Source: Owenia fusiformis (taxonomy: Eukaryota; Annelida; Polychaeta; Sabellida; Oweniidae). From it: DNA of 64,000 bases. Location: assembly GCA_903813345.2 (NCBI GenBank), contig CAIIXF020000007.1, positions 6,639,730-6,703,729 on the forward strand, written 5' to 3'. Within the stretch, counting starts at the first letter, position 1, and each line of letters opens with the position of its first letter. Below the pieces are notes generated by a model. It ran no database searches and was not told the DNA's origin. It saw nothing but the letters and a program-made list of their open reading frames with translations. Positions 1-64,000 of the stretch are shown in pieces. Both the position numbers and the translations under genes were made by a program.

Positions 1-2510
1 TCTCCAAATTTAACATATGAGCTATGAAATAAGGGTAGAATTTTCTCAGGAATCCGAATCTGCAAACCAAATTTTAATCCGACTTCCCGTTCGGAAGTTA
101 TGGCGTTTTGAAAGCTCAAAAATCGCTAAATTTGGTGCCCATGTTAAGTCAATGGGAAAAAAGATTTTTTTGAAGTGAAAAATACGAAATATAGACTGAG
201 TTCAGCTAAATATAATGAAAGCTTTTAAAAGAAGGGGACCTCATAAGCCATCTAGCTTCAAAATTTGGACACCAAAATGCCTAGGTCAAAATCTAGGTCA
301 AATTCAAAGTTTTTCCTTATTTTTGCGATTCTGACACAACAGATTAATTATATTCTTCGAAATTTTGTGTACATGTAGCTAAGAGTCTGCTAATAGTGTT
401 AGCCTTTTGCCGTCAGAAAGTATTTTGCCCCATTTTTGAGATATGGTGTCCGAAAAGTAGGTCAAAATAAATAATTCTCAAAATTTGACGTTTGAGTTAT
501 GAATTAAGTATAGAATTTTCTCAGGAATCCGAATCTGCAAACCAAATTTCGATCCGACTTCCGGTTTGGAAGTTATGGCGTGTCCGAAAAGTAGGTCAAA
601 ATAAAAAGTTTCCAAATTTAACGTATGAGCTATGAATTAAGGATAAAATTTTCTCTGGAATCCAAATCTGCAAACCAAATTTCGATCCGACTTCCGGTTC
701 GGAAGTTATGGCGTTTTGAAAGCTCAAAAATCGCTAAATTTGGTGCCCCATGTTATGTCAATGGGAAAAAATATTTTTTTGAAGTGTAAAATACGAGATA
801 TAGACTAAGTACAGCTAAACATAATGGAAGCCCATAAAAGAAGGGGACCTCAAAACCTTCCAATCTTGAAAATTTGGACAACAAAATGCCTAGGTCAAAA
901 TCTAGGTGAAATTCAAAGCTTTTCCTTATTTTTGCGATTCTGACACTACACTTTAATTATATTCTTCGAAATTGTGTATACATGTAGCCAAGATTGTGCT
1001 AATAGTGTTAGCCTTTTGCCGTCAAAAAGTATTTTGACCCACTTTTGAGATATAGTGTCCCAAAAGTAGGTCAAAATAAAAAAATCTTCAAATGTAACGT
1101 ATGAGTTATGAATAAGGGGTAGAATTTTATCAGGAATCCGAATCTGCAAATCAAATTTTGATTCGACCTCCTGTTCGGAAGTTATGGTGTTTTGAAAGCT
1201 CAAAAATCGCTAAATTTGCTGCCCCATGTTATGTCAATGGGAAAAAAGATTTTTTTGAAGTGTAAAATACGAGATATAGACTGAGTACAGCTTAATATAA
1301 TGAAAGCCTATTAAAGAAGGGGACCTCGAAGGCTACTTAGCTCCAAAGTTTGGACACCAAAATGCCTAGGTCAAAATCTTGGTCAAATTTATATTTTTCC
1401 CTTATTTTTGCGATTCTGACACTATATTTAAATGATTTGCTTTAAGATTTTGTATACAGGTAGCAAAGAGTATGCTAATAGTGTTAGCGTTTTGCCGTCA
1501 GAAAGTATTTTGACCCACTTTTGAGATATGGTGTCAGAAAAGTAGGCCAAAGTTAAAAGTTTTCCAAATTTAACGTATGAGTTATGAATTAAGGGTAGAA
1601 TTTTCTCAGAAATCTAGATCTGCAAACCAAATTTCGATCCGACTACTTGTTCTGAAGTTATGGCGTTTTGAAATCTCAAAAATCGCTAAATTTGGTGCCC
1701 AATGTTAAATCAATGGGACCGAATAATTTTTTGAAGTATAAAAATACGAGATATAGAATGAGTACAGCTAAACATAATGAAAGCCCATAGAAGAAGGGGA
1801 CCTCAAAAGCTACTTTCCTTCAAAGTTTGGACACCAAAATACCTAGTTCAAAATCTAGGTCAAATTCATAGTTTTTTTTATTTTGCGATTCTGACACTAC
1901 ACTTCAATGATATTCTCCGAAATTTTGTAAACTTGTAGCAAAGAGTGTGCTAATAATGTTAACATTTTGCCGTCAATAAGTTTTTTGACCCACTTTTGAG
2001 ATATGGTGTCCGAAATGTAGGTCAAAATAAAAAGTTCTCCAATTTTAAAGTATGAGTTATGAATTAGGGGTAGAATTTCCTCAGGAATCCAGATCTGAAA
2101 TTAAAATTGCAATCCGACCCCCGGTTTAGATTCTACGCCATTTTGAAGTTTGAAATTCGCACTTGCCAGTATTCACGATGCAGATTGATCAAATATACTT
2201 TCAAAAATTCCTGCATACCCTACTTTACCTCTCTACCTACTCAGCTACTTATTTGACTACTTACTCAATTACTTAATTAGTTATTACTTACTTAGCAACT
2301 TACTCAGCTACTAACTCAGGTACTTACTAAGCTACTTACTCAGCTACCTACTCAGCTATTTACTCAGTTACTTACTCAGCTACTTACTCAACTACTACTA
2401 AGGTACTTACTCAGCTAATTACTCAGTTACTTACTCAGCTCTTTACTGATCTATCTAGGTAAAATAAATCTGGAGTCTTAAATTGAACTTGTTCAATTTC
2501 ACAAATCTAG
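1..2510 (+). mobile_element. Array element 1, 5' part outside window
   Basis: It contains ~475-bp units starting near 3, 611, 1087, 1563 and 2038, plus a ~133-bp truncated unit near 478. It then has an ACTCAGCTAC-type minisatellite and the 3' end: ATCTGGAGTCT, a palindrome at 2480-2499 and CTAG at 2507-2510. The 5' end is cut by the window edge. Confidence 0.75.
2225..2450 (+). repeat. 10-bp minisatellite (ACTCAGCTAC-like)
   Basis: Degenerate tandem TACTCAGCTACT units fill the pre-terminal part of element 1. The same tract recurs at about 7810-8025, 14690-14905, 17520-17725, 19480-19680, 23540-23735, 27375-27590 and 31330-31550, always just before the 3' end. Confidence 0.85.
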
Positions 2511-5411
2511 TTATTATTATTCTTTCAGAATCTTCCTCCTTCCCAGATTTCTCACCAACTAGAAGAGCTTACTTTAAGCTGCTTAGATGATCAACTAGGG
2601 AATGTACCTGGGATGATGGGAAATTAGGTCAAATTTTTATCTAGGTCAAAGGTCAAGAACTAGGTCAAATCCAGTACTTTGTCACTTTTTTCAATTTTCT
2701 CGGTCGTCCTTCAATATTTTCAATCCGGGTTTTTTTCATTGTGTTCCTCATAAAAAAGTAGGGGAAAACAGGTCGATTTAGTTTTTTGATATCTCAAACC
2801 GATTTCGAGATATCAGTGTCCGAAAACGAGGTCCAAAAAAAGGTTCTCCCAATTAAATGTCCAGGCTACTGGTCTTGTAGGAAATTTTCTCAGGATTTCG
2901 AATCTGAAAACCAAATTTCGATCGGACTTCCGGTTCGGAAGTAATATCGTTTTGAAAGCTCAAAAATCGCTAAATTTGGTGTCCCATGTTAATTCAATGG
3001 AAAAAAAGATTTTTTTGAAGTGTAAAATATGAGATATAGACTAAGTACAGCTAAACATAATGGAAGCCCATAAAAGAAAGGGACCTCAAAAGCCATCTAG
3101 CTTAAAAATTTGGACACACAAATGCCTAGGTCAAAATCTAGGTCAAATTCAAAGTTTTTCCTTATTTTTGCGATTCTGACACTACACTTTAATTATATTC
3201 TTCGAAATTGTGTATACATGTAGCCAAGAGTATGCTTATAGTGTTAGCCTTTTGCCGTCAGAAAGTATTTTGACCCACTTTTGAGATATGGTGTCCCAAA
3301 AGTAGGTCAAAATATAAAGTTCTTCAAATTTAACGTATGAGTTATGAATTAGGGGTAGAATTTTGTCAGGAATCCGGATCTGCAAACCAAATTTCGATCA
3401 GACTTCCGGTTCGGAAGTTATGGCGTGTCCGAAAAGTAGGTCAAAATAAAAAGTTCTACAAATTCAACGTATGAGTTATGAATTAAGGGTAGAATTATCC
3501 TAGGAATCCGAATCTGCAAACCAAATTTCAATCCGACTTTTGGTTTGGAAGTTATGGCGTTTTGAAAGCTCAAAAATCGCTAAATTTGGTGCCCATGTTA
3601 AGTCAATGGGAAAAAAGATTTTTTTGAAGTGAAAAATACGAAATATAGACTGAGTTCAGCTAAATATAATGGAAGCTTTTAAAAGAAGGGGACCTCAAAA
3701 GCCATCTAGCTTAAATATTTGGACACACAAATGCCTAGGTCAAAATCTAGGTCAAATTCAAAGTTTTTCCTTATTTTTGCAATTCTGACACTACACTTTA
3801 ATTATATTCTTCGAAATTGTGTATACATGTAGCCAAGAGTATGCTTATAGTGTTAGCCTTTTGCCGTCAAAAAGTATTTTGACCCACTTTTGAGATATGG
3901 TGTCCCAAAAGTAGGTCAAAATAAAAAATCTTCAAATTTAACGTATGAGTTATAAATAAGGGGTAGAATTTTATCAGGAATCCGAATCTGCAAACCAAAT
4001 TTCAATCCGACTTTTGGTTTGGAAGTTATGGCGTTTTGAAAGCTCAAAAATCGCTAAATTTGGTGCCCATGTTAAGTCAATGGGAAAAAAGATTTTTTTG
4101 AAGTGAAAAATACGAAATATAGACTGAGTTCAGCTAAATATAATGAAAGCATTTAAAAGAAGGGGACCTCATAAGCCATCTAGCTTCAAAATTTGGACAC
4201 CAAAATGCCTAGGTCAAAATCTAGGTCAAATTCAAAGTTTTTCCTTATTTTTGCGATTCTGACACTACACTTTAATTATATTCTTCGAAATTGTGTATAC
4301 ATGTAGCAAAGAGTGTGCTTATAGTGTAAGCCTTTTGCCGTCAAAAAGTATTTTGACCCACTTTGAGATATGGTGTCCCAAAAGTAGGTCAAAACAAAAA
4401 AATCTTCAAATTTAACGTTTGAGTTATGAATAAGGGGTAGAATTTTATCAGGAGTCCGAATCTGCAAATTAAATTTTGATTCGACCTCCTGTTCGGAAGT
4501 TATGGCGTTTTGAAAGCTCTAAAATCATTAAATTTGCTGCCCCATGTTATGTCAATGGGAAAAACGATTTTTTTGAAGTGTAAAATACGAGATATAGACT
4601 GAGTACAGCTTAATATAATGAAAGCCTATTAAAGAAGGGGACCTCGAAGGCTACTTAGCTCCAAAATTTGGACACCAAAATGCCTAGGTCAAAATCTAGG
4701 TCAAATTTATAGTTTTCCCTTATTTTTGCGATTCTGACACTATTTTTAAATGATTTGCTTTAAAATTTTGTATACAGGTAGCAAAGAGTATGCTAATAGT
4801 GTTAGCGTTTTGCCGTCAGAGATTATTTTGACCCACTTTTGAGATATGGTGTCCGAAAAGTAGGCCAAAGTAAAAGGTTTTCCAAACTTAACGTATGAGT
4901 TATGAATTAAGGGTAGCATTTTCTCAGAAATCTAGATTTGCAAACCAAATTTCGATCCGACTACTTGTTCTGAAGTTATGGCGTTTTGAGATCTCAAAAA
5001 TCGCTAAATTTGGTGCCCCATGTTAAATCAATGGGACCGAATAATGTTTTGAAGTGTAAAAATACGAGATATAGAATGAGTACAGCTAAACATAATGAAA
5101 GCCCATAGAAGAAGGGGACATCAAAAGCTGCTTTCCTTCAAAGTTTGGACACCAAAATACCTAGTTCAAAATCTAGGTCAAATTCATAGTTTTTTTTATT
5201 TTGCGATTCTGACACTACACTTCAATGATATTCTCCGAAATTTTGTATACTTGTAGCAAAGAGTGTGCTAATAATGTTAACATTTTGTCGTCAATAAGTT
5301 TTTTGACCCACTTTTGAGATATGGTGTCCGAAATGTAGGTCAAAATAAAAAGTTCTCCAATTTTAAAGTATGAGTTATGAATTAGGGGTAGAATTTCCTC
5401 AGGAATCCGGA

Positions 5412-6206
5412 GGGTGTCTACAAAACTAAGACCTAAGACCTACAAAACTAAGACCCCCACGTAATAAAACTAAGACCCTGTTATAAAACTAAGACCCCCA
5501 CGTTATAAAACTAAGACCCTGTTATAAAACTAAGACCCCCCACGTAATAAAGCTAAGACCCTGTTATCAAACTAAGACCCCCCACGTAATAAAACTAAGA
5601 CCCTGTTATAAAACTAAGACCCCTCACGTTATAAAACTAAGACCCCCCACGTAATAAAACTAAGACCCTGTTATAAAACTAAGACCCCCCACGTTATAAA
5701 ACCAAGACCCTGTTATAAAACTAAGACCCTGTTATAAAACTAAGACCCCCCACGTAATAAAACTAAGACCCTGTTATAAAACTAAGACCCTGTTATAAAA
5801 CTAAGACCCTCAACGTAATAAAACTAAGACCCTCCACGTAATAAAACTAAGACCCTGTTATAAAACTAAGACCCCCCACGTTATAAAACTAAGACCCTGT
5901 TATAAAACTAAGACCCCCCACGTAATAAAACTAAGACCCTGTTATAAAACTAAGACCCCCAACGTAATAAAACTAAGACCCTGTTATAAAACTAAGACCC
6001 TCCACGTAATAAAACTAAGACCCTGTTATAAAACTAAGACCCCCCACGTTATAAAACTAAGACCCTGTTATAAAACTAAGACCCCCGACGTAATAAAACT
6101 AAGACCCTGTTATAAAACTAAGACCCCCCACGTTATAAAACTAAGACCCTGTTATAAAACTAAGACCCCCACGTTGTAAAACTAAGACCCTGTTATAAAA
6201 CTAAGA
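5412..6206 (+). repeat. Left minisatellite arm of the foldback element
   Basis: This tandem array holds roughly 38 CTAAGACC-headed units alternating between GTTATAAAA and CCACGTAATAAAA tails. Unit tails vary (TTATAAAA, AATAAAA, TTGTAAAA), and single-C length changes are frequent. Confidence 0.92.
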
Positions 6207-6579
6207 ATCAATCATCGTGCCTTGCTCTGCTCGCGAGGTAGTCTTGCCTCTGGCACATGTGTTCCCCAGTAACATACAGATTCTACAAAAGATAGTCTTA
6301 TAGATATAGATATAAAGATAAGCTTAAGGTCTTGGAGAAGTTATTCGAAATTTACACCAAACAGGAAATGAAAAAACCATGTGATTTTAGATTTTTTGAA
6401 CTAAGATAGCAGAGTTCTGCTTTGATCTTCAGTCATTTTTACTACTCCCATTTATCATTTACATGACCAGGATCACAATGGTCATGTCAAAATGACCCTA
6501 ACCATGCTGAAATGGTTTTTCAGCCCTCTGAAAATGTGACTGAAAAAAGTTAAAAGTAAGGGTATCGGTAAGGTCACTG

Positions 6580-6835
6580 AACATAATATTTTGATTTTTT
6601 CAAAAAATGTGCCCAATATATTGCTTCAAATGATAGGAGCTTTGAAAATAAGAAAAATTGTCTGAAACAAAAATTGTGGTCAGAAAAAGGAAAATAGACC
6701 TCTTTTCAAATCATTTTTTTCATTTTTTTTTCATTTTTTCTCTAGACTATTTCTAGAAATTTAATCAAAATGTCAAAGCTCCTATCTTTTAGAGCAATAT
6801 GTTGGACACATTTTCTGAAAAATTCAAAATATTCT
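6580..6835. repeat. Inner diverged inverted repeat of the foldback element
   Basis: GATAGGAGCTTTGA near 6632 is matched by TCAAAGCTCCTATC near 6773. The similarity continues outward through ATATTGC and AAAATGTG to both minisatellite arms. The inner repeat is more diverged than the outer arms. Confidence 0.75.
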
Positions 6836-7657
6836 GGGGGGTCTTAGTTTTATAACAGGGTCTTAGTTTTATTACGTGGGGGTCTTAGTTTTGTAACAGT
6901 GTCTTAGTTTTATAACGTGGGGGTCTTAGTTTTATAACAGGGTCTTAGTTTTATTACGTGGGGGGGTCTTATTTTTATAACAGGGTCTTAGTTTTATAAC
7001 GTGGGGGGTCTTAGTTTTATAACAGGGTCTTAGTTTTATTACGTGGGGGGTCTTAGTTTTATAACGTGGGGGGTCTTAGTTTTATAACAGGGTCTTAGTT
7101 TTATTACGTGGGGGGTCTTAGTTTTATAACAGGGTCTTAGTTTTATAACGTGGGGGTCTTAGTTTTATAACAGGGTCTTAGTTTTATAACGTGGGGGGTC
7201 TTAGTTTTATAACAGGGTCTTAGTTTTATTACGTGGGGGGTCTTAGTTTTATAACAGGGTCTTAGTTTTATAACGTGGGGGTCTTAGTTTTATAACAGGG
7301 TCTTAGTTTTATAACGTGGGGGTCTTAGTTTTATTACAGGGTCTTAGTTTTATTACGTGGGGGGTCTTAGTTTTATATCAGGGTCTTAGTTTTATAACGT
7401 GGGGGGTCTAAGTTTTATAACAGGGTCTTAGTTTTATAACGTGGGGGGTCTTAGTTTTATAACAGGGTCTTAGTTTTATAACGTGGGGGTCTTAGTTTTA
7501 TAACAGGGTCTTAGTTTTATTACATGGGGGGTCTTAGTTTTATAACATGGTCTTAGTCTTATAACGTGGGGGGTCTTAGTTTTATAACAGGGTCTTAGTT
7601 TTATTATGTGGGGGGTCTTAGTTTTGTAGGTCTTATGTCTTAGTTTTGTAGACACCC
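6836..7657 (-). repeat. Right minisatellite arm of the foldback element
   Basis: This is the reverse complement of the left arm: repeated GGTCTTAGTTTTAT units with CAGG or ACGTGGGG linkers, ending in the inverted terminus at GTAGACACCC. Confidence 0.92.
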
Positions 7658-8083
7658 GGAATCCGGATCTGAAATCAAAATTGCAATCCGACCCCCGGTT
7701 TAGATTCTACGCCATTTTGAAGTTTGAAATTCGCACTTGCCAGTATTCACGATGCAGATTGATCAAATATACTTTCAAAAATTCCTGCATACCTTACTTT
7801 ACCTCTCTACCTACTCAGCTACTTATTTGACTACTTACTCAATTACTTAATTAGTTATTACTTACTTAGCAACTTACTCAGCTACTAACTCAGGTACTTA
7901 CTCAGCTACTTACTCAGCTACCTACTCAGCTTTTTACTCAGTTACTTACTCAGCTACTTACTCAACGACTACTAAGGTACTTACTCAGCTAATTACTCAG
8001 TTACTTACTCAGCTCTTTACTGATCAATCTAGGTCAAATAAATCTGGAGTCTTAAATTGAACTTGTTCAATTTCACAAATCTA

Positions 8084-9713
8084 GTTATTATTATTATTAG
8101 ACTCCAGATTGAAAATCTGGAGTCTATTGCTTTTGCCAGTTTTCTTATTATTCTTTCTTTCCGCGTTTTCTCAGCAACTAGAGGGACTTTCTGAAATCTG
8201 CTTACATAGTTAAAAAGGTAATGAGACCTAGTTTCCCGGAAATTAGGTCAAATTTTTATCTAGGTCAAAGGTCAAAATCTAGGTCAAATTATCATTTTGT
8301 GAATTATCTTTGTCATTTTTCAATATTTTTTCAAAAATTTTTTTTTAACGTGTAGCCAAGAAAAAGACGATTCGACAATGAGATATCAGTTTTTTGATTA
8401 CTTCTACCGATTTTGAGATATTGCGTCCGGAAAGTAGGTCAAACGAAAAAGTTCTCCAAATTCAACGTATGAGTCATGAAATAAGTGTAAAATTTCCTCA
8501 GGAATCCAAATCTGCAAACCAAATTTTGATCCGACTTCCGGTTCGGAAGCTATAGCGTTTTGAAATCGCTAAATTTGGTGCCCATGTTAAGCCAATGGGA
8601 AAAAAGACTTTTTCGAAGTGTAAAATACAAGATATAGACTGAGCACAGCTTAACATAATGAATGCCTATAAAAGAAGGGGACCTCAAAAGCTACCTAGCT
8701 TCAAAATTTGGACACCAAAATGCCTAGGTCAAAATCTAGGTCAAATTCATAGTTTTTCCTTATTTTTACGATTCTGACACTACACTTTAATAATTTGCTT
8801 CAAAATTTTGTATACAGGTAGCAAAGAGTGTACTTATAGTGTTAGCCTTTTGCCGTCAGAAAGTATTTTGACCCACTTTTGAGATATGGTGTCCGAAAAG
8901 TAGGTCAAAATAAAAATTTCTCATAATTTAACATATGAGCCATGAGTTAAGGGTAGAATTTTCTCAGGAATCCGAATCTGCAAACTAAATTTCAATCCGA
9001 CTTTTCGTTGGGAAGTTATGGCGTTTTGAAAGCTCAAAAATCGCTAATTTTGGTGCCCCATGTTATGTCAATGAGAAAAAAGATTTTTTTGAAGTGTAAA
9101 ATACCAGATAAGGACTGAGTACAGCTTAAGATTCTGAAAGTCTATAAAAGAAGGGGACCTGGAAGGCTATCTAGCTTTAAAATTTGGACACCAAAATCCC
9201 TAGGTCAAAATCTAGGTCAAATACATAGTTTTTCCTTATTTTTGCGATTCTGGCACTACACTTTTATGATTTGCTTCAAAATTTTGTATACAGGTAGCAA
9301 AGAGTGGGCTTATAGTGTTAGCCTTTTGCCGTCAGAGAGTATTTTGACCCACTTTTGAGATATGGTGTCCGAAAAGTAGGTCAAAATAAAAATTCTCCAA
9401 ATTTTACATATGAGTTATGAATTAAGGGTAGAATTTTCTCAGGAGTCCGAATCTTTAAACCAAATTTCAATCTAACTTCTGGTTAGATAGTTATAGCGGT
9501 TTGAAGTCTCGAAAAGTCGATATGATGATATCCCCATGTTAAGCCAATGGAGTCGAAGATAAAAAATTGAGAGTTGTCTAAATGTCTAAATTCTAGCTGA
9601 CTCGATCAGCTTATTCTGGATGACTCAGCTTACAAGTATTCTGGATGACTCAGCTTTAAAAAAAGTATTAAATCTGGAGTCTTAAATTGAACTTGTTCAA
9701 TTTACATGTCTAG
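8084..9713 (+). mobile_element. Array element 3
   Basis: A single 5' hairpin module lies at 8099-8125, followed by a body opening with TTTCTCAGCAACTAG and ~475-bp units near 8454, 8930 and 9398. The tail belongs to the type with repeated GATGACTCAGCTTA. The 3' palindrome is at 9684-9703 and CTAG at 9710-9713. Confidence 0.75.
8099..8125 (+). repeat. 5' terminal hairpin module of the main array family
   Basis: AGACTCCAGAT..ATCTGGAGTCT folds into an 11-bp stem with a 3-5 nt loop and is followed by ATTGCTTTTGCCAGTTTTC. Further copies: 11361-11386, 11415-11439, 17797-17822, 17851-17875, 17903-17929, 19819-19843, 23791-23816, 23848-23873, 25329-25355 and 25380-25405. The right arm equals the 3' subterminal motif of the element. 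Confidence 0.88.
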
Positions 9714-11355
9714 TTATTCTTCCTCCTCACCAAATTTCTCGTCAACTATAACAGCTTACTTAATCCAACTAACATGGTTAACTAAGAACTGTATCCGGCT
9801 TTCTGGGAAATTAGGTCAAATTTCTATCTAGGTCATAGGTCAAGAACTAGGTCAAATCTTGGATTTTCACTAATTCACCACTTTTCTCAGTCGTCTTTCA
9901 ATATTTTTGATCCGGGTTTTTTTCATCATGTTCCTTGGAAAAAACGCTAATTCCGTAAGGCAAATCGTTTTTTGATTACTCTTACCGATTTTGAGATATT
10001 GCGTCCGAAAAGTAGGTCAGAACAACAAACTCTCCAAATTCAACATGTGAGTTATGAAATAAGTGTAGAATGATCTCAGGAATCCGAATTTGCAAACCAA
10101 ATTTAGATCAGACTTCCGGTTCGGAAGTTATGGCGTTTTGAAAGCTCAAAAATCGCTAAATTTGGTGCCTATGTTAAGTCAATGGGAAAAAAGACTTTTT
10201 CGAACTGTAAAATACAGGATATTGACTGAGTACAGCTTAACATAATGAATGCTTATAAAAGAAGAGGACCTCAAAAGCTACATATCTTCAAAATTTGGAC
10301 ACCAAAATGCCTAGGTCAAAATCTAGGTCAAATTCATAGTTTTTCCTTATTTTTACGATTCTGACACTACACTTTAATAATTTACTTCAAAATTTTGTAT
10401 ACAGGTAGCAAAGAGTGTGCTAATAGTGTTAGCCTTTTGCCGTCAGAAAGTATTTTGACCCACTTTTGAGATATGGTGTCCGAAAAGTAGGTCAAAATAA
10501 AAAATTCTCCAGATTCAACGTATGAGTTATGAATTAAGGGTAGAATTTTCTCAGGAATCTGAATCTGCAAACCAAATTTCAATCCGACTTCCGGTTCGGA
10601 AGTTATGGCGTGTCCAAAAAGTAGGTCAAAATAAAAAAATTCCAAATTTAACGTATGAGTTATGAATTAGGGGTAGAATTTTCTCAGAAATCAGAATCTT
10701 TAAATTTGGTGCCCCATGTTATGTCAATGAGAAAAAGGATTTTTTGAAGTGTAAAATACCAGATATAGACTGAGTACAGCTTAATATTCTGAAAGCCTAT
10801 AAAAGGAGGGGACCTCGAAGGCTATCTAGCTTTAAAATTTGGACGCAAAAATGCCTTGGTCAAGATCTAGGTCAAATTCATAGTTTTTCCTTATTTTTGC
10901 GATTCTGACATTACACTTTAAGGATTTGGTTCAAAATTTTGTATACAGGTAGCAAAGAGTGTGCTTATAGTGTTAGCCTTCTGCCGTCAGAAAGTTTTTT
11001 GACCCACTTTTGAGATATGGTGTCCGAAATGTAGGTCAAAATAAAAAATTCTCAAGATTTAACGTATGAGTTATGAATTAAGGGTAGAATTTTCTCAGAA
11101 ATCAGAATCTTTAAACCAAATTTCAATCTAACTTCTGGTTAGATAGTTATAGCGGTTTGAAGTCTCGAAAAGTCGATATGATGATATCCCCATGTTAAGC
11201 CAATAGAGTCGAAGATAGCCTTCTTTAAAGTTGTCTATATTCTAGCTGACTCAGCTTATTCTGAATGACTCAGCTTACAAGTACTGGATGACTCAGCTTA
11301 AAAAAAGTTTTAAATCTGGAGTCTTAAATTGAACTTGTTCAATTTACATGTCTAG
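9714..11355 (+). mobile_element. Array element 4
   Basis: It starts directly with TTATTCTTCCTCC and has no 5' hairpin. Units begin near 10033, 10508 and 11053, with a shortened one near 10640. The tail includes GCTGACTCAGC at 11245-11255. The 3' palindrome is at 11326-11345 and CTAG at 11352-11355. Confidence 0.75.
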
Positions 11356-12891
11356 TTATTAGACTCCAGATGAAAATCTGGAGTCTATTGCTTTTGCCAG
11401 TTTTCTTTATTATTAGACTCCAGATGAAATCTGGAGTCTATTGTTTTCGTCAGTTTTCTTATTATTATTATTCTTCTTCTTATTATTCTATCCCAGTTTT
11501 CTCAATAACCATAAGGTCTTCAGTAAAGTCAATCATTTGGTCAATTTAGGTTCAGTATCTAGTTCTCTGGAAATTGGGTCAAATTTTTATCTAGGTCAAA
11601 GGTCAAGATCTAGGTCAAATCCAGTACTTTGTCACTTTTTTCGATTTTCTCGGTCATCCTTCAATATTTTTGATCCGGGTTTTTTTCATTGTGTTCCTTA
11701 TAAAAAAGTAGGAAACCTAGGGTCGATTTAGTTTTTTGATATCTCAAACCGATTTCGAGATATCAGTGTCCGAAAACGAGGTCCAAAAAAAAGTTCTCCG
11801 AATCAAATGTCCAGGATATTAGTCTTATAGGAAATCTTCTCAGAATTCCGAATCTGAAAACGAAATTTCGATCCGACTTCCAGTTCGGAAGTTATGGCGT
11901 TTTGAAAACTCAAAAATCGCTAAATTTGGTGCCCATGTTAAGTCAATGGGAAAAAATATTTTTTTGAAGTGAAAAATACGGAATAAAGACTGAGTTCAGC
12001 TTCATATAATCAAAGCCTTTAAAAGAAGGAGACCTCAAAAGCCATCTAGCTTCAAAATTTGGACACCGAAATGCCTAGGCCAAAATCTAGGTCAAATTCA
12101 TAGGTTTTCCTTATTTTTTCGATTCTGACACTACACTTTAATTATATTCTTCGAAATTGTGTATACATGTAGCCAAGAATATGCTAATAGTGTTAGCCTT
12201 TTGCCGTCAGAAAGTATTTTGACCCACTTTTGAGATATGGTGTCCGAAAAGTAGGTCAAAATAAAAAGTTCTCCAAATTGAATATATGAGTTATGAATTA
12301 AGGGTAGAATTCTGTCAGGAATCCGAATCTGCAAACCAAATGTCGATCCGACTTCCGGTTCGGAAGTTATGGCGTGTCCGAAAACTAGGTCAAAATCAAA
12401 AATCTCCAAATTTAACGTATGAGTTATGAATTAGGGGTAGAATTTTGTCAGGAATCCGAATCTGCAAATCAAATTTCGATCCGACTACCGGTTCGGAAGT
12501 GATAGCGTTTTGAAATTTCGAGAAAAATCGATCTGATGGTATCCTGATAGAAAGTCAAGAGTAGAGAAGAAAATATTGAAAAATTCATCCATCCTTCCTA
12601 TCTCATCCTACCCTTTCCTTCCTATCTATCCTTCCTTCATATCTTTTCCTTCCTATCCTTCCTATCCTATCCTATCCTTTCTTCCTATTCTATTCTATCC
12701 TATCCTTCTTTCTTATTCTATCCTATCATTCTTTCCTATTCTATCTTATCCTACCTTCCTATTTTATTTATCCATCTCTTTCTAGATGACTCAGCTTATT
12801 CTGGATGACTCGGCTTATTCTGGATGACTCGGCTAAAAAAAGTCTAGATCTGGAGTCTGAAATTGAACTTCGTTCAATTTCCAAAATCTAG
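11356..12891 (+). mobile_element. Array element 5 with pyrimidine-rich tail
   Basis: Two 5' hairpin modules (11361-11386 and 11415-11439) precede the body. A pyrimidine (CCTAT-like) tract at 12583-12785 replaces the minisatellite. The 3' palindrome uses a TTC loop (12860-12880), a variant shared with element 12. Confidence 0.75.
12583..12785 (+). repeat. Pyrimidine-rich CCTAT/CCTTC simple repeat
   Basis: This is a one-strand polypyrimidine tract of CCTATCCTTCC-like units in element 5. Its counterpart in element 12 is at 25010-25205. Confidence 0.9.
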
Positions 12892-14966
12892 TTATTATTA
12901 TTCTTCTTCTTCTTCCTCCTTCCCAGATTTCTCACCAACTAGAAGAGCTTACTTTAAGCTGCTTACATGATTAACTAGGGAATGTATCTGGCTTTCTGGG
13001 AAATGAGGTCAAATTTTTATCTAGGTCAAAGGTCAAGAACTAGGTCAAATCCAGTACTTTGTCACTTTTTCCCATTATCTCGGTCGTCCTTCAATATTTT
13101 TGATCCTGGTTTTTTTCATTGTGTTCCTCATAAAAAAGTAGAAAACCTAGGGTCGATTTAGTTTTTTGGTATCTCAAACCGATTTCGAGATATCAGTGTC
13201 CGAAAACGAGGTCCAAAAAAAATTTCACCGAATCCAATGTCCAGGATATCAGTCTTATGGGAAATCTTCTCAGGATTCCGAATATGAAAACCAAATTTCG
13301 ATCTGACTACCGGTTCAGAAGTTATGGCGTTTTGAAAATTCAAAAATCGCTAAATTTGGTGCCCCATGTTAATTCAATGGGAAAAAATATTTTTTTGAAG
13401 TGTAAAATACGAGATATAGACTAAGCACAGCTAAACATAATGGAAGCCCATAAAAGAAAGGGACCACAAGACCTTCTTTTCATAAAAATTTGGACACCAA
13501 AATGCCTAGGTCAAAATCTAGGTCAAATTCAAAGTTTTTCCTTATTTTTGCGATTCTGACACTACAGATTAATTATATTCTTCGAAAATTTGTGTACATG
13601 TAGCCAAGAGTGTGCTTATAGTGTTAGCCTTTTGCCGTCAGGAAGTATTTTGACCCACTTTTGAGATATGGTGTCCGAAAAGTAGGTCAAACTAAAAAGT
13701 TCTCCAAATTTAACGTATGAGTTATGAATTAAGGGTAGAATTTTCTCAGGAATCCAAATCTGCAAACTAAATTTCAATCCGGCTTTTGGTTTGGAATTTA
13801 TGTCGTTTTGATAGCTCAAAAATCGCTAAATTTGGTGCCTATGTTATGGCAATGGGAAAAAAGATTTTTTTGAAGTGTAAAATACAAGATATAGACTGAG
13901 TACAGCTTAATTTAATGAAAGCCTATTAAAGAAGGGGACCTCTAAGGCTACTTAGCTCCAAAATTTGGACACCAAAATGCCTAGGTCAAAATCTAGGTCA
14001 AATTTATAGTTTTCCCTTATTTTTGCGATTCTGACACTATATTTAAATGATTTGCTTTAAAATTTTGTATACAGGTAGCAAAGAGTATGCTAAAAGTGTT
14101 AGCGTTTTGCCGTCAGAAAGTATTTTGACCCACTTTTGAGATATGGTGTCCAAAAAGTAGGCCAAAGTAAAAAGTTTTCCAAAATTAACGTATGAGTTAT
14201 GAATTAAGGGTAGAATTTTCTCAGAAATCTAGATCTGCAAACCAAATTTCGATCCGACTACTTGTTCTGAAGTTATGGCGTTTTGAGATCTCAAAAATCG
14301 CTAAATTTGGTGCCCCATGTTAAATCAATGGGACCGAATAATTTTTTGAAGTGTAAAAATACGAGATATAGAATGAGTACAGCTAAACATAATGAAAGCC
14401 CATAGAAGAAGGGGACCTCAAAAGCTACTTTCCTTCAAAGTTTGGACACCAAAATACCTAGTTTAAAAAATCTAGGTCAAATTCATAGTTTTTTCTTATT
14501 TTGCGATTCTGACACTACACTTCAATGATATTCTCCGAAATTTTGTATACTTGTAGCAAAAATTGCAATCCGACCCCCGGTTTAGATTCTACGCCATTTT
14601 GAAGTTTGAAATTCGCACTTGCCAGTATTCACGATGCAGATTGATCAAATATACTTTCAAAAATTCCTGCATACCCTACTTTACCTCTCTACCTACTCAG
14701 CTACTTATTTGACTACTTACTCAATTACTTAATTAGTTATTACTTACTTAGCAACTTACTCAGCTACTAACTCAGGTACTTACTCAGCTACTTACTCAGC
14801 TACCTACTCAGCTTTTTACTCAGTTACTTACTCAGCTACTTACTCAACTACTACTAAGGTACTTACTCAGCTAATTACTCAGTTACTTACTCAGCTCTTT
14901 ACTGATCTATCTAGGTAAAATAAATCTGGAGTCTTAAATTGAACTTGTTCAATTTCACAAATCTAG
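12892..14966 (+). mobile_element. Array element 6
   Basis: There is no 5' hairpin. Units begin near 13225, 13703 and 14178. An internal deletion joins TTGTAGCAAA to AATTGCAATCCG at about 14560, removing most of one unit. The ACTCAGCTAC minisatellite and the 3' palindrome at 14936-14955 follow. Element 15 carries the same deletion. Confidence 0.75.
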
Positions 14967-17788
14967 TTATTATTCTTCTTCCTCCTTCCCAGATTTCTCA
15001 CCAACTAGAAGAGCTTACTTTAAGCTGCTTACATGATTAACTAGGGAATGTATCTGGGATGATGGGAAATTAGGTCAAATTTTTATCTAGGTCAAAGGTC
15101 AAGAACTAGGTCAAATCCGGTACTTTGTCACTTTTTCCCATTATCTCGGTCGTCCTTCAATATTTTTGATCCTGGTTTATTTCATTGTGTTCCTCATAAA
15201 AAAGTAGAAAACCTAGGGTCGATTTAGTTTTTTGGTATCTCAAACCGATTTCGAGATATCAGTGTCCGAAAACGAGGTCCAAAACAAATTTCACCGAATC
15301 CAATGTCCGGGATATCAGTCTTATAGGAAATTTTCTCAGGATTCAGAATCTGAAAACCAAATTTCGATCTGACTTCCGGTTCAGAAGTTATGGCGTTTTG
15401 AAAATTCAAAAATCGCTAAATTTGGTGCCCCATGTTAATTCAATGGGAAAAAATATTTTTTTGAAGTGTAAAATACGAGATATAGACAAAGCACAGCTAA
15501 ACATAATGGAAGCCAATAAAAGAAAGGGACCACAAGACCTTCTTTTCATAAAAATTTGGACACCAAAATGCCTAGGTCAAAATCTAGGTCAAATTCAAAG
15601 TTTTAACTTATTTTTGCGATTCTGACACTATACTTTAATGATTTGTTTCCAAATTTTGTAGACAGGTAGCGAAGAGTGTGCTAATAGTGTTAGCCTTTTG
15701 CCGTCAGAAAGTATTTTGACCCACTTTTGAGATATGGTGTCCGAAAAGTAGGTCAAAATAAAAAGTTCTCCAAATTCAACGTATGAGTTGTGAATTAAAG
15801 GTAAAATTTTCTCAGAAATCCGAATCTGCAAACCAAATTTCGATCCGACTACCGGTTCGGAAGTTATGGCGTGTCCAAAAAGTAGGTCAAAATAAAAAAA
15901 ATTCAAAATTTAACGTATATGTTATGAATTAGGGGTAGAATTTTGTCAGGATTCAGAATCTGAAAACCAAATTTCGATCTGACTTCCGGTTCAGAAGTTA
16001 TGGCGTTTTGAAAATTCAAAAATCGCTAAATTTGGTGCCCCATGTTAATTCAATGGGAAAAAATATTTTTTTGAAAGTGTAAAATACGAGATATAGACTA
16101 AGCACAGCTAAACATAATGGAAGCCCATAAAAGAAAGGGACCACAAGACCTTCTTTTCATAAAAATTTGGACACCAAAATGCCTAGGTCAAAATCTAGGT
16201 CAAATTCAAAGTTTTTCCTTAATTTTGCGATTCTGACACTACAGATTATTTATATTCTTCGAAAATTTGTATACATGTAGCCAAGAGTGTGCTAATAGTG
16301 TTAGCCTTTTGCCGTCAGAAAGTATTTTGACCCACTTTTGAGATATGGTGTCCGAAAAGTAGGTCAAACTAAAAAGTTCTCCAAATTTAACGTATGAGTT
16401 ATGAATTAAGGGTAGAATTTTCTCAGGAATCCAAATCTGCAAACCAAATTTAAATCCGACTTTTGGTTTGGAATTAATGTCGTTTTGATAGCTCAAAAAT
16501 CGCTAAATTTGGTGCCCCATGTTATGTTAATGGAAAAAAAGATTTTTTGAAGTGTAAAATACAAGATATAGACTGAGTACAGCTTAATATAATGAAAGCT
16601 ATTAAAGAAGGGGACCTCAAAGGATACTTAGCTCCAAAATTTGGACACCAAAATGCCTAGGTCAAAATCTAGGTCAAATTTATAGTTATCCCTTATTTTT
16701 GCGATTCTGACACTATATTTAAATGATTTGCTTTAAAATGTTGTATACAGGTAGCAAAGAGTATGCTAATAGTGTTAGCGTTTTGCCGTCAGAAAGTATT
16801 TTGACCCACTTTTGAGATATGGTGTCCAAAAAGTAGGCCAAAGTAAAAAGTTTTCCAAATTTAACGTATGAGTTATGAATTAAGGGTAGAATTTTCTCAG
16901 AAATCTAGATCTGCAAACCAAATTTCGGTCCGACTACTTGTTCTGAAGTTATGGCGTTTTGAGATCTCAAAAATCGCTAAATTTGGTGCCCCATGTTAAA
17001 TCAATGGGACCGAATAATTTTTTGAAGTGTAAAAATACGATATAAAGAATGAGTACAGCTAAACATAATGAAAGCCCATAGAAGAAGGGGACCTCAAAAG
17101 CTACTTTCCTTCAAAGTTTGGACACCAAAATACCTAGTTCAAAATCTAGGTCAAATTCATAGTTTTTTTTTATTTTGCGATTCTGACACTACACTTCACT
17201 GATATTCTCCGAAATTTTGTATACTTGTAGCAAAGAGTGTGCTAATAATGTAACATTTTGCCGTCAATAAGTTTTTTGACCCACTTTTGAGATATGGTGT
17301 CCGAAATGTAGGTCAAAATAAAAAATCTCCAATTTTAAAGTATGAGTTATGAATTAGGGGTAGAATTTCCTCAGGAATCCGGATCTGAAATTAAAATTGC
17401 AATCCGACCCCCGGTTTAGATTCTACGCCATTTTGAAGTTTGAAATTCGCACTTGCCAGTATTCACGATGCAGAGTGATCAAATATACTTTCAAAAATTC
17501 CTGCATACCCTACTTTACCTCTCTACCTACTCAGCTACTTATTTGACTACTTACTCAATTACTTTATTAGTTATTACTTACTTAGCAAGTTACTCAGCTA
17601 CTAACTCAGGTACTTACTCAGCTACCTACTCAGCTTTTTACTCAGTTACTTACTCAGCTACTTACTCAACTACTATTAAGGTACTTACTCAGCTAATTAT
17701 TCAGTTACTTACTCAGCTCTTTACTGATCTATCTAGGTCAAATAAATCTGGAGTCTTAAATTGAACTTGTTCAATTTCACAAATCTAG
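14967..17788 (+). mobile_element. Array element 7
   Basis: About five ~475-bp units and one ~133-bp truncated unit are followed by the ACTCAGCTAC minisatellite (17520-17725), the 3' palindrome at 17758-17777 and CTAG at 17785-17788. Confidence 0.75.
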
Positions 17789-19739
17789 TTATTATTAGAC
17801 TCCAGATGAAAATCTGGAGTCTATTGCTTTCGTCAGTTTTCTTTATTATTAGACTCCAGATGAAATCTGGAGTCTATTGTTTTTGCCTGTTTTCTTATTA
17901 TTAGACTCCAGATTGAAAATCTGGAGTCTATTGCTTTTGCCAGTTTTCTTATTATTATTATTATTTTTCTTTCTTTCTTTCTTTCCGTACACGTTTTCTC
18001 AGTAACTAGAAGAACTTACTTTAACCTACTTACATGGCTAACATAGCCCATCAACCTAGTTTCTGGGAAATTAGGTCAAATTTGTATCTAGGTCAAAGGT
18101 CAAGAACTAGGTCAAATTTAGGTCAAATATTCATTCTGTCAATTATCTTCGTTGCTTATTGTCGTTACTCCTTCATCTTTTTTTCATCATGTAGCTTAGA
18201 AAAAAACAAATCGAGAGTGTGCCATCCGTTTTTTGATTACTCTTAGCGATTTTGAGATATGGCGTCCGGAAAGTAGGTCAAACTAAAAAAGTTCTCCAAA
18301 TTTAACATATGAGCTATGGAATAAGGGTAGAATTTCCTCAGGAATCCGAATCTGCAAACTAAATTTCGATCCGACTTCCCGTTTGAAAGTTATGGCGTTT
18401 TGAAATTTCGAGAAAAATCGATCTGATGTTATCCTGATAGAAAGTCAAGGAAAAAAGATTTTTTTGAAGTGTAAAATACGAGAGATAGATTGAGTACAGC
18501 TTAAGATAATGCATTCCTATAAAAGAAGGGGACCTCAAAAGCTACCTAGTTTCAATATTTGGACACCAAAATGCCTAGGTCAAAATCTAGGTCAAATTCA
18601 TAGTTTTTCCTTATTTTTGCGATTCTGGCACTACACTTTTAGGATTTGCTTCAAAATTTTGTATACAGGTAGCAAAGAGTGTGCTAATAGTGTTAGCCTT
18701 TTGCCGTCAGAGAGTATTTTGACCCACTTTTGAGATATGGTGTCCGAAAAGTAGGTCAAAATAAAAAAATCTCCAAATTTAACATATGAGTTATGAATTA
18801 AGAGTAGAATTTTCTCAGGAATCCGAATCTGCAAATCAAATTTCGATCCGACTTCCGGTTTCAAAGTTATGGCGTGTCCGAAAAGTAGGTCAAAATAAAA
18901 ATTCGCCAAATTTAACGTATGAGTTATGAATTAGGGGTAGAATTTTGTCAGGAATCCGAATCTTTAAATCAAATTTCGATCCGACTTCCGATTCGGAAGT
19001 TATGGCGTTTTGAAATTTCGGAAAATTGATCTGATGGTATCCTGATAGAAAGTCAAGGAAAAAAGATTTTTTTGAAGTGTAAAATACGAGATATAGATTG
19101 AGTACAGCTTAAGATAATGAATTCCTATAAAAGAAGGGGACCTCAAATGCTACCTAGTTTCAATATTTGGACACCAAAATGCCTAGGTCAAAATCTAGGT
19201 CAAATTCATAGTTTTTCCTTATTTTTGCGATTCTGGCACTACACTTTTAGGATTTGCTTCAACATTTTGTATACAGGTAGCAAAGAGTGTGCTAATAGTG
19301 AGAGCCTTTTGCCGTCAGAAAGTATTTTGACCCACTTTTGAGATATGGTGTCCGTAAAGTAGGTCAAAATAAAAAGTTCTCATAATTTAACTTATGAGTT
19401 ATGAATTAAGGGTAGAATTTTCTCAGGAATCCAAATCTGCAAACCAAATTTCAATCCGACTTCCGGTCAAAAATTCCTACTTACCTACCTACTTACCTAC
19501 CTACTCGGCTACCTACTTAGCTACCTACTCAGCTACCTACTCAGCTACTTACTCAGCTACCTACTCAGCTACTTACTCAGCTACCTGCTCAACTGCTTAC
19601 TCAGCTACCTACTCAGCTACTTACTCAATTCCTTAATCATCTACTTACTCAGCTTCCTACTCAGTTACTTACTCAGCTCTTTACTCAAGTAAATCAATCT
19701 GGAGTCTTAAATTGAACTTTGTTCAATTTACCAATCTAG
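17789..19739 (+). mobile_element. Array element 8 with three 5' hairpin modules
   Basis: Hairpin modules sit at 17797-17822, 17851-17875 and 17903-17929, each followed by ATTG(C/T)TTT..GTTTTCTT and a TTATT spacer. The body units begin near 18290, 18770, 18903 (short) and 19380. A minisatellite lies at 19480-19680. The 3' palindrome with TTT loop is at 19709-19729. Confidence 0.75.
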
Positions 19740-20990
19740 TTATTATTATTATTAGAATGCCGGTTTCGAAGAAACGGCATTCTATAGTTTTCGCCTTTTT
19801 CTTATTATTATTATTATTAGACTCCAGATGAAATCTGGAGTCTATTGTTTTTGCCTGTTTTCTTATTATTTTTATTATTCTTCTTTTTTCTTCCTCCTAA
19901 CAGATTTTCTCTCCAACTATAACATCTTACTTAATCCAACTTACATGGTTAACTAAACACTGTATCCGGCTTTCTGGGAAATTAGGTCAAATTTTTATCT
20001 AGGTCAAAGGTCAAAAACTAGGTCAAATCTTACATTTTCAACATTCTTCATCATATCTTCGTCAATATTCTTCGTAACTCCTTCATCTTTTTTTCATCGT
20101 GTAGCTTAGAAAAAGGCAAATCAAAGATATGACATCAGAATTTTGATTACTCTTACCGATTTTGAGATATGGCGTCCGGAAAGTAGGTCAGAACAAAAAG
20201 TTCTCCAAATTCAACATGTGAGTTATGAAATAAGTGTTAAATGATCTCAGGAATCCGAATCTGCAAACCAAATTTGGATCGGACTTCCGGTTCAGAAGTT
20301 ATGGCGTTTTGAAAGCTCAGAAATCGCTAAATTTGGTGCCTATGTTAAGTCAATGGGAAAAAAGACTTTTTCGAAGTGTAAAATACAAGATATAGACTGA
20401 GTACAGCTTAACATAATGAATGCTTATAAAAGAAGGGGACCTCAAAAGCTACATAGCTTCAAAATTTGGACACCAAAATGCCTAGGTCAAAATCTAGGTC
20501 AAATTCATAGTTTTTCCTAATTTTACGATTCTGACACTACACTTTAATAATTTACTTCAAAATTTTGTATACAGGTAGCAAAGAGTGTGCTAATAGTGTT
20601 AGCCTTTTGCCGTCAGAAAGTATTTTGACCCACTTTTGAGATATGGTGTCCGAAAAGTAGGTCAGAATAAAAGGTTCTCAAAATTTAACGTATGAGTTAT
20701 GAATTAAGGGTAGAATTTTCTCAGGAATCAGAATCTTTAAACCAAATTTCGATCCAACTTCTGATTAGATAGTTATAGCGGTTTGAAGTCTCGAAAAGTC
20801 GATATGATGATATCCCCATGTTAAGCCAATGGAGTCGAAGATAACATTCTTAAGAGTTGTCTAAATGTCTATATTCTAGCTGACTCAGCTTATTCTGAAT
20901 GACTCAGCTTACAAGTATTTGGATGACTCAGCTTAAAAAAAGTCTGAAATCTGGAGTCTTAAATTGAACTTGTTCAATTTACATGTCTAG
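19740..20990 (+). mobile_element. Array element 9, preceded by a sister-family 5' hairpin
   Basis: A hairpin of different sequence (AGAATGCCG..CGGCATTCT, 19754-19783) comes first. A standard hairpin follows at 19819-19843, then a short body with units near 20207 and 20685. The 3' palindrome is at 20961-20980. Confidence 0.75.
19754..19783 (+). repeat. 5' terminal hairpin module of the sister family
   Basis: AGAATGCCGGTTTC pairs with GAAACGGCATTCT (one bulge). The right arm CGGCATTCT matches the 3' subterminal motif of element 10 at 22028-22036, and not the main family motif. Confidence 0.8.
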
Positions 20991-22071
20991 TTATTATTAT
21001 TATTCCACGCAAGATTTCTCCGCACACACCGACATGTCAGCTAATTAGCATATACCATCAACCTTGACATGTTCCTGGGCTACAGGGAAATGCCTTCATT
21101 TTTTTAATTAGCCCCTCCCTAATTAGCCAAGGTCAAATCGCAAATTTTTACATTTTTGCACGTACAAGGAGTAACCATTTTTATTTTTTACCCAAAATTT
21201 GCATATGCCATCCCTCACAATTGCCATTTCACATATATTCCGGGTTTTAAAATTGGGTGCCCCAAATTTGAAAAATGGGGCACCCCAGTGGGGCAAAATT
21301 TGAAAACTGTGTATCCGATCCCAATTCTGAGCAGATATAAAGAATAGAAGCCCCTGATTCCAAATATGCTTTCGGTTTTGGAATCCGACCTCTGAGTGAC
21401 CTTGAAAAGGTCAACAAGTTCAAAAATCAAAATCGCTCAAATTGATTCCAAATTGGTACCATTGTATTACACTGTACTCGGATAGAGTAAATTAGGTCAC
21501 CATTTTGACCTTGACTTTTGACATTGACCTTCAAATGACCTCAAAGTTGAAAACTAGGATTTTCATTCCAATTCTTTGCAAGTATGAAGTATGGATGTCC
21601 CTGATTCTAAATATGCTTGTGGTTTTGGAATTTGACCTCCGGGTGACCTTGAAAGGTCAAAAAGGTTAAATTGCTAAAATTGCTCAAATTGATTCGAAAT
21701 TGGTACCATTGTATTACACTGTACTAAACTAGAGTAAATTAGGTCAACATTTTGACCTTGACCTTTGACCTTCACCGTAAAATGACGTAAAACTTATTTC
21801 TTGTTTTACCTGTTCAAGGAGCCACTGTAGTTATTTTTTGCATGCCTTACTCTTCCCATTTAACATATCTCTAGGGTTTATAATTTGGGTGATTTTCATT
21901 CCAATTCTTTGCAAGTATGAAGTATGGATGTCCCTGATTCTAAATATGCTTGTGGTTTTGGAATTCGACCTCTGCGTGACCTTGAAAAAGGTCAATTGTG
22001 CACCGAATTTGCTGCTGCGGCGAGGAACGGCATTCTACGAAATCGCCCCCGTGGCGATTTTAAATGTCTAG
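20991..22071 (+). mobile_element. Array element 10, sister family with different ends
   Basis: The body differs from the rest. It holds three related segments (near 21310, 21560 and 21895), each with CCTGATTC, AATATGCTT and GTGACCTTGAAA. A hairpin GGGTGCCCC..GGGGCACCC lies at about 21255-21286. The 3' end has CGGCATTCT (22028-22036), an 8-bp hairpin AAATCGCC..GGCGATTT (22040-22060) and ATGTCTAGTTATT. Only the last bases match the main family. Confidence 0.72.
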
Positions 22072-23779
22072 TTATTCATTCTTTCTTTCTTTCTTTCCGA
22101 ACACTTTTTCTCAGCAACTAGAAGAACTTACTTTAACCTACTTACATGGCTAACATAGCCCATCAACCTAGTTTCTGGGAAATTAGGTCAAATTTTTATC
22201 TAGGTCAAAGGTCAAGAACTAGGTCAAATTTAGGTAAAATCAACATTCTGTCAATTATCTTCGTTGTTACTTGTGGTAACTCCTTCAACTTTTTTTCAAC
22301 ATGTAGCTTAGAAAAAAACAAATCGAGAGTGTGCCATCCGTTTTTTGATAACTCTTAGCGATTTTGAGATATGGCGTCCTGAAAGTAGGTCAAACTAAAA
22401 AAGTTCTCCAAATTTAGCATATGAGCTATGAAATAAAGGTAGAATTTTCTCAGGAATCCGAATCTGCAAACCAAATATCGATCCGACTTCCCGTTCGGAA
22501 GTTATGGCGATTTGAAAGCTCAAAAATTGCTAAATTTGGTGCCCCATGTTAAGTCAATGGGAAAAAAGACTTTTTTTAATTGTAAAATATGATTTATAGA
22601 CAGAGTGTAGCTTAACATAATGAATTCCTATAATAGAAGGGTACCCAAAAGCTACCTAGCTTCAAAATTTGGACACCAAAATCCCAAGGTCAAAATCTAG
22701 GTCAAATTGATAGTTTTTCCTAATTTTTACGATTCTGACACTACACTTAAATGATTTGCTTCTAAATTTTGTATACAGGTAGCAAAGAGTGTGCTAATAA
22801 TGTAAGCCTTTTGCCGTCAGAAAGTATTTTGACCCACTTTTGAGATATGGTGTCCGAAAAGTAGGTCAAAATAAAAAGTTCTCCAAATTTAACATATGAG
22901 CTATAAAACAAGGTTAGAATTTTCTCAGGAATCCGAATCTGCAAACCAAATTTTGATTTAACTCCCAGGTCGGAAGTTATGGCATTTTGAAAGCTCAAAA
23001 ATTGCTAAATTTGGTGCCCATGTTATATCAATAGGGAAAAATATATTTTTGAAGTGTAAAATACCAGGTATAGACTGAGTACAACTCAACATAATGAAAG
23101 TCTATAAAAGAAGGGGACCTCAAAGGCTACCTAGCTTCAAAATGTGGACACCAAAATGCCAAGGTCAAAATCTAGGTCAAATTCATAGCTTTTCCTTATT
23201 TTTGCGATTCTGACATTACACTTTAATAATTTGCTTCAAAATTTTGTATACATGTAACAAAGAGTGTGCTAATAGTGTTAGCCTTTTGCCGTCAGAAAGT
23301 ATTTTGACCCACTTTTGAGATATGCTCCGAAAAGTAGGTCAAAATAAAAAGTTCTCCAAATTTAACTTATGAGATATGAATTAAGGGTAGAATTTTCTAA
23401 GGAATCCAAATCTGCAAATCAACATTCAATCCGACTCCCAGTTTAGATTCTATGCCATTTTAAAATTCACATTTGTTTAAAATTCACATTTGCCAGTATC
23501 CACAATGCAGATCCATCAAATATACTTTCAACCATTCCTACTTACCTACCTACCTACATACCTACTCGGCTACCTACTTAGCTACCTTCTTCTCAGCTAC
23601 CTACTCAGCTACTTACTCAGCTACCTACTCAGCTACTTACTCAGCTACCTTCTCAGCTACCTACTCAGCTACTTACTCAATTACTTAATCATCTACGTAC
23701 TCAGCTTCCTACTCAGCTCTTTACTCAAGTAAATCAATCTGGAGTCTTAAATTGAACTTTGTTCAATTTACCAATCTAG
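22072..23779 (+). mobile_element. Array element 11
   Basis: It starts with TTATTCATTCTTTC and has units near 22405, 22880 and 23352. A minisatellite occupies 23540-23735. The 3' palindrome with TTT loop is at 23749-23769. Confidence 0.75.
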
Positions 23780-25320
23780 TTATTTTTATTAGACTCCAGA
23801 TGAAAATCTGGAGTCTATTGCTTTTGCCAGTTTTCTTTATTATTATTAGACTCCAGATGTCAATCTGGAGTCTATTGTTTTTGCCAGTATTCTTATTATT
23901 CTTCTTATTATTCTGTAGCAGTTTTTTCAATAACTATGAGGTATCCAGTAAGGACCATAATACAGTTTTTCTAGGTTCAGTATCTAGTTGGTGGGAAATT
24001 GGGTCAAATTTTTATCTAGGTCAAAGGTCAAGAACTAGGTCAAATCCAGTACTTTGTCACTTTTTTCGATTTTCTCAGTCGTCCTTTAATATTTTCGATC
24101 CAGGTTTTTTTCATTGTGTTCCTCATAAAAAAGTAGAATAAAGAAAAACGATTTAAATTTTTGATATCTCGAACCGATTTCGAGATATCAGTGTCCGAAA
24201 ACGAGGTCCGAAAAAAAGTTCTCCGAATTCAATGTCCAGGATGTTAGTCTTATAGGAAATTCCCTGGGGATTCCGAATCTGAAAACCAAATCCGGATCGG
24301 ACTTCCGGTTCGGAAGTTATGGCGTTTTGAAAGCTCAAAAATCGCTAAATTTGGTGCCCATGTTAAGTCAATGGGAAAAAAGATTTTTTTGAATTGAAAA
24401 ATACGAAATATAGACTGAGTTCAGCTTCATATAATCAAAGCCTTTAAAAGAAGGGGACCTCAATAGCCACATAGCATCAAAATTTGGACACCAAAATGCC
24501 TAGGTCAAAATCTAGGTCAAATTCAAAGTTTTTTCTTATTTTTGCGATTCTGACACTAAACTTTAATTAAATTCTTCGAAATTGTGTATACATGTGGCCA
24601 AGAGTGTGCTAATAGCGTTAGCCTTTTGCCGTCAGAAAGTATTTTGACCCACCTTTGAGATATGGTGTCAGAAAAGTAGGTCAAAATAAAAAATTCTCCA
24701 AATTCGACGTTTGAGTTATGAATTAAGAATAGAATTTTCTCAGAAATCCGAATCTGCAAACCAAATTTCGATCCGACTTCCGGTTCCGAAGTTATGGCGT
24801 GTCCAAAAAGAAGGTCAAAATAAAAATTCGCCAAATTTAACGTATGAGTTATGAATTAGGGGTAGAATTTTGTCAGGAATCCGAATCTTTAAATCAAATT
24901 TAGATCCGACTTTCGGTTTGGAAGTTATGGCGTTTTGAAATTTCGGAAAATCGATCTGATGGTATCCTGATAGAAAGTCAAGAGTAGAGAAGAAAATATT
25001 GAAAAATTCATCCATCCTTCATATCTGATCCTATCCTATCCTATCCTTCCTATCATTCCTTGGTATCCTTTCCTTCCTATCCTTCCTATCCTCTCCTATC
25101 ATATCCTTTCTTCCTATTCTGTTCTATCCTATCCTTCTTTCTTATTCTATCCTATTGTTCCTCCCCATTCTATCCTATCCTACCTTCCTATTTTATCCAT
25201 CCATCTTATTCTGGATGACTCAGCTTATTCTGGATGACTCGGCTTATTTTAGATGACTGGGCTTAAAAAAGTCTAGATCTGGAGTCTGAAATTGAACTTC
25301 GTTCAATTTCCAAAGTCTAG
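23780..25320 (+). mobile_element. Array element 12 with pyrimidine-rich tail
   Basis: Two hairpin modules (23791-23816 and 23848-23873) precede units near 24220, 24700 and 24834. The CCTAT-like pyrimidine tract is at 25010-25205 and the TTC-loop 3' palindrome at 25289-25309. It is the same subtype as element 5. Confidence 0.75.
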
Positions 25321-27648
25321 TTATTATTAGACTCCAGATTGAAAATCTGGAGTCTATTGTTTTTGCCTGTTTTCTTATTAGACTCCAGATGAAAATCTGG
25401 AGTCTATTGCTTTCGTCAGTTTTCTTTATTATTATTCTTTCAGAATCTTCCTCCTTCCCAGATTTCTCACCAACTAGAAGAGCTTACTTTAAGCTGCTTA
25501 CATGATTAACTAGGGAATGTATCTGGGATGATGGGAAATTATGTCAAATTTTTATCTAGGTCAAAGGTCAAGAACTAGGTCAAATCCAGTACTTTGTCAC
25601 TTTTTCCCATTATCTCGGTCGTCCTTCAATATTTTTGATCCTGGTTTTTTTCATTGTGTTCCTCATAAAAAAGTAGAAAACCTAGGGTCGATTTAGTTTT
25701 TTGGTATCTCAAACCGATTTCGAGATATCAGTGTCCGAAAACGAGGTCCAAAAAAAATTTCACCGAATCCAATGTCCAGGATATCAGTCTTATAGGAAAT
25801 TTTCTCAGGATTCCAAATCTGAAAACAAAATTTCGATCTGACTTCCGGTTCAGATGTTATGGCGTTTTGAAAATTCAAAAATCGCTAAATTTGGTGCCCC
25901 ATGTTAATTCAATGGGAAAAAATATTTTTTTGAAGTGTAAAATTCGAGATATAGACTAAGCACAGCTAAACATAATGGAAGCCCATAAAAGAAAGGGACC
26001 ACAAGACCTTATTTTCATAAAAGTTTGGACACCAAAATGCCTAGGTCAAAATCTAGGTCAAATTCAAAGTTTTTCCTTATTTTTGCGATTCTGACACTAC
26101 AGATTAATTATATTCTTCGAAAATTTGTATACATGTAGCCAAGAGTGTGCTAATAGTGTTAGCCTTTTGCCGTCAGAAAGTATTTTGACCCACTTTTGAG
26201 ATATGGTGTCCGAAAAGTAGGTCAAACTAAAAAGTTCTCCAAATTTAACGTATGAGTTATGAATTAAGGGTAGAATTTTCTCAGGAATCCAAATCTGCAA
26301 ACCAAATTTCAGTCCGACTATTGGTTTGGAATTTATGTCGTTTTGATAGCTCAAAAATCGCTAAATTTGTTGCCCCATGTTATGGCAATGGGAAAAAAGA
26401 TTTTTTTGAAGTGTAAAATACGAGATATAGACTGAGTACAGCTTAATATAATGAAAGCCTATTAAAGAAGAGGACCTCGAAGGCTACTTAGCTCCAAAAT
26501 TTGGACACCAAAATGCCTAGGTCAAAATCTAGGTCAAATTTATAGTTTTCCCTTATTTTTGCGATTCTGACACTATATTTAAATGATTTGCTTTAAAGTT
26601 TTGTATACAGGTAGCAAAGAGTATGCTAATAGTGTAAGCGTTTTGCCGTCAGAAAGTATTTTGACCCACTTTTGAGATATGGTGTCCAAAAAGTAGGCCA
26701 AAGTAAAAAGTTTTCCAAATTTAACGTATGAGTTATGAATTATGGGTAGAATTTTCTCAGAAATCTAGATCTGCAAACCAAATTTCGATCCGACTACTTG
26801 TTCTGAAGTTATGGCGTTTTGAGATCTCAAAAATTGCTAAATTTGGTGCCCCATGTTAAATCAAAGGGACCGAATAATTTTTTGAAGTGTAAAAATACGA
26901 GATAAAGAATGAGTACAGCTAAACATAATGAAATCCCATAGAAGAAGGGGACCTCAAAAGCTACTTTCCTTCAAAGTTTGGACACCAAAATACCTAGTTC
27001 AAAATCTAGGTCAAATTCATAGTTTTTTTTATTTTGCGATTCTGACACTACACTTCAATGATATTCTCCGAAATTTTGTATACTTGTAGCAAAGAGTGTG
27101 CTAATAATGTAACATTTTGCCGTCAATAAGTTTTATGACCCACTTTTGAGATATGGTGTCCGAAATGTAGGTCAAAATAAAAAAATCTCCAATTTTAAAG
27201 TATGAGTTATGAATTAGGGGTAGAATTTCCTCAGGAATCCGGATCTGAAATTAAAATTGCAATCCGACCCCCGGTTAAGATTCTACGCCATTTTGAAGTT
27301 TGAAATTCGCACGTGCCAGTATTCACGATGCAGATTGATCAAATATACTTTCAAAACTTCCTGCATACCCTACTTTACCTCTCTACCTACTCAGCTACTT
27401 ATTTGACTACTTACTCAATTACTTAATTAGTTATTACTTACTTAGCAACTTACTCAGCTACTAACTCAGGTACCTACTCAGCTACTTACTCAGCTTTTTA
27501 CTCAGTTACTTACTCAGCTACTTACTCAACTACTACTAAGGTTCTTACTCAGCTAATTACTCAGTTACTCACTCAGCTCTTTACTGATCTATCTAGGTCA
27601 AATAAATCTGGAGTCTTAAATTGAACTTGTTCAATTTCACAAATCTAG
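25321..27648 (+). mobile_element. Array element 13
   Basis: Two hairpin modules (25329-25355 and 25380-25405) are followed by units near 25760, 26240, 26715 and 27185, a minisatellite at 27375-27590 and the 3' palindrome at 27618-27637. Confidence 0.75.
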
Positions 27649-29539
27649 TTATTATTCTTTCTTCCTCCTAACAGATTTTCTCTCCAACTATAACATCTTA
27701 CTTAATCCAACCTACATGGTTAACTAGGGAATGTATCTGGCTTTCTGGGAAATTAGGTCAAATTTTTATCTAGGTCAAAGGTCAAGAACTAGGTCAAATC
27801 CAGTACTTTGTCACTTTTTCCCATTATCTCGGTCGTCCTTCAATATTTTTGATCCGGTTTTTTTTCATTGTGTTCCTCATAAAAAAGTAGAAAAGTTAGG
27901 TTATTTAGTTTTTTGGTATCTCAAACCGATTTCGAGATATCAGTGTCCGAAAACGAGGTCCAAAAAAAAGTTCTCCGAATCCAATGTCCAGGATATCAGT
28001 CTTATAGGAAATTTTCTCAGGATTCCGAATCTGAAAACCAAATTTCGATTTGACTTCCGGTTCAGAAGTTATGGCGTTTTGAAAATTCAAAAATCGCTAA
28101 ATTTGGTGCCCCATGTTAATTCAATGGGAAAAAATATTTTTTTGAAGTGTAAAATACGAGATATAGACTAAGCACAGCTAAACATAATGTTAGCCCATAA
28201 AAGAAAGGGACCACAAGACCTTCTTTTCATAAAAAATTTGGACACCAAAATGCCTAGGTCAAAATCTAGGTCAAATTCAAAGTTTTTCCTTATTTTTGCG
28301 ATTCTGACACTACAGATTAATTATATTCTTCGAAATTTTTTATACATGTAGCCAAGAGTGTGCTAATAGTGTTAGCCTTTTGCCGTCAGAAAGTATTTTG
28401 ACCCACTTTTGAGATATGGTGTCCGAAAAGTAGGTCAAACTAAAAAGTTCTCCAAATTTTACGTATGAGTTATGAATTAAGGGAAGAATTTTCTCAGAAA
28501 TCCAAATCTGCAAACCAAATTTCAATCCGACTTTTGGTTCGGAAGTTATGTCGTTTTGAAAGCTCAAAAATCGCTAAATTTGGTGCCCCATGTTATGGCA
28601 ATGGGAAAAAGATTTTTTTGAAGTGTAAAATACGAAATATAGACTAAGAACAGCTTTACATAATGAAAGCCTATAAAAGAAAGGGACCTCAAAATCTAGC
28701 TAGCTTCACAATTTGGACACCAAAATGCCTAGGTCAAAATCTAGGTCAAATTTATAGTTTTAACTTATTTTTGCGATTCTGACACTACACTTTAATTATT
28801 TGCTTCAAAATTTTGGATACAGGTAGCAAAGAGTGTGCTAATAGTGTTAGCCTTTTGCCGTCAGAAAGTATTTTGACCCACTTTTGAGATATAGTGTCCG
28901 AAAAGTAGGTCAACATGAAAGTTTCTCCAAATTTAACGTATGAGTTATGAATTAAGGGTAGAATTTTCTCAGGAATCCGAATCTGCAAATCAAATTTCAA
29001 TCCGACACTCGGTTTGGAAGTAATGGCGTTTTGAAAAATTAAAAAATTGGTATTTTGATATCCCATGTTATGTCAATTATCTTTGTCACTATTCGTCATT
29101 ATTCCTTTATCTTACTTTCATCATGTAGCTTAAAGACAGTCCTTTCATTATTGTAACTGTCTTTTTTGATTACTCTTACCGATTTTGAGGAATGGCGTCC
29201 GGAAAGTAGGTCAACACAAAAAGTTCTCAAAATTTAATGTATGAGTTATGACACAAACGTAGAATTTTCTCAGAAATTCGAATCTGCAAACCAAATTTCG
29301 ACCCAAATTCTGGTTAGATAGTTATAGTTGTTTGAAGTCTCGAAAAGTCGATATTATGATATCCCCATGTTAAGCCAATGGAGACGAAGATAACTTACTT
29401 AAGAGTTGTCTAAATGTCTGTATTCTAGATGACTCAGCTTATTCTGAATGGCTCAGCTTACAGTATTTTGGATGACTCAGCTTAAAAATAGTTTTAAATC
29501 TGGAGTCTTAAATTGAACTTGTTCAATTTACATGTCTAG
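27649..29539 (+). mobile_element. Array element 14
   Basis: There is no 5' hairpin. Units begin near 27965, 28450, 28925 and 29225. The tail is of the GATGACTCAGCTTA type and the 3' palindrome lies at 29510-29529. Confidence 0.75.
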
Positions 29540-31609
29540 TTATTCTTCTTCTTCTTCCTCCTTCCCAGATTTCTCACCAACTAGAAGAGCTTACTTTAAG
29601 CTGCTTACATGATTAACTAGGGAATGTATCTGGCTTTCTGGGAAATTAGGTCAAATTTTTATCTAGGTCAAAGGTCAAGAACTAGGTCAAATCCAGTACT
29701 TTGTCACTTTTTCCCATTATCTCAGTCGTCCTTCAATATTTTTGATCCTGGTTTTTTTCATTGTGTTCCTCATAAAAAAGTAGAAAACCTTGGGTCGATT
29801 TAGTTTTTTGGTATCTCAAACCGATTTCGAGATATCAGTGTCCGAAAACGAGGTCCAAAAAAAATTTCACCGAATCCATTGTCCAGGATATCAGTCTTAT
29901 GGGAAATGTTCTCAGGATTCCGAATCTGAAAACCAAATTTCGATCTGACTTCCGGTTCAGAAGTTATGGCGTTTTGAAAATTCAAAAATCGCTAAATTTG
30001 GTGCCCCATGTTAATTCAATGGGAAAAAATATTTTTTTGAAGTGTAAAATACGAGATATAGACTAAGCACAGCTAAACATAATGGAAGCCCATAAAAGAA
30101 AGGGACCACAAGACCTTCTTTTCATAAAAATTTGGACACCAAAATGCCTAGGTCAAAATCTAGGTCAAATTCAAAGTTTTTCCTTATTTTTGCGATTCTG
30201 ACACTACAGATTAATTATATTCTTCGAAAATTTGTGTACATGTAGCCAAGAGTGTGCTAATAGTGTAAGCCTTTTGCCGTCAGGAAGTATTTTGACCCAC
30301 TTTTGAGATATGGTGTCCGAAAAGTAGGTCAAACTAAAAAGTTCTCCAAATTTAACGTATGAGTTATGAATTAAGGGTAGAATTTTCTCAGGAATCCAAA
30401 TCTGCAAACCAAATTTCAATCCAGCTTTTGGTTTGGAATTTATGTCGTTTTGATAGCTCAAAAATCGCTAAATTTGGTGCCCCATGTTATGGCAATGGGA
30501 AAAAAGATTTTTTTGAAGTGTAAAATACAAGATATAGACTGAGTACAGCTTAATTTAATGAAAGCCTATTAAAGAAGGGGACCTCGAAGGCTACTTAGCT
30601 CCAAAATTTGGACACCAAAATGCCTAGGTCAAAATCTAGGTCAAATTTATAGTTTTCCCTTATTTTTTCGATTCTGACACTATATTTAAATGATTTGCTT
30701 TAAAATTTTGTATACAGGTAGCAAAGAGTATGCTAATAGTGTTAGCGTTTTGCCGTCAGAAAGTATTTTGACCCACTTTTGAGATATGGTGTCCAAAAAG
30801 TAGGCCAAAGTAAAAAGTTTTCCAAATTTAACGTATGAGTTATGAATTAAAGGTAGAATTTTCTCAGAAATCTAGATCTGCAAACCAAATTTCGATCCGA
30901 CTACTTGTTCTGAAGTTATGGCGTTTTGAGATCTCAAAAATCGCTAAATTTGGTGCCCCATGTTAAATCAATGGGACCAAATAATTTTTTGAAGTGTAAA
31001 AATACGAGATATAGAATGAGTACAGCTAAACATGATGAAAGCCCATAGGAGAAGGGGACCTCAAAAGCTACTTTCCTTCAAAGTTTGGACACCAAAATAC
31101 CTAGTTTAAAAAATCTAGGTCAAATTCATAGTTTTTTCTTATTTTGCGATTCTGACACTACACTTCAATGATATTCTCCGAAATTTTGTATACTTGTAGC
31201 AAAAATTGCAATCCGACCCCCGGTTTAGATTCTACGCCATTTTGAAGTTTGAAATTCGCACTTGCCAGTATTCACGATGCAGATTGATCAAATATACTTT
31301 CAAAAATTCCTGCATACCCTACTTTACCTCTCTACCTACTCAGCTACTTATTTGACTACTTACTCAATTACTTAATTAGTTATTACTTACTTAGCAACTT
31401 ACTCAGCTACTAACTCAGGTACTTACTCAGCTACTTACTCAGCTACCTACTCAGCTTTTTACTCAGTTACTTACTCAGCTACTTACTCAACTACTACTAA
31501 GGTACTTACTCAGCTAATTACTCAGTTACTTACTCAGCTCTTTACTGATCTATCTAGGTAAAATAAATCTGGAGTCTTAAATTGAACTTGTTCAATTTCA
31601 CAAATCTAG
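29540..31609 (+). mobile_element. Array element 15, near-duplicate of element 6
   Basis: It follows element 6 closely from the leader to the 3' end. This includes the internal deletion junction (near 31200), TTTAAAAAATCTAGG, and the minisatellite at 31330-31550. The 3' palindrome is at 31579-31598. Confidence 0.75.
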
Positions 31610-33205
31610 TTATTCTTCTTTTTCTTCCTCCTAACAGATTTTCTCTCCAACTATAACATCTTACTTAATCCAACTTACATGGTTAACTAAAGACTGTATC
31701 CGGCTTTCTGGGAAATTAGGTCAAATTTTTATCTAGGTCAAAGGTCAAGAACTAGGTCAAATCTTACATTTTCAACATTCTTCATCATATCTTCGTCAAT
31801 ATTCTTCGTAACTCCTTCATCTTTTTTTCATCGTGTAGCTTAGAAAAAGGCAAATCAAAGATATGACATCAGAATTTTGATTACTTTTACCGATTTTGAG
31901 ATATGGCGTCCGGAAAGTAGGTCAGAACAAAAAGTTATCTAAATTCAACATTTGAGTTATGAAATAAGTGTAGAATGATCTCAGGAATCCGAATCTGCAA
32001 ACCAAATTTGGATCGGATTTCCGGTTCGGAAGTTATGGCGTTTTGAAAGCTCAAAAATCGCTAAATTTGGTGCCTATGTTAAGTCAATGGGAAAAAAGAC
32101 TTTTTCGAAGTGTAAAATACAAGATATAGACTGAGTACAGCTTAACATAATGAATGCTTATAAAAGAAGGGGACCTCAAAAGCTACATAGCTTCAAAATT
32201 TGGACACCAAAATGCCTAGGTCAAAATCTAGGTCAAATTCATAGTTTTTCCTTATTTTTACGATTCTGACACTACACTTTAATAATTTACTTCAAAATTT
32301 TGTATACAGGTAGCAAAGAGTGTGCTAATAGTGTTAGCGTTTTGCCGTCAGAAAGTATTTTGACCCACTTTTGAGATATGGTGTCCGAAAAGTAGGTCAA
32401 AATAAAAAGTTCTCCAAATTTAACATATGAGCTATGAATTAAGAGAAGGATTTTCCCAGGAATCCGAATCTGCAAACCATATTTCAATCAGACTTTCGGT
32501 TCGGAAGTTATGGCATTTTGAAAGCTCAAAAATCGCTAAATTTGGTGCCCCATGTTATGTCAATGAGAAAAAAGTTTTTTTGAAGTGTAAAATACCAGAT
32601 ATAAACCGAGTACAGCTTAACATTCTGAAAGCCTATAAAAGAAGGGAACCTCGAACGGTATCTAGCTTTAAAATTTGGACACCAAAATGCCTAGGTCAAA
32701 ATCTAGGTCAAATTCATAGTTTTTTCCTTATTTTTGCGATTCTGACATTATACTTTAATGATTTGCTTCGAAATTTTGTATACAGGTAGCATTGAGTGTG
32801 CATATAGTGTTAGCCTTCTGCCGTCAGAAAGTATTTTGACCCACTTTTGAGATATGGTGTCTGAAAGTAGGTCAAAATAAAAAGTTCTCCAAATTTAACG
32901 TATGAGTTATGAATTAAGGGTAGGATTTTCTCAGGAATCAGAATCTTTAAACCAAATTTCGATCCAACTTCTGATTAGATAGTTATAGCGGTTTGAAGTC
33001 TCGAAAAGTCGATATGATGATATCCCCATGTTAAGCCAATGGAGTCGAAGATAACATTCTTAAGAGTTGTCTAAATGTCTATATTCTAGCTGACTCAGCT
33101 TATTCTGAATGACTCAGCTTACAAGTATTTGGATGACTCAGCTTAAAAAAAGTCTGAAATCTGGAGTCTTAAATTGAACTTGTTCAATTTACATGTCTAG
33201 TTATA
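31610..33205 (+). mobile_element. Array element 16, last of the array
   Basis: The leader matches that of element 9. Units begin near 31933, 32410 and 32888, and the tail contains GCTGACTCAGC. The 3' palindrome is at 33171-33190 and CTAG at 33197-33200. TTATAATT follows, then the retrotransposon. Confidence 0.75.
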
Positions 33206-36200
33206 ATTATACTCTTCTCTCAAATGCATGTAACAGATTCAACTGGGAAACAATTGGTTATATCCGCATGGAACGTTAACGGGTTGAATGCATCGAATGT
33301 AAGGCTACATATGCTTTGCGAAAATTCGGATATTGTATGTATAAATGAACATTGGTTATTTGAAGGAAGTCTTAACGAACTACAAAATGTTCATGACAGA
33401 TTCACTTATACAGCTGCTAGTAGTAAATCCTTGGATCCCTTAGATCAGGGCCATGTTATTGGAAATGGTGGGGTTGCAATACTATGGCGGAAGTCACTTA
33501 GTCACTGCATCTTTCCAGTAGTGAAATACAAGACCGATCGAGTGATTGTAATTAAAGTTCTACAGCCCCCCTACAAATGTGTTTATGTCATATGTTGTTA
33601 TCTGCCCCATGCAAACTGTAAAACGGAAAATTTCCTCGAGGTATTAGATTATCTAGAGAACGTTCTTGAAGAGGTATCATCTCAGAACAGTAACTGTGTT
33701 ATAATTGGAGACATGAACGCTCACTTTGGCGATAGTGTAGGTACACGTGGTACAGGTGCAATCTCAAATAACGGTAAACTCCTGAATCAAATGTGTAAAC
33801 GAACTGGTTTGACTCCTATAGATATGTTCCCAATTTGTACGGGACCAACATATACGTTCTTTAGGGATTATACTGGTGAGTCGTACATTGACCATATTCT
33901 TGTCACCGGCGGTCTTGTTTCAAAATGCTTAAATGTAAAAGTGTTTGATGAAGATTTAACAAATATGTCAGATAATTTGCCAATTAAAGTAACTCTAAAT
34001 ATTGAAACTCAACCAGCAGCGAGAAAAAACGAGTCTCGTTCTTATAAGTCACGCCCCGCATGGAATAAAGCTACAGATGAGCACTTGAAACAATATAAGC
34101 AACTGATGAATGTGAAAATTTCTAGCCTGATACGAGATATGAATAAAAGTGGCAGTATGTCAAACATGGACATTGAACTATTTTTTAATGAATTGTCCGA
34201 TATAATTAATGATGTAACCTCCCAGTCCTTACCAAAATCAAGGTTCAACAAACATTTAAAACCATATTGGACGGAGACTGTAAAAGAATGCTTGAAACAA
34301 AAGAAAATGACGTGGAATAGATGGAAGTTCTATGGAAAATCTAGAGAGCCAGAAAATGCATATTGGAAGGCTTACAAGGACGCAAAAAGAATGTTTAGAA
34401 AGGCAATCCGTAGGGCTCAATATGATTTTGAAATTAAGTGTCAAAAGGAAATTGATGACGCTGCAGATTTATCCTTAAACAAGTTTTGGTACTTGATCAA
34501 ACAACGCAAGGGTAATTTGTGTAAATCCATCGCAATACGAAATGATGAAGGACTAGTGCTCACTGAGCCCGATGAAGTACTAATGGAATGGAAGTCCTAT
34601 TTTGAGAAGCTAGTGTCCCTCAAGAAAGATACACCATATGACAGCGAATTTGAAAAGATGATTAATAATGAAGTAGATGAAATGAAACGAGACAGTTTTA
34701 ACAATGACGACGGAGCTTTCACAGAGGCATTAACGTGCAATGAAGTACATCTAATCACATCCAAGTTAAAAAATGGGAAAGCTCCCGGGTGGGATCAAAT
34801 TACACCGGAGCACATTAAGAATGGGGGAGATTTATTAATCCAAGCTCTAACACTTCTGTACAATGAGATGGTACGCACTGAATATGTCCCAGAAAGTTTT
34901 AAGCTAGGACTGCTCATACCTCTCTTCAAGGGTGGTAACAAGGACATCTTATCAAAAGATGACCATCGTGGCATTACATTGATGACCACGTACATGAAAA
35001 TGTTCGAGAGAATTATGATGTCAAGAAGCCAATTATGTGCACAAACAGAAGAGGTTTCAAACATGCAAGGTGTTAACAAGGCCAAATGTTCTAGTCTTCA
35101 CACATCTCTTGTTACAAGAGAAGCAATAGCAACAGGTTTAGAAAACGGTAATAATGTCATTGTGACGTCATTAGACATTAAAAAAGCTTTTGATGGCGTT
35201 TGGCATATTGGGTTGTATCATAAAATGTATAAACAGGGAATAAACGGCAAACTATGGAGAATGCTAAGAAATTGTTATGATGGATATAAATGTGCTATTA
35301 AATTGAATGTGAACATAGACTCAATGTTTAAAGCAGTTAAAGAGGATTTAAATATTCCCCAAGCAATATCTCGGTTTCTAAGTGAAAATGCAAATATTTC
35401 AGATCTGTTTCCTGTGGAGCAGGGTGTGCACCAAGGTGGTGTTTGGTCAATGGAATTATACGCAAGGTACACCAATGAACTACTAAATGAGATATGTGAT
35501 AGTATGACTGGATGTTCTATAGGAAATGTTGTATGTAGCTGCCCCACGTTTGCTGATGACATGAACTTATTAGCATATCATGGTAATACAATGCAGGTTC
35601 TACTGCGTAAAGTTTTTGATTATAGCTGCAGATGGAGATTTCAGTTTCACCCAAAGAAATGTAAGGCCGTTGTGTTTAGTAGAGAGAGAAACCCCCCAAA
35701 ACCAATTCTGAAATTAGGGAATCACATTATTCCCATCGAGAATTCAATAGATCATGTTGGGCTGCCACTTACAAATAGCAATTCAGTAAAAGAATACATG
35801 GACACACGTATCTCGAAAGGAAGACGAGCAATGATTGCCTATTTAGGAACTACAGCCAGCAATAACAATCCAACAAATCCTCTAACAGCGTCAAAGATTT
35901 ACTGGTCAATATGTTTCCCCACTATGACGTATGGAATGAGTCTTTTGCCTCTTAAAGATACGGACTATGACAGGCTAGAGACAGCACACAGGGGAATAGC
36001 AAAGAAGATACAAGGGCTTCCTATCACGACCAGCAACCAGGCAACCATACAACAACTTGGTTGGAGAGACGTAACGTCAAAGATCGTAGTAGACAAAATC
36101 ATGTTAGTGTGGCAATTGTTATCTCTACCAATGAACAATGTATATAAGATGATCGCGATAATGAGAATCATAGCGTACAGAACACGTGATCTAGCTTTAG

Positions 36201-37042
36201 TGTCCCCTATTGGTGATTGCATGAGAGTAGCTGAACGTCTAGGCATTCAGCACAAAATATATGATATGATAGATACAGGAATGGTACCAAGTAAATGCGA
36301 ATGGAAGAAGATGGTGTCAGATAATACAAGAGAATATGCAATGTGGCAGTGGAAAATACAGTGTATGTTCAATCACAACGCTTCCCTATATAGGAATGTA
36401 ATACGCTTTGGCACACCAATAGTGTGGTGGAAAATTGCATTTCGCGAATGCCAATATATTCGCATATGTAAGACAATGATGATCCTACTAACTGGAGGGA
36501 GTAATCTATGTGCTATCACAGGCAAATGGGGCGACATGAAAGACAGGCATAACGGGCGACTATGTAAAGCTTGTGGTGAAGAGGATGAGACCTTGGAACA
36601 TTTCATGTTAAAATGTAAATATTTCTCAGCCGAACGAAAAATCATTCTAGATATAGTTAAAAATCACTCGCTGATATTGAATCAAAGTAATGAGCAAATT
36701 CTAAGACTAATATTTGGTGAAAATGAACAATTGGCACCTGATCAGTACATATTAATTGCGAAGAATGTTCATAAAATGTATACATGTGAAAGCAGAATGT
36801 AATTTGCGTATCTCAAATAGTCAAAATAACTCCAGAGCATTGGGCCTGTTGCGGTTACGGGTCAACGCGGTAGCCTGGCGTCCGGCCGTTTAATAGGGGG
36901 TGCTCTGGATGTGATGTGATTACTGATTATGTTCCTTATATGTATATAATGTATATAACTTTTTGCTAATTTATTTTATTTTATAAGAAATTGTACTCTT
37001 CAGAATTGGAGGAAATAAAGATACAAACAAACAAACAAACAA
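33206..37042 (+). mobile_element. Non-LTR retrotransposon (LINE), single EN-RT ORF seen
   Basis: The element has a short 5' segment, an uninterrupted 1,192-codon ORF, a 3' UTR with a GC-rich segment (36,840-36,900), AATAAAG near 37,014, and a tail of ACAA repeats ending about 37,042. No LTRs are present. A separate ORF1 is not seen, so the copy may be 5' truncated or belong to a single-ORF clade. Clade assignment was not possible by eye. Confidence 0.88.
33224..36802 (+). CDS. LINE endonuclease/reverse transcriptase polyprotein
   Basis: This 1,192-aa protein would nick target DNA and copy its own RNA at the nick. Residues ~10-260 form an APE-type endonuclease: SAWNVNGL, INEHW, IIGDMNAHFGD and YIDHIL are visible. 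The closing motif, usually SDH, reads SDN (residue 251), so endonuclease activity is doubtful. The reverse transcriptase spans roughly residues 500-800. It has KNGKAPGWDQ, HRGITL, LDIKKAFDGVW (motif A), GVHQGGVWS (motif B) and FADDMNLL (motif C catalytic Asp pair). A Cys/His cluster near the C terminus (CKACG..EHFMLKC) matches zinc-knuckle-like tails of other LINEs. The ATG is the first in-frame one and lies ~18 bp past the array, just before the endonuclease fold. The frame is fully open, suggesting a young insertion. Confidence 0.95.
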   Translation: MHVTDSTGKQLVISAWNVNGLNASNVRLHMLCENSDIVCINEHWLFEGSLNELQNVHDRFTYTAASSKSLDPLDQGHVIGNGGVAILWRKSLSHCIFPVVKYKTDRVIVIKVLQPPYKCVYVICCYLPHANCKTENFLEVLDYLENVLEEVSSQNSNCVIIGDMNAHFGDSVGTRGTGAISNNGKLLNQMCKRTGLTPIDMFPICTGPTYTFFRDYTGESYIDHILVTGGLVSKCLNVKVFDEDLTNMSDNLPIKVTLNIETQPAARKNESRSYKSRPAWNKATDEHLKQYKQLMNVKISSLIRDMNKSGSMSNMDIELFFNELSDIINDVTSQSLPKSRFNKHLKPYWTETVKECLKQKKMTWNRWKFYGKSREPENAYWKAYKDAKRMFRKAIRRAQYDFEIKCQKEIDDAADLSLNKFWYLIKQRKGNLCKSIAIRNDEGLVLTEPDEVLMEWKSYFEKLVSLKKDTPYDSEFEKMINNEVDEMKRDSFNNDDGAFTEALTCNEVHLITSKLKNGKAPGWDQITPEHIKNGGDLLIQALTLLYNEMVRTEYVPESFKLGLLIPLFKGGNKDILSKDDHRGITLMTTYMKMFERIMMSRSQLCAQTEEVSNMQGVNKAKCSSLHTSLVTREAIATGLENGNNVIVTSLDIKKAFDGVWHIGLYHKMYKQGINGKLWRMLRNCYDGYKCAIKLNVNIDSMFKAVKEDLNIPQAISRFLSENANISDLFPVEQGVHQGGVWSMELYARYTNELLNEICDSMTGCSIGNVVCSCPTFADDMNLLAYHGNTMQVLLRKVFDYSCRWRFQFHPKKCKAVVFSRERNPPKPILKLGNHIIPIENSIDHVGLPLTNSNSVKEYMDTRISKGRRAMIAYLGTTASNNNPTNPLTASKIYWSICFPTMTYGMSLLPLKDTDYDRLETAHRGIAKKIQGLPITTSNQATIQQLGWRDVTSKIVVDKIMLVWQLLSLPMNNVYKMIAIMRIIAYRTRDLALVSPIGDCMRVAERLGIQHKIYDMIDTGMVPSKCEWKKMVSDNTREYAMWQWKIQCMFNHNASLYRNVIRFGTPIVWWKIAFRECQYIRICKTMMILLTGGSNLCAITGKWGDMKDRHNGRLCKACGEEDETLEHFMLKCKYFSAERKIILDIVKNHSLILNQSNEQILRLIFGENEQLAPDQYILIAKNVHKMYTCESRM

Positions 37043-38121
37043 AGCTGTGACGGAGCAGCTTTAACTGTGAACTACGTGAAGAATTTAAGATGCAAATTAT
37101 ATCTTTTAAAAGTACCCTTAGAAGAGAGAACGTCACAAATCACTTTCCTAAATTATGACAAGTAGTCTCTTGGAGATCTGGGGTAATGTAAATCTAAGAT
37201 ATAAAAACGACAACGGAGGTTTGTACTGAAACCAACATGAATCAACATGGTGTAAACTAAACATAATATTTCACAGACACAGACATCCTGCATTCCGACA
37301 GATGTATAACCTTTTACCACATAATATTACTGTACATAAGATGATCCCAATACAGATTTAATTTGTATTTATTTGAAATTCATGAAATTCATTGTTTTGC
37401 ATAGACTAAAATGATAAAAAAGTCTTGGTAAACGTGCTGCACTGTAAAACCTGTTTTAATGAATATCTTTCTCTAGTGAACACCTTTTCTTATCAAATAT
37501 TCCCCTGACTTCTGTATGAAATTGCCTGAAGGAAGTGAACATCTACCAACTGGGAACACATTTTTGGACTCCATATGTGTTCACTGTACACATGTTTTAC
37601 TGTAGTTGCATCAGATAGCCATAACTCTTATTCAAATAAAGAACGATCTTAAAATCAAATTTTGCATTTTCGTATTTCAAGATACACTCAACTTACCTAT
37701 ATTGGAACGACTAAAGAGGGTAGAACAATCCACATTCCATACCATCATATGTATTTAGCCTCATCTTCAGCAAATCATTTTACTTCAAATAATCAAGTTA
37801 CCGTAAAAAATGACCATGTCAGGCCGATGGATCCACAGAAGGCACTACGAAAGGGAAATACCCTATACTTAAATGAAGTTGACTATCATTTTCATGAGTT
37901 ACCATGCATAAGTTGGATTGCAGTACAAACTGAGAAAAGATGCTTAAAGAGTGGTCGTATATACATCTCAGAATTTGAATTGTGTACTTTTATTACGTTT
38001 CATTTTTCAGAATACTTTACGAGATTTGACACGCTCGCTCCTCTAACGTGTAGTTGAAAAGAGATATATTATAAATCTAAATTCTTAACGTATTTCAGAT
38101 TTGAAACTGCTCCGTCACAGC
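37043..38121. mobile_element. Possible DNA-transposon relic with 15-bp inverted ends
   Basis: GCTGTGACGGAGCAG (37,044) is the exact inverted complement of CTGCTCCGTCACAGC (about 38,107). A third copy of GCTCCGTCACAGCGGACAAA lies near 38,471. The left copy is cut immediately by the LINE tail, so the LINE probably inserted at this end. A 131-codon frame at 37,662-38,057 (+) resembles nothing I recognise and is probably fortuitous. Confidence 0.45.
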
Positions 38122-38616
38122 GGACAAAAAATCTAATTATTATTTTTTATCAAAAAAATTAAAAATACCCAATACATCAAGATATCATTAATACCTTCAG
38201 AGTTATGCTGAAAACATATGTAAATATTATCGTGTCGCTACATTGTACCATTAAAAAGAAATAAAAGAAATGGTACATTTTGGAGTATGATACTCCGACG
38301 CCGTTTTCAATAGCTTTTACTCTTAGCGTTGTTGGACTTCAAACAGAAGTTAAAGTTACCCGCAAATGATATATTCATTGCATGGAGTCAGTAATTTTCT
38401 TTGATATAGTAAAACATATGAGTAAAAAATAAATTGTGTGGATTTCCTAGTGTTTCTATGCAATATAACACGCTCCGTCACAGCGGACAAATTTTTCGAT
38501 ACCTGCCTGTGATAATTCATACTTAAGATTATACAATGTGAAGTAGCATATTCAGAATGTTTGCTTTCATGTTGATGTTTTGTTATTTCGTCAATTAAGA
38601 AAAAAATAAAAAATAC
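38122..38616. other. Non-coding stretch downstream of the last recognised acyltransferase exon
   Basis: No exon with the expected acyltransferase C-terminal motifs was found on the minus strand. The only notable item is the repeated GCTCCGTCACAGC motif near 38,471. Confidence 0.5.
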
Positions 38617-41600
38617 CTCCATATCCATTGACGCATGCAAACATCATCCAAGCGACCCCTATTGACCAAACAGGCCTCTTTAAGGTATTGTATAGTATCT
38701 CAACGTCACCCGACCACCTTATCCCGTTCTCGCGAGATTTGCTGTATTCGCCATAAAGAACAGACATGCAACATATCACTGCTAAGCACCACCCGGCAGC
38801 TACAACTACCTTGAAATAAAAACATATCGTAGTTCATGATCATGAAATACGTGATATGACGTGACGTGTTACGTAACGCAATGTAACAGAACATACTAGG
38901 AAAGTTAAAACCGGTTAATTGTACTGACGGTCATTTTCAATGACATTAACCCTTATTAACGTTAACATAAGTGACCTAAAGGAATTACCTTTTTAATTTT
39001 CGCCTTAGAATGCGTGTGGAAGAGGATGAAACCCGTCAACATACCCACGAGATAGGCCCCAATACGACAGTAGGGCTTCATGTACAAATCAAAAAGCCAA
39101 TCAAAATTATCTGGGTTTTCGCCACTGTAAGATGTAAATATTATAAGGTAATAAGGAGTTTAAGCTGGCAATGTTTTTCACAACCTAAACGTGAACGGAA
39201 AATATTTAAGCGATGCATTTGTATTGGCGATTTGTCATTCGTATAGGTTGGCGTTTCGATTTTGTATGCAAGCTTATAAACTCCCTATTAACGGTCATAT
39301 GTACGTCAAGGAACAAATCGTCGCAAAATGCATTCGAAGTTTAAGAGATTCGATAGAATATAAAATATGATAATGATACGTCTATCCTCTACAAACTCTT
39401 CAAGTCTGCTTACTAAAAATCAAAAACAAATATCCAAAACACTCCACCGTAAATCGAACCGTATCCCAGGATTACCTGTGAAAAATTCTGTATTTTATAT
39501 ATGTTCAACTTACTCTGCGAAGGAATCAAATTGTATTCGATTTATTAAATTGAATGATTGATCAACTAATTTAAATTAATACGCTAGCATGATGGTTGTA
39601 ACTCTTACGTTTGTCCTATCATCCAGTTCTTATGTTCTAATATCCCTGTAGTAATAAATTGGGCAACAAATAGTACCAGCCAAATTATCAGCCCAATTAG
39701 TGGATACCTGTGTAAAAGAATCAAATCATATAATTAATAAGGCCAAGAAAAACAGTGCGTTTATAGTCCCCGTGCGGGTGGGATACTTGGATAAAATTAG
39801 ACCAAGACGAACCAGTGGATTCTCTGCTATCAAACATATAGTATTGCATGGAAATTGAAAAAATTTTCTTATTCATACGCATAACCCATTTAAAAACATA
39901 CACTGTCTCTTTTTAATGTCAATCAATTCTATTGTAGGTGATCATCAATGAAAAGTATCAAATAGATAACAACTCATTTTCGAGAGAGTTCAAATACTTT
40001 TTTCGCCTGGTGACAAGAAACAAAATGTTTCAAGGCATTATTACTTGATTACCACGTTTGAAAATCTGAGCTTAAACTACTCGACCGCATGGACACAATT
40101 TGTTGAAACTTACATGTATAATGGAATAATGATTAAGGGAGATATGATGAAGAACTGCATGTCATTGGCGAGATACCACGAATGCCCAATACACTGGAAG
40201 GAAATATAGTGAATTAATCTGTAAAGTAAAAACTTATTGAGATAAATAATTAAGATAATGTCTCTGAAAGAAGAGTAAATAATAAACTCTAACTCATAGT
40301 AAACTCTCTTTTCTAGACGAATGGTTAATTTTGGAATGGATTCTGGTTAGGCCTAGGTATAACTGAACAACGATGCTTTTTGGTTAGCATCTTTTGTCTA
40401 CAATTAAAACAAAATTCATGTCTTACCATCCTTCGAGTATTTACAATATTATTGATATATAGTAGATTTGTCCACCAATTGTCCCGGCAATTATGAGGCC
40501 GTATGCTCTCAGAAACCGGTGAATCGAACTGGCGGTTCCAAAAAGGACCGCTACCCATATAAGGAAACACCGTTGCAAATATCATCACACACATCATATA
40601 GAGGGGAGTTAGCCTACAAAATGGTATGTCGTGACTGGTGAATATCATTTGATATTCCCGTGACTTTCATTGAATATCGCTTGTTATTTTTAGTCAATAG
40701 ATTAGATGCGAGTAGAAATAATCTTGATTTACGTCATTAAATATTCAAAATTCAGTCAAAGCGATGACATATTTGAAATCTGCATGTAAAAGTACATCAA
40801 GAAATATGGTTTCGAAAATTGTCTATCAACTTTGAAAATTAAATTTTTTTTGAAAATGTGACTTCTTGTTCGGGTTGATTCCCCATAGACCCCATGTTAC
40901 AAAATCACAAAAAGTGAATTATCTTTTCTTGTATTGGACAGATAGGATTTTCTTTTACTGGACATGTTTTAATTTGCATAACTATTAGATACATAAGGGT
41001 TATATGAAAATTGAACCACGCAAATAGATGTAATTTAAGTTAAAGGGAACTTTCTACTATACCCGCCATGCTATCTGACCCGAACGAGCCACCTGGTGGT
41101 GAATCTGGTAACTACCTACTCGCATCTGCATTATTGTATAGGACATAGACCAATCAGAGAGTGGGGAATATGTCAGTGATATAATAACATTCAATACTTT
41201 CTCAATATTCAATATTCGCCGAAGTGAACTGACCTCCAGAATCTGTGAAAGTAGAATAGGCCCATCATTCCTGCTGACAATTTTCCACGTAGTTTATCCA
41301 ACTGCTTCAAAAACAAATACGTCACCAGTATACCACTGAAACAAACATATCGGTGTTGGCAAACTTAAATCGGAAAATGCGATACCTTCTTAGTAATTGT
41401 ACCTCAATCGTATCTGGCTGGACTCAACTCAGATGAATAAGCCTGAGTAAAACGCAATTTACCCCCAACACAAATCCGTGTTCAGTGCACATAAACTTTA
41501 CCAACACTCGATACAAGAATCGTCGAACTATATTCAGGGTCGGATCTGAGAACCAACAAGAGCGGGGGGGGCAAATTTCAGATTTAATTTAAAAAATGGG

Positions 41601-44600
41601 CCCCTAAAACCAAGTTTTGAAAAAACGCAAATACTCTACCTCATGACAAAAAACGTGTCGACTGAGAAGACAGCATTTACAATAGCTTGAAACCAGAAAC
41701 CCTTGGTCCACTTGTACGCCTGTGCTATATTTTCTGAAACATGAAAGGACAATGTTTGTCATCATGGTTGTTTCACTCAAATATGTAATATAAGTTTTTG
41801 AATTATTTGAAGTACAATACAGGATATATTCTGCTCGAGAAATTCCGTATTGGTACGAGACGAAGTCGAGTGCAAATACAGAATATCGAGAGCAGAATAT
41901 ATCTAGTATTGCACTTCAAATCATTCTATAACGTTTTTATCTTGTGATCCTCTGTATTGCTACTGAGAATGTCCCCTCAGTACCAGCAATATCTTCTGTA
42001 ATGCGACGGAGATACAATACAGATTGGTACAGCACAAGAACTGACCAATCAGATGGCTTCATTTTACAGATCATACGATAAATTTGTTTATTTCACCTTG
42101 AGTTCTCTTTCGATAAAACCAATGCGAGTGAACAGCATGCCATAACTGTGATGTCAGTAATTTAGGATGAAAAATATGCTTTGAAGTTTGATCCCTATAG
42201 ATGCAACCAGAAAACGGAATATACTCACGCGTTGTTGGTCCCGCCGGAAGAATGAATCCCATAATGTAGGTATGTCCCAGAATTACCCAACTCATACTAA
42301 GGAACCTTACTCCATTCAGACAGGTCAGCGTTCCCTTTCCTTGCGACGTATTAAGGACTTTGGGTAAATTGGTGTATACAGAGAACGATGTGACGATCTT
42401 CATAAATATATCTGGAAATTCAAACATATACTTCAAATGGGATTATTTTTGGTAGCAAATTTTATGACTGCATCTTTTAGTAATAACACATCTAACTATG
42501 TTCAGTAGTTCTTTATATCAGTTATGTCCTGAGCTTCAAATATTACATTTTGGTTCCTACTTTTATATTCACTCTAACCTTTTCCTTTGGAATTTGCAAC
42601 CGATTGTTGGGATTCATTCTGTAGTGATCCAAAGCTGTTTCCATTTTTCATCAGCTCTGCAGAGCTACCACTTTTCCCGAAGTCGCCATTACTTTCCGTC
42701 AATGTAAACACGGGGTTATCTACTCCTGGCTGCATGTGTGCTAACTGACGCTTACGTTTGAAGTATGCTCCAAAATTGTGCACAATGATATCAATAAGAG
42801 TGCAACTGATGAGGATGAAACCGAAGAAACAGAGAATAACGCTGAAAACAAAAGGGTTAAATCAAGCTAGCGTCGTAATTCCATAATTCTATTTGTCAAT
42901 GTAGTTCAGACAACGACTGATACTTGCTTATCGCTGAATTCTAACGTTTAAAAACTGAGAAAATGATAACATCAATGAAAAACTAACAACCAAAAGAGTG
43001 AATGATACAGAGTTTGATACATGGTAAAATGCAGACTGGTGTAAAACTAAAAAGACTGCTCCTTACAATCCAGCTACGGCACTTGGGTCTTCCCACATAG
43101 AATGCTGCTCATCACAATGTGACTCCTTTACTTTGAAACCCAACACTTCCAAGTAATCTGCAACAAAGCCAATTGAAGGAGCGATGGTGATATATACATA
43201 TGTAGTAATTTTTATACATGTTGAAGCGGGGTGCATTAAAAACTAAAAATAATTACCTTGAAACTGATCGCAGACTCATAATGTCCAAGTACAGAAGTAC
43301 AACCAAGCGATATTTAAGGCATACATTATTTTCAAGCTTGCTTTTTGGTGATTGTATTGGACTTACATTTCCCTTCATAAGTTTGGGAAAATTTGAAGTA
43401 TTTTTCAAATCGGCAAATTCAGGCTTTAATGAGTGATCCGAAATGGGTCTTCTGATTACCAAACTTAGGACCGAGACTGTATATTTTACCTGTTTCAAGG
43501 ATTTTAAGGTCCACATCGGAACAGGAACTTGGTACGCACAAACCCCAATAAATACTTACAGGCTGAAAAAAGTAACTGAAGTACATATTAATCCGAAAAG
43601 ATCAAACACCTTCAGTCTTAACAAAATCTGGATTTTAACAATGAATATTAAACAATGTAGGATTCCCGGATTCCAACGATCTTCCGTTACCTAGCCTGGA
43701 ACATTTCAGTAATGATATTTCTGTAAAGGTCACCTTTTGGCGCAAGTATCTAGTCTGTATACTAGTATAGTATAGTGTGTACTAGTATTATGGTAATTTT
43801 TAAACTTCTTTGGCTGTACTAGTCTTCAAAATATGAGTAATATTGTTACCAAATTGTTCCATGCCGAGCAACGTTCATGCTAATATAAATCAACGAGTGC
43901 ACATCATTACATTCAAAAGTGATACACCCTGAGAGGGAAGGACTGAGAACGAAACGCGATACGACAAGATGTTTTAGATATCATATTTGGAGGTACATAT
44001 GGAATGTAATAAAATGATAATGACATACCGCATCTTGTATGCTGACTAGAGCCGTGCAGAACTTCCCATTAAACAAGGCAGATTTGGGCCCAACAGACTG
44101 GATTGCTAAGCATTGGTCGTAGTTACCAAACCAGTTGATGTTCCCCTGAAGTATACCACCACCGGGCTTTCCAGATGCATCAAACACTATAAGCAAATCG
44201 AGGCAATATTTCTAATTTATCTTGTCCCTTTTTGTTCATCTTTTTGTTTGGAACTGGATGCATAGCTTGCTGGAAATGTTGCAACACAAACTTGTCCCTC
44301 TCTTACACTCTCTCGCGGGTATCTTCGTGTGTATCATGAGAAATCATGGCCTTCTATTAGCTTCACACTTGTATGATATTTCTGGTTGACGACAGAATGA
44401 TATGATGAGTATCAGAATGCTTCTTGTGTGTTTACCCAAAAACATCCATTCCGTTTACACCTACGGCAAAATAAAATCGATTTCTTCTCGTAGCGCTTAC
44501 TTACTTTCAAATGCCCATTGCTTTCCCTCTGCTAATCCAGACCAGAACTCTAGAGTATCATTCTTGCATGTTGTTGTGATGTTTTCCATGGATGTAATAA

Positions 44601-45513
44601 CATATTCTAATCTCAAGAACAATTCAAGCGCTGCATCTATAGTTGAATTAAGAAGTTTTTCCAAGTCTTCTTTTCCATCGTCTGCATCCTGTAGCTCAGC
44701 CTTTTCACTTTGGGGCATATCGTGGAGATTCGCGGTTGGTGTTCCACCAAGGACTTTTGCGATGTCATCTTCGGGTAGTACATTCCGGAGTATATTTATC
44801 AATGGATTTGTTCGCAGAACATGATTATTACTTTTAAGAGCCTGTGTCTGTTTCAACAGATAACTGTACTTCGACATTGATATAATATTCGTCAGTAATT
44901 GTTGTTGTCTTCGAAATTGTTGTTGCTGCTGTTTATGTTGTTGCTGTCCGGCGGACGCCTGTTGGGGAATGTCAACGTCACCATCATTGTTAAGATCAGC
45001 CTCCATCCCAGGGAACACATTATTACTACCTCCATCTTGTCTTCTACTGGTTCCATGACCTATAACCAAATTGCCATGCTGGTCATATAAATTCATCCTA
45101 CAATGTGTATTTATGTATACAATATGTATATTTGAGGGCGTTCCTCCATCCCAGTGCAGGCAGCCTGTGGCTCGGATACGCTAAATAATTTTTGGAATAG
45201 AACACGTGCATGTAGGTAGTTTTATTTCCAACATATGTCTGACCATATTTTGATAAATATTTTTGCACTTTTTTGCAGAATATCAATGATGCACTTCTTA
45301 TCTTATAGAAATCTTCTTAGTATTTCAATAACAACAACAACGCAGTTTTTTCTTTCAATATTCAAAATGTAGTCAGTCTGGTCTCGTCTTTGGATTAGCC
45401 CTCTTTAAGATTTAGTAATCGCAAAAATTGTTATACTTACTCTGATAGGTGAATGTCTCCGCTATTACAAATGTGTATACCAAAAGAATAAGAATCCTAT
45501 AAATCAAATACAT
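38617..45513 (-). CDS. NRF-6-like (nose resistant to fluoxetine) membrane acyltransferase, 3' end missing
   Basis: Exons, minus strand, in order: 45441-45513, 44505-45164, 44029-44186, 43490-43562, 43067-43157, 42579-42841, 42229-42411, 41640-41733, 41234-41335, 40427-40613, 40115-40193 (or 40114), 39609-39707, 38989-39124, 38617-38809. They give about 797 codons with consistent phases. A signal peptide (LILLVYTFVIAE) comes first, then a Gln-rich stretch, then the extracellular NRF domain: WAFEMFDASGKPGGG, NYDQCLAI and CVPSSCS. The multi-pass acyltransferase-3 domain follows: LNGVRFLSMSWVILGHTY, SVDTFFVMSG, FHRFWRLTPLY, WYLANDMQFF, YCRIGAYLVGML and ACVNGYGG. The family comprises putative acyl transferases of the ER or plasma membrane, known from C. 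elegans nrf-6; the substrate is unknown. The expected final helices (LSRLTYCAYLVHP-like) are not in the window. The start of exon 2 is uncertain: 45164 keeps phase, while 45097 has a better acceptor but breaks it. Confidence 0.9.
39151..39287 (+). mobile_element. ~135-bp MITE, copy 1
   Basis: The termini are GGAGTTTAAGC..and..GCTTATAAACTCCCTA. The interior (CACAACCTAAACGTGAACGG, TATAGGTTGGCGTTTCGAT) matches the inverted copy at 58,915-59,047. It lies in an acyltransferase intron, about 27 bp upstream of the exon beginning at 39,124. Confidence 0.85.
40704..41110 (+). repeat. Dispersed repeat, copy 1
   Basis: This ~400-bp segment begins GAAATAATCTTGATTTACGTC. It contains CAAAAAGTGAATTATCTTTTC and TTTTCTTTTACTGGACAT and ends near CACCTGGTGGTGAA. 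Other copies are at 49,838-50,245 and 56,692-57,290. It lies in an acyltransferase intron and is of unknown class. Confidence 0.85.
41535..41632 (+). mobile_element. Partial GGCGGATC-type MITE
   Basis: CAGGGTCGGATCTGAGAACC followed by a G-tract matches the left end of the MITE at 56,771. The right end is not evident. It sits just downstream of the acyltransferase exon at 41,640-41,733. Confidence 0.6.
41808..41923. repeat. Imperfect inverted repeat (hairpin MITE-like)
   Basis: The left arm TGAAGTACAATACAGGATAT and its continuation (ATTCTGCTCGAGAAATTC) are mirrored by a right arm ending ATTGCACTTCA, with GAGAGCAGAATATATCTAG. It is intronic and no coding is visible. Confidence 0.75.
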
Positions 45514-46550
45514 TTTCCAAATCTCTTTCCATCATAAAGAATCCTATCCTTTATTAAAGATGCATCCGGTCTATATTCATCTACAACAATGTTTATTGGT
45601 ACATATATACTTTTAATGAGTCAACATATGCAAATGATTTAATATTATCTTTTCTTATAAAACATTTTATATTTATGTCAACAGCTTCGTATCTTAACTG
45701 AAGGGTGCTCAACTATCTCTTCTATAAGATAAGACGTCCTACTATTCGTTTGCTCCCATTTTTGAAGCCATACAAATACAATATGTGCCACCCAGACTAA
45801 AATGATTTTATAAATGTTTTTTACTAGACACTGTGTACTATGACTACTTTCTTAACACATTCTTTTAATTCAAAGGATATAGAAAGCGTATTTTTAAAGA
45901 ACGGTTGATAATATCAATTGGTTTGCTAAATGAATGAAAAAGATGCGAAACAGAAAACATCCTTTCGTGACTAGCACTGATTAGAACTTTACCCCATTAC
46001 TTCCTCAAATCCCCATAAATGGAATGTTTTCTTGTATTTATCATCAAATGAGAGAAAATGTAAGAGGTACGGCTGATAATAAGCACTGTATATTACTCGT
46101 GTTAGTCTATAGACAAAAAATTATAAATACTTAACCATATGATGATGTTATAATGTCATATCTACAACAACAAAAATGATGTCATGATTTTAAGTTTATT
46201 TTCACAACATGTGATTATGCATATAGTATGTACATGGTAAAGTGTTGTGAACATTTTTCATTTAAATTAAATATGTAAAATCTTCTATTGATGTATTTAG
46301 ATATCAAAGATTTTCATTTAAAAGTTCCTGATATGATAAGACTTGCAGCAAGCGTCTACGACACCCACCAACCATTACATGTATCTAACCAAAACGAAAT
46401 GTATTTGGAGAAATGCACGTTGATTGTGAAAATGGGCATGTGTTGTAAAACAACATAAACTTTACTTGAATAGCATATCTTTAAATGCATCGTTTCATTC
46501 AGAGAAATGCAGAATTTAGTCTTGCAACAATTTCCACAATTATAAATTCC
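45514..46550. other. Intergenic, no gene seen
   Basis: This AT-rich spacer lies between the start of the acyltransferase gene and the stop of the Ly6 gene, both on the minus strand. A minus-strand AATAAA near 46,190 could serve the Ly6 transcript. Nothing else was recognised. Confidence 0.5.
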
Positions 46551-49339
46551 CTAGTCATAATTTTCCTCGTCATAACTGTCATAAGCATTAGCTGCAGGAG
46601 CGTAACTGTCATCACTGTCAGTATAAGCGTATGTGGACTTTTTGTCATCTTCAGCATATGTGCGCTTGCTCTTAATCCGTAGTGCTGGGGGACTGTTATA
46701 GTTACATCTGTCCCCGGCACAGAAGCACCATAGGGCTCCTTGTTGGTAGTGGCAACCTAATTTGTCGGGGTTTACGCCATAAGCTCCTTGGTAGCAGCCC
46801 CTATATACCTCTGTAAAGATAAAAAGGATTTTCCTCGTGAGGAACTTACAAAGCGTAAATATGACAGACTGTCACAACCAGGCAAATGGTTGCAAAATTG
46901 AGACAGTTTGTTACAGATGTTGATTGTTGACCGCTAACCGCTGATCGCCGACATCGGTTACGAAAACGTTGGCTATAACAACATATCACCACTTCTTGTT
47001 GGTAACATAGAAACTCAAATTGTGCTCGTATTGTAGCTTCATGTTACAGATGACATAGATACACAAAATGTCTTTGATATTATATCATATAAACATGTGC
47101 TTTAAGATAAGATATATTACAGAAAAGTAATATTGTCATTATATCGCGTGACATGCTATGCTAAAGTCATAGTATACTTCACGTATACGTCTTCCTCATG
47201 CATATTCATTTACCACACTCCCTCCAAATCACTGGCAACATTTTATAAAAATAACTCTCCATTAGACTACTTATCAAAGACTATTTACCAAACATTTGAA
47301 GGGAAGTGCACATCAATCAAAATACTGCCTCATAAGAAGGACGTCTATCTCAGACGTCCTTGCTCATACGTTGTATGATCCACAGGAAAGAGAAATGATT
47401 GGTCACACTTACGTCCATTTTTGTTTCTCCTAATGTAGCAGTTGCTCTCGCACTTCCAGTCATCAATACCGTAATTCTGTGCCTGAGCGTATGAGAAAGG
47501 TCCGCGGCATTTATTCCAGCCTCCGTATATGTTCTTGTAGTAGGAACCAGCCTTGCTCTGCTTCATTTTGTCATCTCGCTCATCGTAGGAGCACTGGTAG
47601 CACTTCTTACCTGGTAGAATCAAAAGAGTAATGTGTTTAGCAATATTTCGTACCATCTTATTGTATGGAATGGTATCAGGTACATATATATGTATTGTGT
47701 AACGTGTATGAAAGTATACACTCCCCTCAAAAAGTTTGGCAACCTTAGCTCCCTCATTGAACTACGCGTTAAAGCCTCTTTATGTTTGAATTTCAGTTTA
47801 CATAACCTGCGAGAAAATGACAATTGATGGAAATGTAACTTGACTTCATTTCCAATGCCTCTAAATTTTCTCAACTTTTTTCCTCAATTACAATAGGTTA
47901 AAAATTGATCATAAATTTTTGAAAATCGTCATTCCCATGTAAATCCATGGGAAATGGTGGGTTCGGAGCAAATTTGATTTCAGGATATCTATCCAGTAAA
48001 AGATTCACCAAAAAATTATTTTAAAAAAAATTAATTAAATTGATATACTTTTTTGTTAAGTGTTCAGGTTACTTTATGAATGCTAAAGATACAGAGCTTC
48101 AAACATTTTTGAAAATCATTTTCGCCTCCTGTGTTATTTCAATGGAAGGAGTTTTTTTTAAATAATTTTGACTTTGAAGACCTATAACTTTTTTAAACCT
48201 GAAAAAAACGTATCAATTTTTTATTAAATAAAGTTAGCAAATTCAATTGACTACCTAACTTATATTTTTTGCAAGACTCGGATGGATGAATATTCTGTCA
48301 CATGACTTGCGGCAAACCTACCATTTCCCATTGGTTTGATTGGGAATGTCGATTTTCAAAAATTCATCAGATTTATCATCAATTTTCGACCTTGAGGATT
48401 GAGGAAAAAATTGGGAAAATTTGGAGGCATTGGAAATGAAGTTAAGTTACATTCCCATCAATATTTTAAGTGTTTTCCTCGCAGGTTCTGTAAATAAAAA
48501 TTCAAACATAGAGAGTCTTTTACACGTAGTTCAATGAGGGGGTTAAGGTTGCAAAACCTTTGGGGGGTGTGTAGTTTATCTAGGGAGAGGGGTGGACATT
48601 TCTATATCGAATATTGGGTGTATAAAACTGGTCTGTATTACCTGTATACTCTTCTTCCTCGTCTTCGTATGTATCTTGGTACTGTTTTGTTGGAACATTA
48701 TAGGAGTCAGCTTCATAGGTTGTGTCTTCATCTTCTGCATAATTTGTAGCACTGTAGGGGTCAGCATCAGCATTGTAATTGTTATTGGTATCATAGCTGT
48801 TGTCTTGTGTGTAGGTGTTGTCTGACGCATAGCTCTTGTCTGAAGCATAGCTGTTGTCTGGTGCATAGCTATCTTTTGGTGCATAGCTGTTCTCCGATGC
48901 ATAGTTATCACCATAAGAGTTGTAATTTTGATTGTTGGCATATGTACCCTGGTTGTTATAGTTATTTTGTCTGTTTTTAAGCCATTGCATTATTGGATGA
49001 CTGCCGTAACCATAGTAACGGAGGATATACGCCAATGGAGGGCGAGGTCTGTACTTTTTATTTTCGGCTTGATCTGAAGGAAAAAGTAATATGAAATGAG
49101 TTTATATCATGATACTGTTAAAGAAAATAGAGCCCTCTGTTTTAAATTATTTGGATATTCATTAAATTGCTAAATGGAATAAATTAAATATTTGAAAATA
49201 GTTTATACTTCATAAAATGTAATCTTCAGAATAGGAGGAACTAAGGACGTAATATAATAAAATACAATAGATGGCACTTACCAGCATTGATAAAAGAGAT
49301 GCAGAGAAAAACAGCGAGAATCAAAACGTATTTCTCCAT
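46551..49339 (-). CDS. Secreted UPAR/Ly6 (three-finger) domain protein with Tyr/Asp/Asn-rich segment
   Basis: Four exons, minus strand: 49282-49339, 48642-49073, 47413-47610 and 46551-46810, all joined in phase 1, encode 315 aa. Residues 1-19 are a signal peptide (MEKYVLILAVFLCISFINA). Residues ~45-160 are low complexity and hydrophilic, with repeats such as NSYASDKSYASDN and SYAPDN, ending in an acidic EDEEEEY block. Residues 167-266 carry ten cysteines in a Ly6 layout: CYQC, KCRGPF, WKCESNC, RGCY, LGC, WCFC and the closing DRCN. The tail (267-315) is again Tyr/Asp-rich and lacks the hydrophobic GPI signal common in Ly6 proteins, so secretion is inferred. Family members are extracellular ligands or receptor modulators. 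The Tyr/acidic segments suggest a matrix, adhesive or mineral-binding role, which is inference only. Confidence 0.85.
47717..48573. mobile_element. ~857-bp element with ~230-bp terminal inverted repeats
   Basis: The left end TACACTCCCCTCAAAAAGTT and right end AACCTTTGGGGGGTGTGTA are inverted. Similarity continues through CTCATTGAACTACG, TATGTTTGAATTT, AACCTGCGAG, CATTTCCAATGCCTC and CCCATGG-like blocks. It sits wholly in intron 2 of the Ly6 gene. It encodes no transposase and may be flanked by TA. Confidence 0.85.
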
Positions 49340-50555
49340 GTTTCGTCGATGATAAAATATTCGTACTGTGTATTCCTGTCCTGTAATTTAGTCACTGATA
49401 TAATAGTCCTTGGAAATTAATTATACACTTTAATTGGAATAAAGAAGATAAAATAGGAGTCCATGTAACACTAATGAGTTTTCTCTAATTAACAGATGTT
49501 ATATACATAAACACATGTTTGAATTGGGGTTACATTTTAAACATATGCCACACGACAGCATTCCCCTCGGCATAGTCTCTTGTTGTACTGCGCATTATAA
49601 TGTAGGGAGCATTCTAAATTTTATGTTTTGGAGAATGACATTGCTGGTGTACATACAGGGTGGAGTTTCCATTTAAAAGAACACCTTTAACATTCCGAAA
49701 GATTATTTCATGGTAAGGTATGTGTAAAATGTGTCTATTTTCATCTCATCCATATTCATCAAAGATACCTCACGTGACCATTCTTGTTTGAAGTGTGTGG
49801 AAAATATTTTTTTAAATTCATCTCTTGAAAGCCCATGGTAGAAATAATCTTGATTTACATCATTAAAAATTCAAAATTCAGTCAAAAGTGATATCATATT
49901 TGAAATCTACATGTAAAATTAGAAACGTAGTTTTAAAATAGTATTTATGCACTAACTAAGTTATTCTATTATCAAATTTGAAAATTTAATTTTCTTTGAA
50001 AATGAGACGGTCGGAAGATTCGTCATAGGCCCCATGTCATGAAGGCACAAAAAGTGAAACATCTTTTCTTGTGCTGGGCAGATAATATTTTCTTTTACTG
50101 GACATATTTTAATATCTATAACTATCACATACATACAGGTAATATGAGAAGTGAACAACTAAAACTTATAAATATTCATGTTTATTTGAACTTGTAATAT
50201 ACCTGTCATGTTATCTGCCCCGAATTAGCCACCTGATGGTGAAACGGGTTACATCCTTTAAGATAGTTTGCTCCAAAATACAATATTCATATATCATGTT
50301 TTCAAATTTAGGAAGATAATGGTTTATTGTTAACATATACGTCATTCACATAACATTATGAGTCTCTCTTAATACAATCATGAGAGGTATTTCTGTGTAA
50401 AATGTTCCCACTTAGTAGATATCGCTGCCATAAAATGTCATACTTTTTCTTTCACTGTAAATGTCATACTTTTTCTTTCACTGTATGTAACATAATTATG
50501 CACTTCTTAAACTACAGGTAAATCCCATGTTATAATTTTTTGGTCCTTTTCTTCA
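49340..50555. other. Intergenic with a dispersed repeat, no gene seen
   Basis: This is the upstream region of the Ly6 gene and the downstream region of PRELID2. It contains dispersed-repeat copy 2 and a direct duplication of ATGTCATACTTTTTCTTTCA (near 50,436 and 50,461). No convincing TATA box was identified. Confidence 0.5.
49838..50245 (+). repeat. Dispersed repeat, copy 2
   Basis: It shares GAAATAATCTTGATTTAC, CACAAAAAGTGAAACATC, TTTTCTTTTACTGGACATAT and GCCACCTGATGGTGAA with the copy at 40,704. It lies between the Ly6 and PRELID2 genes. Confidence 0.85.
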
Positions 50556-53500
50556 CTATTCAATGACTAGACACTGAGTTAAAAATTCACTAAACTTTTG
50601 TAAATTAAGCAAAGTTTTGCTTAAAGGTTCCTGAGAATTGATGTCAAATAGTTGGCGATCCACCGTCACATTGCACTTTTTAGCTCGTTTTACATTATAG
50701 TTTTTGAATATGTATTTCAAGATATTGGGCGTGTCATGGCAAACATGGGGTTGGTCTTCATGAGCAACCTCAACAGAGTCAGTTTTTGATTGCAATTGTT
50801 CCGCTTTTTCCACTAGAATCTCATCCATAATATCCAGTCCCTGGAAAAAGAAATGAAGCAAACATTATATAATGATAACAGTAATGATACACATGGCATT
50901 ACACACGAGGAAATGTCACAATTTACAAATGGTTACAAAGGTGTAACAATTGTTACAGATGCTGATTATTGTCATTAATTGCCAACAGCAAACATCTGTC
51001 GTAAAAAACAGTGACTAAAGATTAAAAGTTTAAAAGATGGGAAGACACATGGGAAATTCATATTAATCTGAGACTAACATACTAACATAAGATAGGGTAC
51101 AATATAATGTTAGTCACAGCATTAATGAACATCAGCATGTGTCTTTTAATTTGTAACTTGATTCCGGTACTCAGCAAATTTGAATTCAGTGTGTATCTAC
51201 ATAAACACCAAGTACATGTAAATTACATCATACACTCATTTTAGAGGAAAATTAATTTTGGAGAAAAATGTATACAAGTATTTTAGAGCAAATAATCCAT
51301 TTTGTGGCACCTACCCTTTGAACTCCAGAGTTCAGGAAACTTTGTGCGAATTGTTCAATTAATGTTCCTAAAAATCCGAGACCATTGATCTTAATACTGC
51401 CAACCTGTTCCATTATAGTCCTGAAAAACAGAATAACAAACTGAAAATGCAGTGAAGCCTTGATACAATAACCTTTGGTTGTCGCATCGAGGGATATTTC
51501 CACATACCCCCTTACTTTATTTTTCAGGGCTAATTTTTGAGAAAATGGTACAAAAAGAATAAAGTTCCGGATATAACATTTGGGAAAACATCTTTTTGTC
51601 ATCTGTCTTAGGGAGTGTCTCAAAAGTTCAATGTAGGATTATTAACTGTATTTGCACAGTTAATCTGTGACCCCCCCCTCATAACTGTGAAATGTTGATA
51701 TGCATTGTTTCCAAAGTCACACTATGTCTAACATAACATATTATATAGTCATTTCCATAACTATTCAAATCTGTATTTCTGTACATCATCAGCAGTAGGT
51801 TTAATACTGTAATACTGGACAAGTTTATCCTGACTTGTGAATTCAATATCACTGTTGAAGACAAATGAATAGCCGCTCATTTTTTGTATAATTCTACTTT
51901 TGTTGTTTACATGTTTTTTATTTTTCGTACCATAAGTGCAATTTACAAAGAGAGCATGCACTAAGAAAATTCCCAGGAATGGTGTCGGAACGATAACTTT
52001 TAAGACCAATGACCCCCTCCCTCACTAACTGAGCAAATAAAGTTAATTTTCCGATATTATATTTTGAAATGCTCCCTTACAGTACTATATTGCTAAAAAA
52101 ATAATTAAAAATAAATTTTTCAAAAAATCAAAGAATAGAAAAAAATCTATAAAATCACCATCTCTTCTATGTTAAACATATACCCAATTTTATAGAATGA
52201 CTGCCATCTATATATAGATGTTCTTTGCTGCTTAGGGCTGAAAGGGTGTATTTCTGAGACCAAGTTCTGATTTGTAAAGATATAAACAAAATAAGTTACT
52301 CACCAATCTGGATTAGAATGATGTTCCCTGAATGTCGCCTGCTCTGACATTGAGGCATATTTTGCCCATGTGAGATTACAGCTCTTCAACCTAAGCTTGC
52401 GGCTCTTCAAATGCTGCCATGCCTCTTCTTGTAGAAGGATCTGTGGCTCATTTAGAATGGCCAGCTGAAAATATCAGAGAGGAAAATTGAATTGATAATA
52501 TTATGATCATCTCAGCAGTCAGCATTCAGGCGAAATCATTAACCCTCACTCTATTTATCAGCTCAACTCAAATCATCATGATGTTGGTTATCTTATGACA
52601 AATACATTTTGCACAGTTTATCAATATGCCTGTTTGTGTTTATTCTTTCATTTTGAAGGCTCTATTCTATTCATGGTTTGCATTATTGATGAACGACATG
52701 AGAAGCTCAAATTCCAAAAGGTGTGTCTATCTATTGTAGGTGCAAAGTATGAATTTCTGATTCCTAACTTATAACTTTAATTTTACCTTTCTCATGAAAG
52801 ATGGCACCACATTTGTACATATTGCAACTCTCTTCCTGTATTCTAGATCACCCTCTGAAAATTAAATTACAATGGAATTCATTGAGCTCACAGTGTGGAC
52901 CCCCATAAAATGGACATTTAACTTGAGCATTGGTTCAAATAAATTTTGCTCAATTTTTGCTCAAATTTTGGTCACGCTATGAGCCAAAAGAAAAATGAAT
53001 ACAGTATGATGTTGAAGTTAGTACACTTTGTTTTTGTAAAGATGCTAAGTAAAAATGCAATGGTGAAATAAAAATGACTAAAATTCTAAACTGGTACATT
53101 TTACCAGGGGTTTCACAACACTTAATAGAGACAACCCATGTGAACATTTTGTTAAGCCCAAACCCACCACTGGCACAACTAGCTATAGCAGCTATGATAA
53201 AGGCGATGCAACTGCATAATGTACCTTGTCCAAACTTTACAGAAATAAGACTAGGGAAGAAAAAACTCTGTGGTATAACCAGGATTTTGATACCAGGGGC
53301 CAAGCAAAACTAGAATGTTGATTTTAGACCTTAAATTGTGCATTTTGAGTGATATCAGACTGTGTAATGTGGTATTACTCCATCATTTTGCCTGGTCACA
53401 TGCCTGGGTCTTGCCTTATAAAGATATTGGTAAGCAGAAAGTAGAGGAGTTACTCAATTGTAATATATTTGGGTCAATCAGGAACTTGAATCAGTGTATA

Positions 53501-54216
53501 CATCATAGGCTGAGGTTAAGTACTATAGTTAACCTAATAAGAATGTGAATTCTTATTAGGTTTACTATAGTACTTAACCTCAGCCTATGGTATACATCCA
53601 TGTCAGTCTGACCTTGCACTGTGACAGGTCCTGGGCAGGTCACCTTGAACTAAGTAGTGATAAGCTATAAATGATTTATGTAAGGGGCAATTCTATATTA
53701 CACTGGATCAATGTTACATCTCGGGTCAGTCTGACCTGAGCATTATGACTGAGGGTCAATCTGACCTAAACTGGATTTGTATATGGGCTTTGAAGAGCCC
53801 GTGATCAGCGTTATCTATCAGGTCAGTCTGACCTTGCAATGCATAATGCCTGAGAGTCAATTTGACCTTCAATTGAATCAGTACAAATTCTAGTTTGAAA
53901 ACAGATTGTGAACACCAATAGTACTGTATTATATATGTAACGAGGTCAAAGGTCAATATAACCTTCTTGGGCTTACCTTTGAATTGTTCCAGTGTATCGA
54001 TACGCTCCACAAATGGTTCCCTCTTTGTTGGATACTGAAAAAGTATGAGAGTGAAAATTTTGTTTTGTTTCGTAAGCAAGAAATCGATGGAACGATTAGA
54101 TTACTTCGAGCACATCGTTTATGTATGCCTTTTATGCCCACCTTGTTAAAATGTGTCTGTGCTACAAGCTCTATGGGGTGCTTGAACACATGATGAACAT
54201 CCACAAAAAGCACCAT
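50556..54216 (-). CDS. PRELID2: PRELI domain-containing protein 2
   Basis: Six exons, minus strand: 54142-54216, 53977-54034, 52787-52854, 52304-52464, 51315-51420 and 50556-50840. They encode 250 aa with consistent phases. The N terminus MVLFVDVHHVFKHPIELV is the usual PRELI/MSF1 opening. It is followed by YPTKREPF, YRKRVAICTNVVPSFMRK, LTWAKYASMSEQATFREH and INGLGFLGTLIEQFAQSF, which match the order of motifs in PRELID2. Family members shuttle phospholipids across the mitochondrial intermembrane space; the substrate of PRELID2 itself is not well established. The usual PRELI domain ends near residue 170. Here the last exon adds about 75 residues that I do not recognise, including a Cys/Lys-rich stretch. 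The stop codon is at 50556-50558. Confidence 0.88.
53495..53595. repeat. Near-perfect ~50-bp palindrome with 4-nt spacer
   Basis: Arms 53495-53544 and 53549-53595 are inverted complements with only small differences (CATCATAGG against CCATAGG). The core blocks are GGCTGAGGTTAAGTACTATA and CCTAATAAGAAT. It lies in intron 2 of PRELID2. It is probably a MITE or recent inverted duplication. Confidence 0.88.
53600..53868. promoter_or_regulatory. Cluster of five nuclear-receptor-type palindromes (IR3, ERE-like)
   Basis: Fifteen-base motifs of the form (A/G)GGTCAnnnTGACCT occur at 53600 (one mismatch), 53723, 53753, 53820 and 53854. The one at 53820-53834, AGGTCAGTCTGACCT, is an exact match to the estrogen-response-element consensus. 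A DR1 motif AGGTCAAAGGTCA follows at 53943. They lie in PRELID2 intron 2. The pattern could be a degenerate tandem repeat; binding is not shown. Confidence 0.5.
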
Positions 54217-56324
54217 ATTTTAGAAGCACCTCTAGTCCGCTAAATTCGTATTAATCGCGTGCAAGTCAATGTGCGGTTTCATAACAAAGTAGGTCAATTT
54301 TAATGTTTCGCGCCTCCTTTGAGTGATTATTGAAGAGCCGCCAAGTACAGTACTTGAGATCGTGCATCTAAGCCCAAAGCGTATTCAGCTAAAAACAGAA
54401 GAACATAAGACAGAAGAACATAAGATAGGCAGTTTAAACCTTGTTTTTTTTTATTACTTATAAGATATATATTGCATAGTTGTTCTACGTATCATTTGTC
54501 TTGAGACCTTGAACACCATTGTTTAAACCGTCCTAACGTTAAAATTACCATGATTTCTTCTTAAAGGCCTACTATGCATATTTTCAACATTCATTGTCAA
54601 AATAAAGAATTACTTTTGAACTTCATAGTATTTCAAAATGATTGATAACTACTTTACCTTTCATCGGACACCAAGAACAGCGCCACATCAAAGCTTACGG
54701 CAATAAATTATCAAAAAATAGTTTCGATCTGTAAGTTTTATAATTCTAGTTTTTACCAATGTCAATGAAAGATGGTAAAGTTATTTGTATAACATGATTT
54801 ATTTATTTTTATAGAAGTGTTGCCATCTTTTCATCAAGAATTATTCTAAAACATGTACTTTGTCAAAAGTGTGCATGCATGTCCTACCATGGCCCATGGT
54901 CCTACTTAGGATGCCCTTCAGGTTGGGATCACTGAACTTCAAATGCTGTTTTCTATGTGAGTTTTTTTCTCGCTTGAATATTAACTGAGACTAACAGATA
55001 TTAATGCAAATCATATCATATCTGATAGAGTGTGTGAGTAACATGTTTCAATGATTATTTTATCCCCGTTTTCTTCTCAAGTATGCATACGAAAGATACA
55101 ATTACCATTGCGTTGCTTTCTTCGTCACGCCTATCAATAAAAGTGATAAGAACTCATTTATCTAATGGAATCTCTTAGATTTAAATAAACACACAATGCA
55201 ACTATTAGGAATCAATAAATAATCTAAGTAGGGGAAACTCGCCTAATGTATACACGAGCCACCAAAAGAAAATTTTACACACCCGATCAAACACATTTTG
55301 AATAAAAAGATTTATTCTATAGTTAGTTACTGCGATTCTCATAGAATGTCGTGACAAAATTTGATGTGGAGGAATAATCATACTTATGGCAATTTTCAAA
55401 ACATCGTAAGCTTATCTGATGATTAACGGAATTTACTACTGACATGGCTAATAAGTCGTTGGGAAAGTTTTAAGTTCTTCTTCTGTGATCCATATCTACA
55501 AGGGCTATGCATATATCACGGCGTCCCAACTACGTGAATTTTAGACCTACCAGGTGTTTGAAAATCAAGGATTGTGAGTCTCTTTCTGCATCATTTTTCT
55601 TCAAACTTGTTCCATTAAAAGCAAAACAAAAATGCCTTTCTGTTGGTACATTATACTGTTATACAGAGTCCCTCCTTTAAGTGGCGCTTGGGTCCCCAGC
55701 GGTGAAAAGCGCTTCTCACAGCTGGGGACCCAAACGCCGCTAAAACGAGGGACTCTGAACAATAAAGCAATGCACCGGTCGTAGTTGGTACCCCGTGATA
55801 TATGGTTCTTGGTATGTTAGATATTCTTTAGAACAGTTACAGTCATATTTGCCCTTCCAGCCCCTCCTGAATATACCCATGGGCATCTATTGAAAGCCCA
55901 TGATACACCAGTAGTGGGTATTTCATCCCTTGACAAAGTAAGTAATATATGTTGAGCTTTCTTTTTGCTAAGGAGTGTATGATCTTACTTTTATAGACAT
56001 GTTCGATTATAGTCGAGACAAAGAGTCTCATTAATAAAATATATTTTCTAAATGGCTTCTTGGTAATGAACGCTAATAAACAGTATAATACAGCACTATG
56101 ATGGCTTGATAATTGTTAGTAATCAATGATAAACTGCAAAGACTTGAATTGAAAAAGCTAGAAACCTATCATTTGTGGAACAAAGAACGTCTTCACGACC
56201 TGCGAGATGTCTATTTCCCGGTCTATGTACTGGACGAAAAGTTGACTGTATAAGAAACAGACAATATAAGTTTACGTTGAGTAAATTTGCGACAAGCGCG
56301 TTCCTGGTTGTGCGTTCAACCTAG
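54217..56324. other. Intergenic between divergent PRELID2 and GPCR genes, no gene seen
   Basis: This 2.1-kb spacer separates minus-strand PRELID2 from the plus-strand GPCR and should contain both promoters. Apart from the hairpin at 55,664-55,757, no feature was recognised. Confidence 0.5.
55664..55757. repeat. 94-bp foldback hairpin
   Basis: CAGAGTCCCTC..GGGTCCCCAGC on the left pairs with GCTGGGGACCC..GAGGGACTCTG on the right, around a ~20-nt loop. The stem is ~35 bp with a few bulges. It is most likely a small MITE, though a hairpin RNA is possible. Confidence 0.8.
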
Positions 56325-58905
56325 ATGGACGTAGAGATGATAAACGTAACCAACGTGACTGATACTGACACCGACGGTGAAGATGTGGCTGTTCCAAAAG
56401 TCTTACAATATACGATCACGGCTGTTCTGGTTTTACTGATCTTTACTGGAGGTGAGTAATTTAAGATTTAAGAAAATATTCCAAAAGATAAGAGATCCTG
56501 CATCGAATTTTATTGTGTTTATGGTAGCATGTAATGAGTGAATTGTTTTACATCTCATGGATGTACTCTCTTGCGTTTAAATCATTTTCAAATACTGGAA
56601 ATCGGGAAAAATGATGACAAATGACATTACATAAAGGTCTGGCTAAAATTCAAATAAAAAGTTATTTCAAAGCAAAGACAATAGACTACATGCGAATAGA
56701 AATAATCTTGATTTACGTCATTAAATATTCAAAATTCAGTCAAAGTGATGTCATATTAGAAATCTACATGCAGGGGCGGATCTGGGAACCAACAAGGGGG
56801 GGGGCCCAAACTTGTGGTCTGAGAAAAAAACGCCAAAAAAAAAAACCCAAAACTGGGCCCAAATTTTGAAATTTTGAGGCCCATTTTCTTCAAAATTTGG
56901 CCTAAAATTAAAAAACAAGGCCTTAGAAGGCCAATTTAAGACCTAAAAGGCCTACTTTTTGGGGCCTTAAAGCCTTTTTTGGCTCAAAATTTTTTTGGGC
57001 ACAATTTTTTTTTTCTGGGCCCACCCAAGGGGGGGGGGGGCCCGGGCCCCTGGGCCCCCCCCCCCAGATCCGCCAGTGACATGTGAAAGTACATCTAGAA
57101 AAATGGTTTTGAAAATTGTTTATCAACTTTGAAATTTTCTAGTTCGGGTTGATTCCTCATGTTACAAATCACAAAAAGTGAAATATCTTTTCTTGTATGG
57201 GACAGATAACATTTTCTTTTACTGGACATATTTTAATTTGCATAACTATTAGATACATAAGTGTTATATAAAAATTGAACCACTAAAACAGTCTTACCAA
57301 ACTTTAAAGAACACTTTTTGTAAAATATTTTGGTCCAATGGTACTAGGCTAACATAGTCTACCTCCTTTAGCCAAAATCTGCCTCGCCTATTGAAATTGC
57401 CTAACCTAATTTAAGATGCGGGCTACGCCAATGTTATGTACAATATTCAAGATAATCCAATTGCCAATATTTAGGTAACATACAGGAAGCCTATCTAATC
57501 CGAACGCCTCTAAATTCAAATTAGTAGGTGTTCACATTTCAAGTTTAAAACATGTAAGTCAATGAGAGAAAATAAATTAAAGGCAGAATCAGATCTATAG
57601 GGGTTGACAAAATTACAAGCAATGTGCATAATTGACCTACCAATCTATTCCTTACAATATCAAATACAATATCTCCCAAAAGATTCACAATATGTTATAA
57701 ATTGGTGAAGTTATTAATGATACAAAGTGAAAAAATGGGTGAAAAATGTTTAAATTCTCCCAAATAATAAGAATGGTAACCATTCTTATAGAAAAATAAT
57801 ACATTATTTTAAAAATCTTTAGTTTTCCTGGAATAAAGTATGCACTTTTGTGATTTTTAGAAAATACACATGACAAGGAATGACATGAGCCCAAAAAATT
57901 CTAAAATTGAAACAATTTTTTGTTTAGCCTGCTCGCTATCTCTGATTCTCTCTTTAAGGATCGAGACATTGAGGGTTGTTCAGATTAGAGAGGTGTTCGG
58001 ATATCGATATACAGGTTTCACTGTACTGTGCGATTTCCTAATATTGAATATGTATGCATTTCGACTTAGAGTTACGTTATGTATTTTCAGGTATCGGGAA
58101 TCTTCTGACGTTTTTAGTTGTGATTCTCAATAAAAACTTCCGCAAGCATATGATCTATATACTCATCGCTAACCAAAGTTTCGGCGATATGATTCTCTTA
58201 TTTCTGCTTGGCCCCATCAAAATATATAGTCTCGTCACCCTCCAGTCTCCGGGGATTCTACTCTGTGGAATGGAAGAATTCGGTTCTACTTGGATGATTA
58301 ATGCAACGGCATTGTGTATTCTATTCACAGGGGTGTATCGATACATCCAAATTGTACATCCTCGGCACTACTGGCGTGTTGATAACAATAAAATGTACGT
58401 TTGGATGGCGCCCTTGTTGGTTCTTGTTCCAGGAATGTCTGTTGGGCAAAATCCAAGGATATACTATGATAAGTTCACTATTCGATGTGTCATGTTGAAC
58501 GAGGACTTGTGGAACATTATATCAAATATACAACTCGTATTGTTCTATATCCCAGAGGTTTTCATAACACCTCTTTTCTACCTGTCCATAATCGTAAAAG
58601 TGAAAAAAGCTCAGAAAAGGGTCGGCATGGAAACGATTGACGTACGAGTGCCAAAAAAGGATAACATTCTTACGAAAACAACCTTCGCAGTATTTGGTAT
58701 TTTCTTTGTTTTTTACACCATTCCTGGTATCATAGCAATGCTCACACAAAATCTGGACATCCGGGTTAATATGATGGTGCGAGTCATCTACTTTGTTATT
58801 GTCCGAATGCCGCCATTTCTTAACGTTCTTATCTATATTGCACTAAACAGGAAAATGAGAGATGGATATAGGAGGTTTATATGTCCAGAGAAAAATACTT
58901 CGTAA
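56325..58905 (+). CDS. Orphan class A (rhodopsin-like) G protein-coupled receptor
   Basis: Two exons (56325-56451 and 58091-58905, phase 1) encode 313 aa. The N terminus has two N-glycosylation sequons (NVT at residues 7 and 10). The intron splits TM1; GN at the start of exon 2 is the conserved 1.49-1.50 position. TM2 keeps the conserved Asp (NQSFGDM). A Cys before TM3 (LLCGMEEF) and one in loop 2 (IRCVM) could form the usual disulfide. The DRY motif reads VYRY (YRYIQIVHP), the TM6 CWxP region reads FFVFYTIP, and NPxxY reads NVLIY with the proline lost. This degenerate set is typical of lineage-expanded invertebrate orphan receptors often named melatonin-receptor-like or moody-like; the ligand is unknown. 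It lies divergent from PRELID2. Confidence 0.87.
56692..57290 (+). repeat. Dispersed repeat, copy 3, interrupted by a MITE
   Basis: It starts GAAATAATCTTGATTTACGT as in the other copies, is split at 56,770/57,079 by the GGCGGATC MITE, and resumes with GTACATCTAGAAAAATGG. It lies in the GPCR intron. Confidence 0.88.
56771..57078. mobile_element. 308-bp MITE with CAGGGGCGGATCTGGG ends and 5-bp TSD
   Basis: The left end CAGGGGCGGATCTGGG and right end CCCAGATCCGCCAGTG are inverted with two mismatches. ACATG flanks it on both sides (56766-56770 and 57079-57083), and comparison with copy 2 of the host repeat shows the empty site. G-tracts border both ends. No ORF for a transposase is present. Confidence 0.85.
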
Positions 58906-61691
58906 TATACACAATAGGGAGTTTAAGCTTGCATTTGAAATCGAAACGCCAACCTATACGTATGACCAATCGCCCATACAAATGAATCACTTAAACATTT
59001 TCCGTTCACGTTTAGGTTGTGAAAACATTGCAAGCTTAAACTCCCTAACATATGAATAAGGATGTGAAACATATGAATCGAACACATTTAGAAGGGCATG
59101 GAAAATATAAATGCGGATGTGGAACTTGAAATTATGAAACTCATAAATAAAGACAATGAAAATATACCAGATAAGTGCAGTGAATTTTATGTTTTCTTCC
59201 TAATGGCAAAATGGATTTTAAATAGCTCCTTACAACTGGGAAAATAAAATCGCATATATTTTATGATTGAAGAGTTTTCTATTGGGGAATTCTTAAATAA
59301 TTCATGAGGTATTCTGCCCCTTACTTTATTACCAAGAACCACTCTATACTCTTATTGTGTAAAACCTATATAAAACATTATAAGGCTTTAAATAGACTTG
59401 GATGAAGTGTTTAAAGACTACTTGCATCAAGTTAGTGACAAAAGGCTGTATCTAAAACCAATGCATCATACTACTAAACAACAAAGATTTCTGAGTGAAA
59501 ATATTTTATATTTCCGCATGTACCTAGTACAATCTTAATGGCATATCACAGTACTCCTTTATTTTGCTACAATATCAACATATCTAGTTCACAAAGTAGG
59601 TGCTAAAATGAAGCCACAATTTTTTATTTTATAAAATATCAGTACAAACGTGTAGATCTTTTAAGCCTGGCTTTTAAGGTAACAATTCAACATAGACTAA
59701 AAGACGTGTAGGGCTATGTATCAAAGAATAAATTATTTTCATTATTGTAATTACAAACCAAAGGCAAGCATAGCAAATGTGATTCAAGCAAATGTGACTC
59801 AGGTAAATGTGATTCAGTTTATTCAGTTATATCTGGCAATGTGAACACTTTTTATACTCCATTGACTTCAATATCATTATGAGCTTTTTATGTGAGCACC
59901 TATCAATGTGAACACCTTAAGCCGTTCGGTGTTCACCTTACACAGGTTTTACTGTATTACTGTTTTAAACTGTTTATATACTGGTCCCTTGAAAAACACA
60001 ACTTGAACTCCTCTAAGTTGGAACCATTAGAGGCAAAAGTGTATAAGCTCCAAGAATTCAACTTAAGGGTTTTTTGTTGAGAGGTTTCAATCAGTTACTC
60101 ACTGCAACTACATGTATTACAAACATTTCTATCTCCTTATAAAAATCTAATTTGGAATGGTTGGTGTAATAAGTACACATAATATGGCAAAATGATTTTG
60201 ACATTAACTGAAGTCAAATAGGATCACTGATCTAGAGTGATTGACAATCTACAATCAGCCTTATTAAGCCCCCAACACCTTCTGAAATACTACAACTAAC
60301 TAGAATTACATTTACAAATTTTCCATACATGTACAATACAATTGATGTACCAACAAAATGATAGAAGAAAATCTAGGATATTCCTCATTTGTGTAGTTTT
60401 TACCAGTTACAATACATATTCAAAATGCTTTCATGGCATAAACAGGAAAAATAACAGATAAGGCATCACCATGGTGATAATAAAATCATTCAAATCAGCA
60501 TAACTTCTATTAAGTGTTCATTTTTCCAAAAATTGGCAATGGATTCTAGAACTCCCCTATAAATATATCTAAAAATAGAAAAATTGAAACATCATTGCTT
60601 TTTGTCCTTTTCTTCATAGGTAAAGCTTTTTATGGATGGATTTGGGAGTTTTGTAAAAACTAGAAAACATTTTTATCTAAACCTATCATTTGAATCTAAA
60701 CCAAGTCACAATTTAAACATTCTTGGACCTGTATTTTCCAAGCAGTTTCATACCTTATATGTTCCCCATAACATATTCACCTCCCAGATTACATTCAGAA
60801 TAATTACATTTATAACATCCTTGCAATTTGTTCCCATGGCCAATCTCAATTTTCTAGTAGACACCTAGTGTTGTATCAAATTCCCATCTTGGCAAACTGA
60901 TATTGCATATAATTACACCTGGCTTACAACAGCAGTATTAAATGCTAAGGAATCACCAAATAATAACAAATCTGCTTTCAAGAAAGCTAATTCTCAATCA
61001 AGAAAACTATTTAGATGAGTTTGGTATTAGTCTTGCATCGAGTCCCTGACCCCCCCCCCCCCTCTACATCTTCTTCAACTCCAGATATGGATATAGAAAT
61101 GAGGAGAGCATGAGAGGGAACAGGGGTTTGAAGCAAGGCCAGTTTGGTATTTCTCTCACCACTGGTATAGCAAGTGTATGTGGCACTATTCAAACCAGAT
61201 CCTTACCATTGCTTGTTGTCAGTAAATGTACTATTGGTTTGGATCCAAAACTCCTCTATTTATGTGATGGTTTTTACAATGAGCATTTAATGAGTTTGAC
61301 TTGTAATATCTTACATTTTCCCCTCCGCAACCAAGCAGTGCAATTTTGAAAGTAACCTTTACAAAAAATGTTATCTTCAACCCTTTAACATTTTTCAGTA
61401 TTTCAGAATTAAATCCTGCAAAACATGTTAAAATCACACTCAGTTTTGATTCATAAAATTCACAACAATTTGCTTATGATGAGTTCACAATTTTGTCTAA
61501 AGATAAATTGCAAATTGCTAATTTTAGCAAATTTTCGATTCAGTGAAATGAACAGGATTTACCATAGGATTAAATATTGTCTCTTGAGCAAATTCCTCAG
61601 TCTACATTGAAGCTCTCTGAATTTCATATGAATCTTTAAAAAAAGATATTACAACCAAACTCATATTGTATCATCTAGGGAATTATTAGCA
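58906..61691. other. Intergenic between GPCR and PDIA4 ends, no gene seen
   Basis: Both genes end toward this 2.8-kb spacer, so it should hold two 3' UTRs. It contains the MITE at 58,915-59,047, three AAATGTGAxTCA repeats near 59,768-59,818 and a C-tract near 61,048. No further coding signal was recognised. Confidence 0.5.
58915..59047 (-). mobile_element. 133-bp MITE, copy 2, in the GPCR 3' region
   Basis: TAGGGAGTTTAAGCTTGCA at the left is the inverted complement of TGCAAGCTTAAACTCCCTA at the right. Flanking TA fits a Tc1/mariner-type duplication. It starts 10 bp after the GPCR stop codon and matches, in opposite orientation, the copy at 39,151-39,287. Confidence 0.88.
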
Positions 61692-63133
61692 TTATAGCTC
61701 ATCTTTAACACTGTCTGATAAAACTGTGGATTTTTCTTTGAGGAACTTCACGAAACCATCTAGTGTTCTCTCCCCTTCGAATTTTATTGGATTTTGCTTA
61801 TCCCCTTTAGGTGCAAAGAAAATAGTAGGGAACCCTGTAGCGCTGTATGGCTCTGGGGAGTCATTAGCAGTTGCATCTATCTTAGCAATAACTAAGTCTT
61901 TTTCATTCTGGAATTTTTTGCCCAACTTCTTGTAAATGGGTTCGAGACTTTTACAATGTCCGCACCAAGGGGCATAGAATTCAATGAGGACATCTTTCTT
62001 CTCATCAAGTACTACTTTCTCAAAGTTTTTGCCCACAACTACGGCAACTGGTCCTTGTTTCTTGGGAACTGGTTGCGATTTCACAACTGGAGGTATTTTC
62101 CCTGGAAAACAAAGCTCAGATTGAATGTGTATTAAAATACTTTGAGATTACACACTGAATCTGTGTGGGCTCACTGGATCAAAATAATGTACAAGTAACT
62201 AGACAACAGCAACGCCAAAGCGTAGCAAATCCCATCGAACAGCCATGGCTTGCATTTTTACAAACAAAGTATAAAGCAAAAATGGCAGCCATTTTTCAAA
62301 ATGGTCACCTTCTACCAAAAGTGTCATTAGACAGTGTGCCATGCTTATAGTATTCATATACCAAATATGAACAAAATTGCTCCACTACTTTTCGAGTTAC
62401 AGCAAAAATTGTAAAATAATGAGTAAAGGCCGCCATTTTTCAAGATGGCTGCCATGTGCTTCTTTAATATCTACATTTCTAGCTTTATTAATGTCCTATA
62501 TATTTTTTTACATTTAAATCATATTGTAATAACAGTTTTACATATTGCACCTAAATTACTGTAAAATCGGCACTAGAATGACGGCCATTTTTAAATGAGC
62601 GGCCATATTGAAAATTGGCTTTCGAGCAGAACTTCTACCCACGGATGTACAGACGGACGGAGGCGTTCCCTATATCCCTCCGAACTTCGTTCAATGGGAT
62701 AATAAAAGAGTACCATTCCGATAATAATTTCACCATAATCAACAGGAGTATCTTTAGGAAGGATACCACCTAATATGATAATTCAATGGATCAATCAATT
62801 GTGTCTTGAAAGTGGTCACATTTAAGAAAATAGCTTGCTTCAATGAATGTTTTATTTTATTGATTCGTAACCATGTTAACCTTGTGGAATATGTACCTTT
62901 CTTGAAATCATCCAAGAATTCCTGTATCTCATCTGCGTCGTAATCTTCCATTGGTTCCATTCTGTATTTCTTGTTGTTTTCTCCAAAACATCCAAAGTTC
63001 AATTCTTCACCGGAGTCTTCCAGTTGCAGCGCTTTCAGGTCAGACTCAAAGGCATCCTCACTGGCTATTGCAAATGTGATGTCACGGTTTTTGTTGGCGA
63101 TGCTCAGGAATTTTTTGCGCCAGATCTGAGTAG
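61692..63133 (-). CDS. PDIA4: Protein disulfide-isomerase A4 (ERp72), C-terminal part
   Basis: Two exons are visible (62897-63133 and 61692-62101, minus strand, phase 1 junction), encoding the last 214 residues; the rest lies beyond 64,000. The upstream exon (TQIWRKKFLSIANKNRDITF..EIQEFLDDFKKG) is the end of the redox-inactive b' domain. The last exon starts KIPPVVKSQPVP, the linker typical of PDIA4. It then encodes the a' thioredoxin fold with the active site APWCGHCK, the cis-proline region GFPTIFF, and the C-terminal ER-retention signal KDEL. The enzyme forms and rearranges disulfides in the ER lumen. Catalytic cysteines are intact. The intron between the exons holds a repeat element with Helentron-like ends. 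Confidence 0.95.
62205..62703 (+). mobile_element. Third family with Helentron-like ends, in PDIA4 intron
   Basis: The 5' side has a short hairpin ACGC-CAAA-GCGT (62212-62223), then AAATCCCATCGAAC. The 3' side has a hairpin CGGAGG..CCTCCG and GAACTTCGTTCAATGGGAT. The subterminal ATCCCATCGAAC and GTTCAATGGGAT are inverted complements with one mismatch. The body has GGCCGCCATTTTTCAAGATGG-type units. Class is inferred from end structure. Confidence 0.6.
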
Positions 63134-63271
63134 CTGAAATGTGATACCAGATGGATTCATGGCAATGTGAAAAAATTTACATTTAATGCAATTCAAATTT
63201 GACAGGGTTACAGAACTAAATACCATGCAGTATTTCAAATTGGATGATTTGAATAGTTTGACTTGAAAAAT

Positions 63272-64000
63272 TGCAACTCCACGGAGTAGCAAATCCCACT
63301 GAACAAAACATATTATGCTTATTATAGCTAGTGTAAATGTTGAAATGTTTGTGCACTTTGTGATAGAAGCATGAAATTTGGCACAAAGTTAGTTTATACC
63401 ATTGTGAACTAGGCATCATCATATAAAATTTGAACCAAATCCATTCACTGTTATATGAGTTATCAAAGATTACGTTTTTTACGAAAATTGGCCACCATCT
63501 TGAAAATTATTTCTTGAACAGAGCTACTGTGTCCCTAGGCATAATCATATAAAATTTCAACCAAATCTGTTCACTGGTATTTGAGTTATCAAAGATTACG
63601 TTTTTTACGAAAAATTGCCGCCATTTTGAAATTATGCGGCCATCTTGAAAATTTTTTGTCAAACATAGCTACTGTGTCCCTAAGCATCATCATATAAAAT
63701 TTGAACCAAATCCTTTCTCTGGTATTTGAGTTATCAAAGATTACATATTTTTACGAAAAATGGCCGCCATTTTGAAATTAAGCGGCCATCTTGAAAATCT
63801 CTTTTTGTGCAAAACTCCTTTGTCCCTAGGCATCAGCATATAAAATTTGAAGCAAATCCGTCAACTTGTATTTGAGTTATCAACGATTACATTTTTTATG
63901 AAAAATGGGGGCCATTTTGAATTGAGCAGCCATATTGAAAATTCCTTCTCGAGCAGAGGTCCTACACTCATATGGCATAAGCCTATAACATTTGAACCAT
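63272..64000 (+). mobile_element. Second copy of the third family, running off the window
   Basis: The hairpin ACTCC-AC-GGAGT (63276-63287) precedes TAGCAAATCCCACTGAAC. The stem sequence differs from the copy at 62,212 but pairs equally well. The body consists of ~125-147 bp tandem units (starts near 63,414, 63,540, 63,685, 63,831 and 63,978), each with ATATAAAATTTGAACCAAAT and GCGGCCATCTTGAAAAT. The 3' end is outside the window. Confidence 0.6.

Follow-up and report, generated by a model that had tools for sequence, protein, structure and literature searches.

Two families of repeated elements whose 5′ and 3′ ends differ in step, while their target sequence is shared, raise the question of whether the complementarity between the two ends is functional, and whether it is read as DNA structure or as a protein-binding sequence. 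The two families occur together in a single stretch of 64,000 nucleotides (the window), where an initial annotation had described a main family and a sister family with distinct terminal motifs. The motifs and coordinates of both sets of ends, including those of the sister at 19754 and 22028, were confirmed with counts far over expectation: AGACTCCAGAT gives 37 matches against 0.04 expected, CTAGTTATT gives 15 against 1.40, and AGAATGCCG with its complement gives three against 0.16 (64 kb, both strands), all well over chance. Judged on their sequences, both families are probably non-autonomous rolling-circle transposons of the Helitron2/Helentron type (HINEs), with matched ends and a habit of nesting in a pad that each element carries.

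Two element families in one array

The nested elements form an array from 2468 to 33200 (+) that continues upstream of 2468, up to the window edge. It contains 16 3′ ends and 12 5′ hairpin modules, every one of them in + orientation, as would follow from a requirement for the T-rich strand as target. The main family contributes 15 of the 3′ ends and 11 of the modules (ATIRs AGACTCCAGAT/ATCTGGAGTCT), and the sister one of each (AGAATGCCG/CGGCATTCT). With 3′ ends given as the last base of CTAG, those of the main family lie at 2510, 8084, 9713, 11355, 12891, 14966, 17788, 19739, 20990, 23779, 25320, 27648, 29539, 31609 and 33200, and that of the sister lies at 22071; the main 5′ modules are at 8099, 11361, 11415, 17797, 17851, 17903, 19819, 23791, 23848, 25329 and 25380, and the sister module is at 19754. 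Three of the main modules are stacked at 17797–17957 (+) with a spacing of ~53 bp and (TTA)n tracts in between.

Several features of the main elements can be recorded alongside this layout. Six elements of subfamily B carry a 12-bp CTACTTACTCAG tandem array close to the 3′ end (2233–2440, 7807–8014, 14689–14896, 17523–17718, 27383–27578 and 31332–31539), and main bodies hold tandem units of ~475 bp, comparable to the central repeats of HINEs. The element at 8085–9713 has, by eye, a D-like start and an A-type 3′ end, which suggests recombination between subfamilies. A fold-back-like insertion at 5412–7657, inside the B element ending at 8084, consists of inverted arms of ~42-bp repeats with ends GGGTGTCTAC..GTAGACACCC; GGAATCCGGA stands on both of its flanks and reads as a target duplication of 10 bp or slightly less.

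The sister family is represented by a single copy, which the initial annotation had placed at 19754–22076. Both ends are indeed there, but the copy is interrupted by a complete main element of subfamily A. The sister 5′ module (19754–19783, +) is a hairpin, AGAATGCCGGTTTC-GAA-GAAACGGCATTCT, with one bulged G and a GAA loop; AGAATGCCG begins at 19754 (+), and its complement closes the hairpin at 19775–19783 and recurs at 22028–22036. Next come 35 nt of inner flank with the (TTA)n pad (19784–19818, +), the insertion site of the main element at 19819–20990 (+), which has its 5′ hairpin at 19819–19843, 3′ ATIR at 20949–20959, palindrome at 20960–20981 and CTAG at 20987–20990. Beyond it lies the sister body (20991–22025, +), unlike the main bodies and without a counterpart in other array segments by blastn at E up to 1e-20, which leads into the sister 3′ end. 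There the 3′ ATIR AACGGCATTCTA (22026–22037, +) equals the second arm of the sister 5′ hairpin plus one base, so that the reported match between the ends is real and the shared segment is 12 nt long, its 5′ copy running to 19784. The different 3′ palindrome noted for the sister, AAATCGCC..GGCGATTT, is present at 22040–22060 (+), and CTAG followed by TTATT occupies 22068–22076 (+).

Matched ends and their folding

In both families an arm of the 5′ hairpin is repeated directly before the 3′ palindrome as the ATIR, and the sister is an element with changed stem and ATIR sequence at three matched places, its architecture being no different. It had also been held that only ATGTCTAGTTATT is kept between the families. 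This proved incorrect in both directions: the main 3′ ends themselves vary, ATGTCTAG being common only to main subfamily A (5 of 15) while the others read AATCTAG (9) or AGTCTAG (1), and the families additionally share the GAA hairpin loop and, in the 3′ palindrome, its AAAT..ATTT base. They may also share the sequence that follows directly inside the 5′ hairpin, where only 1 of 5000 mononucleotide shuffles matched as well; with the shuffles set against 6 of the 11 main modules and the sequence being T-rich, this result is indicative only.

The ends look constrained at the sequence level. In searches that tolerated two mismatches per arm, the main arms were perfect in 22 of 22 cases at the 5′ hairpins and in 15 of 15 3′ ATIRs. 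Across the 15 main copies, the 11-nt 3′ repeat shows no substitution against ~8 expected from the preceding 400 bp within subfamilies (total tree length 0.73; P(0) ~3e-4), an estimate that probably overstates the constraint because the flanks hold fast-changing short tandem repeats and decayed ends escape the search. The arms of the 3′ palindrome are likewise intact in all 15 main ends, and a palindrome is also present in the sister.

Arm pairing places the 5′ ATIR within a 5′ hairpin in all 12 modules, and when five of these were folded as single-stranded DNA, each folded better than all 200 of its shuffles. For the four of 16 3′ ends that were folded, the palindromes appear in the predicted structures, but 9, 18, 3 and 0 of the 200 shuffles, respectively, fold equally well; the 3′ palindromes are therefore less exceptional in predicted folding than the 5′ hairpins. 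The hairpin loops are GAA in seven modules (the sister among them), GAAA in four and GTCA in one, so that the stem has changed between the families and the GNA/GNNA loop class has not. According to the relevant part of a published account, GNA and GNNA loops form extraordinarily stable DNA mini-hairpins when at least two G–C pairs are present (PMC4686876). The loop is closed by a C–G pair in the sister and by T–A in the main family, and for this reason the published stability is not directly transferable. GAA also stands between the arms of two Fusarium 5′ hairpins, as read from the letters printed in part of PMC5148889, and a literature search joining Helitron with loop terms returned no paper on Helitrons among the matches listed. 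A GNA/GNNA loop as a general feature of Helitron2 elements is thus a lead rather than a result. Within the present sequences, the constant loop class lends separate, if modest, support to the idea that the 5′ end may be recognised as structure.

Nesting in a (TTA)n pad

The target sequence is common to the two families. TTATT follows 15 of the 16 3′ ends (TTATA the remaining one) and directly precedes all 12 5′ modules, which fits the proposal that CTAG-TTATT acts as the end and target signal. (TTA)n tracts are present at every junction. Between 1 and 33200, TTATTATT has 41 overlapping matches, all adjoining modules or 3′ ends, and AATAATAA is absent; the former count describes the location of the tracts and cannot serve as an independent measure of preference, because the distance rule of the script was set around modules and ends. 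TTATT has a further 84 matches outside these places in the same interval, none of them carrying a junction. When elements are excised in silico and their flanks joined, two T's are left over per insertion. They may belong to the element, with A^T as the insertion site if it reads TT..CTAG, T^T if it reads T..CTAGT and T^A if it reads ..CTAGTT, or they may represent a 2-bp duplication.

Between successive 3′ ends lie 15 bodies, of which six begin behind a 5′ module and nine right behind the CTAG of another element. Elements that lie inside others do so at a single position, immediately interior to the 5′ hairpin. For the interrupted bodies ending at 11355, 14966, 23779 and 33200, the blastn alignment with a contiguous relative opens on the base directly following that preceding CTAG, and for those ending at 29539 and 31609 it starts at base 12–14. 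No start-to-start blastn match with a contiguous relative was found for three of the nine, namely the sister, which has no relative within the window by blastn, and the bodies ending at 8084 and 17788, whose top-listed alignment with a contiguous copy starts further in. (The last of the blastn segments carried one extra base.)

Five of the nine interrupted bodies, those ending at 14966, 29539, 31609 and 33200 and that of the sister, were rejoined to an upstream module. Four were left out: by bracket order, the bodies ending at 8084, 11355 and 17788 would have their modules before the start of the window, and for the body ending at 23779 there is no module of matching type. The joined B elements ending at 14966 and 31609 are colinear with a contiguous B element, but have a longer TTA tract and differ in a few adjoining bases; in the joined A element ending at 29539 the tract is shorter than in the contiguous relative, again with some differing adjoining bases. 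The sister join was set against a main element, the sister having no uninterrupted copy for comparison. The most telling of the five joins is that of the A element ending at 33200, which is split by two inserted blocks with a middle piece of pad, TTATTTTTATT (23780–23790, +), between them. Joining the sequence after module 17851 to 23780–23788 and then to the sequence from 31610 restores TTATTTTTATTATTCTTC, an unusual pad that is found uninterrupted at 19866–19883 in the contiguous A element at 19819. The joined pad has one TTA more and one T fewer nearby, and the two elements are 95.3% identical over 928 bp.

The order of modules and ends was also treated as a set of brackets, in plain and in typed form; both are statistically weak, and for this reason neither is used as proof. 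Plain matching pairs 12 of 12 modules with consistent families and leaves four of 16 3′ ends unmatched, their partners being placed before the window start, but every 5′ module also finds a partner in 29.5% of random orders. Module types a–d were defined by small differences taken from contiguous copies (the two c modules being mutually unlike), so that agreement of typed modules with their own contiguous bodies is no test. Among the interrupted main modules, typed pairing yields four of five non-crossing pairs, a score equalled by three of 10 label arrangements.

Plain and typed readings disagree where the typed reading leaves the body ending at 23779 without a module and module 17797 without a body. 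This bears on whether composite moves occurred besides nesting, with some 5′ doublets, such as 17797 and 17851, having moved as a unit that runs from the outer 5′ end as far as the first 3′ terminus encountered. Module 17797 does lack a matching downstream body, whereas 17851 matches the A body that ends at 33200, and part of a study of Fusarium Helitron2-like elements proposes the same process (PMC5148889). However, the mismatch could equally reflect slippage between the 53-bp tandem modules or an assembly collapse, either of which accounts for one extra and one missing module, and we regard composite moves as somewhat unlikely.

Another reading would take the whole array as a rolling-circle concatemer, the tandem product of missed termination or circle amplification rather than of separate insertions. 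Its head-to-tail order and multiple 5′ termini would suit such an origin, and sections of two papers ascribe tandem Helitron arrays to bypassed termination (PMC4067079) and see rolling-circle amplification behind arrays in which multiple 5′ ends go with only one 3′ end (PMC12628747). Here, in contrast, nine 5′ modules are accompanied by nine 3′ ends at 17797–33200, neighbouring units belong to different subfamilies and in one case to a different family, and a main element sits between the sister 5′ module and the sister body. A concatemer is accordingly very improbable. Instead, the array appears to have grown via repeated insertion into a landing strip inside each other's left end, and the nesting is an unusually clear example of its kind.

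Proposed mechanism and relation to known systems

A mechanism that would unite these features begins with a RepHel protein supplied from elsewhere, which would recognise the 5′ hairpin in its folded single-stranded form and unwind towards the 3′ end. There the 3′ repeat might compete for the 5′ arm or bind the same protein surface; cleavage behind CTAG and ligation of the strand to a T-rich target strand would follow. Relatives would land in the (TTA)n pad, sparing the ends of the host element; because each element carries such a pad just inside its own 5′ hairpin, the stack could build with its ends undamaged. More broadly, and only as a speculative proposal that we consider unlikely to hold as a whole, the Helitron2-type 5′ end might be read as a folded single-stranded mini-hairpin with a constant GNA/GNNA loop, the stem and ATIR serving as a replaceable address that links an element's own 5′ and 3′ ends. 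Families could then share a pad and nest in one another without cross-family processing, the stack being a way of growing and not an accident.

The pairing step of this mechanism has a direct competitor, in which a transposase site is present as two direct copies, one being the second 5′ arm and the other the 3′ repeat, and both change together to fit the same protein, with no pairing between them. The 3′ repeat is the same as the second 5′ arm in sequence and orientation, in the sister as in the main element compared, and is invariant among main copies; because of this identity, protein binding at both ends predicts the same covariation. A double-stranded site would not, however, need the first arm to be equally invariant (22 of 22 arms), nor the loop class to be kept while the stem changes. 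For the pairing step we consider the protein-site explanation possible but less likely than not. The paired change is a single observation, since one sister copy lies within the 64-kb window, and with two families amounting to one independent change, pairing and protein binding are inseparable here. The claim that paired change establishes functional 5′/3′ complementarity therefore stands in part: the change is coupled, and, from the comparison of copies, the matched ends are a true feature and probably functional, but protein binding would have produced the same pattern. Recognition as structure retains the separate, modest support of the loops.

The cited parts of the literature derive the role of Helitron2 ends from comparing sequences. 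Two families with a shared target and a triply matched, differing end make a clean pair with which pairing, a protein site and an address could be told apart, and the same pair could show whether the hairpin loop is a recognised feature. The nested pads further supply empty sites for mapping the insertion point.

Placement among known elements follows from the ends. An ATIR lies upstream of the 3′ hairpin, the 5′ hairpin includes an ATIR, a 3′ palindrome is present and the insertion sequence is T-rich, as in the Helitron2/Helentron–HINE group. The canonical Helitron1 form, with a 5′ TC and no 5′ hairpin, is ruled out by the 5′ hairpin in 12 of 12 modules; the 5′ end is AGA preceded by TT rather than TC, and the CTAG 3′ end fits the Helitron1 CTRR, with the A^T insertion of Helitron1 among the three registers that the joins allow. 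With regard to RepHel, no such family was among the Pfam hits for 11 of the 19 window ORFs of at least 100 aa. The ORF beside the array was considered as a RepHel candidate and rejected, Pfam giving reverse transcriptase instead: it encodes 1192 aa (33224–36802) with endonuclease/exonuclease/phosphatase and reverse transcriptase domains of the non-LTR retrotransposon type, and starts 23 bp downstream of the array's final 3′ end. A rhodopsin-family receptor ORF (58054–58905, +) and a thioredoxin ORF (61692–62084, –) lie further along the window. Together with the reverse transcriptase ORF they give the window a eukaryotic appearance, and the receptor points to an animal as host.

Pattern searches extended the comparison. 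The main 3′-end pattern had no match in viral contigs, and a second pattern matched two contigs, both with a short palindrome ~70 bases before the match and both lacking the window's ATIRs before it and an ATIR-like hairpin copy in the available upstream sequence. The 5′ hairpin pattern had no match in prokaryotic genome contigs. No further family was noticed by eye in the + strand list of 9-bp hairpins for the whole window.

Matched ends are a defining feature of a known group, Helitron2, and the cited portion of Bao and Jurka (2013) already describes its ATIRs, 5′ hairpin and compensatory changes between two related elements, and proposes 5′/3′ pairing (PMC3627910). Worth retaining from the present locus are its clear nesting and a loop class that does not change. 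By the same portion of that paper, the elements resemble Helitron2 in their short ATIRs, in a 5′ hairpin that includes the 5′ ATIR and in a 3′ ATIR just before the 3′ hairpin, and differ from it in three respects: no RepHel gene is among the ORFs tested here, the target is (TTA)n rather than TTTT^T/C, and 31–34 nt rather than about 20–30 separate the end of the 3′ repeat from the last base of CTAG (PMC3627910). With HINE/DINE-1 elements, as described in part of Thomas et al. (2014), they share palindromic subTIRs, a 3′ palindrome and a T-rich target; the 3′ CTAG sets them apart, and is reported there for proto-Helentron-Pi, which has a 5′ TT, a 3′ CTAG and insertion in A^T (PMC4067079).

The oyster Cg_HINE, in the passages cited, has a microsatellite near the 5′ module and central tandem repeats (PMC7492417), comparable to the ~475-bp and 12-bp units here. 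In contrast to HINE/DINE-1 elements as covered in these sources, the microsatellite in the 5′ module is here the insertion place itself. To judge by the title of a reference, (GAAA)n microsatellites are on record as the insertion site of a Helitron-like element, and the available parts of the literature found on Helitron self-insertion, nesting and tandem arrays yielded no stack that uses a pad carried in the element's own 5′ module. A parallel is offered by FoHeli1/2 of Fusarium, for which the cited sections of Chellapan et al. (2016) print GAA between the 5′ hairpin arms and discuss multiple 5′ termini and self-insertion; their 3′ end is ATTTT, and their nesting and tandem order are single cases, whereas the present array is a 30-kb stack (PMC5148889).
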